Program-made: the position numbers and the translations under genes | Assembly (NCBI RefSeq): GCF_032118995.1 | Contig: NC_092666.1 | Location: 15,253,950 to 15,317,949 of the forward strand | DNA from: Asterias amurensis | Lineage: Eukaryota; Echinodermata; Asteroidea; Forcipulatida; Asteriidae | DNA length: 64,000 bases | Reading direction: 5' to 3' | Shown: in pieces, positions 1 through 64,000 of the stretch | How the letters are laid out: each line of letters starts with the position of its first letter | How positions within the stretch are numbered: position 1 is the stretch's first letter | Notes under the pieces: model-generated | The model's database searches: none | What the model was told of the DNA's origin: nothing | The model's input: only the letters and a program-made list of their open reading frames with translations

Positions 1-1220
1 GAAACACTTCATTCGACTGACAAAAACTCCAGTTTGTTAGAAAAAGAGTGAATCGCAAAACTGAATTTGACCACAGCCACGCAGGCCTAAAGTATCAATT
101 TTGACTTGTAGGGCTATACAGATTTGATACACCAAAATATACAACCAGCGTCTTACCTTCCGCAAATTAAGTTTCAGGATTCTTTTAAGAATCACAATTT
201 GAGCACTCTGATGTATCCCACATTCACTGACGTCTCCAATAAACCAACTGTCAGATGACGTAGTGTGTGATTTCTATACCCACTGCAAAGGTTTTTTCTC
301 TCTTTCTTGGCCTTGGCAAGCTTTGAGAGGAGCGTGGTTGAACAATACCAACGCTGCCGTTGGTCGCAGGTTACAAAGATCTTGATAAAATTAGCGGTTT
401 TTTAATTGAATATATCTGGAACTGTCGAGGATGCCATCGATCGATCTCGTTTAATATTCTGTAACGGGCAATAACGGCGCATGTAAAGAGAGGGAAACTG
501 GGGACAGAAAAAGACACGTCATCGAAATATTATTTGTATTCCTTCGTAATACGTTTCTTTTATAGAAATCTTGTTTTGCGATGACAAATTTCGAGAGAGC
601 AATAACAAACTATAGGTCCCATATTAACTTAAAAAGGCAATTGCTAAGTTCGAGTGTACAACAAATGTGTATTAAACAAACTTATTATATTTTGTTTATT
701 CAACTCGCGCATTATTTTGTTTTATTCAGATACAAATACCACATAATAATGCGCAAAATTTCCCCGAGGCAATGTCATAAAATAAAAACTCGCGTCGCCC
801 TCTGTTGATGAATCCTTGCGCACCTCTACTGAATGTCATTATGGGGAGTCCGACAACTGCAACCCCGATGACCTGTGACGTAGAATACTTGTTTGTACCG
901 TTACATGGTGGCCGCTAGTTTTAAGTTTTTGTTTGATTATTATTTGTTTTTATTTTATTTAAGTTTTTGTTACCTGTTTTTTTTTATTTATTATTATTTT
1001 ATTTTTTTTATCTGTACCTTTAGTGGGTTTGTACGTCTGGGATGAGTCTTCTGTGAAATGTTTTCCCAAACCATGGCCCAACTCTTACCTAAACCCAAGA
1101 TGAACGCAACTAGTGGACCATGTTCTGTCATTCAATGTAGTTCCAGTTTGGATATGAAAGTCAATAACGAAACAATGTATCTTTAATATTATTAAACGTT
1201 CCTTTAAGTTTAGTCTTTTC
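1..1220. other. Non-coding stretch left of the inverted duplication
   Basis: No convincing exon is visible. The sequence is AT-rich with T-rich runs around 920-1010. The only ORF of note (581-808) has low-complexity composition, no recognisable domain and no splice context. Homology to the right-hand arm begins only after about 1220. Confidence 0.5.
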
Positions 1221-1504
1221 AAACTATATCACATTGTATCAAAATAAAAAATGTACGTTCTGGTAATATCGAGACAACCTTTAATAACCCGTGACAATGA
1301 TTCTTTGAGTCTGGTTCCTTTCACTCGGTTTTATTACGTCATTGATCAATGAAACCCTTTTAAAACAGTTTTTACGATGAATAGATTGCAACATTGAGCT
1401 CAACTAGAACAAATAAAGCAAGTGCATTTAACGACAAACCATACAACAATCTGAACTCATTTGTAGACTTCTAATGGCAATTTCATCATTCGGTGCAAGC
1501 GATG

Positions 1505-1725
1505 CCACTGGTTGGTTAGCATTTTGTCAAGGCCTTCTTGTCTTGTGCAACTTCGTACAGCCGCTATCCCGAGCGACTGGAGGGGAAGACCACGTGCGCA
1601 AGTCGAGTGGCGAAGCCATCACTCGGTGCGTGGTCTCACTTTCCAGTCGCTGAGGATCGCGGCTTTACGAAGTTGTCCAAGCCACAAAGGCCTTGACAAA
1701 AGGCTACTTGTTGGTCATTATTGTG
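1505..1725. repeat. Foldback element, left-arm copy
   Basis: An imperfect inverted repeat: the outer parts read TTTTGTCAAGGCC and GGCCTTGACAAAA, and the inner parts carry CGACTGGAGGGGAAGACCACG mirrored as CGTGGTCTCACTTTCCAGTCG (differing at a few bases). A matching copy sits at 11570-11795 in the right arm, so the insertion predates the inverted duplication. The 121-residue ORF across it is a by-product. Confidence 0.7.
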
Positions 1726-2764
1726 GCTGTGCAGACGGCAGAGTGAAGTCAGATCGGGCCTTTAAATACGATTTGGTAGTCACTCTTAAAAAATACAGCA
1801 ACAACAATTTTATTTGGTTGAGTCGTTGGAAAAGGCATTTTGAGCAACAGTTCAATTCGAAGAATCTGGTTGTGTAAAACAAATTCAGTTTTATATATCC
1901 CAGATTTGAATCTGAGAGAGTTGTGTAGGATTATTCTTCCTGCATAGATTATTGCTCCGGTTTACGGCTAAACGCGCACCCCGACTACCTGTTGGAATTA
2001 TAGTATTCGCATGTTTAGTAAACATGTACATTAATTTGAACAGGATTAAAACAACCGAACCATTAAAAAACAAAGGTCATGTCGGAGTGACGTGGAAGCG
2101 GGCCTGAAAGGTGTTATACGGGATTGATAACAAACATTTTTATTTTGTTTGAAAAATTACTGATCATGAACATTAATGAAACCATTTTGTACTGTGTTTG
2201 GCCATGAACTTATGAACTTACACGAATTCGACAGTGAAATATCCCAAGTTCTGTCCACTTTTGTGCACTCATACAATAATAGCAACATTGAGATTTCTGC
2301 CTGGCAATATGAATATGGAAATTAACATTAGCATAAAATACAAACGGGAAAAAATACCGTAAAATGGCAAAACGTAAAGCCCACGAAGCGTCAAAACTTC
2401 ACGGAATTGTAGGCATAACACTGTTAAGGGTCTTCATCATACGAATGGTAATAACTCTGAAAATTAATGGCAATACAAACAAACTTTGTAAGAAGTACAG
2501 CAGCTTGCATAAAGCATTTAGAGAAACATTTCACTTTGAACGACGACTAGTCGGTTATGGAAAAGGATCTCACTTATCACCCAAACAAAATATTTGAAAA
2601 AGAAGCGTTACCACAGTAACGCTTTTCAGATTGTACGATCCTATTGGGGATTTTCTCTTCCTGCGGCGTGTATATAATATTAATCGCTCCGGAGTTTCGG
2701 CAATATCTAAAATTACTCAACCCCCCCCCCCCCCCTTTTGAAATAAATTCCCACAGGTTAGTTT

Positions 2765-3140
2765 ACAACTAAACACCCACACTATTGGTAATTATCAAAG
2801 ACCAGTCTTCTCACTTGGTGTATCTCATATGCATGAAATAACAAATCTGTGAAAATTTGAACTCAGTTGGTCGTCGAAGTTGTGATAATAATGGAAGAAA
2901 AAACACCCTTTCACAGGAAGTTGTGTGCTTTGAGACTGATGCTTGATTTCGAGACCTCAAAATCTAATTCTGATCAAATTCGTGTAAAATTACTTCTTTC
3001 TTGAAAACTACGTTACTTCAGAGGGAACCGTTTATCACAATGTTTTATACTACCAACCTCTCCCCATTACTCGTTTACCAAGTAAGGTTTTATGCTAATA
3101 ATTATTTTGAGTAATTACCAATAGTGTCCACTGCCTTTAA
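2765..3140 (-). mobile_element. ~380-bp MITE-like repeat, family A
   Basis: Copy of the window's most frequent repeat. One end reads like CACTATTGGTAATTATCAAAG and the other like CCAATAGTGTCCACTGCC, followed by TTTAA. The inside holds the family landmarks: GCATGAAATAACAAA, a GAAAAAACACCC block and ACTACGTTACTTCAGAGGG. It lies just past the 3' end of the left-arm gene and is absent from the right arm, so it inserted after the duplication. No coding capacity. Confidence 0.7.
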
Positions 3141-3258
3141 AACAACCGATCGGTTCAAAAAAACAAAGGTAAACAACGCTTTAAAAAAAAAAAACTGAAA
3201 GTGTGGTTTTGTTTACCGCCGCTCATTAATTAGAGGTGTTGTCGTTTGACTAATGTTC

Positions 3259-6097
3259 TTAAAACGGAGTACAGAGATCGATGAAAACCCATTGAACTTC
3301 TGTGTCGTCTGCTCCGAATGTAACATACCAGCTTGTGACATCAAGTTGAGATGGACTTTGGCTAGAAGAAAAAGACCATTGTGTGGCCAAGGTGATAAGG
3401 CCGCCATTGATGGTTACCGAGATGGTTTTACCGATGATGTATATGCCACGGACTGTACTCCTTTCACTCCATGTGTCTTCCATTACTTTGATGTTCAAGG
3501 TGGTCTCACTTATACCTGAGTAAACAAAACAAAATACGACATCTGAATAATATTGGGAAAAGGTTATAGTAAACTTCATTATGCTGAAGCTGCTGGCATA
3601 GCTTGGTATGAAAAGGCTTAATTGTTGAGTCTTTCAAATTATCAAGTTACATCACAAACTATTGATTTTTCTATTAATGACAATGTATAAGTAGAACTTT
3701 CAGGTTCTACTTCTAATTTGTCGCAAATAAAGTGAAACTGACGGACCGATTGACAGACATGTACCCACCAATACGATATATTTGGTTCTCGGGAGTATTT
3801 GCAGAGAACACCAAACTAGCGAGACCAGCCAGTGAGTCAACTTTGAACTCGATGCGAAGAGGCTCTGGTAATGCTGATGGTATCTCCACAAACTCTCCTA
3901 TTGCTGTTGTGCGGGTAAATTGACATGGTAGCGCCACAGATGTACTGGATGCTTCAGCAACTAAATATCAAATTGTTAAGAAATGCACAAAATAAGCCAC
4001 AGCTAAAGATAAACCGCGCGTATAAAAAGACGGCATAATTACTTTAAGCCCGGTTCATACTTCATTCGGATGCGAATTCATAGCGAATTTGACGTAAATT
4101 TTACGTCACAACTTTCTTCTCGCAGCGATATTCGCAAGTGAGTAGAGCAGAGGGGAGCTGCTGCGAATTATTCGTTGCGAATTTGTGACGTGAACATTCG
4201 CTTCGCATTCGCAGGAAGTATACTATATGAACCAGGCTTTATGCTCTCACTCTCACACTTGGGCGAATATCTTGCGAATACAAATGTTTGAAATTCGCGA
4301 TGAATTTGCCCAAAAGTTGCGATTTGATAGTGAATATGTTCTCTGTCGTCCTTAAACCTCTGCTTACCAATATCTTACGCATAATACACATGCTTTACCA
4401 ACAGTACCAATGGCTTACCAAATGCTTACGCAAATCGATGGCTTCACAACATTCGCTGAATGTACGGAAGCGCTATTGCTGCTCTCACAGTGGCGAATGT
4501 TCTTGCGAAGATAAATATTTGAATTTCGCGTTAAACTGGTCCAAAATGGCGGTTGGATAGTGAATATTGTCATCTCGGCCTCACCCCTCGATCATCCGCG
4601 GTCGGCCCTCTCCTTACCAATATCTTACGAATATATTACCATGATTATCATATTACCTGCTTATCAACGCTTGTCAATGCCTTTGAACGTTGCAAACGCC
4701 TACGCATGATTTACCAACGTTACCAATGCTTACGAAAATCACGCCGAATGACCCTCTTCGCAACATTCGCTGAAATTAACAAACCGGTTTGTAAATTGAG
4801 CGATCTTCGTATAAGGAGGTGGGAAATAATTTGTGAACGTTCCGAATTTGTTACCAACGCTTACGAAGACAATGCGAATGCTGCGAAGTTTGAGCGATTG
4901 CAAATTATGTCCTTCCGATAGCATATTTGCTAGCATAGCGTGTGAGAGCAGCATAAAAGGACCAATCTTCGTATAAGGAGGTGGAGAATGACTTGTGAAC
5001 GTAGTGAATTTGTGGCGAATGTTGCGAAGTTTGAGCGATTGTTAAATATTTTCATTCGTAAGCACATTCGCTAGCATATTTTCCCCAGTGTGAGAGTAGT
5101 ATAAGTCACATTAATATTCGCAATTCTCCGAATAACTGATCCATATTATCAAAAAGAATAATCTCAAAGATCATTTAGACCCACAAACAACCATTTCGGT
5201 TTGACATGATTACTACTCAGAGTAGTCTCATTGCAATCCGTGTGAATGGGTATGTGGTCAAACAGGGCGAGTATTTTGTATGAATGTATATTTGGACAAG
5301 ATTTTAAAGGCAGTGGACACTATTGGTAATTACTCAAAATAATTATTGGCATAAAACCTTACTTTGTAACGAGTAATAGGGAGAGGTTGGTGGTATAAAA
5401 CATTGTGAGAAACAGCTCCCTCTGAAGTGACCTAGTTTTGGAGAAAGGAGTAATAATTTTCCACGAAATTGATTTCGAGACCTCAAGTTTAGAACTTGAG
5501 GTCTCGAAATCAACCGTCTAAACGCACACAACTTCGTGTGACAAGGGTGTTTTTTCTTTCATAGTTATCTTGCAACTCCGACGACCGATCGAGCTCAAAC
5601 TTTCACAGGTTTGTTATTTTATGCATATGTTAAGATACCTTAAGTGAGAAGACTGATCTTTGACAACTACCAACAGTGTACACTGTCTTTAAGTGAACAA
5701 ATTTAGCAGTTTTTTGCAGCTTACCGTCTGTAGGTTCTTCCTTGACATCTTGGTGAAACAAGACGCATCCTGAGGACCGCACTGTCTTAGCTTCCTCTGG
5801 CAATGTGATATTGAGCTGGCAGAGGTTTTGATCTTGGCAGTATCTGAAAGACTCACAGATACCGTCCCTCATGCAGATTAAACCACACATCACAGCCGAA
5901 GGAGCAGTGACATTGCGAGTGAAGCTTTCACCCGATGCGTGAATGCCTCCGACGGGTCCGGGACCGGGGCAAGAGGGTCGAGTTGGTCCCTCCCCGGAGT
6001 AAAGGGATCGTCGCTTGAAACAAGTGCAGTGCCCGTCCGAAGCTACAGTTACAAAGACTGTCGTCAAAATGGCGGTAGCGCGCAACATGGCCGCCAT
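3259..6097 (-). CDS. Secreted PAN/apple-like + Methyltransf_FA-like protein (left-arm copy, intact)
   Basis: Three exons on the minus strand: 6097-5725, 3960-3769 and 3515-3259 (stop included), giving 273 residues with matching phases and GT..AG ends. I chose the ATG at 6097 because it starts a clean signal peptide (MAAMLRATAILTTVFVTVAS) in a good context (ACAATGG); an in-frame ATG lies upstream at 6136. Exon 1 encodes eight spaced cysteines with MCGLICMRDGICESFRYC, which resembles a PAN/apple domain. Exons 2-3 encode a beta-rich domain with VEIPSALPEPLRIEF, TPENQIYRIGG and TSWYVTFG, resembling the Methyltransf_FA (farnesoic acid O-methyltransferase) fold found in many invertebrate secreted proteins; despite the name, no enzymatic role follows. 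The protein ends LCTPF. Its mirror paralogue is at 8381-10160. Likely extracellular recognition or adhesion, by inference. Domain names are moderate-confidence reads by eye. Confidence 0.75.
4046..4240. mobile_element. Foldback MITE in intron 1 of the left-arm gene
   Basis: Termini are inverted: AGCCCGGTTCATACTTC at the left and GAAGTATACTATATGAACC at the right, followed by AGGCTTT. The inside is rich in GCGAAT/ATTCGC. It is absent from the mirrored intron of the right-arm gene. Confidence 0.6.
4241..5104. mobile_element. Terminal-inverted-repeat element rich in GCGAAT/CTTACGA motifs
   Basis: The left end reads GCTCTCACTCTCACACTTGGG and the right end CCCCAGTGTGAGAGTAGTAT, which are inverted copies. 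The interior repeats short words such as TTACCAA and GCGAATG and has two similar blocks with GATCTTCGTATAAGGAGGTG (near 4802 and 4963). The ORFs across it (4288-4560, 4553-4921) look like chance. Probably a non-autonomous DNA element. Confidence 0.55.
5305..5694 (+). mobile_element. ~380-bp MITE-like repeat, family A
   Basis: Begins AAAGGCAGTGGACACTATTGG and ends CAGTGTACACTGTCTTTAA. Inside are the family landmarks, including the short palindrome around ATTTCGAGACCTCAA / TTGAGGTCTCGAAAT (5466-5511). It sits in intron 1 of the left-arm gene, about 30 bp from the exon-1 donor, and is missing from the right-arm intron. Confidence 0.75.
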
Positions 6098-6136
6098 TGT
6101 AACATTAATGTCCAACATAACGCTATAGATTTGCAT

Positions 6137-8380
6137 GATTACATCAATCTACAAGTCATTAATGTCGAGTATAAGAAGAATCTTGCATCGAAATAAGTTG
6201 CTTGTTAATTTCAAATAATTGTCTACATTCGTCGGTAACACAAGCGCCACTTACACTCTTAACAATGATGTTTGTATGAGAGAGACTTTGCCTGTTGCCC
6301 GCTTGGTGTTTGAATCCCGTTGTGGGAGTTTGCCGAGTTCCATTGTAAACGACAAACCAACAAACATGTGTATGAATGTCGAGCTAAATGAAGTTTTGCC
6401 TGGTATCAATAGGCAGTGTGCGACCATACACTAGCGATCCAGTTCATCAACTGACTGTGATACGCATACAGAGCCATACATGAAGATGAAATAAAACAAA
6501 GAAAAACAAATATATTTTTTTTTAAATAGATGTTTGTCTCTTGTTGCCATGTAAACAAGTAAACAAAGACCTAAAGCAGTGTAGTGTAATCTGCCTTTTT
6601 ATTATCCCCACAGCGCCCACATTCCGTTACTAAGTAATATATTTTTTGTTAAGTTCAGACCACGTGCAAGACCAATTCATAGTATTATTTAAGTTGACAA
6701 CAAAAACTCATATCATAAAAAAATGCAGTCTATAATTTTAATTTAATATAATTATTGAAGTAGCGAAAAGAAGAATTTACCGTCGACGAAGGATAAAGAT
6801 TTTATTTTAGTCCGTCACGTTGTGTATGGTACCAACAACCTTGGTGTTCTAATTTCTGTTTCCCCGACTTAGAAGGGTAGTCTATTACCATTCATGGTCT
6901 TCTAACCACAAGATTCTTGTAATAGTCACAAAAGTAAATTTCCAGTTGACTGTCAACTCTCTTTGGTTAGCATCCATGAAAGAAACTAGTAATTAAAAAG
7001 TCATAGCCTAGCTTACGGGGGGGGGGGGATAATAAAAAATAAAAAAAAAGGAACCGAACAAAACAAAATGAACACGGGCATCTGCATGTCTGACCACAAT
7101 CTGCCGTGTAACTATATCATTTAAGTTTATTTCATTAAAGATTTGTATCAATTTTGTTTCTCGAAAACTGAATTGCAAGAGAATTTCATCATGCAAAAGA
7201 CACTGGCAGGTAAAACTCAACTAGCCATTGTATATAGACCTACAGGCTTCTTTCCCCCTGGGAAACAACCTCAAAGTCCACGTAGACATGCCGTAACCAA
7301 TCATCAAACACCAACTCAACCACCAATTAGCCAATCAGAAGCCAACGCGCTCGTGGCTACATTGCGTCACCACCTTGGCCCAAATTCGTAAGAGCTGCGC
7401 AAGCAGAAAACATTGCTTAAAACTTCTGTTAGCAAAATTAAGCAGGATACCGGTAAGAAGATGGTATGACATAGTATTTTAGCTGGTAACCCTATCTGGT
7501 TAGCATATTTTGGTTAGCTACTTTTGAGATAAGTAGCTCTATGGAAGTGGGCCAAGGGCCTACAAGCACAAAATGCCGGGCAAAATATATATGCTTACAA
7601 GGTTACCTGCCAAGGTGCCATTCCACCGCCAAACCTGTGACTGGTACCCTGTTTATTTATTTTCTAGCAGATCATCTTTGTTTTTGCAAAACTTTCTGCT
7701 TACGGAACTCCGTGGAATAGAGCCTAATTGTTTCCGTGGGCGGATTCAAACGTCTGGTAGTGCAAACAAAACAATTGCTATTTGTTTGTCCCCGTCACCG
7801 GGTGTGTTTTTATCAAGGTCATTGGTACATACAGAATTGACAGCAAGAACGGCCGATGCTTTGGGGTTTGTTTACAAGAGCCGGACAGTAAATTAAACGT
7901 CAGTTACCTCAAAGCTACGGCTGTCAATATCAATGAATGGTTTTCTGTTTACATATGCTTAGACTGGCACTGGTGCAGACCGCCCTAATTAAGTGCTTGC
8001 AATTTTTTCCAACAATGGTCGTGCGCCGCATGAAAACAAAATTGCATACGTCGCAAAATGCAGAAGTTTAGTGTTGTGAGGGTAATGATCAACAGAGGGC
8101 GCATCCAGTGCTCAGCGCGGTATTTTTAATAATGACTTCGCCGCCCAAATTTTATGACAATAAAGTGGCATGCCGTGGAAAGAGAATGATTCAATAGGAG
8201 TATAATACCCAGTTTTGTTAATTTGTGGTACTGAACTCTTCCTTAGCAATATTTGATAGCAAACTGATTTGAGCAATGGGTTTGCATTTCTTCCGAACTT
8301 ACATTTCACTGCTTTATGTAAGTATAATTAAAATTGTACATTGTTTTTGAACCTGTAAACACAGATCCAAGAATGTCACA
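6137..8380. other. Central spacer between the two head-to-head genes
   Basis: Contains the upstream regions of both duplicated genes. A stretch at 6235-6350 is related, in opposite orientation, to the tRNA-like repeat at 39.4 and 43.6 kb (shared TTTGAATCCCGTTGTGGGAG). Poly-G at 7018 and an A-rich tract follow. Around 7395-7565 is a fragment of the GCTAAGC-rich foldback family. ORFs at 7143, 7573 and 7782 have no domain support. No promoter motif is clear enough to call. Confidence 0.4.
6235..6350 (-). repeat. tRNA-like SINE fragment
   Basis: Contains CGCTTGGTGTTTGAATCCCG and GGGAGTTTGCCGAGTTC. The second motif recurs in reverse as CTCGGCAAACTCCCACAAGG at 43.64 kb and as GGCAAACTCCCACAAGG at 39.42 kb, defining one dispersed short repeat with a B-box-like core. 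Confidence 0.45.
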
Positions 8381-9108
8381 ATGATTGGCATTTTGTGGGA
8401 GCTAATCTTATTAGCGATAGTCGCCGTGACAGCAAGTGCTTCGGATGGGTACTGCACTTCTTTCAAGCGACGATCCCTTTACTCTGGGGAGGGACCAACT
8501 CGACCCTCTTGCCCCGGTCCCGGACCCGTCGGAGGCATTCACGCATCGGGTGAAAGCTTCACCCGCAATGTCACTGCTCTTTCGGCTGTGATGTGTGGTT
8601 TAATCTGCATGAGGGATGGTATCTGTGAATCTTTCAGATACTGCCAAGATCAAAACCTCTGCCAGCTCAATACCACATTGCCAGAGAGAGCTATGACAGT
8701 GCGGTCCTCGAGATGCGTCTTGCTTGACAAAGACATCCAGGATGAATCTACCACCCGGGTGGGTGAATCTACAGAGGGTAAGCAAGATAAACTACTTTTA
8801 AAAACTATCTGCGGGGGAGGGGACCAAAGCCGCCCACACCCCCAGTTCCCCTCGCCACACTCCCAATTGAAATTAAGACTCAGTTTCAACAATTTTGCCA
8901 AACCACATTACTGATTTTGTCTGTTCATGTCATTTCTATGAATCATGTACGACGATTTCCGCACACAGATTGATTATTCATCTCACATTAAAATCATCTT
9001 CAAAGTCATGATCCTGCTGAATAAAGTTATTGTACCATAAAACAAGCTCCTAAGTGCATCCCGGACATGCTCAAACCGAGATCTCAACAAAGACGTCTCA
9101 TGAATGGC

Positions 9109-9148
<40 letters not shown>

Positions 9149-10160
9149 TGTGTAGGTTACCTGTTCCATTGCCGTTATTGCTGTGACTTATAAGTTCCAA
9201 TAACTCTTTCTGTCTGATGTTTTTGCTATTGACATACAATTCTTCAAAATTTGCGTTAGAAAAAGTGACACTAAGCACAGTGATTAGTATTGATATTATG
9301 TCATTTGTGTTCGCCATAACTGCTGCTTATTTTTTGAAGTATCGTGTACCCAATCATACCTCATACTATATTATTGCTTGTTTAATTTCGACATAAAAAT
9401 GTACATTATTGTATTATTGTTTTGTATGACAGCATTGAAATAAATGTACTGAATATTAATAACTTTATTGTATATTTTTCACTATTGACATGATAGTAAC
9501 TACTGAAGCATTCAGTACATCTGTGGCGCTACCATGTGATCACTGGACTCGCACAACAGTAAAGGAGGAGTTTGTGGATATACCATCGGCATTCCAGGTA
9601 CCTCTTCGCCTAGAGTTCAAAGCTGACTTGGGCCTTAATGATCAGCAGGCTTAAGTGATATTTTTTGCAAATACTCCCGAGAACCGAATGTACAAAGTTG
9701 GTATGTAGATCATGACTCATGGCTTGTTATTTTAACCTTTTTGCACCCCCCCCCCAAAAAAAATAGTTATAGTCATTTAAATTGGGTATCATTTTAAAGA
9801 CAATTAAACCCCAAAACGCAAGTATATAGCTTCAGAATTACGGGGTTTTGTTCGCACTTATTATTCATAATTATGTCGTTTTGGGTTTGGTTTTAATCAG
9901 GAATAAGTGCCTCCAGTTTGTACATCAATTTCTTTGACTGGTTTGACTGGATCACAACAAAAGAGATTAGTGTCAGTTACACCGGTTCGTACATCGTGGT
10001 AACCATCAATGGCGACAGCATCACCGTGGACATACAAGGGACTCAGGTTCTTAATTACCGAAGTCCATCTATACCTCAAGTCACCAAATGGTACGTTGCC
10101 TTCGGAGTACTCTACACAATAATTCAATGGGATTTCGTCGATCCATGCAACCCATTTTAA
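8381..10160 (+). pseudogene. Mirror paralogue of the PAN/Methyltransf_FA-like gene, with an in-frame stop
   Basis: Three exons match the left-arm gene: 8381-8777, 9497-9700 and 9901-10160 (stop included). Phases agree, and the total would be 286 residues if open. Exon 1 has a signal peptide (LILLAIVAVTASAS) and is nearly identical to its partner through the PAN-like part (MCGLICMRDGICESFRYC). Exon 2 keeps EEFVDIPSAF and ANTPENRMYKVG but has TAA at 9652-9654 in the frame set by both neighbouring exons. The surrounding bases align poorly with the partner, as after a small deletion. Exon 3 is open and ends VDPCNPF. Either the gene is a recent pseudogene, or it makes a short secreted PAN-like protein of about 185 residues. 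Reading through exon 1 past its donor also gives a 177-residue ORF. The splice sites themselves still look good. Confidence 0.65.
9109..9147. repeat. (TTGA)n microsatellite
   Basis: About nine tandem copies of the 4-bp unit TTGA in intron 1 of the right-arm gene. Confidence 0.85.
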
Positions 10161-10869
10161 GATTCGTTTGGTAAAACGATAACACATTTAATTAATCCGT
10201 TATGACGCCATGAGCACGTGGTGTACAAAAACACACTAACTTTCAGTTTTACATTTTTAATACATTGTAAACCTGCGGTTTTTCGAACCAATCGATTTTT
10301 TTAAATCAATTATAATGAGGGTTTTTCATTAAAACTAACCTGTGACAAATTCATTTCGCCGAAACTCTGGAAGGAGTAATACTATTTTCGCAGGAAGAAT
10401 AATCCCTTTAGGAAAACACAGAAGCGATAATACTGCATGCGGTACACTTCTTTTTTAAACATTGGTTGGGTGATAATTGATATCTTTTCCATAACCGACG
10501 AGTCGTTCAAAGTGAAATCTTTATCATTATGCATGCTGCTTATTACCAAACGTATAAACACCCCCAAACAATGTTAAACGAGGCCTGATTTATAAGCACG
10601 TTCGTCGAGGCCTACGTTTTCATGTAGTTTTGACGCTTCGTGGGCTTTACTTTTTGCCATTTTACGGTATTTTTCCCGCTTGTATTTTATGCTAAATGCT
10701 TATTTCCATATTCGTATAAAAACGTATGATAAATTGCCAAGCAGAAATCTCAATGTTGCTATTATTGTATGAGTGCACACTGAAGTGGACAGAACTTGGG
10801 AGATTTTGTTGTTGTAATGATTTATAAGCATGTTCGTTGATGGCAGAAAGGCAAAACACGGACACAATA

Positions 10870-11124
10870 TGGTTCTAGTGTTGTGGTGCATTGTGTGAAG
10901 TGTTTTAAACTCCTTTACTGCGCCTCATTAGGTTTGCTGGGCTGACAATTTGAACGACTATTACGTAAGCAATGACGGCACCACGCCCAAGACCCAACTG
11001 CTATTCTTAACAACTTGCTTACGTAATAGTCGTTCAAATTGTCAGCCTAGCAAACCTGATGAGGCGCAGTAAAAGAATTTAAGGAATTTAAAACGCTTCA
11101 CACAATGCACCACAACACTAGTTT
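10870..11124. mobile_element. Foldback MITE present only in the right arm
   Basis: Long inverted arms: CTAGTGTTGTGGTGCATTGT at the left and ACAATGCACCACAACACTAG at the right. They continue inward through GCGCCTCATTAGGTTTGCTG and its near-complement, ending at a loop around 10975-11010. The flanking sequence is continuous in the left arm (near 2175-2200), so the insertion followed the inverted duplication. Confidence 0.8.
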
Positions 11125-11569
11125 GAAGTTCATAATGAATACCTTTAAGGCCCGCTCTTACGTAACAATGACATCACTCTAACATAAACACCTTAACAAG
11201 CAAAGTATACCTAAGGTTTTCAGAACCGCTGGATCGTATAAATGTTGATGTAGGCCTATACAATAAAACATGCGAATATTTTATTTCAAAAGGTAGCCAC
11301 CTTTGTTGAGATATCGCCGAGAAACCGAACAAATAGTCCACACATGAAGAATAATCTCTAGTAGTAGGAGTACACAACCAGAGAAACGTTACCGCAGTAA
11401 TGCTTATCACATTCAAATTCGAGATATAAAAACCGAGTTTTTTTTTACATGGCCACATTTCTTCGATCGAGTTGAAATGCAAACGCTGCTGTAAGATTCT
11501 AACCAAAAATAAATCATTGCAGCCTTTAATTTTAAGAGCAAACATTCCCTTGAAGGCCCGCTCTGGTTT

Positions 11570-11795
11570 CACTCTGCTGTCTGCACAGCCACAATACATG
11601 TATTGACTTCGTGGCTTAGACAACTTCGTAGAGCCGCGATCCTCAGCGACTGGAAAGTGAGACCACGCACCGAGTGTTGCTTCGCCACTCGACCTGCGTG
11701 CGTGGTCTCCCCTTCCAGTCGCTCGGGATCGCGGTTGTACGAAGCTGTCCAAGCCACGTGGGCCTTGACAAAAGGCTAACCGACCAGTGGCATCG
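11570..11795. repeat. Foldback element, right-arm copy
   Basis: Mirror partner of the element at 1505-1725, with the same inverted structure (GGCCTTGACAAAAGGCTA outer end, CGACTGGAAAGTGAGACCACG inner arm). The 215-residue minus-strand ORF over it is a by-product. Confidence 0.65.
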
Positions 11796-12073
11796 CTTGC
11801 AATAACGGGTGAAACTACCATTAGTTTACAAACGAGTTTCTGATTGTTTTATGGGTTGCTTTTAGTTGCTAGCTCAATGTTGCAATATATTTATTGTAAG
11901 AACTGTTTGAAAAACGGTTCCATTGATCAATGACGTAATAAAAACCGAGTGAAAGGAACCAGACTAAAAAGAATCATTGTCCGTTATTTAAAGGCTGTCT
12001 CAATATTACCAGAGCGCATTTTATTATTGATACAATTTGATTTAATTGGAACTGCTACTGATAGGAACGTGTA

Positions 12074-12384
12074 GGTACACTCTAAAAACTAACGAGTTGA
12101 ATCCAACACTTGTATGAGTTCGGTGAGTGACTACACTTTGAAAGTGTTGGATCCAGCATTTTATATGTTTACAATCCAGCATTTTAAAGTATTCGGTCAA
12201 CAATTAAAGTGCCAGTTTCACGTTTAAAAAGCTGATCCAACAAGTCAAAGAATATTTTTTGAGATATTGAAATAACACTTAAATTGTTGACAAACAGAAC
12301 GCTGGATCAAACACTTTCAAAGTGTAGTCACTCACCAAACTCATGCAAGTGTTGGATTCAACTCCTCAGTTTTTAGAGTGTACC
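12074..12384. mobile_element. Foldback MITE with TACACTCTAAAAACT termini
   Basis: The left end reads GGTACACTCTAAAAACT and the right end AGTTTTTAGAGTGTACC, exact inverted copies. The inner arms also pair (AGTGACTACACTTTGAAAGT with ACTTTCAAAGTGTAGTCACT). The element lies about 35 bp outside the end of the right duplication arm and has no coding capacity. Confidence 0.85.
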
Positions 12385-13359
12385 ATTATTTCGTTATTTT
12401 AACCTTTAGGCCTAAACAGACTGGAACTATATTAAACCTTCCCAGTCCCAAATCCTTCTACATAAAATTGCTTAAGTAAAGAATTCAGAAGGACTTGGGC
12501 AAGTAGACCCAAAAGAAGCAGATGCTTTAAAAGACTGATCTAAATCATCCCTTTGGGTTTCACAACAACCTTTAGTGGAAATGGGTCGAGTACAAGGGCT
12601 GGCCTATATGGAGCCTTATACAGATTTGCACGCCATTTAATAACGGTGAAAAATAAATCAAATAAAGTTAAATTAACTAAGAAAAATATCATGTCATAAC
12701 TTGAAAATGAGCATCACGGTGATGACCTATACCACTGTAAGTATTTACTCCAGTTTTCCTTCTGTAAGATTCAAGAAAAAAATTATCAAATTACAAGTAT
12801 CAAAATTGTCTGTTCAATTTGTGTGTTTGGTAGCATCCGACGCCTTTGAATGGTACCATTCCAGATACAGTGCGCCTTATAAACTTAATGTTATTATTAT
12901 TATTAAACTAAATAGAGCACATCAATGTTCACAAATACAACTATGTCACAATATACCATTGGAAAGTTATGACTATACACAATGAAGACGAGCAGAGTAT
13001 ACTGTTCGAAACGTCGAGACCCAACCGACTCTTTTCAAAGAGAACACTCACCCTAAGAGATTTACACATGGTTGTACCCGCAAGTTTACTAGTTATTTAT
13101 AGTTTCTTCTTATACACACTGAATTGGTTGACGCTTTAATAATCGTGCAAATATAAATACAATTTGTGAAACCCAACAGACAAAACAGGGTGGTGGCTCC
13201 TTTACAAAAGCTCATCATATCAGGAGACTAGGCCCTAACTTCATAGCCTGTAAGCATAAGAAACTTGCTAAGCACATACAATATTGTTAACAGAATCTTA
13301 TTACAAACCAACATTCCATTAGGTTTACACTGGTTAGGTTAGGAAACTGGTGGACGGTC

Positions 13360-13650
13360 CCGCTCATTGTTTCAGCTAAGCTAAGAAATCTGCTAAGCAG
13401 CATTTTCTGCTAAAGACAGCCATATGAAATTGGCCCTGTATTGCTCAATGAATAAATAGGGACCTTGGTTTACTGCCCCACTACCAGGAATATACAGTTA
13501 TTGCAGTCAGCAGGTAAGTATGACAAAACTATGCTTACCAGAATAAGGTTACCGGCAAAAATATCACATGTGAAGCATTTCTGACTGGTATCCTGCTAAC
13601 TTTTGCTAAGCACAAAATTCCTAAGCAAAATTGTCTGCTTGAGCAGCTCA
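13360..13650. repeat. GCTAAGC-rich foldback-family fragment
   Basis: Carries AGCTAAGCTAAGAAATCTGC near its left side and TTGCTAAGCACAAAATTCC at its right, with GGTAACC/GGTTACC words between. Similar fragments occur at 7395-7565, 56310-56740, 59826-59995 and 59996-60235. Confidence 0.45.
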
Positions 13651-13654
13651 ATAA

Positions 13655-14046
13655 CACTAACAGTACTGGATCGATTGGATCGATCGGTCGAGTTGGTCTT
13701 TGAAAATCGTATGTAACTGTTTGTTATACAATGCACATGGTTGGAAATATATTTAAAAAGTAAAATGCAATGATCCACACACATTTGCCTCAAAATTACA
13801 TGGCTTTCCTTTTACTTTGCGAACTAACACGGTCGGCCATTTATGGTAGTCAAAAATTTGACTCCCATAAATGGCCGACCGTGTTTGTCGTTGCTGTAAA
13901 AGGAAAACCACGCAATTTCGAGTAATACTTGTGTGGATCATTATATTCTACTTTTAAAATATCTTTCTAAACATATGCATTCTATAACGGTTACATATGC
14001 TTTTCAAAGACCAACTCGACCGATCCAATGCAACGTGTTCCTTTAA
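13655..14046. mobile_element. Foldback MITE, CGGTCGGCCATTTATGG family
   Basis: The centre is a near-perfect palindrome: ACACGGTCGGCCATTTATGG mirrored by CCATAAATGGCCGACCGTGT. The outer arms include GATCGGTCGAGTTGGTCTTTG and its complement. The right end reads CAACGTGTTCCTTTAA. It matches the copy at 57846-58237 end to end. Confidence 0.8.
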
Positions 14047-14189
14047 TGCGCACCCGGGACATGCAATTACCGAATTTCATGGGAAAGGTCTTTATATTGA
14101 AGAAATACTGAACTGTAACATCTAACCCTCTATATACCTTCTAATACAAAGCTACGTCTACTTGATCCTGAAGCCGTGTCCAAAACAAT

Positions 14190-14281
14190 GACTTCGGCTA
14201 TAGCTACGGCTAGATCTTCAAACAAAGCATATTCTCCAACTCTGGCAGACGCGCTGATCTAGCCGTAGCTGTAGCCGAAGT
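14190..14281. repeat. Short inverted repeat (~20-bp stems)
   Basis: CTTCGGCTATAGCTACGGCT on the left pairs with AGCCGTAGCTGTAGCCGAAG on the right across a ~50-bp loop. Confidence 0.7.
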
Positions 14282-15443
14282 CGCTGTGTCAGACATGACC
14301 CGAGCATCGGTGGCTAGTGTGCATGCAGTCACAATGTGGGCAGGACTGACCAATGAATATCTAACCTTTGACCTCTAGGTGAGGGCGCCCTACTCAAAAT
14401 GACATCATGAGCATAAGGTCAATAAACTATCTTGCATAGCAATGACATACACCTAGCAATAATACAAGTGTCCCGTTCCCTTAACTACCAAGTTAAACAA
14501 ATACACTTCAGAAACTGACAAGCCTTTAATATAAATGCTATATTTCCATTAACCTATTTAAGTTTACAAAAGCAACATATACACTTGTATATAATTACAC
14601 AGAACAGAATAAATAGAACAAGCAAGCAAAAAAAAATAACAATACAAAAATCCCTTATATACAAAGAAATGTGGCACTCTTTGTCTGCATGCCCGATAAA
14701 CAATAAACAATATCAAAACATGAACACAGAGGGCTCCACAAGTGATTTCATGGAATTTCAGTGGAACTACATTAATATCTTCGAAAAGAACAACAGAAGC
14801 TTCAGTTAAACTTTCATCTAGAAAGATGTAACATCTTTATTTTTTCAATTTTGTGCAGTGTCTGTGCCAACTATACTGATTCATTTTAAGTGCAATGATG
14901 GGCTAGTTCCTTTAATTGGATTTTAGTTTGGGTGAAATTATTGTGACGCTTTTTCCCATTTTCTCAGCAGGCAGGCACTCTTAAAAAAAGTTTAAATGAG
15001 AAATCGCCAAATATAACAAGGCCGGCAGCCACTTCTTACTACGCTTAAACTGATCATTTGGGCTATCGACCCATATCAACTGCCACCAGGGGCAAGTTGC
15101 AACCTACTCCTGGGGGCCGACACAGGTATCAACCTGGCTGGTAGAGCAGATGGCACCAGCTATTCCAACACTGCATTCATCTGAAACTTTCTGATGCGAC
15201 TGTTAATGTATCTGTTTATTTACTTGAGTCTTATCTCTATCCATATAATATTAGTCTCTACACAACGTTTAATTTACACTGAAACTAAACTCAATATTAC
15301 ATTAAACACTCACCAAATAAGCAATCTAGATTAATATAAGTTTGTGGTTTCTAAGAGGAAAAATAAAGACTATCAACCACAGATATTAAAGCTCACTTCT
15401 TTTCTTTCTTTCTATATATATAAAAAAAACTTACCACCCCTAT

Positions 15444-18400
15444 CTAGCCTGAATATGGTGGTGGCTGCTCATGGTTGTTGTATGTAGTTGTGCTATCATT
15501 TGGGAGCAAGGATTCAGTGTATGGGGGTGGTGTGTAAATCTGGGGTATCTGAGGGGGAAGGGCTCCCTCTGTGTCCACATAAATGATATTTGCAGGGGTC
15601 ACCAGGTGGGCTTGGTCACTTGTAAACTCACTGGGAAGAGTCATGGCTGATGCTGCAATAAGAACAGGAAATAATAAATAATCAAAGTAATAATAATAGT
15701 AATGAACAATTTTAAAGTCAGTGGACACTATTGGTAATTACTCAAAATAATGATTGCATAAAACCTTACCAAGTAATGGGGAGAGGTTGATAGTATAAAA
15801 CATTGTGTGAAGTGGCTCCCTCTGAAGTGACGTAGTTTTCGAGAAAGGAGTATTTTTCCACGAAGTTGATTTCGAGAACTCAGATTTAGAATTTGAGGTC
15901 TCCAAATCCAGCATCTGAAAGCACACAACTTCGCGAGACAAGGGTGTTTTTTCTTTCATAGTTATCTCGCATCTTCAAAGACCAATTGAGCTCAAATTTT
16001 CACAGGTTTGTTATTTTATGCATATGTTGAGATACACCAAGTGAGAAGACTGGTCTTTTTGACAGTTACCAATGGTGTCCAGTGTCTTTAAACAGGCATG
16101 ACATTTTATTTTGGTCTTTAAAAAAAAAGTAGGAACATTTTATTAACCACAAAAAAAAATTAAAAAATCGAAGGGCAAAAAAACATCAGAAAATAGGAAG
16201 AATATCATAACTGTTTTAAAGTGCCGGTATTCGCTGCAATACTCCACGGAGACAATGAAGGCAATTGCCTCCATGCCTTCATTGATTTGGTGCCTTTGAA
16301 ATGCTACAGTAGAAATTTAATATTTCCTTATAAGATGCCATTATTTACCAAGGAGACAGTGCCTTGGTGCTCTTCCTCATTAGCCTTCTTGAGATATGGT
16401 GGTCACTATAGACCCCTTTCAATTGCACAGCGTACTCACATGTGCCTATCCTAGGTGTCATTTTGGGTGTCAAAATCGTATACAAACATGCATAAAAGAG
16501 AGTTGACACCCAAAATTACACGCGTTGTTCGGAGGTGCGTACTGTATTGTGTAAGAAATCAATAGCTCCCCCTTGCATAACGCGAGATGCTACAGGAACG
16601 CCGAGGTCACGCGCACTTTTTTACGCACAGAAAACAGCTATTGTCCAATGATCTGCCTCTTTTTTTAGTGTGACGCCATATGCAATGGGTTTAATAGGAA
16701 TGCACTGTGGTGTATACAGACAGATTTAACCAAACCTAATAGTGTTATAGTAATGTATCCACCATATCTCAAAATGGCTAATAGGGTGCCCTTTACCAAG
16801 GAGAAAATGCCTTGGTGCCCTTGCCCTTTCAAAAACCAAGTATACAGGCCTGCAGCAGAGTGCAACCGATCATGCCTAAACACTAAATGCGAGGCTAGAA
16901 AACATTTTTCACTGGGAAAGTGGAACTTACATCGAGAGGATCGAATGACGACACGGTGTTGTGTGCGACGCATTCTTCGTGCAATCATGATGCCGATTAC
17001 AGTCACCTTAAAGAAGACAACTAGAACGATAGTCAGCGTAATCCAACTATAACTGCTCATCTTATTATCACCCTCCCAGATGTTGTCGTTGTTGAAATCC
17101 TGGTTGTCAAAATAAATCGGCTTGATCGTGAACTTCTCTTTGCTGAGGTCCACTTTGGGGAACTGGTCATCGAAGTGGCCTGGATAACTTGCTTCTAAAC
17201 GGTAAATGAAAAAAAATGCAATAATATAGAAATATGATATAGTAAGGTTTGTGGTAACACCAATGTAATGTTAATCTCTAGATGAGTTGGGGTCCAACTT
17301 GACGCTTTGATCGGTATGCTCTGTTCGTCTTCTGGATTAACATAAAAATAGCAAAAACAAAAACTTCAATAATAATAATAAAAATATTAATATTAAAAAT
17401 TTAGATTATGATCAAAGGCACAAAAGACATGTTAAAATTTGTATTAACTATTGTTATAGTTTATTCATTTAAAAAAAAAAAAAAAAAACCTCACACCAAT
17501 AAAATGTACAAAGTTAAAAAACTAGAAATAAAAAAATTAAAAGATAGGTAAAAGCATACATCAATACAAACACACACAAAGTATAGTTGCAAACTCGCAT
17601 GAAAAACAAGTTTTAAAACATGAATTAGTTATTACATTATCAACATTTATAAAGCGCCCCTCCCAAGGATTGAAGTGCTTAACATTACATTTAAAAATAT
17701 TAACAGTAAACTGCTGAGTGCAAACCAAGATATCTTATTGCCTCAGAATACATAACAGTCAACAAATTGTTCAATTATTAATTTTTCTTTACCCATATAC
17801 ACCGAGGACCCGGTCTTCACTGCGTGGTAATGACCAGGTTGGTGGCTGGCGCTGTTAACCTTTTTACTGGAATAGACAGCTAAAATAATCAAATTTTTTT
17901 TTACTTTTCTCTCGACGATACTTCCAGACATTATCAGGGGCCATATTTTAGCTTTTCACGGTTCCCGTCTCTTTCGTGCATTAACCACATTACCGATACT
18001 TTGAGACCAAGGAGGCAAATGATTGGACGATAGCTGTTCTTTGTGCGTTAAACCAGGCGCATGAGCTCAGCGTCCATCAAGCATGTGGCTGTATCACAAT
18101 TCAAGAATCAAGATTCACAAGGGAAAAAAGTTCAGAAATCAGATTAAAGTGAAAGAATATCAATAGTATCATGCCTGCAATAATAACTCATTATTAATAT
18201 CTAAAGCAAAGTATAATTGTACCTGTGTTCCACAATGGTGATTTGGTCCACCATTCCGGCATTTCTGGAATTTTCCCGTAGTCATATTCTGGTTTATCTG
18301 TAGCCAAGTTCAAGTCCTTTAACAGGTTTTTCATGAACGCATCTACAAAAAAATAAAAAGGATATAAATAAAGTTACAAATAAATGCTACTTAGACAGTC

Positions 18401-19106
18401 CGCAAGATTTTTCATTGGTTAATATTTTAAGGTTTTCTTTCAATATTGTCACTAGCATGGAAATTGTAATTTGAACTGATATTAAAGTGATTTTCAATTA
18501 GGGATGGGACTTCGGACTAGTTGGACATAATTCTGACTGGTCTTCAGGTGTTTAACTGGCATTTGGCCAACGGACCACTGTTAAAGGCACGACACCTTTA
18601 GCAATTCTCAAAAGACAAGCATTCTCTCTTAGTGTACTTGTATGCCAACATATGCATCAAATCAAATCTATGAAAATTTGGGCTCAATTTGTCGTCGAAG
18701 TTACCAGAGAATAATGAAAGAAAAAACACCCTTGTTGCATAAAATTAATGTGTGTGCTCTCAGATGCCTAAAAAGGGCTTCCGGCTTGAAGTCTTTTATC
18801 AGACTCAACTATTTGGGTGAGAAATTACCTCTTTCTCAAAAACTACGTTACTTCAGAGAAAGCCGATTCTCACTTTATTTATACAGTTATCAAAAGCACT
18901 CTTTTGCTCAGTACCAGGTAAGTTCTAAATCCTGACAACTTGTTTGAGAAAAAATATATATTCTTACCGAGTTCATTACCAGACTCCTCTGTAGCGGTTG
19001 GTGTTTCTTGTAAGTTCTTGCTGTGTGTTGGTGACAGTGTAGATGCTACAGATAGTGATAAAACTCCAACTATAATAATAAAATTGAATAAGAACAATCT
19101 TAGCAT
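15444..19106 (-). CDS. Type I single-pass membrane protein with two PPPY motifs
   Basis: Four phase-consistent exons: 19106-18968, 18342-18223, 17194-16931 and 15652-15444 (stop included), giving 243 residues. A hydrophobic signal peptide (about residues 1-23, LFNFIIIVGVLSLSVAS) precedes a short acidic, cysteine-free ectodomain of about 110 residues. A membrane span near 137-158 (ITLTIVLVVFFKVTVIGI) has an unusual central lysine and is followed by the stop-transfer cluster RRMRR. The proline-rich cytoplasmic tail holds TPPPYT at about 215-220 and QPPPYSG at the very C-terminus. PPxY motifs are known ligands of WW domains, including those of NEDD4-type ubiquitin ligases, so a trafficking or ligase-adaptor role is plausible but inferred. 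I do not recognise the family; it resembles small PY-motif proteins such as PMEPA1 or commissureless only in layout. Confidence 0.8.
15712..16092 (+). mobile_element. ~380-bp MITE-like repeat, family A
   Basis: Starts AAAGTCAGTGGACACTATTGG and ends CCAATGGTGTCCAGTGTCTTTAA, with all family landmarks inside. It lies in the last intron of the PPPY membrane-protein gene, about 60 bp from the final exon. Confidence 0.75.
16320..16830. repeat. Inverted repeat blocks in intron 3 of the PPPY gene
   Basis: TTACCAAGGAGACAGTGCC near 16347 recurs as TTTACCAAGGAGAAAATGCC near 16792, and GAGATATGGTGGTCACTAT has an inverted partner at ATCCACCATATCTCAAAATG. Between them is a block with 'TAGACCCCTTTCAATTGC' similar to repeats at 32.2, 35.4 and 52.2 kb. 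Probably decayed mobile elements. Confidence 0.4.
17248..17296 (-). repeat. Fragment of the GTTTGCGGTAACACCATG foldback element
   Basis: Reads GTTTGTGGTAACACCAATGT followed by a TCTAGATGAGTTGGGGT block, matching one arm of the element at 36221-36365. Confidence 0.6.
18583..18935 (-). mobile_element. Diverged MITE-like repeat, family A
   Basis: Retains CAACATATGCATCAAATC, GAAAGAAAAAACACCC, ACTACGTTACTTCAGAG and TGTGTGCTCTCAGATG in family order, but the ends are degraded. It sits in intron 1 of the PPPY gene. Confidence 0.6.
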
Positions 19107-19312
19107 AAAACACAACAAAAAGAGAGACTTTTAAGATGCTGGCGGCAACACACAGGACACTGACAATAATTTATGCAGCTTTGAGCGGGAGCGCACATGC
19201 TCAGTATTGTGTGTGTAGGTCTGAGCACGCGCATTACTGGCGAGAATAGTTAAAAAGGAACGCCCCAAAAGTCCCCCATTGTACCCTGCCTACTCCGATT
19301 CCTTGTGAAACC

Positions 19313-19510
19313 AGGTGGGCAGGTTGGCGTAGTGGTATCTTGCCTCACCTCCACCTCTAGGACCCGGGTTCAAATCCAACCAGGGGCTTACATTCCTCCA
19401 ATATCCCCTCCTTCCAAGTCCCTCAACACTAATTTTGGGGGATTTGGATAAGATTGGAATGTCAGACCCTGTACTAATAGTTACACATCTCTTATTTACG
19501 GCCACTAGCC
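19313..19510 (+). mobile_element. tRNA-derived SINE
   Basis: An A-box-like segment (TTGGCGTAGTGGTATCTTG) is followed about 40 bp later by a B-box-like segment (CGGGTTCAAATCCAACC), the spacing of an RNA polymerase III internal promoter. An unrelated tail follows. It cannot fold as a normal tRNA over its full length, so it is a SINE rather than a tRNA gene. Confidence 0.6.
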
Positions 19511-21826
19511 ACAGTCCTTCACGTTGACGATTGGATCTGATACTAGAGAAGAATTTAGGACTTTTATCCTAGAGAGTATTAAATTGGGCAAGTCCTTTAA
19601 ATTGGGAAAAAGGTTTCAGCGGTCCTACCTACAGGTAATAACTTACCAAACACTATTGCAACAAAATAAACGTTACTCATTTGAAGACTGTCCATCGTTG
19701 TACTTGTGAATATATTACATTCGTGAGATCCTCACATCTTCTTTTAATGAATTCCTGAAAGAAAGGGAAAACAAGGGTCACACTAAATACCGACAACTCA
19801 CGACAACAATTTTTAAATGCACTTTAACAGACCATTTGAACATAACAACCGTTAAATGATGCAAAAGAGTCATATGCACCTAAATCACTTTCAAACTGTA
19901 GAAAAAAAATTGTTGTTTTTTTACCCTGAATTAAGTAACGAACGGAAATATCCGCCATGTTGTCTTTTGACATACGTGCTTGTCTGCGCAGACGGAACTT
20001 TGTTAAATCCATTCAGCCATTGCTGGCAGAGACAAGTTTGGCAGAACTTATTTTTTTACCACCAAACAAAAAGGGGAAAGTTTCCGTATGACGCCACCTC
20101 TTTTCCTTTCGATACGATTATGAAATAATAAAGTATCGTATTTACCTCAACAATGAGATATCCCTTTTTCTTTTGTAAAAATGAGTGAAAAAGTGGTGGC
20201 GCCATGCCATACAGAAAGTTATCCACACACAGGCACAGATTAAAATAATGTATTACTCATTAACAGAATAAAGAATAAGCTGTTGTGGTTGTGTTGTGTC
20301 TCAGTGACTGCGTTCATCGTTACTGAACATGCTGAAATGCTTTTTCTTAGAATTAGAATTCATACTAGAACTTGATGCTCCTTATTTGCTACTTGTCAGA
20401 ATTTACCCCCTTTTTAAACATACGACCCCGTCCACAGTCTGCAGCCGCACCCTTGTCTAGATGCTGAATAGGCTTTGACAAGTAGCTGAAAACAGAATAG
20501 ATAGATGTAGTTGTACCCCATTTGTTGACTGTTGTCTTTTTTGCTTGCTTTCTCTTTCTGTCCGGAGACTGGGCAGTTAGGCTCGCAGTCACAGTCAAAC
20601 ACCGAAATAGTTCCCCTACCCTTCTCCCAATTGCCTGACACTAACATGAGTAATGCCGTAATTTCATATGTACAGAGATATATTGACTTAACCAACACTC
20701 ACCCAAAGCTGATCAATGTAGGGCACAGTTTCAGTTTTTTATCAGTTGTTTTGACGCCAATCAAGATACGTCACACTTGTACAAAAAAATTGTCGATCTC
20801 TGCTGTGTTTTCATTGTCGTTCGGTCACCGTAGAGGGCGGTACAAAGCTGATTAAATTCACTCAATAATATGCTGAGTAATTCAGAGAAGTTGATGCTTG
20901 TATAGATTGTTCATAATATCAAAGTTCATTTTATTTCTACAGTTTCAAATGTACATAATAAAAAATCATTAAAAGAACGGTGGAGCCACCAATGTGGATG
21001 TTTTTATTTAGAGCACGGAGGAAGGAAACTCACGAGATATCCTCATCCTGCCCATTGGCCAAACCCCGAAAATTACACCCCCCCCCCCCCCATACGCCCG
21101 ACCAAAACTGTGTACAAACTTAGTCTGAACGCGCCATCTTCGTTATGGGACGTCATCTATGTTTCCCTCACATATCGGCCTCCCATATTATAAAATGTTT
21201 AGAAAAGTGACGAGGAAATTATTATGCAGCACATGATATAAAAATTATCAAATCATAAGTAGTTTTTACTTCGGTTACGGCTGAACTGTGCAAGTTTATT
21301 TAGTACGATAATACTCATAAAAAACTTAGGGGGCCAATAAGTTTGATTTGTAAAGATGACCAAAAAATAAGTTGTGTTTTAGTGTTTTGTTCGAAATCCT
21401 AAATTTGGTCAAAGTATTAACTTCTTTATTTTCTTTATTAATTTCTTAAAGTCAATTTCCCGTTTCATAGTAAGCATTGAGGGGCCAATTGGATAATGAA
21501 TGGACCCGTTAAAGGCCTACTGTACAAATATTTATATTAAAAATAGGCTTAGAAATAAAAACGACACAAAACTAGTGATAACATCATAATTAAAACACAT
21601 GAAACGAGTCAAATGGTTATATGGGCATATTTACACATTCATCTTTATATTAGTACAAAAGCAAGTTCCTTAGTTTTATGATGGTGGGCAACCACAATAT
21701 TACTTATACAACAAAGACATGCATGCTTATTGTTTCCTACATGATTGTCATTAAGGTTCCGGTATCGAATACCCCCGGTATCACATTGTACAATTCAATA
21801 GTTGTTTTAAAAAGCAAACAACAGTG

Positions 21827-22149
21827 GGTGCGTTCGTTTAGCTTCCCTGGGTCGACCCCGGTGTTATGGTTATTTTTCCCAGGACGAACGTGGGTAATTA
21901 TCTGCACACGTGTTCGTCCTGGGGGAAAAAAAACCCGCCACACACCGGGGTCGATCACCCAGGGAAGCTAAACGAACGCGCCCAGTACTCTTATAGGGTG
22001 CGTTCGTTTAGCTTCCCTGGGTCGACCCCGTGTGTGTGGCGGCTTTTTTTTTCCAGGACGAATGTGGGTTATTATCTGCACACGTTTGTCCTGGGAAAAA
22101 AAGAGCCACACGCCGGGGTCGACCCCGGGAAGCTAAACGAACGAACCCT
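21827..22149. mobile_element. Two tandem foldback elements, GTTCGTTTAGCTTCCC family
   Basis: Each unit (about 21827-21983 and 21998-22149) starts GTGCGTTCGTTTAGCTTCCC and ends with its complement GGGAAGCTAAACGAACG. The inner arms pair around CCAGGACGAA...GTGGGT...TGTCCTGGG. The units are head-to-tail with about 15 bp between them. Confidence 0.8.
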
Positions 22150-22347
22150 TATCCTTGCATACGTCACAAGATCTAAACAGCGCCCTCACTGGGGTCAGTG
22201 AATACCTATCATTGGTTGAGAGCTGTGCGCGGCGAGTATAACCGGAAGTTTCCATGTGTTTGATCGGTACATCAGCGACGACGGTGGTCAATGCGAGCAG
22301 TTCTAATGGTGGCTTACATTTTGATTGCAATTTTAGCTGATTTATTT

Positions 22348-25300
22348 TTAGAACCCAACGCATTGTTGTTCCACCAGAGGTCCTGGTATGTTTCCTGAAA
22401 AATAAGAACAAAATAATACTAAAATTTCAGTGATACATGCAAAATGCATTTAATCATTTGTATTTTGTATTTGTTATATTTTTTATAATATCATTTACGG
22501 GGCGGGGGCGAGAAGGGGGGGGTGAGCAGGGTATTATAGTCTGGAAATCAAAAGTTCATAATGTCATTATTCGAGCCATTCATATTCAAGCCATGTCTGA
22601 TTCAAGCTGAACAACATCGTTGTGCTAGTTTGTCAGGTTTCCAACCCCCTCCCCTCTGAAAGATAAAACATTCATGTATGATTTTTTGTAATACACGGGT
22701 TACTTCCACTCTTAAGGGTTACACAAAATAACCAATATTATACACAGGCTCGAAACAGGAATTAAGGTATAATTTTGATTACCATGAACATTGACGTCTT
22801 CCAATCCCAGACAAATCTGTCTATATTCCGGAGAAGCGATCAGAGTCTTGAAGGCTGGGTTCCACCAAGATGCTAAAGGGTTGTCTTTTCTTGTCATAAT
22901 AGCCATTCCGCTTATCGCACACTTATCAAGCTTCTCTGATACGAGTTGTAAGTTTGCAGTTACCTCCAAGAATTGGTTCAGAAAGACGGCATCGACCTGT
23001 GATTTGGATCAACGATTCACACGGATGTCAAACAGGGTCAAACGTAACCCGGGTTCTGGGTGAGTTTAATATATTGGTTTGGGCATCTATTTTTATTGAT
23101 ACTTGTAGTATCGCATTGTGACCAAAAGGTCAAATAATTGTCACCAAAAGGTCAAATAATTGCAACCAAAGATAAAACTATTAAAATCTGTAGACAAAGT
23201 TTGGACTTGACCAATGTGTGGGTAAAAAAACAATGACCGGCATCTTTGTGAAAATGACCTAAACATGGTCGTCAAACTGACACTGAATTAAAATGAAAAT
23301 CAAATGATTTGGAAATTAAATCATTTTCTAGATGATACTTACAATATCGTTGTTGACTGCTGATAGAAGCGCCTGTTGTGTCTCGAAGTAAAAGATCTTT
23401 TCCTTCGGTAAAGTGGCTCCCTTTGTGAAGAAAAGAAATACAATGAGAGAATGCCGAGATACTACCTTGCAGTACTTATACAGCATTGGTTATTGCAAGA
23501 CCAAAGCAGTTTCTTGAAGTATCGTCACTCAAGATACGAGGTAACTGAGTACAAAAACAGAAGTACACGGAACCAACGTTTCGATGTCTCATCCGCAGTT
23601 TGTTTTGTTCAGAGGAGACTGCAATGTATCTTAATTATGTACATACGTGACACGACCGGGACTCGAACCCACACTCTGCTGATCAGCAACGCAGAGCATG
23701 AGTCACGGTGCTCTATCCGCAATGACACGCCACCAAAAATAACTCCAATAAATTCACACAAAAAGAGAGATCTTCTTACAGTTATTTCTGGATATCGTTT
23801 CAGACAGTTTTCATCTTCGACGTACGCCTGTAAAAAGCCGATTTTCTTCCCTGTTAGGTCGCGCCAGTTGAAGGCGTTTGCATCCGTTCCCATCTTAACC
23901 ATGAATACTGCAAGATGTTGTTTACTCATTTCGTCTGTAAATGCAAACGTGCGAGCGCGTTCGTACGTTGCGGACCAAGCTGTAAACAAACAAAAAGTGT
24001 CAACAATATTTATAACAATAAAAAATACCAACTGACCCAATTAATAAATGCAGTATTAAATAGAGAGATGCTTTAGAATTAAATATTGCGCTTGCTTGCT
24101 TTTATTTTTAATTTTTATTTAATATTAATGATTGGAGATTCACCTGTACACGCATCGTACCAATTACCAAGAAGACCAATGCCAGCTTGAGGTGAACTGC
24201 CGGCTCGACTCTGCCAACATCGATCATACAGGTCCCAGATAAGCTTGCAATTCTTGTCGGCAATCCTGCAAACTACGGGCAAATAAAAGCGTATGTAATT
24301 ACCAGCAATAACCAGTCGAGACCTGATGGGGATGTTTTTATTTCCTCAAAATGGAGGACAATTTAAATGCCGGTCGATCCAAATAAATGTGATTATGGTT
24401 GACAGGAACTGATCAGGAGCAAGTGACACTTCAGGTCGGGCGTCAATATTACTGTACTCCGGCCAACCACATTAAGACGACATGACGTCAAAGTAATAAA
24501 CCTATACCTTAAACCCCAACCCAATACATGTACTAACACCAACCCCCAACACCAACCCCCAACACCAACCCCCAACACCAACCCCCAACACCAACCCCAA
24601 CACAAACCCCCAACACCAACCCCCAACACCAACCCCCAACACCAACCCCCAACACCAACCCCCAACAACCAACCCCAACACCAACCCCCAACACCAACCC
24701 CCAACACCAACCCCCAACACCAACCCTAGTCCAGCCTAAAACCTACTCCTATAACTATGAGGTTCGTTCCGCTATCGTCTCCACTAAAGTGGAGTCTGGA
24801 GACGATAGCGGAACGAACCGCATACTTCTAGGAGTACCTCAAACCCAACCATATACCCCAACGCCCCAAGCCCAACCCATGGTAGCCTTGCTCAAGGCAG
24901 TCGAATTATTCACTCCGAAAAAAAGACCGCCGTTGTATAAAACCCACCCGTATTCACTCTGCGTAACATCGCACGACACGGTGCCCCCGTACACTATCCG
25001 CATGCGGAGGCCGTCAGGCCTGACGGCCTCCGCATGCGGTTAGTGGTACGAGTGCGATGACTTGTGTGAACAGTATTCGTACGATCTGACAGTGTGTCTA
25101 CGGGTGGGTCATGCGGTGTGATCGCACTCACCACGAAAAGGGTATACGGGTGGGTTTACAGCGGCGTCTTTTCGGAGCGAATAATGCGACTGCCTTGAGC
25201 AAGGCCAAACCCATGGCCGAACCCCAACCCAAAATTGCCAGAACAGTGTAAGAACATGGAGCAGTCACAAATACGGGACACACGTGCATGTCCCATATAA

Positions 25301-28300
25301 ATACACACCTAAGTCTCAATATTATACCACAAACAACATGTCTGCCCCAATATTAGTTTAACAATAAACACAATAATTTTTACCTGCGTTGACAACATCG
25401 ACGTTATAACCTTTGACCTCCCCACTGTTCGAATCACTGAATGCAAATAAAAACACAATAAAGCACTTTCATATTCTGCACAAAGAGAAATCAATATAAT
25501 AGGTCAAGGCCTACATGTAGTTTATTAAGGATCAGACTTTTGTCAGTTAATTCGCTTTACGCAAATATCCGTACCAATGTGCAGACAACAACTGTGAGCA
25601 TATGGAGGTAGAATTAGCCTCCATGCTGTGAGCGACTGTGTGAGCCGTTTTATTTACCTGAAATAGTTTTAACAATGAAGGTACTTGTTTAGTAATTGTC
25701 AAAGACCAGTCTTTTTACTTGGTGTAACCCAACATAAGCATAAAAAAACAAACCTGTGAAATTTGAGCTAAATTGGTCATCGAAGTTGCGAGAAAATGAT
25801 GAGAGAAAAAACACCCTTGTTGGACGAATTTGTGTGCTTTCAGATAGGAATTAAAGACTTAAAGTCTTTTATTATTTTAGTGAGAAATTACCTCTTTCTC
25901 AAAACATATGCTTGTTGAGAGGGAGACGTTTATCACATTGTTTTATACTATCAACAGCTCTCCAATGCTCGTTACCAAGTCAGTTTTTAAGTTAATATTT
26001 GTTTTGAGTAATTACCAAACCCTTTATGTACCTTCCCTTTAACCAATATAAAGACACCTGCAAGAGGCTACACATCTCATTCGTCCGTGGATATAGTTAT
26101 TATTAATTGTTGATTGCATATCGAAAAGCTCAATATACCGCCAATTACAGGATGAACAGGGCACGAGAATAAAACTTTCATTAGTTATAGACGCGGGAAC
26201 CCACGCAATCGGGTAGTGACTGGAAACCCAAATCCACATGCAAGGTCTGAGGTGGGATTCGTACCAGGGTCCACGCAGTCGGGCGAGTAACTGGAAACCA
26301 AATCCACATGCAAAGTCTGAGGTGGGATTCGAACCAGGGTCCACGCAGTCGGGCGAGTGACTGGAAACCAAATCCACACACAAGCTCCGGTCTGAGGTGG
26401 GATTCGAACCAGGGTCCACGCAATCGGGTAGTGACTGAAAACCAAATCCACATGCAAAGTCTGAGGTGGGATCCGAACCAGGGTCCACGCAATCGGGCGA
26501 GTGACTGGAAACCAAATCCACACGCAAGCTCCGGTCTGAGGTGGGATTCGAACCAGGGTCCACGCAATCGGGTAGTGACTGGAAACCAAATCCACATGCA
26601 AGGTCTGAGGTGGGATTCGAACCAGGGTCCACGCAATCGGGTAGTGACTGAAAACCAAATCCACATGCAAAGCTCCGGTCTGAGGTGGGATTAGAACCCA
26701 CAACCAAAATGTACTTACATATATTCCAGTCTGCTCCCGTAGTCGCCAATTGCAAACGTCCAAACCCTTTCAGTATCTAGTGTATCACTTGTGTTTGAAG
26801 CTTCACCTGGGAAAGGCAAATGATTCCAGTTGAATAAATATTCAATATTAATATTAAAAGACACCTTGCTCGTGAAACCACAAGCCCCAAACAAGTCCAT
26901 CACTGTTAGTTCAATGAAGCGCTATATATATTAATGAGGTTTCCTCCGGCCAATGTCAGCAAAGGTTTACTAATTCGTAAACACGCGTAAACCAACGTCT
27001 TTCCCCCATCGCACTCAAACATTATAGGAATTTATTTAAAGACACTGGACACTATTGGTAATTGTCAATTCACAGTTGGTGCATCTCAACATATGCATGA
27101 AATAACAAACCTGTGAAAACTTGAGCTCTGTCGGTCATCGAAGTTGCAAAATAATAATGAAAGAACAAAACACCATTGTCACCCGAAGCAATGTGCTTTC
27201 AGATGTTTGATTTAGAAACCTCAAATTCTAAATATTAGGTCTTGAAATCAAATTCGTGGAAATTTACTTCTTTCTCGAAAACTACGTTACTTCAGAGGGC
27301 GCCGTTTCTCACAATGTTTTATACAATCAACAGCTCCCCATTACTCGATACCAAAATAAGGTTTTATGCTAATAATTATTTTGAGTAATTACCAATAGTT
27401 TCCACTGCCTTTAAGTTGAATTCCTACTCCCCACATAAGCTTGATGACATTTAATGGTTGAGCAGCTCTGAGCTACTGGCTTTGCGAAATGCGGCCTAGT
27501 GAAATTGAATGATTTTTACCGGTGGATGCTAAACTGGTAGAAGTTGCAATAGATGGTAAATTTGCACCGGGGCTATCAAAACTTAATTTGGGTTTTTACC
27601 CATACCATAGTTGAATTATTTCATTTGACTGCAGATTCAACAGAGCAGTCATTTTCGGAATAAATAGAATAAATGTATATAGGCCTATCTATAAGCTCCA
27701 ACCAAAATGACCCCAGGAAAACTGTTAAGCAGATAGAATGGCTAGCCCAGGTATATAGACTCATCGTGCAATGGCGCTGACTGACGTCATACTTCTACAT
27801 GTACTTCTACTTCGGTACTTGGCATTAGTCCTTCAGTCAGGATGTAAACGCCAAGGATAGCTGCCTATGTGCAGTGCCAAGTGTTGTATCAGTGCATTTT
27901 GTTGTATAGGTGCATTTTGTTGTATACGGTGCAAGTAAAAAGTTGGGATGTACTTGCTCCGACCGTCCCCTTAAAGACCTTGATGGATGGGAGCTCGAGG
28001 ATCTGGCTGGGGAGGGCATTCCACCATAAGACTGTTCGTGGGAAAAACGAATATTTGTATAGGTGGAGGGTGCTAGGATGATTTGGTATTTACATTTGTG
28101 ATAGGATCGTACTGCTTGGATGAAGATGAGGTATTGGGTTGGATGGATGGCTAAGCATGGATTAAGCAAATTAGCCTCCATGCTATTGTGGCCTGCTGTT
28201 TCAAACCCATTAAGCAAATGTTGTTAAAGGCAGTGGACACCAGGGGTTGTCAAAGACTAGCCTTCACAGTTGGTGTATCTCAACATATGCATAAAATAAT

Positions 28301-29157
28301 AAACCTGTGTGAAAATTTGAGCTCAATCGGTCATCGAACTTGCGAGATAATAATGAAAGAAAAGACACCCTTGTCACACGAAGTTGTGTGCGTTGAGATG
28401 GTTGATTTCGAGACCTCAAATTCTAAATCTGAGGTCTCGAAATCAAGTTCGTGGAAAATTACTTCTTTCTCGAAAACTAAGGCACTTCAGAGGGAGCCGT
28501 TTCTCACAATGTTTTATACCATCAACCTCTCCCCCATTTCTCGTTACCAAGAAAGGTTTTGTGCTAACAATTATTTTGAGTAATTACCAATAGTGTCCAC
28601 TGCCTTTAATAAATCTTTTTAGAAAGATTCTACATGCATACTCCTCTGACTCTATGCATAGGCTCTGACACTATAATGCATTTTTGTGTCTGTTTATCAG
28701 ACAATCTCCCAAACATAGTGCTGTTTTGTGTGTGTGAACACATGCCTAACGGTCAAATTACGGTATCATTTCCCGTGTCCATGCAACACCAACTGTAATG
28801 ACTTTTACCTTCAGATGTGTCACCAGTGCCACTCGAAATGTTAACAACTATATCTCCCCTTCTTGCCAGTCCAATGGATCCAATCAGGAGAGCAATGAAT
28901 GCAACAACAACAGCAACAGCAGTCAAAACAGACGGGAATCTGTCCCCAACACCACACCGGTTCTTCTCCCTCACCGTGACGGTAGGGCGCTGGGCACTGG
29001 TCACCAGAGCATTTTCACGGTACTCCATGGGCAGTCCGTTCGCTGGAGATGTTCTACGTGATCTCGGTTGTTGGGCTTCGATCTCATTAGAATCAATGTC
29101 AACCCCAGCTTCCGAAATTGTAAATAAAATCGGTGGTTGGTTTAGGTTTTTCTCCAT
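22348..29157 (-). CDS. Type II membrane protein with an extracellular bacterial-type solute-binding (SBP_bac_3-like) domain
   Basis: Eight phase-consistent exons: 29157-28809, 26806-26719, 25436-25384, 24272-24144, 23979-23780, 23420-23343, 22996-22783 and 22394-22348 (stop included), giving 385 residues. Residues 1-75 are polar with no signal peptide; 76-98 form a membrane span (VLTAVAVVVAFIALLIGSIG); the rest should be extracellular. From about 127 the protein follows the family-3 periplasmic amino-acid-binding pattern: WTFAIGDYGSRLEYID, then GYNVDVVNAV, then TYERARTFAFTDEM (the T-x-E-R segment with the usual ligand-carboxylate arginine), WRDLTGKKIGFLQAY, and late INxxDAVF-like VDAVFLNQFL. 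Bacterial members often have Asp where this has Asn (FLNQ). Eight or more cysteines suggest disulfides. The fold is shared with ionotropic glutamate receptor ligand cores, but no pore helices are present. Function (amino-acid sensing or capture) is inferred. The start is the first in-frame ATG. Confidence 0.85.
23520..23736 (-). mobile_element. tRNA-derived SINE in an intron of the solute-binding-domain gene
   Basis: On the minus strand it begins GGCGTGTCATTGCGGATAG (A-box-like) and has GGGTTCGAGTCCCGGTCG (B-box-like) about 60 bp on, followed by a non-tRNA tail. It lies between the exons at 23780 and 23420. Confidence 0.55.
24535..24727 (+). repeat. C-rich minisatellite, 13-bp unit AACACCAACCCCC
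   Basis: About 14-15 tandem copies with a few units missing one or two bases. It lies in the intron between exons 25384 and 24272 of the solute-binding-domain gene. It is strongly strand-asymmetric: one strand has no G over almost 190 bp. Tryptophan- and glycine-rich ORFs on the other strand are artefacts of the repeat. Confidence 0.95.
24761..24819. repeat. Hairpin with a 23-bp stem
   Basis: GGTTCGTTCCGCTATCGTCT at the left is exactly complementary to AGACGATAGCGGAACGAACC at the right, with a short central loop. It stands directly after the C-rich minisatellite. Confidence 0.9.
24870..25225. mobile_element. Foldback element centred on a perfect 42-bp palindrome
   Basis: The outer arms pair: CTTGCTCAAGGCAGTCGAAT at the left with TGCGACTGCCTTGAGCAAGG at the right. 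At the centre (24998-25039) is an uninterrupted palindrome of 42 bp beginning CCGCATGCGGAGGCCGTC. It is intronic, and both strands have short ORFs that are by-products. Confidence 0.8.
25678..26042 (-). mobile_element. MITE-like repeat, family B (GAAGGTAC...GTACCTTCCC ends)
   Basis: A relative of family A with different termini: left GAAGGTACTTGTTTAGTAATT, right ACCAAACCCTTTATGTACC and TTCCCTTTAA. The interior shares GAGAAAAAACACCCTTGTT and TTACCTCTTTCTCAAAA. The cleaner copy is at 32858-33232. Confidence 0.7.
26205..26700 (-). repeat. Tandem array of ~7 units (69-76 bp), each with a B-box-like core
   Basis: The word GAGGTGGGATTCGAACCAGG recurs at about 26249, 26319, 26394, 26463, 26538, 26607 and 26682, i.e. 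spacings of 69-75 bp. Units alternate by a five-base insertion (CTCCG). On the minus strand each unit reads CCTGGTTCGAATCCCACCTC, which matches the T-arm/B-box of tRNA-derived SINEs. The array stops about 18 bp inside the intron from the donor of the exon ending at 26719. ORFs of 128-238 residues across it are repeat artefacts. Confidence 0.9.
27038..27414 (-). mobile_element. ~380-bp MITE-like repeat, family A
   Basis: Starts TTTAAAGACACTGGACACTATTG and ends CCAATAGTTTCCACTGCCTTTAA, with the internal landmarks in order. It is in intron 1 of the solute-binding-domain gene. Confidence 0.75.
28226..28610 (-). mobile_element. ~380-bp MITE-like repeat, family A
   Basis: Starts TTAAAGGCAGTGGACACC and ends CAATAGTGTCCACTGCCTTTAA. 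The internal palindrome ATTTCGAGACCTCAA / TGAGGTCTCGAAAT is well preserved. It is intronic, about 200 bp from exon 1 of the solute-binding-domain gene. Confidence 0.75.
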
Positions 29158-30137
29158 GTTCCCACAGTCTATGGGTCCTGTATATACATGTACAGGTAAG
29201 GCTTGAATAAGAAGTTTCACCAGTGTTAATCGATTCCACACTGAGCTCACTCAGCGGAACCTCTATTGTTCATTCAACAATACCCTTTTTATGGTAGCTG
29301 TTCAGTTATTTTTATATATAGGTGGATGGGTTCAAGGCCTTAAAATAGTACCTGAGTTTGCTTGGGCATGTCAGAATGGAATCTCCTACCAGTTGACATG
29401 AGAAATACTTCAAATCCAGACTTGATGTCATTTTGAGCAAGGGAATCTGACCCCCCCCCCCCAAAAAAAAAGGAGAATATTTTAACACTTAGGGAGCCTG
29501 CTGCATGCACGACTAACTGATGTATGTTTAGAAAGCCACCCCAGGCGTTTTAATACATTTCTGAAGGTTCTGAATACTGGGTAAATACCGGGTCAAACCA
29601 TGTCAAACTGACCATTATAATCAGCCTCGCGCTGCTGCGGGTACATGGCCAATTTCTGGGCCATGTTTGTATTTTATTGTGCCTGAACAAAAACTATTAT
29701 TATAGAAAATCTTTAAAAAATTCCTTAGATTCTCACTACAATGAAGACATAAAAGGATGGGGGGGGAGGGATATGCCACCAAATATCAAGCACCACATTT
29801 CAATCACTAAAATAACATCTTTGTATTTTTCTTTATTTGTTTCATAATGGAGGAATCCTTAACCCCAAATAATTGATTCATTTTTCATGCAAGACATCTC
29901 GATTGTATTGTCCCTGAACAACTTCTCCTTTCCCCTTTCCCCGATTGCCGTCACACCCTAAAAAGTCCCGGGTCAGAATTAAACCGGATTTCGATTCCAG
30001 GTGACCTGACGCGATTTGGCCCCAGGCTGACAAAAAATAGGGGTTCATATGATGACGATTCTCAATCAGTTTCCCAACGTTGTGAGGGTTATGTTGACAC
30101 AAATTCTGTGTCATATACTGACCCCGGAATTGGCCAG

Positions 30138-30310
30138 CCGTCGATTTCACAAAGAGTTAGGACATCGTCTTATCTCGAGTTAGGACGAGTAACTCGTCTT
30201 AACTTAGGATTAATCTTAAGGTCCGCATGCTACAGTGCAGGCTTGGAACTCGTCCTAAGTCCTAAGATTAGTCTTAAGTTAGGAAGAGTTAGATCTGGGT
30301 TAATTCTAAA
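30138..30310. repeat. Inverted repeat, AGTTAGGAC family
   Basis: Built of TTTCACAAAGAGTTAGGAC, CGAGTTAGGACGAGTAACTCG and CTTAGGATTAATCTTAAG, which pair with downstream complements. The same family recurs at 34188-34293, 36950-37245, 45168-45321 and 55263-55437. Confidence 0.6.
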
Positions 30311-30675
30311 CCGTGAGCTTTTAGATTGCAGATTCCCAATCCAAAGTACAATCTTTGCAGAACCACCCCAACTCATCTAGAGATAGTCATTACATGGTGT
30401 TTACCGCAAACCTTTAGTACAATCCATGTTGTTCCCCTAATCCCACTTCTTTTTAACCTTCTCTTTTGTCAATTAAACAATGTATTGAAGTGTCTTGTCA
30501 GTTTATCCATTAAACAACTTTAAGCTCAATCTGTGAAAGAGCATTTTATTTTATTTCTATAGTATAAGCCTAATTGTAGATGTTCTTAAGGTCTGTATTA
30601 CTTGAATATGACACTGCGCCTGGATTACAGCTTCCCAATCCATCCCTGTTGTTTTCCACATTCCATTTCTTTTAA

Positions 30676-31052
30676 AAGGCAGTGGACACTATTGGTTATT
30701 ACTAAAAATAATTGTTAGCATAAAAACTTACTTGGTAACGAGTAATGGAGAGCTGTTGATAGAAGGCCTATATAAAACACTGTGAGAAACGGCTCCCTCT
30801 GAAGTAACATAGTTTTTGAGAATTTGATTTCGGGACCTCATAATTTAGATTTTGAGGTCTCGAAATCAAGCATCTGAAAACACACAGCTTCATGTGACAA
30901 GGGTGTTCTTTCTTTCATTATTATCTCGCAACTTCGACGACCAATTGAGCTCAAATTTTCACAGTTTTGTTATTTTATGCATAATTATGTTGAGATACAC
31001 CAAGTAAAAAGACCGGTCTTTAACAACTACCAATAGTGTCCAGTGTCTTTAA
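30676..31052 (+). mobile_element. ~380-bp MITE-like repeat, family A
   Basis: Starts AAAGGCAGTGGACACTATTGG and ends CCAATAGTGTCCAGTGTCTTTAA. It lies about 120 bp beyond the stop codon of the neighbouring gene and so may be part of its 3' UTR. Confidence 0.75.
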
Positions 31053-31169
31053 ACTACTCTATTACTGTCAAGTAGAAATAATATACTAAACAATGTATTG
31101 AAGTGCCTAGTCAGCTTATTCATTAAACAACTTGAAGATCAATCTTTGACAGAATAAAACAGTTCACTT

Positions 31170-34100
31170 CTAGTAAAAAGCCAAATTGTAGATCTTCGTA
31201 AGATCTGTAATACCCGAATAGGACACTGCGCCTGTATCAAGGTTAATAGTTGCGATGATATTTTTGAAACTTTCCGTTTGCAGGACGTGATAGAGAACTC
31301 CATTTGTTTGGTCAATGTTGATGACGTTCCCTCCATAATACTGACGGAATATTCCTAGAGAGAAAAATACAAACAAATTTAAGTGAATGACTAATGGATT
31401 GATTTGGGGTTGAACAAAAAAAGTCGCAAAAGGGCTGCCCTTGACTGCCGCTTCCTCCTATCGTTCACTTTAGTGTGATCATACATCATGTAAAGGTTGG
31501 ATGGCTTGGCACCCAAAAAATGTTGACAAACAGGTAGACCGCCAACATTCGGGACCCACTGAAGTGCACACGTTTGTTTCCTTCGCGCCTTTTATTAAAA
31601 AGCAATTTAAGTGGCCCGCTGATCTCAGAGATCAGTGCCCCCCAAAAAAAAAAAAAAAAATAAATAAAAAAATAAAAAAATAAAAAAATAAAAAAATAAA
31701 TAAAATAAAACAATAAATAAATAAATAAAATAAAATGTTCCAACAGGCAAGAGAATTCATTCATTCCCAACATGCAAAGTTTCAAACCCTACTAATTTGC
31801 ATTTTACAATCACTTATAATTGTTAACCATACCTGCAGGTGCAACTTCATATTTCTTCTTAATGGAACCATCCATTGGATTTAGTGTTACTAGTGTGTAG
31901 GCTGGGTACGAGTCACCAAAGAGACCGGGTGACACGGACAGCAATTCCCCTAAAAAGAAAAAAGAAAAAGATTATAATAAAGCATTACAATAATGCTCGC
32001 AAAAGATCATGACGTTTTATAAATGTAGCAAGAGGCTATTCAACTATATAATCAATCTCATAATATTCAACTTAAGACCGGTGCAATTAAATACAACGAC
32101 AACGAACCGTATTAAACGAACGAAATCAATAGAAGAGTTTAACATGACGTCATTGACCGCCATTTTGGTTTCAACTTCTGGATAAGTGCACGCATTTACG
32201 CGCTGCGCAAGACTCTCAGCCAAATGACATCCTTTCACGTGTGCAAGTTTCATCAAATATGGCGGCCAACGGAAGGGGTCTATTGTGCAGGGAGACGACA
32301 TTGAATGCAGTATAATAATTTGCTAAAAAGAAAACCTGGTTGGATTGGAGGGTGACAGGGGAAAACTATTATAGAGAACAGAATAACACATGGCCACTTA
32401 GGAAGTTCTGAATCTTACCCGTCTTCTCGTAAACTTGAATATCAGCGATTGTGTATTGACTCACATCCACTTCGGTAATCTTTGTAAGATTTCTGTGACA
32501 TTATAGGGGAAAAGGTGAGTTAGTAAAATAAGAATAAGTAGTTGAAGTTTGAAAGCTGTTTACATAGTATAGCCTAGACTTGTGGACAAGTCGTTAAATC
32601 GGCCCCACGCGCTGAGATAGTGCTCTCGCGAGATCACTGCTCTCGCGCGAACTGATGGCTCCCCGATTTCGACTCCTCATGTCGAAATCGGGGAGCCATC
32701 AGTTCACGCGAGAGCAGTGATCTCGCGAGAGCACTATCTCAGCGCGTGGGGCCGATTTTACGACTTGTCCACAAGTCTAAGTATAGCCACATGATCATCA
32801 TTATTTCTCGAGAAGATATTTTGGCGGTAATATTCCGTACAATGTGTGTCTGATTTAAAGGGAAGGTACACGTTTGGGAATGTCAAAGACCAGTCTTCTC
32901 ACTTGGAGTATCCCATCATAAGCATAAAATAACAAGCCTGTGAAAATTTGGGCTCAATCGGTTATCGAAGTTGCGAGAAAAATGATGAAAGAAAAATCAT
33001 CCTTATTGGACGAATTTTGTGTGCTTTCAGATAAGAATAAAATACTTCTAGCTAGAAGTCTTTTATTATTTAAGTGAGAAGAAATTACCTCTTTCTCAAA
33101 AACTATGCTACTTCAGAGGGATTGTTTCCCACAATGTTTTATACTATCAACAGCTCTCCAATGCTCGTTACCAAGTCAGTTTTTAAGTTAATATTTGTTT
33201 TGAGTAATTACCAAACGTGTACCTTCCCTTTAAGGGCTTCATGAAATTTTGAGTCTGGTGAAGCAATGGTAGCTGGTTCGTCTCTTGTCGTTAGGGGAAA
33301 TTACTTCTGGTGGCAGCTTGTCTTGCATGACGTATTTGGAGGGAGAGTGGATTGTGATTTCAGGCCGTGCGTCATCAAAAATAACTTTGTATACATGTAT
33401 ATTAATAAAACCGCACTAAACTCTTACCTCTTTGCCACGTCAAATGAGTAGATTCTTGCATTTAGCTCCTGGAGAGAGTTCTCATTCCCAATAAGCATGT
33501 AATGCATTTTGGTCTCGTAGTTCAAACAAGCAGACAGGAAATTCACATAGAGTGGCTCAGGGGTCTTGGTTACATGTAGCAGCTCATACTTCCCTACGTA
33601 TGTCATTGTGGCGTACTGAAATAAGAAATTTCCTGGAAAAGCAAAAATTGATGTCAGCCAAACTATTATTTTGCTTTATAAAAAAAAATGAAGACAGTAA
33701 TGAGACAACCTGGTAGCTCTAGATCGTTATTAACATTTTCAAAAATGCATGTTTCAGTACTAATGTTTCAAGGTGGTTGCTATTTTATAATCTTGACCAA
33801 TGAACAACCGCCTTTTGACATTAAGGCGAGGGAGGGCGCCGTACAGCTAAAATGGCATCTTGTAGTCTGGTTCCCAGACCCAAAAATCTCCGACTAGGCT
33901 CTGTCGAATTTAGGGTCCGGTATCACCCAAAATCACGTGACCAAAAAGGAGGAATTCCTCCTCTTTCGAAGTTATCCGAAATGTTCCGAACGTGTTGTCG
34001 TCAAGATTCGGACAGTATCGTTGATGTTCGGTATGGAGTCGTAATATCAGTCCTGTCGGCCGTAGATCCAGGAGTTTTTATGCCAGCAATTGCCAATGCA

Positions 34101-37100
34101 GGCGTTGTCCTTAAATAAAGCGTTTGCAAAGCGATGCAACAAGTTCAAAATATATAAACCTGGGAAATCGCTCCGGGATCTGGGGTCGATTTCACAAAGA
34201 GTTAGGATTAGTTCTAATTTAGGACTAGTCCTAAGAGAACTCGTCCCAACTCGAGATAAGACTAGCCCTAACTCTTTGTGAAATCCACCCCTGGTAAGTT
34301 TTTGTCCTTTTTTTCAAAATTGTTTTTTCAAAGGTGTTTTAACTTGAGTGTTCATTAGACATTGCTTGAGGATTAATTTTCATGATTTTTGAAAGTGGTA
34401 AAAATGGGGCAAATCTGGTGACTAGCTGTCGAAATTATACGTGTTGAACCAGATTGTAATTAATTTCCGATCAAAATAATCTCGTAACCCTCCGGCCTGG
34501 CGGCCGTCGGGAGGAGGGTTACGTTATCGCAACCAACTAGTGCAGACTAGACATGGTTTCCCTGGAGACGACCCCCGACCCTGAGAAGTTGCGTCATGCT
34601 CTATATTTAACCGTGGGTGATACCTGACCTAAGATTTTTAACAAGAGACGTCAAGGAATATTTGGTCAGGGGACCAGACTAGGCATCTTGTGCACAAGTT
34701 CTACACTTTGTGAGCGTTAACAATGTTACATTGCATATTTGTTTGTTTCATAATCGGCAACCATGCAGTTCCAGACAATCTCCAAGAACAAAATCCATTC
34801 ACATGTTTCATTGTTCACATTTTGTGTGGATCGTAAGACCATAGAGCAAGGACAATGTTAAAATGTTTACTCATGTGCTACCAAAGTGGTCCTGTACATG
34901 CATGATCATAATGTTGATTGCCTGTGTAAAAGTTACCTGTAAAAATTGCCTCATGTGTCAAGGCCTTTACAAACCAATAAGTACCTTTGTTGGACTCAAT
35001 CTCTTTGATTTGGATAGCAAGGTACACCTGTCTAAGATAAGGCACCATACTAACAATAGGGATTTCTTCAGGAAGTTGCAGTTCATATTCTCCAGCAATC
35101 TCCTTGACCACCATATCAATCCATAAGATCTTATTAGGTGTGGCATCCAACCCCCCATTACGATGCTCTATGAGGTTCAAGTAAGGCATCTCACGACCAT
35201 AGCAAACAATCTGGTCCAAGATGAACTTGTTTGATTGAGCGCTGCATAATTAAAGAACAAGACAAACATGCATAATTCAGTAGATGTTAATGTTGCATCG
35301 GGAAAGAGAATACTTGTGTTTGCTCTTACGTATGGATTGCACATGACGTCATCGATCACAATTTTGTATGTAAAACAATGGGAAATGTGCACGCGTGACG
35401 CGCTGCGCATCTCTTAGCCAACGATTGCCTTCCACGTGTGCACGTTTCATCAAAGATGGCGGTTAGTGCAAGGGGTCTATTAAAGGTATGGTCAAAGATT
35501 GCTAAAATTCAAACAATAGTCAATTGAAAAATTAGTGCGTTACAAAAGTGCATTATTTGACCTTAGCGTCGCTCTTTAAAAATGTATACAAAATTATGCC
35601 AAACTGTCGTTTGGAGTGGTCTTTTTTGTCATCTGAATTACAGCATTTTGTGTGGATGCCTTCTGTCATAGGGAAATCTGTCGCTGAAGATTCTGTCCCC
35701 CATGGGAAATTAACATGGGCTAGAGAAGGAGGATTCAAAAGCGGAAGAAATTGTACACAGTTCACCACATGGGGGACAGAATCTCCTGCCACACCTACAC
35801 TGGGGATGGTGTTCCGTATTGAATCCCGGATCCGAGACCAAAATACATGGATCCGGCCTTTGCCTTCACTCCGGTCTGCGTATCAACTGTTACAAACACA
35901 CTGCCGCCGGACTTCTCGGCGTTCCAGGCAAACCCATACAAGGTGGCTGAGGGTGCTGTGGTGGGAACGTCTATGGGTAGCTTTGACCTCGTACCCAGAA
36001 GCTTGTTTATAAACGACGGGGACGATCGACTCTGGGTATCCTCTGTGACGAGTCCTGCTGATTTGGATGATTGGATCGTGATATCTGAACATTGAAGGAA
36101 TGGTGTCTCTCCAGGTTTGTGCGCAATGTATCTTGTTCGTAACACACAATGGGGACAGTCAATGTCGGGCAAAGTCTGACAGAAAAACGAAGAACGTGAA
36201 ATAATGCAGTTAAAATATAGAAGAGTTTGCGGTAACACCATGTAATAACAATCTCTAAATGAGTTGGGGTGGTTCTGAAAAGAACCGTTGGGTCAACGGT
36301 TCTTTTCAGAACCACCCCAACTCATTTAGAGATTGTTATTACATGGTGTTACCGCAAACTCTTCTATATCTTATCTCCACCATGCAAAGGTTCAAATTCT
36401 ACTAATGCAGTTAAAAAAAAATTCAAATAAAAACATGAAAACATGCAGTTAACAAAATAACCTTCGTAGCCTCGACCAATCATAACACAGATATGGAAAG
36501 CTAATTACGTCACATCACTTTTATCAAATGATATCATTGTATCCAATGACATCTTTGTACACGTGACACCAGTGCATGTCTTTAAAGGCAGGGACCAATC
36601 TAAAGAGACGATTTTTGGGGACACATTTATTATACGGAACATCTCTTCTCGATTCCTGATAGGCGCTAACTGTGCTTTTAGATGTATATTTATTGTAAAA
36701 CGAACATACAGAGTACATTGTTTTACAAATAAAAGCTTAAATTCATTCTCAAACCGAACTTGAAAATGAACTCACCAGCGGTAGGGTGTAGTTTCTTTGA
36801 TGTGATTGCGCATGCTCATCCATATCACCAAACACTGCAACAATGTCGAAGTGTGCATCATCTGACGTGTTATTGGCAAGAGCAACGTCCATATAGCCTG
36901 ACAACATTTGAAAATTTATTTTACAGACAAGTTTAGTGACCTGGGGTGGATTTTCACAAAGGTAGTCCTAACTTAGGACTAGTCCTAGGCAATGTTAAGA
37001 GATAGGACCAGTCCTAAGTTAGGATGAGTTACTGGTCTTAACTTAGGACCAGTCCTATCTCTTTGCATTGCCTAGGACTAGTCCTAAGTTAGGACTACCT

Positions 37101-39835
37101 TTGTGAAATCCACCCCAGGGGTGGATTTTCACAAAGAGTTAATAGTCTTAGCTCGAGTTAAGACAAGTTACTTGTCCTAACTTAGGAATAGTCTTAAGTT
37201 TTTAATATCTCCTAGACTGGGTCCTTTGTGAAATCGACCCCTGACGTTTCAACCTTAGCAAAGTATTTCTCGAAGTCTAAATGGCGGCACAACACACTTA
37301 ATAAGTAAACTGGTGTGACAGAAGCGATCAAGTTGAAAGAAATAAAAAGTGAGATAAGCCGACAGAAAGGGTGATGGAGGAAAAGGAAAGGGCTGGTTTA
37401 AGAAAAAGGTCCCAAATCCGTTCGCTATTTGGTTCTTCATTGAAATATAAAGTGGCATTAATTTGTGAAATGATCATTACCAGGATAGCCGATTTCATAG
37501 TGGTTCAAATTCTGCTGGAACTTCACGAGGATATTCGTCCCTCCGATGTACTTCACTGTGGGTGTTTCAGGCGGCATGCCACCGCATGGTGCTCCATGGC
37601 GAATGCATGTACTGCTTGCTGGCTGGAGTAACAACAACACGGTCAAAAAGTAGTCAATATAATTGTCTAGTTTTGTTACTTTTTCTGCATACCTCTACAC
37701 ATGTAATTCATCAACGATTTTAAAAAGTAAGCCATGGATCTATGAAAGAAACGGCCGGCTCAGGGTGCCGAAGCACGAGTGTGTGAACCTAAAGGTCTGA
37801 TTCTTCTCGACGTTATTATCTAGTTTGTTTTTATTGCTTTTCTGCATACCAATGCCTAAACATGTAGTTCATCAAGAATTTCATTTTAGTTTCCCTTTGA
37901 GCCCTCAATAAATTAAAAAACCTGTTCGCAGTAAAGCACGATCAGAGCACACTGTACGAAACGTCGAGTTGTTAAAACACCACAGTGTGCTTTTTAGAAC
38001 CACCGCAGCTCATAGCGAGTGTTTATGTAATTTTGTCCCCCACATTGCAAAGTTTCAAATCATAAATAATTAACATAAAACGTACAATGTAGATTCAAAA
38101 ACAATGTGGGATTCACCAACAATAGCAATGTACTTTAAATACTTAGTTTGTATGGAACACAAAGTGTAATCAATTATGCTTTACGGTTGCAAGATTAGGC
38201 CACGTAAAAAAAGAAACATGTTTAGCGTCCGGGTTTCTCAAAAAAAGGAAGGAGGAGGGGCTTTTTATTTTTTATTTCAAGATGACCGCCATTCTTTTAA
38301 AAATGTCAAATATCCATTGGTTTTTTTCTACTGCTCAAACACACAATACATAAATGAAACATTTTGGTCAAGACATTCAGACAAGACATCAGATTGTTTT
38401 AGCTGAGATCGTTTAAAATAACCCTTACAAAAAAAAATAATGTGCATAAAAAATTAAAATAAAAAATAAATAAAAAAGGAGGCGGCCTGTTAAAAGGAAG
38501 CGGGCGGGGACGCTAAACATGTTTCTTTTTTACTTGGCCTTACAATAAACGAATTATAAAAGTTCACGTGTATAGGCTAGTGGCGACGAACTCTATCGAT
38601 AACTTGCACTATAAGTTATCGATAGACTGATTGTGCTATTTACACAATTTGAAATATTGAACTTTGGTCTGATATTAGTGTAATATCTTGGCCGGACTTT
38701 TAAATGGATATCTCAACGTCATTCATCCATAACTGTCACCCGATTTGCGACTAAACTCTATAGGAATGAGTGAAATACCTGAATCGGGAATAAAGTAACT
38801 ATTTAGCATAAAATTTCCATCCTCAACAATTTTCCTGGGATTTCTTTTTTAAGGATTCCCTTTTTGCATCGATTTAGAAAAACACACCAAAATTCCTACC
38901 ACAGTTGTGAAACTAATGGATGTGCCGTTTAAAGTTCGTCCGGGGTGAACATACAACAATGTCGAGACGGATCATAACTAGGCCCTACCAATAGGTTTAC
39001 ACACTGTGCATCACAATGTTGACTGCTTCGGCACCCTGACCTATTTCTTTCATAGATCCAATGACTTTATTTTTATAAGCTCAACTATTCATAGTGTTTT
39101 GTATACGTCTGATTTTTGAATGGAGGTAGAAACACATAATACATTTATATTATGGTAATCTTTGTTTCGGTATCATGAACACCATTGTATGGCCGTTAAC
39201 TCGTGATTTGTTGGTGTCTTTTTAGGGCACGCCATTGAATAGTGTGCTGTTTAGCAAGTGTAAAACGTCCTACGTTGTAGAAGTATAGCGAGAACGTGTG
39301 TTTAATTTATGTTTATGATCCCTTGAGCGGGGGGGGGGGGGGGGCATGGCAGCCAAATCGTCTATAATCACGACGAAGAAAGAAGTCAGTGTGTTGTAGA
39401 TAATCTTCCCGTCGAACATGGCAAACTCCCACAAGGATGTAAAACACCAAATTTGGCAACAGCCAAATGTCTCCTCATACAAACACATGGTTGTGATTTT
39501 GAATTGCACAAATCAATAAACTGTGATTCAGTCTACTAGACAATACTTATTCTAGTCATTGTGAAATCATCAGTTAACTTAACTTGATAGGATTCGAACC
39601 CACAACTCTGTGAACTGAAACTCCAGCAGTCTAATCAATAGGCCAATACCACGACAAAGCATCACAACATCATGATTAATGTTATTTTTGTCATCAAACT
39701 TACATGTGATATATCAAACGGGCCTCTCTGTCGAGGTGAGATTATGCAGATGTGAGCACACGTGACTTGAAACACCAAGCTCACCACTACTCCAATTAAT
39801 AAGACATTAGTCGACTGTAAAGGTGCTGGAAACAT
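31170..39835 (-). CDS. Secreted protein with N-terminal-histidine (LPMO/chitin-binding-4-like) domain and beta-propeller-like C-terminus
   Basis: Nine phase-consistent exons: 39835-39704, 37622-37481, 36897-36776, 36175-35799, 35241-34937, 33632-33428, 32492-32419, 31949-31833 and 31354-31170 (stop included), giving 552 residues. The signal peptide is about residues 1-27 (VLLIGVVVSLVFQVTCA), and cleavage would expose His28 in HICIISPRQRG. A second candidate ligand is His85 in QNLNHYEIGYPGY. Cysteine-bearing motifs CIRHGAPCGG and LPDIDCPHCVLRTRY (C-x-x-C-V-L-R) followed by FLQCSDI resemble lytic polysaccharide monooxygenases and related type-4 chitin-binding-like copper proteins, whose active site is a histidine brace formed by His1 and an internal His. 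From about 190 the protein is beta-rich with blade-like repeats (LVTLNPMDGSIKKKY, IATINLDTGAVSYSG). Copper binding and oxidative activity are inferred; a non-catalytic copper carrier is equally possible. Confidence 0.8.
31632..31738. repeat. A-rich (AAAT)n low-complexity tract
   Basis: A run of A with repeated AAATAAA units in an intron of the gene at 31170-39835. Both strands give low-complexity ORFs that should be ignored. Confidence 0.85.
32040..32300. repeat. Dispersed repeat with GTCTATTGTGC and AAATATGGCGGCC words
   Basis: The block with TTTCATCAAATATGGCGGCC, CGCTGCGCAAGACTCTC and GGAAGGGGTCTATT recurs at 35337-35480 (TTTCATCAAAGATGGCGGTT, GCAAGGGGTCTATT), and weaker relatives are at 16.4-16.7 and 52.14-52.32 kb. 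No coding capacity. Confidence 0.5.
32575..32779. mobile_element. Near-perfect foldback MITE, copy 1
   Basis: A ~205-bp hairpin. The left arm begins TAGACTTGTGGACAAGTCG and runs through CGGCCCCACGCGCTGAGATA; the right arm is its complement to ...CTTGTCCACAAGTCTA. The loop is about 10 bp (CTCCTCATG). A close copy is at 41316-41505. It lies in the intron between exons 33428 and 32492. Confidence 0.95.
32858..33232 (-). mobile_element. MITE-like repeat, family B, well-preserved copy
   Basis: The ends are inverted: TAAAGGGAAGGTACACGTTTG and CAAACGTGTACCTTCCCTTTA. The interior matches 25678-26042 (GAAAAATCATCCTTATTGG, CTATGCTACTTCAGAGGG). It is intronic. Confidence 0.85.
34188..34293. repeat. Foldback, AGTTAGGAC family
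   Basis: The left end GTCGATTTCACAAAGAGTTA pairs with TAACTCTTTGTGAAATCCAC at the right. The middle pairs as AGGACTAGTCCT. Confidence 0.8.
36221..36365. mobile_element. Perfect foldback MITE, AGAGTTTGCGGTAACACC family
   Basis: An almost uninterrupted 145-bp palindrome. The left arm AGAGTTTGCGGTAACACCAT is mirrored by ATGGTGTTACCGCAAACTCT, and the centre is around CCGTTGGGTCAACGG. It lies within 50 bp upstream of the acceptor of the exon starting at 36175. Fragments occur at 17248 and 30361. Confidence 0.95.
36950..37245. repeat. Two adjacent foldbacks, AGTTAGGAC family
   Basis: 36950-37110 is a palindrome ending GGTGGATTTTCACAAAGG / CCTTTGTGAAATCCACC, with CCTAAGTTAGGATGAG near the centre. 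Next to it, 37113-37245 is a second copy from GGTGGATTTTCACAAAGAG to TTTGTGAAATCGACCCC. Confidence 0.8.
38197..38548. mobile_element. TIR element with ACATGTTTAGCGTCC ends
   Basis: The left end reads GCCACGTAAAAAAAGAAAC and then ATGTTTAGCGTCCGGG; the right end reads ACGCTAAACATGTTTC and then TTTTTTACTTGGCC. These are inverted copies about 350 bp apart. The interior is A/T-rich with no credible ORF. It lies in intron 1 of the secreted histidine-brace-like gene. Confidence 0.7.
39415..39665 (-). mobile_element. tRNA-derived SINE, copy with GGATTCGAACCC
   Basis: Contains GATAGGATTCGAACCCACA (B-box complement) and a CTAATCAATAGGCCAATACC block, with the shared body GCAAACTCCCACAAGG and GAATTGCACAAATCAA seen also at 43635-43800. 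It lies upstream of exon 1's splice donor, inside intron 1 of the histidine-brace-like gene. Confidence 0.55.
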
Positions 39836-42137
39836 CTCAAATGAAGCTACTGCAACACAACCTAAGAGAAATTCCCGTTGGTTCCAAACGACTGCAATTG
39901 GCAGCAGTGTGAGATGTGCATAGACGTAAACTAGTGCACACTGGAACTTTTACCGATAGCCAGTCCGATCCACGTGATGGCTGTTTACATTACTGCATAA
40001 CAAAGATAGGGAGTGAGTGTTTATGCCCTTCGCCGAGATCGCCCTTTCTTATCTTAATGGTCACAGAAGTCGGTAAATAATTGGACATTGATCCCCGAAT
40101 AAGAATCAATGTCAAAGAACTTCATTATCACATGTCGTTGGCGATTTGGTTTTCTGTCAATCTAAAATAAAACGTAATATATGATAGGGAAATGCACGAG
40201 CGGTACTGATTCTGCAAATTCTCTTTAATTCAGTTACCTCGACCTCGACTCTCGAGTTACGTGACAAACTACCATTTTTGTGATTCTGCGAATTCTCAAT
40301 TTTTTTTCTTTTCCAGACGGCTGTTTGGATAAACGTTGGATGCGAACTATGACGTCACCGCCTCAATGCACGTGACCAGCTGTTTTACTTTGATGATGGC
40401 CAGCGCGAATACAGCTAATTATGCCAATATTATATACCAGACAAAACAAGTCTGAAACTTGGGCCAGATCTTTGGATGTACATTGAAAAGAAGGCATTTT
40501 CGTTATATTATAGATTCCAAGGAGCTTTTGAGAACAATGTCGTCAGTGTTTAGATAAAAGCGCCGAAAGTTTTTGTTTAAAAGGCAGAATTAAAAAAGTC
40601 TGAAATGTCTCACCCGAGATAAAGACACAGACATGCAATGATCAGTGCCCCTTAGCCCTGGTGGTCTTACACTTTCGTATTTGTACTACAGAGGAAGAGT
40701 CCTATAAAGGGCTAAGTGCCCCTGTAAGTAAGTTATCCTAGACTAAATGAATCAGAAGAGAGGACTAGTTGTTGACAATTAGAGTTTTAATAGACCAGGC
40801 TAACACTAGGTTACAAAAGCTACTTGTTTGAATACATTCTAAAATTTACATTATAAGGAATACAAAAAGACGAAAACAATCAATACCTAAATACAGTCCA
40901 TGCAAAATTGTTTAATTTACAGTTATGTAACATTATATTTGGTGGTTATAATTAATATTGGTTCATACTCGACAAAAAGGCAACTGTATTACACAAAAAT
41001 GCAACATCAGTTTGTCCAAAAACAAAAGCAGGGGAAAGTGGCAAGCACAGCAAGACTTTACACTGTTTTCCCCTTTTTCTAAAATGGAATGATAAAACTT
41101 TTAAAGGCACAGACATTCATCATAATTTGTTATAGCTTAAATAGATTAAATAGATCGGCACTGCATAGTATTAGGAACACACAGTGTCAAATCGTCAGCA
41201 CATTAACTATTGTTTTCTTTATTTGAGCAAATCATCAGTAAATATGGTGTCCAACCATCAACCATCTTGTAAGAATTAAGATTTGACTAAAGTTTGACTC
41301 AGTTCAACTCAACTCTAGACTTGTGGACACGTCGTTAAATCGGCCCCACGCGCTGAGATAGTGCTCTCGCAAGGTCACTGCTCTCGCGCGAACTGATGGC
41401 TGAGGAGTCGAAATCGGGGAGACATCAGTTCGCGCGAGAGCAGTGATCTCGCGAGAGCACTATCTCAGCGCGTGGGGCCGATTTAACGACTTGTCTACAA
41501 GTCTAACTCAACTCAAGTTACATTGGCAAAACTTCAACTCAACTATCATGCCTTGGATTTGACACTCTTAAGTGTCAGAATTTTCAAAATACATTTTTTT
41601 CAACATAAAAACTACATTAAAATACACACTTCAGATACTTGTTTTCAATAATGGTGATGAAAAATGTACACAATGCCACAAGTATTTATAAAGTTTAGTG
41701 CACAGGTTAAAAGTATTATACAGGATTGGCAAGGATGAAAACAGTGTTTAATTATAGTCTGAAAGCTTACTGAATATTTAGTTAATACTAGAACCATTTT
41801 TCTGTGAAATATTTCCCTCTGAAATGAAGTCATATTTGAGAAAATGTTTCTGAAAACAACCGCAACCGATGATTTTGGTTGCTGCCACCAAAACTAAGGA
41901 CAAAGGTCAAAGGAATTGGGCACAGATACATGGATACTCAACAATGTAATTGTCAAAAAAAAATAAAAATTGAATTACTCTAAATTTGTACACTGTTCTA
42001 TATGACTATTATGAAAGAGAGAGGAGGTAAACAACAACAAACCACTTGTACATAAGGAAAGAGATAAACAACAACAGACCGCTTGTAAAAAAGGAAAGAA
42101 GTTAACAACAGGCGACTTGTAAATAAGAACAGCATCA
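39836..42137. other. Spacer between the histidine-brace-like gene and the 3' end of the Kirrel-like gene
   Basis: Should contain the promoter of the gene starting at 39835 and the 3' UTR of the Kirrel-like gene ending at 42138. The foldback MITE at 41316-41505 is the only structured element. ORFs at 40900 and 41645 show no domain. No clear core promoter or polyadenylation site can be assigned by eye. Confidence 0.4.
41316..41505. mobile_element. Near-perfect foldback MITE, copy 2
   Basis: Arms identical in order to 32575-32779: TAGACTTGTGGACACGTCG, then CGGCCCCACGCGCTGAGATA, and mirrored to GACTTGTCTACAAGTCTA. It is about 15 bp shorter around the loop. Confidence 0.9.
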
Positions 42138-45100
42138 TCACACATTGGTAGCAAGTTTGTTCTTGGATTCAAGGGATATATCGGATCCCTTTTGCGAGCC
42201 CTCAGTGCTATAGCGCCCTCCATAGTTACGCTCCTCATTGCGGCTACGTTCATCACCATAGCTACGCTCGTCATCATAACTACGTTCATCGTCATAGCGG
42301 CGGTCTCCATCATAACGGCTATCACTATAGCGATGGCCGTCGTAGCGAGTGTCACTTTCATATCGAGGGTCCATGCGGTTGTATTGACTGACTTCGTTGT
42401 CGTGTGTATCATCGTTGCCATGGCGACTGACATTGTCATCCTTACGAGCGTAGTCTTCGGACCGATCAGAATGATATGAGACATTGTCGTCATCTCTCTG
42501 GGGAGAAAATAATTAACAGTCAATTTAAAAATAAATCCTCCCAATTGCATAAGTCCCAAGCACTATTGGTACTTCCCTTACTTATTAAAGGTTTAATAAA
42601 TGCTTATCTTACATCAAGAATAGAGGATACTATTTGGTTTTATCAATACACATACGTGTGTAAAGCACTGTATATTCAGTACTTTCCCAAGTCCTGTAAA
42701 CAAAACTCACAGGCATATGACTGAACTTGAATCCTTTGCTATTGTAGAGCAGCAGATGTCTTACCACTAGACTGAGGATTTCTTTCTTAAGGACTCAGGA
42801 AAGTACTGAGTGTATAATTATCTGCCGTGGCACTCTTAAGGCCTCAAACACAATATCAGCCTTTACCCTCGCAGGTACCCATTTATACCCCTAGGTGAAG
42901 AGAAGCAGTTATAGTTTCAAGCACCTAGCTCAAGGAGACAAAAAGTGTCGCTACCGGATTCAATTCCACACTCCGATGACTTATCCACTAGAACTTTAAT
43001 TCGATGATCTGAATCAGTATAGACCACATTCAATATGACGTCACAGTTCAAATATCTGCCCTACAACGCTTAAAAATTAAACCGGGACTGCTGTATGCTT
43101 TATTGATGTACGCGTTTGGACGCGCATACGGTTTGCCCAACAAGATGGCAACTTTCATAGCAAAAAAGGGGTAACTCAATACGATCTATTGAGGACTCTT
43201 TCGGAATCAGATGAAAATGTTTACCTTTCTGATGATTGGCTCAGAGTACTCGTTGTTTGAATACCGCCGTGGGTAGAATCCATCATTGGAGTATCCGTCC
43301 GACATACGATGTGGGGCACGGTAATAAGGGTCATCAAATGAGTCAGAGCGCCCTCTTGTGATTTGCGGCTCTGCGTAGCGTACTTTTCCTGGAGTGCTTG
43401 GTGGGGTGGCGTTGTAATCATAACTGACTGTGTATGATTTGTCATCATAATCATCGTCTTCATCTCTGAGTTTGCGAACAACTTCCATTTTGACTTTCCC
43501 TTTGGTGTCAGAAACGGCGGCTTTCCTCCCTTTGAGAAAAGAAGTTCAGTTAAAACCTTGTTATCAGATTCTTTGACTACCCCACATAAACTTTGACTGG
43601 CATCAGGGGTTTTGTTTGTTTGTCTTCCCATCAAAGGAACTCGGCAAACTCCCACAAGGGGAATGTATAAACATCAAGCTGGCAACATCCAATCTCTCTC
43701 ATTACAAACATTGGTTTGAGGTCTAAGATTATGAGTTGCACATGAGTTGCACAAATCAAGAATTTGTGATTCAGTTACTAGACGACAATACTTGTTCTAA
43801 TCATTACAGGCCTGGAATTACACGGCGGCCACGACGGCCATGGCCGTCGATGCCCTTCCAACTGGCCGTGATGCCCTTCAAAAAATTCTGCTTTTCACGG
43901 CCATAATTGCCGTGCCCTTTTTTCCTTTTGGCCGTAGTGCCCTTTTATTTCTTCTTAAAAAAAAAAAGGGCCGTCGTGCCTTTATTTTCATTTTAAAAAA
44001 CCCAATATTTACGTGTTTAGTATTCATCCAACGAAACTTCGCTTGTGAAGTGTAAACAAATATAATCCAATGCAATCAGGTAAAGAGTCATCATCGTACA
44101 AACAACGAGTAGCGCAACTTGTTATTCCCATCGTGACATCCGTTGCGAACACGTACACATGTACATGCGATTAGCCCGAACATCTGACGTCCCATTTTCA
44201 CAGGGGACCCATCTATTACATGAATCATTGAACGACAGCGGGCGCTGTTGTTCTTCGACCGCCCTCTGCTGGTGGCATTGTTACACCGCGTGATCTGAAA
44301 AACTTGTTTAGTTACTATCGCTTGCAAAAACTTTTCAGGTCAACTTTATAACTTCATAATAGAATAATGTCGCGAAAAGAGCGTTTGAAGCGTTCTGAAA
44401 GTTCTGCTGAAAAATGCAAGAAACTTGACTTCTTTTTTGGGCAATTAAGGATTTTTTTTATTTTTATTTTTATTTTTTAGTTGGCCTAAAATAAAAGTTA
44501 ATCAATTCAATGTAATGCCAATCAGGTCAAGTTTGCTTATGTCAAGTTTGCTTATGTCAAGTTTGCTTATGTCAAGTTTGCTTATGATGAATAAGGTATG
44601 ATTTATCAATATCCTTCTTCATGTAAACTGGTCAATTTTTTTTTAAACTGATTTTAAAGCTGCTGCTTTATTAAAAACAAATTGTTTGGGGGGGTAAGTA
44701 TTTTTATATTTTTAAATAATACAAATATTGTTTTAAAACTAAATGGTACAGTCTGTCATGAATAAGATATGATTTATCAATATCCTTATTGAGATTTGAT
44801 TATCAATATCCTTATTCATGTGAACTGTTTAATTGGGTTTACCACCCGTAGGGGTCCCCCTGGTCAATTTCTTTTTTGGCCTTGATGCCTTTTTTATTTT
44901 CACTGTTTTGGCCTTGGTGCCCTTTCTACTGGCCTTGGTGCCCTTCAAAATTTGGCCTGCTCCAAGGCCAAAGTGGCCTGCCCTAAAAAAATTGTAATTC
45001 CAGGCCTGTCATTATAATAATAATACAGAGCATTTATAAAAAGCAATTTTCTTGTGCCTTACAAAAGAAGTAAAAGTTAAAACAAAGGAAACATTGTTAT

Positions 45101-48100
45101 TTTATGTGTATTTTGGAGTGAAGACAATAACCCAAAGTACACCCTGTCTTTAAATGCCCAGCAGCCGATTTCACGAAACGCTAGGATTAATCCTAACTCG
45201 AGTTAGGACGAGTAACTCGCCCTAACTTAGGATGGGTTCAATGCTTCCTACTAATTGGATACGGAATTTAAAGTCCTTAGTTTAATCCTAAGTTAGGAAG
45301 AGTTTGTTGAAATTGACGGCACGAAAGGTGCTACTCACTTTGCCATTTGCGTTTACACCATACCATACAGATGATGGTTAAGATGAAAATAACGGCTGAA
45401 GTTCCAATAACTGCAATGATGATCCATACAATCAGATCCAACTCTAAAGAAAATAGTATCAAATAAAATTATAATAACTAATATTTCATACTGTAGTCTT
45501 ATATGCAGATATGATATTAGGTCATTGTAAGTACAAGGGCTGACTTATATCTACACATTGTGTATGCTATAATAGACTTTGCAGCCCTTAAATTTAACAA
45601 CAAATTCCTGATTTTTTCAAGAGCTATACATTTGGAAACAAACTTTATAAATGTTCACAAATTTGCACACAACGTACATGGTATGGTGGGAAACTCCCTT
45701 TTGAAATACTTTTGCTTAAAATGCAATTAGTTTTCGAGAAATGAGTGAAAAAAATTAATTTGATCTAGAGAGTCCAAAACTCAAATGTTTGAAAAACAGT
45801 GAAAACATTCTCAGAATCATCTCAGCTCATAATAGATTGATTACAATGGTTCTCCCAAATATTTCACACCATGCAAAGCTTCAAATCCATAGTAAAGTTA
45901 GCTTTTCTATGAACCCTTGGCTTTATAACCAAGTAAGTTATAGTCATCTCACCTTGTTGGACGAGTGTGATAAGTAGTGTATCCTCTCCAACATCATTCA
46001 TCATGGTACAATTATACACCCCAAAGTCTTCCATCTTTGCCTTGTCTATTATCAGTTCACTAAGAACCAAGTTAGTAACTAATATCTCACCTTGTTGGAC
46101 GAGTGTGATGAGTAGTGTATCCTCTCCAACATCATTCATCATGGTACAATTATACACCCCAAAGTCTTCCATCTTTGCTTTGTCTATTACCAGTTCACTA
46201 AGAACCAAGTTAGTAACTAATATCTCACCTTGTTGGACGAGTGTGATAAGTAGTGTATCCTCTCCAACATCATTCATCATGGTACAATTATACACCCCAA
46301 AATCTTCCATCTTTGCTTTGTCTATTATCAGTTCACTAAGAACCAAGTTAGTAACTAATATCTCACCTTGTTGGACGAGTGTGATAAGTAGTGTATCCTC
46401 TCCAACATCATTCATCATGGTACAATTATACACCCCAAAGTCTTCGATCTTTGCTTTGTCTATTATTAGTTCACTCAGAACCAAGTTAGTAACTAATATC
46501 TCACCTTGTTGGACGAGTGTGATAAGTAGTGTATCCTCTCCAACATCATTCATCATGGTACAATTATACACCCCAAAGTCTTCCATCTTTGCTTTGTCTA
46601 TTATTAGTTCACTAAGAACCAAGTTAGTAACTAATATCTCACCTTGTTGGACGAGTGTGATAAGTAGTGTATCCTCTCCAACATCATTCATCATGGTACA
46701 ATTATTCACCCCAAAGTCTTCGATCTTTGCTTTGTCTATTATTAGTTCACTAAGAACCAAGTTAGTAACTAATATCTCACCTTGTTGGACGAGTGTGATA
46801 AGTAGTGTATCCTCTCCAACATCATTCATCATGGTACAATTATACACCCCAAAGTCTTCCATCTTTGCCTTGTCTATTATTAGTTCACTAAGAACCAAGT
46901 TAGTAACTAATATCTCACCTTGTTGGACGAGTGTGATAAGTAGTGTATCCTCTCCAACATCATTCATCATGGTACAATTATACACCCCAAAGTCTTCGAT
47001 CTTTGCTTTGTCTATTATTAGTTCACTAAGAACCAAGTTAGTAACTAACATCTCACCTTGTTGGACGAGTGTGATAAGTAGTGTATCCTCTCCAACATCA
47101 TTCATCATGGTACAATTATACACCCCAAAGTCTTCGATCTTTGCTTTGTCTATTATTAGTTCACTAAGAACCAAGTTAGTAACTAATATCTCACCTTGTT
47201 GGACGAGTGTGATAAGTAGTGTATCCTCTCCAACATCATTCATCATGGTACAATTATACACCCCAAAGTCTTCGATCTTTGCTTTGTCTATTATTAGTTC
47301 ACTAAGAACCAAGTTAGTAACTAATATCTCACCTTGTTGGACGAGTGTGATAAGTAGTGTATCCTCTCCAACATCATTCATCATGGTACAATTATACACC
47401 CCAAAGTCTTCCATCTTTGCCTTGTCTATTATTAGTTCACTAAGAACCAAGTTAGTAACTAATATCTCACCTTGTTGGACGAGTGTGATAAGTAGTGTAT
47501 CCTCTCCAACATCATTCATCATGGTACAATTATTCACCCCAAAGTCTTCCATCTTTGCCTTGTCTATTATTAGTTCTCTAAGAACCAAGTTAGTAACTAA
47601 TATCTCACCTTGTTGGACGAGTGTGATAAGTAGTGTATCCTCTCCAACATCATTCATCATGGTACAATTATTCACCCCAAAGTCTTGCATCTTTGCTTTG
47701 TCTATTATTAGTTCACTCAGAACCAAGTTAGTAACTAATATCTCACCTTGTTGGACGAGTGTGATAAGTAGTGTATCCTCTCCAACATCATTCATCATGG
47801 TACAATTATACACCCCAAAGTCTTCGATCTTTGCTTTGTCTATTATTAATTCACTAAGAACCAAGTTAGTAACTAATATCTCACCTTGTTGGACGAGTGT
47901 GATAAGTAGTGTATCCTCTCCAACATCATTCATCATGGTACAGTTATACACCCCAAAGTCTTCGATCTTTGCTTTGTCTATTATTAGTTCACTAAGAACC
48001 AAGTTAGTAACTAATATCTCACCTTGTTGGACGAGTGTGATAAGTAGTGTATCCTCTCCAACATCATTCATCATGGTACAATTATACACCCCAAAGTCTT

Positions 48101-51100
48101 CCATCTTTGCCTTGTCTATTATTAGTTCACTAAGAACCAAGTTAGTAACTAATATCTCACCTTGTTGGACGAGTGTGATAAGTAGTGTATCCTCTCCAAC
48201 ATCATTCATCATGGTACAATTATTCACCCCAAAGTCTTCCATCTTTGCCTTGTCTATTATTAGTTCACTAAGAACCAAGTTAGTAACTAATATCTCACCT
48301 TGTTGGACGAGTGTGATAAGTAGTGTATCCTCTCCAACATCATTCATCATGGTACAATTATTCACCCCAAAGTCTTGCATCTTTGCTTTGTCTATTATTA
48401 GTTCACTCAGAACCAAGTTAGTAACTAATATCTCACCTTGTTGGACGAGTGTGATAAGTAGTGTATCCTCTCCAACATCATTCATCATGGTACAATTATA
48501 CACCCCAAAGTCTTCGATCTTTGCTTTGTCTATTATTAATTCACTAAGAACCAAGTTAGTAACTAATATCTCACCTTGTTGGACGAGTGTGATAAGTAGT
48601 GTATCCTCTCCAACATCATTCATCATGGTACAATTATACACCCCAAAGTCTTCCATCTTTGCTTTGTCTATTATTAATTCACTAAGAACCAAGTTAGTAA
48701 CTAATATCTCACCTTGTTGGACGAGTGTGATAAGTAGTGTATCCTCTCCAACATCATTCATCATGGTACAATTATTCACCCCAAAGTCTTGCATCTTTGC
48801 TTTGTCTATTATTAGTTCACTCAGAACCAAGTTAGTAACTAATATCTCACCTTGTTGGACGAGTGTGATAAGTAGTGTATCCTCTCCAACATCATTCATC
48901 ATGGTACAATTATACACCCCAAAGTCTTCGATCTTTGCTTTGTCTATTATTAATTCACTAAGAACCAAGTTAGTAACTAATATCTCACCTTGTTGGACGA
49001 GTGTGATAAGTAGTGTATCCTCTCCAACATCATTCATCATGGTACAATTATACACCCTAAAGTCTTCCATCTTTGCTTTGTCTATTATTAGTTCACTAAG
49101 AACCAAGTTAGTAACTAATATCTCACCTTGTTGGACGAGTGTGATAAGTAGTGTATCCTCTCCAACATCATTCATCATGGTACAATTATACACCCCAAAG
49201 TCTTTGATCTTTGCTTTGTCTATTATCAGTTCACTAAGAACCAAGTTAGTAACTAATATCTCACCTTGTTGGACGAGTGTGATAAGTAGTGTATCCTCTC
49301 CAACATCATTCATCATGGTACAATTATACACCCCAAAGTCTTCCCTCTTTGCTTTGTCTATTATCAGTTCACTAAGAACCAAGTTAGTAACTAATATCTC
49401 ACCTTGTTGGACGAGTGTGATAAGTAGTGTATCTTCTCCAACATCATTCATCATGGTACAATTATACACCCCAGTCTTCGATCTTTGCTTTGTCTATTAT
49501 CAGTTCACTAAGAACCAAGTTAGTAACTAATATCTCACCTTGTTGGACGAGTGTGATAAGTAGTGTATCCTCTCCAACATCATTCATCATGGTACAATTA
49601 TACACCCCAGTCTTCGATCTTTGCTTTGTCTATTATCAGTTCACTAAGAACCAAGTTAGTAACTAATATCTCACCTTGTTGGACGAGTGTGATAAGTAGT
49701 GTATCCTCTCCAACATCATTCATCATGGTACAATTATACACCCCAAAGTCTTCGATCTTTGCTTTGTCTATTATCAGTTCACTAAGAACCAAGTTAGTAA
49801 CTAATATCTCACCTTGTTGGACGAGTGTGATAAGTAGTGTATCTTCTCCAACATCATTCATCATGGTACAATTATACACCCCAAAGTCTTCGATCTTTGC
49901 TTTGTCTATTATCAGTTCACTAAGAACCAAGTTAGTAACTAATATCTCACCTTGTTGGACGAGTGTGATAAGTAGTGTATCCTCTCCAACATCATTCATC
50001 ATGGTACAATTATACACCCCAAAGTCTTCCATCTTTGCCTTGTCTATTATTAGTTCACTAAGAACCAAGTTAGTAACTAATATCTCACCTTGTTGGACGA
50101 GTGTGATAAGTAGTGTATCCTCTCCAACATCATTCATCATGGTACAATTATACACCCCAAAGTCTTCGATCTTTGCTTTGTCTATTATTAATTCACTAAG
50201 AACCAAGTTAGTAACTAATATCTCACCTTGTTGGACGAGTGTGATAAGTAGTGTATCCTCTCCAACATCATTCATCATGGTACAATTATACACCCCAAAG
50301 TCTTCGATCTTTGCTTTGTCTATTATTAATTCACTAAGAACCAAGTTAGTAACTAATATCTCACCTTGTTGGACGAGTGTGATAAGTAGTGTATCCTCTC
50401 CAACATCATTCATCATGGTACAATTATACACCCCAAAGTCTTCGATCTTTGCTTTGTCTATTATTAATTCACTAAGAACCAAGTTAGTAACTAATATCTC
50501 ACCTTGTTGGACGAGTGTGATAAGTAGTGTATCCTCTCCAACATCATTCATCATGGTACAATTATACACCCCAAAGTCTTCGATCTTTGCTTTGTCTATT
50601 ATTAATTCACTAAGAACCAAGTTAGTAACTAATATCTCACCTTGTTGGACGAGTGTGATAAGTAGTGTATCCTCTCCAACATCATTCATCATGGTACAAT
50701 TATACACCCCAAAGTCTTCGATCTTTGCTTTGTCTATTATTAATTCACTAAGAACCAAGTTAGTAACTAATATCTCACCTTGTTGGACGAGTGTGATAAG
50801 TAGTGTATCCTCTCCAACATCATTCATCATGGTACAATTATACACCCCAAAGTCTTCGATCTTTGCTTTGTCTATTATTAATTCACTAAGAACCAAGTTA
50901 GTAACTAATATCTCACCTTGTTGGACGAGTGTGATAAGTAGTGTATCCTCTCCAACATCATTCATCATGGTACAATTATACACCCCAAAGTCTTCGATCT
51001 TTGCTTTGTCTATTATTAATTCACTAAGAACCAAGTTAGTAACTAATATCTCACCTTGTTGGACGAGTGTGATAAGTAGTGTATCCTCTCCAACATCATT

Positions 51101-54100
51101 CATCATGGTACAATTATACACCCCAAAGTCTTCCATCTTTGCCTTGTCTATTATCAGTTCACTAAGAACCAAGTTAGTAACTAATATCTCACCTTGTTGG
51201 ACGAGTGTGATAAGTAGTGTATCCTCTCCAACATCATTCATCATGGTACAATTATACACCCTAAAGTCTTCCATCTTTGCCTTGTCTATTATCAGTTCAC
51301 TAAGAACCAAGTTAGTAACTAATATCTCACCTTGTTGGACGAGTGTGATAAGTAGTGTATCCTCTCCAACATCATTCATCATGGTACAATTATACACCCC
51401 AAAGTCTTCCATCTTTGCTTTGTCTATTATCAGTTCACTAAGAACCAAGTTAGTAACTAATATCTCACCTTGTTGGACGAGTGTGATAAGTAGTGTATCC
51501 TCTCCAACATCATTCATCATGGTACAATTATACACCCCAAAGTCTTCCATCTTTGCTTTGTCTATTATCAGTTCACTAAGAACCAAGTTAGTAACTAATA
51601 TCTCACCTTGTTGGACGAGTGTGATAAGTAGTGTATCCTCTCCAACATCATTCATCATGGTACAATTATACACCCCAAAGTCTTCCCTCTTTGCTTTGTC
51701 TATTATCAGTTCACTAAGAACCAAGTTAGTAACTAATATCTCACCTTGTTGGACGAGTGTGATAAGTAGTGTATCCTCTCCAACATCATTCATCATGGTA
51801 CAATTATACACCCCAAAGTCTCCCATCTTTGCCTTGTCTATTATCAGTTCACTCAGAATACCACCTTTCTCCTCATGCTTTACTACCGTGAATCGCCCAA
51901 ATGTCCCTGAGAAAAAGAAAAAAAAAATCAAGATAAGCTTTAGAATACCGGACCTTTTTAACTGTGGGGCTTTATAAGAGTTGTTGATTGTGGAAGAACG
52001 CAGCATAAGAGAGGTAAACTCTTTGAGGATCTAGGTTATGAACACCTTATCACCTGAACAAAATTGTATCTCGCATGAAAATGCTCTGTGCAAAAATGTT
52101 GTATCTTGCCGCCTACTTGTTTGTGTGTATCTGAGCTATAGACCTTATGCAGATGACAACATTTCAGTAGGGCGCCCTCACCTAGAGGTCAAAAGGAGGT
52201 GGTTCATTGGCCAATCCTGTGCGCCGCGCGTACAAATCTGTGCGTTTCGATTGTTTCGTCACCGTTTTTCCACTAAGATGGCCGCTGGATGACGTCAATG
52301 CATAAGGTCTATTCTAAGTGAGATACACTGTCACAATGCAATGATAAATCTTTAAGATGACAATGGGAGACTTTTTGAAAGCTCTGCCACTAGAGGGCAG
52401 CAGACCTACCAGGTAAGGGTGCACAACTCCTATAGCAAACAATGGTAAAAACTAAAAGTTCAAAAATACTCAAAAAATATTTAAAAGTCTCTCAGCCTCT
52501 TGAAAATTAAATCAGATACATTGTCATACAACTAAATTTCAGATTACTTCTCAAGTTTTGGTAGGTCAGCATTTTGGAATTTTCGCTAATTACCCTAGAA
52601 GAAACACTCCCAGAAACTCATGCACACCGCTTGTTATCCTTGGGGAACTTGTGTCCAGTACGTCCTGTTCCAGAACAGTTTGGTTTATGCTGGCAATGTG
52701 TTATGAAAAACAAAATACAGTTTGGCTAAATCTTAAATACAAAATCAAAAACACGCAAAACACAAGGTATTTGCTGTCAGTGACCGTCACTCATGCTTCT
52801 CCTATTCCTAAGTTGTTGACATTACCTGGTGAAGAGCGCCCTCTCTTGGTGATTGGCAGATAGTCTAAAGTTTCCCATTACTCACCTTCCTCAAGTTCAT
52901 TACCATCTCCCCAGGACCATATTACAAGATATGGGTCTGGCTTAGTACTGGTAAAACATTGCAGGGTAGCTTTACGTCCGATCTTTGCTTTCTGCTCTGA
53001 AGGGCTTGTGATATCCGTAATTGCTAGATGAAAATATTGGAATGGGTTTATTTATTAAATGTAGGTTCTTAGTAGATTAATTTTTGTAAACATAACGCTG
53101 ATTTATAGGAAAAAAATATCAGAAAGATACATGAAAAGTTCTGGCTGAATACAGTGTCTACTTCTTGCTGAGAAAACAGCAAAAACTAACAAAGTATTTT
53201 CATAAAAACGTTGAATCCATCCACGTTTAGTGAGGTGACAGGGGGTACCAACTGCCACTCTGGCCGCAGCATCCATGAACAGACACCAAACCACAGAAAT
53301 ATGAGACACAGTGCAATAGTGCTTAGATAATGGGCAAGGGAATAAACCAAAGTTACTGACATCTTAAGAACAGTATAAAAAGAGAAAACAGAAGGACACA
53401 AAAGATTGAGCCCTGCTGCAGTGGATCGAAAATAGCTGAGAAATCAACCTTGCCGACCTACCATTGATATCCACTCGTCCATAACTCATGATAGGTTGGA
53501 ATCCAGGGACCGTAGCGATACAGACATAGGTTCCAACATCACTGTCTCTGATCATATCAAACTGCAGGACATGCATAGTGCTTAGCGTGGCCCGGGAGCC
53601 CATACGTGTCCATTTAATGGTCGGCTTAGGGTTGCCATCTGCTGAGCATGACATCTGGGCAGGTCCTTCTTCATCAACGGAGACCGACACTGGAACCTCT
53701 AGGAATCTTGGTCCATCTTTGGAGAAAAAAAATATTTTAAAAGGAGCCCAAGAGAACTATTCAAGGGAAATACGGGCTAGAATTGATTTTAAAGTTTTGG
53801 TTCGGACTTATCAATGTATCCATGGTATTGCCCCTGTTTATCTTCAAAGCTTAGTTCAGGAGTACAAAACAACCAGGAATCTGCGATCTTCAAATAAATA
53901 CCTTCTGACTCCCTCAGTTATCAAAACCAAGTCATACGGTTCCCGCTCTTTCCAATATGCAGCAGTTCAGTTATGGAACAGTCTTCCAGAGATTGCTAAA
54001 CAGGCTGAGACATCAGAACAATTCAAAACCCATTTAAAAACATATTTGTTGACTTTGTACAATAATTGTTGATTTCCTTTTACAGCGGAAAGGGACCTCA

Positions 54101-57100
54101 CGGTGATATGTGCTATAAAAGAATGTGTTTATTATCATTATTATTATTATTATCATGAATTATTATTTTAAAAAGAAGTCCTAGAGAATCATTCAAGGGA
54201 AAATCCACACATTCAGGTATGGACTGTATGGACGGTATGGACCCAATCCACAAAGTACCCGGACGGGATACATCCGGGGTCCTGGAGGTGGGAAGGCCAG
54301 GGAAGATAGCACTATGCCAACCCACCTGCAGCCCAAGCTAATGTGCGTTTTTCCCCCAAATATTTTAACAATTGTTTTTTTGTCACATTATTAAAAAAAA
54401 ACAGGGGTGAGATTCATTGATGACAAAAAGGTTTGAAACTAGGATCCAACTTTAAGGAGTGATGTTGAAATGATAGCATTTCTATCTTTTGGCAACCCCT
54501 GGAGTTAAAAATATCAAGGATCTTTTGGGGAATATCATCCTCAGTGCTAGAAAAGTAGATCTAAGAACTCAATTTTAAATCCCTCCAGGGTTCTACTAGT
54601 TCTACACACAGTGGTCGTGCTGGTAAACCCGCCTGGCACTCACGATTCCCCAACCACTGAAAAAATTTCATCTGTTTTAGACAACCACACAATTCCCAAG
54701 TTTTTAAATTAAACTTGCAATTTCCCTTTTTTCCACCACTAAAGAAATCCTGGGCAGAAGCCTGTCCCTCTCCAGTCAATTTTTCGTTGGTCACTTACAG
54801 TTCAAATATATTTGACTAATAATAACAGCAATGACAAAACACAATGGCCCATCCCACTTCATAACTATCTGGAATACTTACATAGGATTGGAACGGTAAT
54901 ACTTCCTGTAGTGGAGCCAATAGCGTTGGTAGCAGTGCATGAAATAGAAGCCATGTGGTCATCTTTGGTCATAAGAAGCTCAAGTTGACTACTTTCAGCA
55001 CCTACAAATTAAAAGGTCAATTTACTCATAAAGGTCAATTTATTAACATAAATTATGACAGTTTTCACACAGTCAGGGTAATATAACACAAGTTCATGAC
55101 TCTCCAAGCTACGTTTTGGTCGTAACTTTTACTTTAACAAAGGTGTGTTGTTATCAATACCGATGCAATTATGGGCTCCTATCTTTGGGTGATAACTTCA
55201 CAAGATCACAGGGCTTGTAGCTGGGCATTTTCACTGGACCTGAGTTTCTTTTACAAGATGAGCGGCCGATTTCACGAAACGCTTGGATTAATCCTAATTC
55301 GAGTTAGGACGAGTAACCCGTCCTAACTTAGGATGGGTTCAATGCGTCCTACGTATTTCGATACGGAACTGAACCCGTCCTATATGTAAGTCTTAAGATT
55401 AATCCTAAGTTAGGAAGAGTTTGGTGAAATCGACGGCTGATTCAGGATGAGAAATGACTGTCCTTACCTGCAAATTTACAACTCTCAAATTTTCATTTTT
55501 GCAAAGGGAACAAAAAACTTCCAATGGAAAATCTTAAAGTCCATGGGAAACTTTTGATGGGGCACCAGGGCCAAGGACCGGGGGCAATGGATGGCATCCA
55601 TGTAATTCTAGGCATGCTATACAAAAGGAGGAAAAAACCCATCAAATGACAGTCCTATAAATTTTTTTCTGAGATCCTACCTGATATTGGTTCATTATTC
55701 TTAACCCAGGTATACGTCACACTTCTTGGGTTTGCATCCACAACACAGCGGAAGAATACAGTCATATCTTCTCTGATCTCTGATGGAGTAGACTCTACTA
55801 CAACCACTGGGGCATCTGGAAAGAATGTTAAACAGCATCTCAATGAAAGAAGGGATGACAATTACAATACTTCAAAGGGTGTCGTTTCTAATAGTGCTTA
55901 TTACCAAAAAGTTGTTGGGTATACCCTGCCTTAAAGCCATTATACACTTTCGGTACAGAAAAGAAAAAAAAGTTCACAGATTTACAAATAATTAACAGGG
56001 TTTACAGAAGGTAATGGTGAAAGACTTCTCTTGAAATATTGTTTCATGAAAGGCTTTACTTTTTGAGAAAACATTAAAACAATATCAATTCTCGATAGCG
56101 AGAATTACGGATTTATTTTAAACACATGTCATGACACGGCGAAACGCGCGGAAACAAGAGTGGGTTTTCCCGTTATTTTCTCCCGACTCTGATGACCGAT
56201 TGAGCTTAAATTTTCACAGGTTTGTTATTTTATATATAAGTTGTGATACACGAAGTGTGGGACTTGGACAATACTGTTTACCAAAAGTGTATAATGGCTT
56301 TAATGGCAAAAAATAGCTAAGCACAACAAAATTACGCTCAACAGAATAAGGTAACCAGCCAAAATACCAAGTCACAATTTTCTGCAGAAATGTACCTGTA
56401 GACCCATTTTCTCAGAATGACTAAATTGTATGTTTTGGATGTAGACAAAATTTGCCCTTGAAGGAAATCGCATGCAGTATTGTATCACAGCGCTACAGTG
56501 CTCTTTAAGTTGTTATGGTCATAAACTTGAAGAGTAAATACCTAAAGTACACACTTCCTTAAGGGCATATTTAAAAAGCTCTTAAGCAGATAATACTGCT
56601 TGACAAGGTTCTTTGCTAAGCAAATATTATTGAGTGGGGCACCAATAACTGTATTTTTTGCTGGTAACACAATTCTACTAATCAAAACTATTTTGTGCTT
56701 AGCAAGTTATTTTGCTTACAACTTAATAAAAGTGGGCCTTGACAGAGTAAGTTTACTTACGTTGAACATCCAGAATGACTGCAAGTTTCTTAGGTGTACC
56801 CAGAGCCATATGGGAGACTTCACACACAAAGACAAGGCTGTGATCCTCAACAGTTGGGGACAATATCAATGTACTAGCGACGTTCATCAATTTCCCAGAT
56901 GGGTCAACATCAGACCACGCCCTCGTGTGGGTAGCTGCTACCTCTGCCTCCGCTCTCAACCACTTGATCTGGGCGACTGGGTTGGCTCGAATGGCTTGGC
57001 AGGTTAGGTTGGTTGAAACACCAACGACGACTGGTAGGATAGCATCACTGGGGTAAATGGTTGGGGGCTCTGGTATTTCTGTTTGGAATTAAAAGAATTA

Positions 57101-60100
57101 TTTTCAGTTTTAATTTTTAATCCAACACGGAATACAAAAGAAAAACTTGTTTTAAACCATTAAAAAATAATATGGCATATTATTGTCAAGCCATTGTAAA
57201 AAATAGTTTAAAAAAAGAAAGAAAGTAAACTGATTGATGCAAGGTAATTCAAAATAGACCAAGCGAAAATGTTTAAGGGCTTTTCATTTCATGTATACAG
57301 AAAGTTTGGTTTCTGAATATAAATAAAACTAACCTGTGAACATTTTCAATGTTAAAGGTAGAAGTGTTTATTAGATGATGACGAGAATCCATAACTGGAA
57401 TACACAATCTGAGAAAACATTTCAAAAGTTTCTCAGATTGAAATATTTGTTAATCCCTCTCTCTATAATTGTCTCAGAAACGTTTCTGAGATTGACAATC
57501 TTTTGAATCTCTTTCCCTAAAACCAAATTCCTTTAATGGGAATCTTTTCTCGAAATGTTGCACATTATCAACAGCTACAGTGCTTCTTACCAAGTAAGTT
57601 TTTATGGCCATTAATTTTTGGAGTGATACATTACACTCCCCTTTAAGTCAATACAACACATTGTTAAACACTTGTTTAATCTCAGTTTGTTTCTTTTTTT
57701 TAGGAACAGTGTGTAAAATAAAAAAACAGTACTTTCTTCTAGATAGTGAATTCCATTGTGATTATGATAAACACAAGGGAGTCGTTTAAGAATGTTTTAT
57801 CAAGTAAGTTTCAATTATGTTTGGAGTAATATGTATATCCTCACTTTAAAGGAACACGTTGCCTTGGATCGGTCGAGTTGGTATTTAAAAAGCATTTTGT
57901 GACCGTTTTTTATAAAATGCATATGGTTAGAAAGAGGATGTAAAAGTAGAATACAATGATCTACACAAATATGCCTCGAAATTGCATGGTTTTCTTTTTA
58001 CCTCGTCACATAACACGGTCGGCCATTTATGGGAGTCAAAATTTTGACTCCCATAAATGGCCGACCGTGATAGTTCGCGACGTAAAAAGAAAACCGTGCA
58101 ATTTTGAATGATACTTGTGTGGATCATTATATTCTACTTTTAAAACATCTTTCTAATCATATACATTTCATAACAAACGGTTACAAAATGCTTTTTATAG
58201 GCCAACTCGTCCGATCCAAGGCAACGTGTTCCTTTAAGTTTAGACATTACGTTATAAAACACTTGTTTAAAATCTAGTTTCTTAGAGTATATTTTTTGTA
58301 CAGTGTACAAGCTGTGGGGAAACAGTAATTTCTTCTGGATAGTGAATTCCATTGTGATTTTGTAAAACCCTTTGAAAGAGGTATTATTTCTAAGAATCTT
58401 ACACCTGCAAGTTTTTATGTTCAATTATATTTGGAGTGATCAAATGTATAATACCCTCCCATTAAGTTGAGACAAAAGTTGTAAAACACTTGTTTTTAAT
58501 CTAGTTTCTTTTAAGTTTTTTTTTTTTTTTTTTTTGGGGGGGGGACAGTGTGCAAAACTTTAGAGAATGTAATTGTGATTATGTAAAAACCCTAAAAGGG
58601 ATTCGTTTCTAAGAATGATATACCAAGTAATGTTATGTTCAATAATATTTGAAGTACAAATGTACCCTCTCTTTGTAAAGACATTTACAAGTTTAGATAT
58701 TAAGTTGTAAACACTTGTTTAATCTAGTTTCTATTAACTGGTTTTGGGGGCTGACAGTGTGCAAATGTTTGAGAAACAGTACTTTCTTCTGGATAGTGAA
58801 TTCCATTGTGATTATGATAAAGCCTTAGAGGTCAACACAGGTCACTACAGGCCATGCATGGGTTATCGGTTATAAGGGCATCCTTGTGGGGTTGGGTTGA
58901 GGCCAACTCTAGTTGATGGTTTTATCACTGGCAAAGCTTTCTAGCTTTCTAGACTGTCTGGTTTTTAGATTGGGGCTCAGTGAAATTTAAGCAAGTGTGT
59001 ATTGTGAGAAATAAGCAGCGATGAGTCAGAAATAATTCATATAACAGATTACTTATGGCTGACAGTTTTGGTAAAGATTTGAAACCTACTGGTTCATGTG
59101 TTTACCATGTGTGTACTATCTGAACAACTGTATAGCATAACAAAAACTGAAGACCCCCCCCCCCCCACAAACCAAATTGCAACTACATACATACACTGTA
59201 TTTATAGATTTTGTAAACAATTCAAAGAAAAATTTCAAAGCAGAAACACTTTGCACATCAAATCTCAATTTGAACTGTGTTGGTTCTGAAAAACCAAACA
59301 AAAACCAAACAAACAAACAAACTGTGGTATAACAACTAAATATTCTTGATCAGGGAAAAAACAAACAAATAAACCAACAAAAATATCAAAGCATGATGTA
59401 AATTTGAGTTGTTTCACCACCAGGTCTTTTTTTAATCTCTGCAGCTCCATGGGAAATTCATGTGCCCAATTTCATAGAGCTGCTTGAAGGCAGTGGACAC
59501 TATTGGTAACTACTCAAAATAACTATTAGCATAAAACCTTTGTGAGAAATGGCTGTCTGTCTCGGAAGTAACGTAGTTTTTGAGAAAGAATTAATTTTCC
59601 ACGAATTTGATTTCGAGACTTCAGAATTAGATTTTGAGGTCTCGAAATCAAGCATCTGAAAGCACACAACTTTGTGTGACAAGTGTGTTTTTTCTATTAT
59701 ATCTCGCAACTTTTGACAACCAATTGAGCTCAAATTTGCACAGGTTTGTTATTTTATGCATATGTTGAGATACACCAAGTGAGAAGACTGGTCTTTGACA
59801 ATTACCAATGAGTGTCTTTTTAAAGCAGAAAACATTGCTTAACAATTTTTTGCTTAGAAGAAATGAGCAAGATGCCAGTCACCAATTATTCGTGTGACAT
59901 GGTAGTTTGGCTGGTAAAACCTTATTGTGGTAAGCCAAATTATGTCGTGCTTAGCTACTTTGAGCTCTTAAGCAGCTCTATGAAGGTCCTGAGCCCAATT
60001 TCATAGAGCTGCTAAGCACAAAAATTTGCTGAGCATGAAGTCTCTTCCTTGAGAAAAACAGGACTACCAAGCAAATTTCCACGTGATTTTCCGTATAAGC

Positions 60101-62042
60101 AAACAACAGCTGAATACAAGTAACAAGCAATTTGCCACAAATGGAAATTTGGTTGGTAATCCTGTTTTTATCAAGGAATAAATTTCATGCTAAGCTAATT
60201 TTTGTGCCTAGCAGCTCTATGGAATTGGCCCTTGGTGTTCTTACTTACTCTGTATAGTAAGTTTTGCGGGTCTGGATGTTAAGACAGGAATCTCAGCTTC
60301 ACTTGAGATGACATGACAAAGATACTCTCCATCATCCTCAAGAATCACATTCTCAATCTGTAGATTGTACTCTCCAAGAGATGTATTCCCAACAAAAGAA
60401 AATCTGGAAAAAAAAAAAATTAATATAAATAATAAGATGTAAAACTAATCAAACTTTTAAAACTTAAATTTAGTTTCGTGATTCACTTCCAATTAAAAAT
60501 ATTTATGAAAATGGACAGCAAATTACTATATAGTACAAGTCTCTAACCTCAGGTGAAAATTGTGTAAAATACCAGCCAATACCCTTCACATGCAATTCTT
60601 TACAAAATCCCCAAAACTTTCAACTTCAAGTATGGTCTGTGCGTTTTTCTAAAAACATTTTTTGGTTCTTTCCTGAATTGTTATGATATTATAAAAACAG
60701 CATTGAAATTGATGACCAACAACTGGATTATACTTATAATTAGCCCTATAATAAACACAATAGGGTAGAAGTTTCCATAATCAGGGAAATTTTCAAAATT
60801 GAGCACAGAAATATTGGTTTATTTTCAGGAAACTTTCAGCAAAATCAGGGAAAGTTGACAGCTCAGTGTCGTACTCTTCCATAAGCAAAGTTTTTTTCCC
60901 AGGGAACTTTCAGCAGGGCAGATAGAGTTAAGGTCTAGTCACACAGACCCCGATAACGAGAACAATAACAATGCACGCCCTCGATTGGTTGAATTGCTCC
61001 ATGATGAATACATGTATGCCACCCTCATTCAACCAATCTAGGGCATCCATTTTTATTGTTCTCGTTTTGGTTCTCGTTATCGGAGCCTGTTACAGCTTTT
61101 TGTGCTTCGGTACCAGCATGTTTTAATGCCTGCATAGGATCTAATGTCCTAACACTAACAAACTCTAACACCATTGAATGGTCTCCCATGGAGTCCCAAT
61201 TGCCTTCTGGCAGCTTTTTTTATATTAATATCATCATGTTTATCTTCGCTACGGTGGTCCCCTACCAGACGATGGTTTACACATGATCCATATTTAAGTG
61301 CTTCTGAATAATGTCTGGCACGGAACATAACTTGTGAGTCTAAAATTATCTTTTGGAAAAGAAAAATCTCAACCCCTCCTGAATTCAAATTACTTTTTAC
61401 TAAACAATGAAATTTGTCATTGTTAATTTTTAGAACAGAGAACTCTTATGTAAAGTTACAATTCTCCTTCAAAACACATAAGAAATTGAAGAATTAATAA
61501 CACAAAATCAGCAGGATTAGAACATGGCCATAGAAAGCAAATTAAACTTCTTACTCAAGGCTTTCAAACAAAATTTTCTGAAAGTAATACTTGCACAAAT
61601 AGGTGAAATTCTTCATTGTTTATTTAGCCTTGCAATGGAATGACAGACATTAGTTACCAATAAAACAAACGCACAGTAAAGAATATGAAAACAACCCAAC
61701 AAACACACAGAAACGCTGTTTCAAACTACTTTGGTTGGTTGACTTTAGCCTAAAGTGTTTTAAAGTGAATATGAATACATCATAAGGAAACCAGACCATT
61801 TTGCCCTCTTAGCCTCACTTTGATATCACCCAAAATGAATGGGGGAAAAAACAAGATGGTGGCACCATACCTGGGAGAATGATTGATTAAAGGATCGGTA
61901 TCCCCAGCAATAAAGTCGACTCCTTTGAACCACAAGATGTTTCCTGATGTTTCTGTAACGATGCATTTAAGAACAACGACTGCCTCTCCGATCATGACAG
62001 CCGTGTCGCTCGGTTCCTCCTGGAATGATTGTAAAGCCAATC
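42138..62042 (-). CDS. Kirrel/Neph/IrreC-like immunoglobulin-superfamily adhesion receptor (5' end outside window)
   Basis: Eleven exons: 62042-61871, 60403-60249, 57078-56761, 55815-55681, 55001-54882, 53716-53462, 53023-52886, 51906-51745, 45443-45339, 43529-43225 and 42497-42138 (stop included). All phases agree; about 740 residues are present, close to vertebrate Kirrel1. Ig1: FQEEPSDTAVMIGE...VLKC...WFKG...YLCHV. Ig2: LTCQAIRANPVAQIKW...FVCEV. Ig3: FFRCVVDANP...ISCTATN. Ig4: MSCSADGNPKPTIKW...GTYVC. Ig5: ATLQCFTS...VIWSWGD, then GRFTVVKHEEKGGILSEL and FGVYNCTMMNDVG, which align by eye with Kirrel Ig5 (ERYTVERTNS...HYNCTAWNSFG). The membrane span is LIVWIIIAVIGTSAVIFILT, followed by KRKW. 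The Arg/Tyr/Asp-rich tail ends ATNV, a class I PDZ-ligand form (T-x-V), as in Neph proteins that bind ZO-1. The model takes the first donor after Ig5 (51745) and skips the 138-bp array. The signal-peptide exon was not found before 64000. Confidence 0.9.
43635..43800 (-). mobile_element. SINE fragment related to 39415-39665
   Basis: Shares CTCGGCAAACTCCCACAAGG, GAGTTGCACAAATCAAGAAT and GATTCAGTTACTAGACGACA with the copy at 39.4 kb. It is cut by the hAT-like insertion at 43807. Confidence 0.5.
43807..45008. mobile_element. Non-autonomous hAT-like element with CAGGCCTGGAATTAC ends
   Basis: The termini are exact inverted copies: CAGGCCTGGAATTAC at the left and GTAATTCCAGGCCTG at the right. They are flanked by TCATTA on both sides (43801-43806 and 45009-45014), a likely target duplication. 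The CAGG start suits the hAT group, although hAT duplications are usually 8 bp. Near each end are runs of GGCCGT..TGCCC words (GGCCTTGGTGCCC on the right). It contains a 15-bp tandem repeat at 44527-44587. It is in the intron between the cytoplasmic-tail exon and the membrane-span exon of the Kirrel-like gene and has no transposase ORF. Confidence 0.75.
44527..44587. repeat. 15-bp tandem repeat, four copies
   Basis: Four successive copies of TCAAGTTTGCTTATG inside the hAT-like element. Confidence 0.95.
45168..45321. repeat. Foldback, AGTTAGGAC family
   Basis: The outer ends are GCCGATTTCACGAAACGC and GTTGAAATTGACGGC. The inner pairing is CTAACTCGAGTTAGGACGAG with CCTAAGTTAGGAAGAG. It lies about 20 bp from the donor of the membrane-span exon. 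Close copy at 55263-55437. Confidence 0.7.
45953..51851 (-). repeat. 138-bp tandem array (~43 copies) derived from the Ig5 exon and its splice donor
   Basis: The first and last copies differ by 5792 bp, which is 42 periods of 138 minus 4. On the gene's strand each unit reads TGAACTGATAATAGACAAAG (strand E of the Ig fold), through YNCTMMNDVGEDTLLI (strands F-G), to CAACAAG, then the intron start GTGAGATATTAGTTACTAAC and TTGGTTCTTAG, then the next copy. So a unit is 107 bp of exon plus 31 bp of intron. Copies differ at few positions (ME/IE/MQ/RE/IK at one dipeptide; YNCT or NNCT). The unit is a multiple of three and has no stop in one frame on each strand, giving ORFs of 1201 and 802 residues on the minus strand and 1187 and 804 on the plus strand. 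Two adjacent copies (near 49475 and 49610) lack two bases and break both frames. Confidence 0.95.
51745..51906 (-). CDS. Founder exon of the array: second half of Ig domain 5
   Basis: This exon of the Kirrel-like gene starts at an acceptor behind a pyrimidine tract (TTTTTTTCTTTTTCTCAG) and ends at the first of the repeated donors (CAACAAG|GTGAGA). It encodes GTFGRFTVVKHEEKGGILSE followed by LIIDKAKMGDFGVYNCTMMN and ends LVQQ. The upstream third, including GRFTVVKHEEKGG, is unique and not in the array, so this is the original copy. Its intended partner is the membrane-span exon at 45443, and joining them keeps frame (LVQQ-E-LDLIVW). Confidence 0.85.
52140..52325. repeat. Dispersed repeat with GGGCGCCCTCACCTAGAGGTCA
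   Basis: AGGGCGCCCTCACCTAGAGGTC at 52170 is mirrored at 14370-14390 (GACCTCTAGGTGAGGGCGCCC). It has the CAATGCATAAGGTCTATT end that recurs in related blocks in the window. Confidence 0.5.
53771..54163 (+). mobile_element. 5'-truncated LINE (reverse-transcriptase C-terminal tail)
   Basis: Encodes on the plus strand RARIDFKVLVRTYQCIHG, then APVYLQSLVQEY, RNLRSSNKYLLTP, RSFQYAAVQLWNSLPEI and FKTHLKTYLL before a stop at 54072. This is the characteristic end of L2/CR1-like non-LTR retrotransposon ORF2 proteins. An (ATT)n tail follows (54135-54163). It is flanked by an imperfect target duplication of about 38 bp (53733-53770 and 54164-54201, both running TATTTTAAAA...GAG...ATTCAAGGGAAA). Only the last ~105 codons remain. 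It sits antisense in the intron just upstream of the Ig4 exon of the Kirrel-like gene. Confidence 0.85.
55263..55437. repeat. Foldback, AGTTAGGAC family
   Basis: Begins GCCGATTTCACGAAACGCTT and ends TTTGGTGAAATCGACGGC. A near copy of 45168-45321, intronic in the same gene. Confidence 0.75.
55930..56304. mobile_element. MITE-like repeat, family C (TAAAGCCATTATACACTT ends)
   Basis: The ends TAAAGCCATTATACACTTTC and AAAAGTGTATAATGGCTTTA are inverted copies 375 bp apart. The interior shares TGAGCTTAAATTTTCACAGG and GTTTGTTATTTTAT with family A, so it is a related subfamily. It is intronic between the Ig2 and Ig3 exons. Confidence 0.75.
56310..56740. repeat. GCTAAGC-rich foldback-family fragment
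   Basis: AGCTAAGCACAACAAAATTA on the left and TTTTGTGCTTAGCAAGTTAT on the right are inverted, with GGTAACCAGCCAAAATACC and GTATTTTTTGCTGGTAAC between. Confidence 0.5.
57846..58237. mobile_element. Foldback MITE, CGGTCGGCCATTTATGG family, best-preserved copy
   Basis: The ends TTAAAGGAACACGTTGCC and GGCAACGTGTTCCTTTAA are exact inverted copies, consistent with a TTAA target. The centre is the palindrome ATGGGAGTCAAAATTTTGAC followed by TCCCATAAATGGCCGACC. Same family as 13655-14046. It lies in the intron between the Ig1 and Ig2 exons. Confidence 0.9.
58240..58830. repeat. Three tandem diverged ~220-bp blocks
   Basis: Each block carries GTAAAACACTTGTTTAATCTA, an ACAGTGTGCAAA word and TTCTGGATAGTGAATTCCATTGTG. 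Blocks start near 57655, 58240, 58475 and 58690. They look like a decayed tandem duplication interrupted by the foldback MITE at 57846-58237. Confidence 0.55.
59487..59826 (+). mobile_element. ~340-bp MITE-like repeat, family A
   Basis: Starts GAAGGCAGTGGACACTATTGG and ends ATTACCAATGAGTGTCTTTTTAA, slightly shorter than other copies. It is in the intron between the Ig1 and Ig2 exons. Confidence 0.75.
59996..60235. mobile_element. Foldback MITE, TTTCATAGAGCTGCTAAGC family
   Basis: The left arm CCAATTTCATAGAGCTGCTAA pairs with TAGCAGCTCTATGGAATTGG at the right. The inner arms pair around AAAACAGGACTACCAAGC and TTGGTAATCCTGTTTTT. It ends only 14 bp from the donor of the exon ending at 60249. 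Confidence 0.8.
60946..61087. mobile_element. Foldback MITE with CCGATAACGAGAAC arms
   Basis: CCCCGATAACGAGAACAATA at the left pairs with GTTCTCGTTATCGGAGCC at the right. The inner arms pair across GCCCTCGATTGGTTGAAT and ATTCAACCAATCTAGGGC. It is intronic. Confidence 0.8.
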
Positions 62043-64000
62043 CTGGGAGAGGATTGGAAAATAAATCATTGAAGTAAACAAAAATTTCAAATGTTTTTAC
62101 AAGTCACAGAGCCAATATTTACATATCTGGCCTTTTACTGAGGTTTTATTCAAATCAAGTGAGGTATTTAGAACCACATTCAAAATATTTTCATAGCAAG
62201 AACATTTTTTTATAAAATAGACATAATATGCAATATTAACTACATTTTGAACTTTTGTTTATAATCTTTGTGGGAAGAAGAAAACAAAAATCAAATGGTT
62301 TAGTTTGTTATATGTACCTAGCAGTCCTAGAGAGCCAAAATTTGCATCTTGAAATCAGGGAGATTGTATTACACCAATCACAGAGATTGTTTAGAGTAAC
62401 AAAGTTACATTTTAAAACACTATTTTCACTCAAGAATGTTTTTTTCTAAATTTTTGACTGTATTGTGTACTTTTGTTTGTATTTTTGAAAAGTGAGAAAT
62501 GTCAAGTGATAAACCACCAGGGAAACTGACTGGGTAATTTGTTATAAATATGATGGGTCTGTTCTTTGTTGAACCCAAAATCATTATATTTTGTGTTTTA
62601 CTTTTATAACTTTGAATTTGAAAAAAAAGAGTTAAATCCCCTTAAAATATAGTTGATTACCATGTATCTTTATTTTTGGTATTTGAGGTACATTGTTATT
62701 GAAGCTGGTCAGTGTTTCCAAGGTGATCCCTCAAGGCCTCAATCAAGCTATTTTCAGGTTGGCCTTTAGTGCATAATGATCCATCTGTTGTAGGTTGTTG
62801 TTTTTTGAGTAGATCCCTTAATGGGTTGCCACCTTGATGAATTACTACTTTGGCATGTTCTCTGGCAAGGATGAATTTATAAACACACTGGATGACTAAA
62901 CGCCTACAACCTGCTACCACAATAAATAAACAATTCCACTTTTCGTTGATGAATCTTCCAGAAGAAAAGCTTTTCTTTCAACCTTTTACTTGATTGAGCA
63001 GAGTTACCAATTAAAATATTTGTATCCTGATTAAAACATAAACATTTTCTAATAAAACCAAACAATAAACTTTATAAATCAGCAATTTGTGATGACAGTG
63101 ACCTCTTGCTGACTCGCAAAAAACCTGTTATTTTCAGAATAATGTTAAATTCGGCCATGTTTTGACAGCATTGTTTTTGAGTGCATTGACAGCAGAAACC
63201 AATTGCATCTCTGGCTGCTGCATTCATGAACTGGCACTAACACTTAGAAATCTGAGAACAATTCATACGAATTCAATTTTTCCAGATTCAAATGGTTTGG
63301 GGCCCAAGTGAAGGGGAAAATGGTATTTTACTATTAATGCCCAAACAGCTGCAGTGCTTCTCACCAAGTAAGGTTTTATGGCCATTAATTTGTCATGTAC
63401 CAATCTACGGCCACCACTGCCCTACCTTTAAGAGGGACAATGCTGGGTGACTTTCAAGTCATTCAACTTCTAAATGCCTGAAAATAATACAAGTATCTAA
63501 TTATAAGATGGTTGGACTTTTATTCATGTTTGAACAAATTGACTTTAAAAAACATAAGCAAAGACTGAAAGAAGATCTGTTCAGAGACAAATGGCACAAC
63601 AACCATAAGACACTTTGAGTAGAAAAAATATATAATCTAAATAATGTAGATTTTGTCAATGGTAGCAACATGTTTTTATTTTAGTATGGCCCTGGCATGA
63701 AACAAGGGAATGTGAATAAACAATGAGATAAACAAAATATAAACAAGTCACCACAAACTGTCCTTGATCAATAAGGCCCAAGTGTCTAGTTAAGATGGTT
63801 CCCCACCCATTCAACAGGTCATTCCTTTCTCTTGACTCTATGCTATGTTGTAGTGCATTTTAAAGAGACACTGCAGTGCCATTAGGAAAAGGGTATCAAA
63901 AACAGAATGTCTTTGTTTAAAATCAGTTTATCTTCAGGTCACCTTATTGGGTTGTTATAAATAGCTCTTTTTTAAAAACAATTTTGTCTTCTTCTAGAGA
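62043..64000. other. Intronic sequence upstream of the Ig1 exon of the Kirrel-like gene
   Basis: No exon could be supported. A signal-peptide exon ending in phase 1 is expected on the minus strand, but no ATG plus hydrophobic run plus donor was seen, so it probably lies beyond 64000. A short block at 63330-63390 (CTGCAGTGCTTCTCACCAAG, TTTATGGCCATTAATTTG) resembles the repeat end near 57570-57610. The rest is AT-rich and featureless. Confidence 0.5.

Follow-up and report, generated by a model that had tools for sequence, protein, structure and literature searches.

Tandem repeats of exon–intron boundaries, termed mirages, are described in amphioxus Adh3, the globins BflGb6 and BflGb9, troponin C and PGBD5 (PMC3087553, PMC3902484), the last two in PMC3902484. 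One of these mirages covers a 3′ exon boundary and has a 157-bp unit (PMC3087553). The length of mirage clusters is reported to be unstable, at Adh3 also somatically, and the Adh3 data together with RT-PCR suggest that regular splicing is undisturbed by them (PMC3087553). Introns gained through tandemly duplicated AGGT segments, as in the Rogers model, are reported for ATP2A1, for 24-bp AGGT repeats in fission yeast and for a potato RdRp (PMC4974935). In TERT intron 6, a 38-bp repeat located more than 1 kb from the exons promotes exon skipping (PMC3948165).

The array analyzed here lies within a 64,000-nt window, the whole stretch of DNA examined, which has a GC content of 38.5% (GC3 of 44% over 240 codons in four exon ranges, two mis-framed ranges being left out). 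The 3′ part of an exon encoding the C-terminal half of Ig5, its splice donor and approximately the first 25 intron bases are present 43 times head to tail on the minus strand. TRF, run on the full window, reported this as one array at 45927–51858, with a period of 138, 43.0 copies, 98% matches and a score of 11204. The array and the exons of its host gene are as follows, with the basis of each assignment in parentheses.

45339–45443, minus strand: next exon, entered in phase 1, with a segment that is hydrophobic and transmembrane-like by eye (sequence reading)
45444–45952, minus strand: original intron past the last copy, 509 nt (sequence reading)
45953–51744, minus strand: copies 2–43 of the 138-bp exon–donor unit (TRF, splitting at the donor, pairwise comparison)
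49403–49674, minus strand: copies 17 and 18, both lacking the same 2 bp, which disrupts the read-through frame (unit splitting, splice-join translation)
51745–51906, minus strand: founder exon (copy 1) of 162 nt, starting and ending in phase 1, for the C-terminal half of Ig5 (acceptor, donor and frame reading; KIRREL3 match)
52886–53023, minus strand: exon, N-terminal half of Ig5 (sequence reading)
56755–57079, minus strand: Ig2 exon, approximate ends (KIRREL1 match, Pfam)
60254–60404, minus strand: exon, C-terminal half of Ig1, approximate ends (SYG-1/Kirrel match)

Kirrel/nephrin-like receptors are composed of five Ig domains followed by a transmembrane segment. Exons are present for Ig1 (two halves), Ig2, the N-terminal half of Ig3, Ig4, Ig5 (two halves) and the hydrophobic segment, and Ig domains were detected by Pfam; the C-terminal half of Ig3 was not located in the window. 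The C-terminal half of Ig1 matches SYG-1, Kirrel1 and Kirrel3 chains (best E = 6.4e-7), and Ig2 matches KIRREL1 (E = 1.1e-5). With the founder exon plus three array units as the query, KIRREL3 is matched over the founder part (E = 3e-5). Titin and MDGA1 outrank KIRREL3 for this query, probably because it includes the array repeats. The best match of Ig4 is Roundabout (E = 8e-15), so that Kirrel support is uneven across the domains. The matches of Ig1, Ig2 and the C-terminal half of Ig5 support the assignment to a Kirrel-type Ig receptor gene, in agreement with the sequence-only reading. The echinoderm kirrelL, reported as intronless in all echinoderms examined (PMC8903837), was ruled out as the identity of this gene, which is split by introns. 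A short coding repeat is seen at 42243–42316, within the presumed cytoplasmic exon.

Copies were defined by splitting the array on the donor GTGAGAT, which left over no double-length unit. The donor motif CAACAAG/GTGAGAT is found in 43 of 43 copies, with the last exon base running from 51745 in copy 1 to 45953 in copy 43. Past the founder, 40 of 42 units are 138 bp long and the remaining two, copies 17 and 18, are 136 bp. These 42 units comprise 24 distinct sequences, the commonest of which occurs 10 times, and their pairwise identity averages 97.8% with a minimum of 94.2%. A 16-mer of the unit, allowing up to 2 mismatches, has 42 matches in the window compared to 0.03 expected, and the array is thus not due to chance. 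With copies 2–43 masked, a blastn search of the window with the unit matches the founder exon alone. An exact 24-mer of the unit was absent from both viral contigs and prokaryote genome contigs (0 matches in each), non-animal collections that are of little informative value here.

Both edges of the original boundary are visible. Copy 1 continues upstream into the rest of the founder exon (51906–51745) and carries a private base, while the sequence beyond the donor of copy 43 diverges immediately into unique intron after 45952. Within the unit, 107 exonic and 31 intronic bases had been proposed. The exon-plus-intron composition is borne out, and the border is shifted: TTCTTAG, at the end of the putative 31-bp intron part, aligns with exonic TTCTGAG of the founder, indicating a unit of ~112–114 exonic and ~24–26 intronic bases. 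Compared to the founder, the exonic 107 bases show 5 differences in the commonest unit and 1 in copies 6 and 43. The intronic share, aligned with the original intron after copy 43, shows 3 mismatches and 2 gaps over 27 columns. This departure is larger than predicted for a simple recent duplication, and it suggests either that the founding event was complex or that the array is older than its homogenized copies imply. At the junction, intron (ACTTGGTT) and exon (GGTATTCTGAG) have a short GGT(T) in common, and every unit contains an AGGT (CAAGGTGAG). The intronic part of the later units also contains a short, perfect inverted repeat, TTAGT-T-ACTAA (unit 51607–51744), which was not found in the original intron just past copy 43.

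The order of the units is informative about how the array grew. Neighboring units (lag 1) differ at 2.24 positions, compared to 3.07 (s.d. 0.17) in shuffled order. In addition, units 31–35 nearly repeat units 26–30, and units 25–26 equal units 22–23. Together, the likeness of neighbors and the repeated blocks indicate stepwise duplication of units and blocks, as expected, a pattern that argues against a simple assembly loop. Founder-like bases occur in units at both ends and also in some mid-array units. The sequence-only reading had described 43 or so copies, 98–99% alike and recent or homogenized; the copy number is confirmed by TRF and by the 43 donors, and recent or homogenized copies are consistent with our comparison, which puts the identity slightly lower. 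Its account of an Ig exon part joined to its own donor and intron start, with both original edges preserved, likewise agrees with the founder alignment. What that mostly accurate description overlooked is the 46-codon period, the in-frame intronic part and the published mirages.

Several other repeats and reading frames are present in the window. A second array at 26201–26698 has a period of ~70 bp and 6.6 copies, with a period of 144 also given by TRF, and a 13-bp tandem repeat (AACACCAACCCCC, 14.8 copies by TRF) occupies 24535–24726 within a strong GC skew. Two similar PAN-domain-like frames in opposite orientation, 5633–6148 (minus) and 8351–8911 (plus), match Pfam PAN_1 at E = 0.0007 and 0.0015, both under the curated cut-off. 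Rfam histone 3′ stem-loop matches, scarcely over the gathering score, lie back to back at 36245–36291 (minus) and 36293–36339 (plus), and perhaps represent an inverted repeat instead of histone genes. The plus-strand reading frame at 53530–54072 resembles the terminal part of a reverse transcriptase from a non-LTR retrotransposon and had no Pfam match.

Judged on its sequence, the array has the anatomical features of a mirage. A founder exon, 43 donors and the original intron after 45952 are all present, and splice signals lie inside the repeat units, with the donor in 43/43 copies and an AG in 42/42. Its 138-bp unit is comparable in size to those of the amphioxus globins (150–160 and 157 bp), PGBD5 (60 and 108 bp) and Adh3 (10–72 bp) (PMC3087553, PMC3902484). 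Mirages are characterized by a homogenized interior from which the edges are excluded. Here, 10 of 42 units are identical, copy 1 has its private base and the sequence past the last donor diverges, but founder-like units occur mid-array and the exon part of copy 43 is not divergent. The array differs from the amphioxus cases in its 43 copies, compared to 6 and 3 in two BflGb6 haplotypes and a duplicate in BflGb9 (PMC3087553), in its location in a Kirrel gene, known from one sequence, and in an in-frame period that is a multiple of three, the frame having been examined in the Kirrel array alone. AGGT intron gain is likewise an intragenic tandem duplication that multiplies potential splice sites with an AGGT per unit, with multiple copies in fission yeast (PMC4974935); in contrast, the Kirrel array, as read from DNA, multiplies an existing donor at an existing intron. 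The TERT repeat shares with it a variable tandem repeat inside an intron of a coding gene, but the Kirrel array begins in an exon, whereas the TERT repeat lies >1 kb away and has a shown effect on splicing (PMC3948165). An exon-boundary minisatellite is a known kind of element, and the present array is unusual in copy number and in its in-frame unit. The novelty suggested by the sequence-only reading is not supported, as tandem mirages have been published from amphioxus (PMC3087553, PMC3902484), though the literature search showed none in this receptor family. In the open-licence literature, judged by titles and the beginnings of abstracts, we found no exon-boundary minisatellite in an echinoderm or in a Kirrel gene.

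Since the 138-bp period is a whole number of codons (46) and the short intronic part of the unit contains no stops, the exon frame runs open through that part as well. Splice products were built in silico from the Ig5 exons, each of the 43 donors in turn and the transmembrane-like exon. Donors 1–16 gave an open frame into that exon, adding 0–15 repeats of 46 residues, and the donor 1 product is continuous. Donors 17–43 (27 of 43) gave no open frame to the transmembrane-like exon, owing to the 2-bp deletion in copies 17 and 18; in the five of these 27 inspected, the first stop is residue 814 of the construct, right after the copy 17 deletion. The open frames, and a donor identical in all copies that fits the donor consensus at 8 of 9 positions, are compatible with alternative use of the tandem donors, in which case the receptor would carry 0 to 15 additional half-Ig repeats of 46 residues on the membrane side of Ig5, with a stalk length that varies between isoforms and individuals. 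We regard such use as unlikely. Openness comes cheaply, since the exon part is already open and some 10 further codons with a period divisible by three would be open by chance at an estimated ~0.2. The antisense strand equally has a fully open frame, so that openness proves little about translation. Exon definition prefers short exons, and hence the first donor or two. Moreover, the Y of the YNC motif is changed to N in 6/42 units, the frame is shifted in 2/42, and single-sequence structure prediction for the founder half-domain plus three array repeats is uninformative (mean pLDDT 32). Among 17 point changes, 8 are synonymous in the read-through frame compared to 4.4 expected (P = 0.044), and restricting the count to the 15 exonic changes gives P = 0.075; the antisense open frame also reaches P = 0.044, so that the excess is not diagnostic of coding selection. 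There are 0 nonsense changes among the copies, though just 0.6 were expected. Fifteen of 18 variable columns (two being the deletion) fall inside a 52-bp stretch picked post hoc (scan P = 0.001 at that width); using point-change columns only and a free width, P = 0.038, and this clustering is not counted as evidence of selection. The fuller proposal, that a ladder of equal in-frame donors produces a variable membrane-proximal stalk of 0–15 half-Ig repeats, and that individuals differ in copy number so that the minisatellite tunes receptor length, is decidedly unlikely.

Each unit also has an AG close to its junction (42/42, in tallies of 37, 4 and 1) and retains TACTAAC followed by an AG (42/42). 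Donors and AG sites together might alter splicing of the gene, giving for example a truncated receptor without a membrane anchor or a retained intron. To score such products, donors 1, 2, 5, 10, 16 and 20 were joined to every later array AG (204 pairs). In the 181 pairs that start from donors 1, 2, 5, 10 and 16, translation meets a stop 5 or 8 nt past the junction, and in the 23 pairs from donor 20 a stop is reached already upstream of it. With every scored pair hitting a stop, a mini-exon model of 107-nt exons and 31-nt introns was rejected as coding. A truncating outcome is consistent with these stops, as it is with read-through of copy 17, which stops ahead of the membrane exon. Even so, we consider an influence on splicing very unlikely. 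The shortest possible intron in the unit, 31 nt, is under the usual animal minimum. The tested array AG is preceded by 12/18 pyrimidines, fewer than all three real acceptors tested (13, 18 and 14 of 18, the founder exon having 18/18). Repeats within introns are able to redirect splicing, TERT intron 6 being an example (PMC3948165), but published mirages with splice signals are reported as not disturbing it (PMC3087553). That the array was inflated or invented by the assembler is highly improbable. The draft-genome version of one amphioxus globin cluster is said to appear aberrant (amphioxus globin paper); here, however, 24 distinct units in non-random order and a deletion common to two neighbors point to real stepwise amplification, and the window contains no N.

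The array is probably a mirage-type minisatellite across an exon–intron boundary, whose copies 2–43 would leave the transcript together with the intron that begins at donor 1. One tandem duplication would have joined intron to exon at the shared GGT(T). Single units and multi-unit blocks would then have been multiplied by unequal exchange or slippage. In the pre-mRNA, donor 1 (51745) would define the normal 162-nt exon, to be joined to the transmembrane-like exon at 45443, and copies 2–43 would leave within a 6,301-nt intron to give an ordinary protein; from donor 43 the intron would be 509 nt. The extra donors would be a side effect and may yield rare longer in-frame isoforms. This reading is favored by the anatomy with both of its edges, the Kirrel matches, the continuous frame from donor 1 and the stepwise pattern. 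The closed frames of 27/43 donors on this allele also favor it, as does the analogy with published mirages of like anatomy, reported not to interfere with splicing. A multiple-of-three open unit with a good donor in all 43 copies would fit a translated array too. Also against this reading stand the slight synonymous over-representation, for which the antisense frame gives an equal P, and the intronic share, which departs from the original intron by more than a simple recent duplication would give. We infer use of donor 1 from the sequence.

With this finding, a cell-adhesion receptor joins the genes known to carry exon-boundary minisatellites, at a copy number above those of the globin cases compared here. 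Should the host be other than a lancelet, mirages would occur outside the cephalochordates as well. The 43 near-identical donors ahead of one acceptor provide a natural test of donor choice by the splicing machinery, and, the unit being in frame, whether a receptor stalk can grow longer through a minisatellite becomes a question open to direct test.
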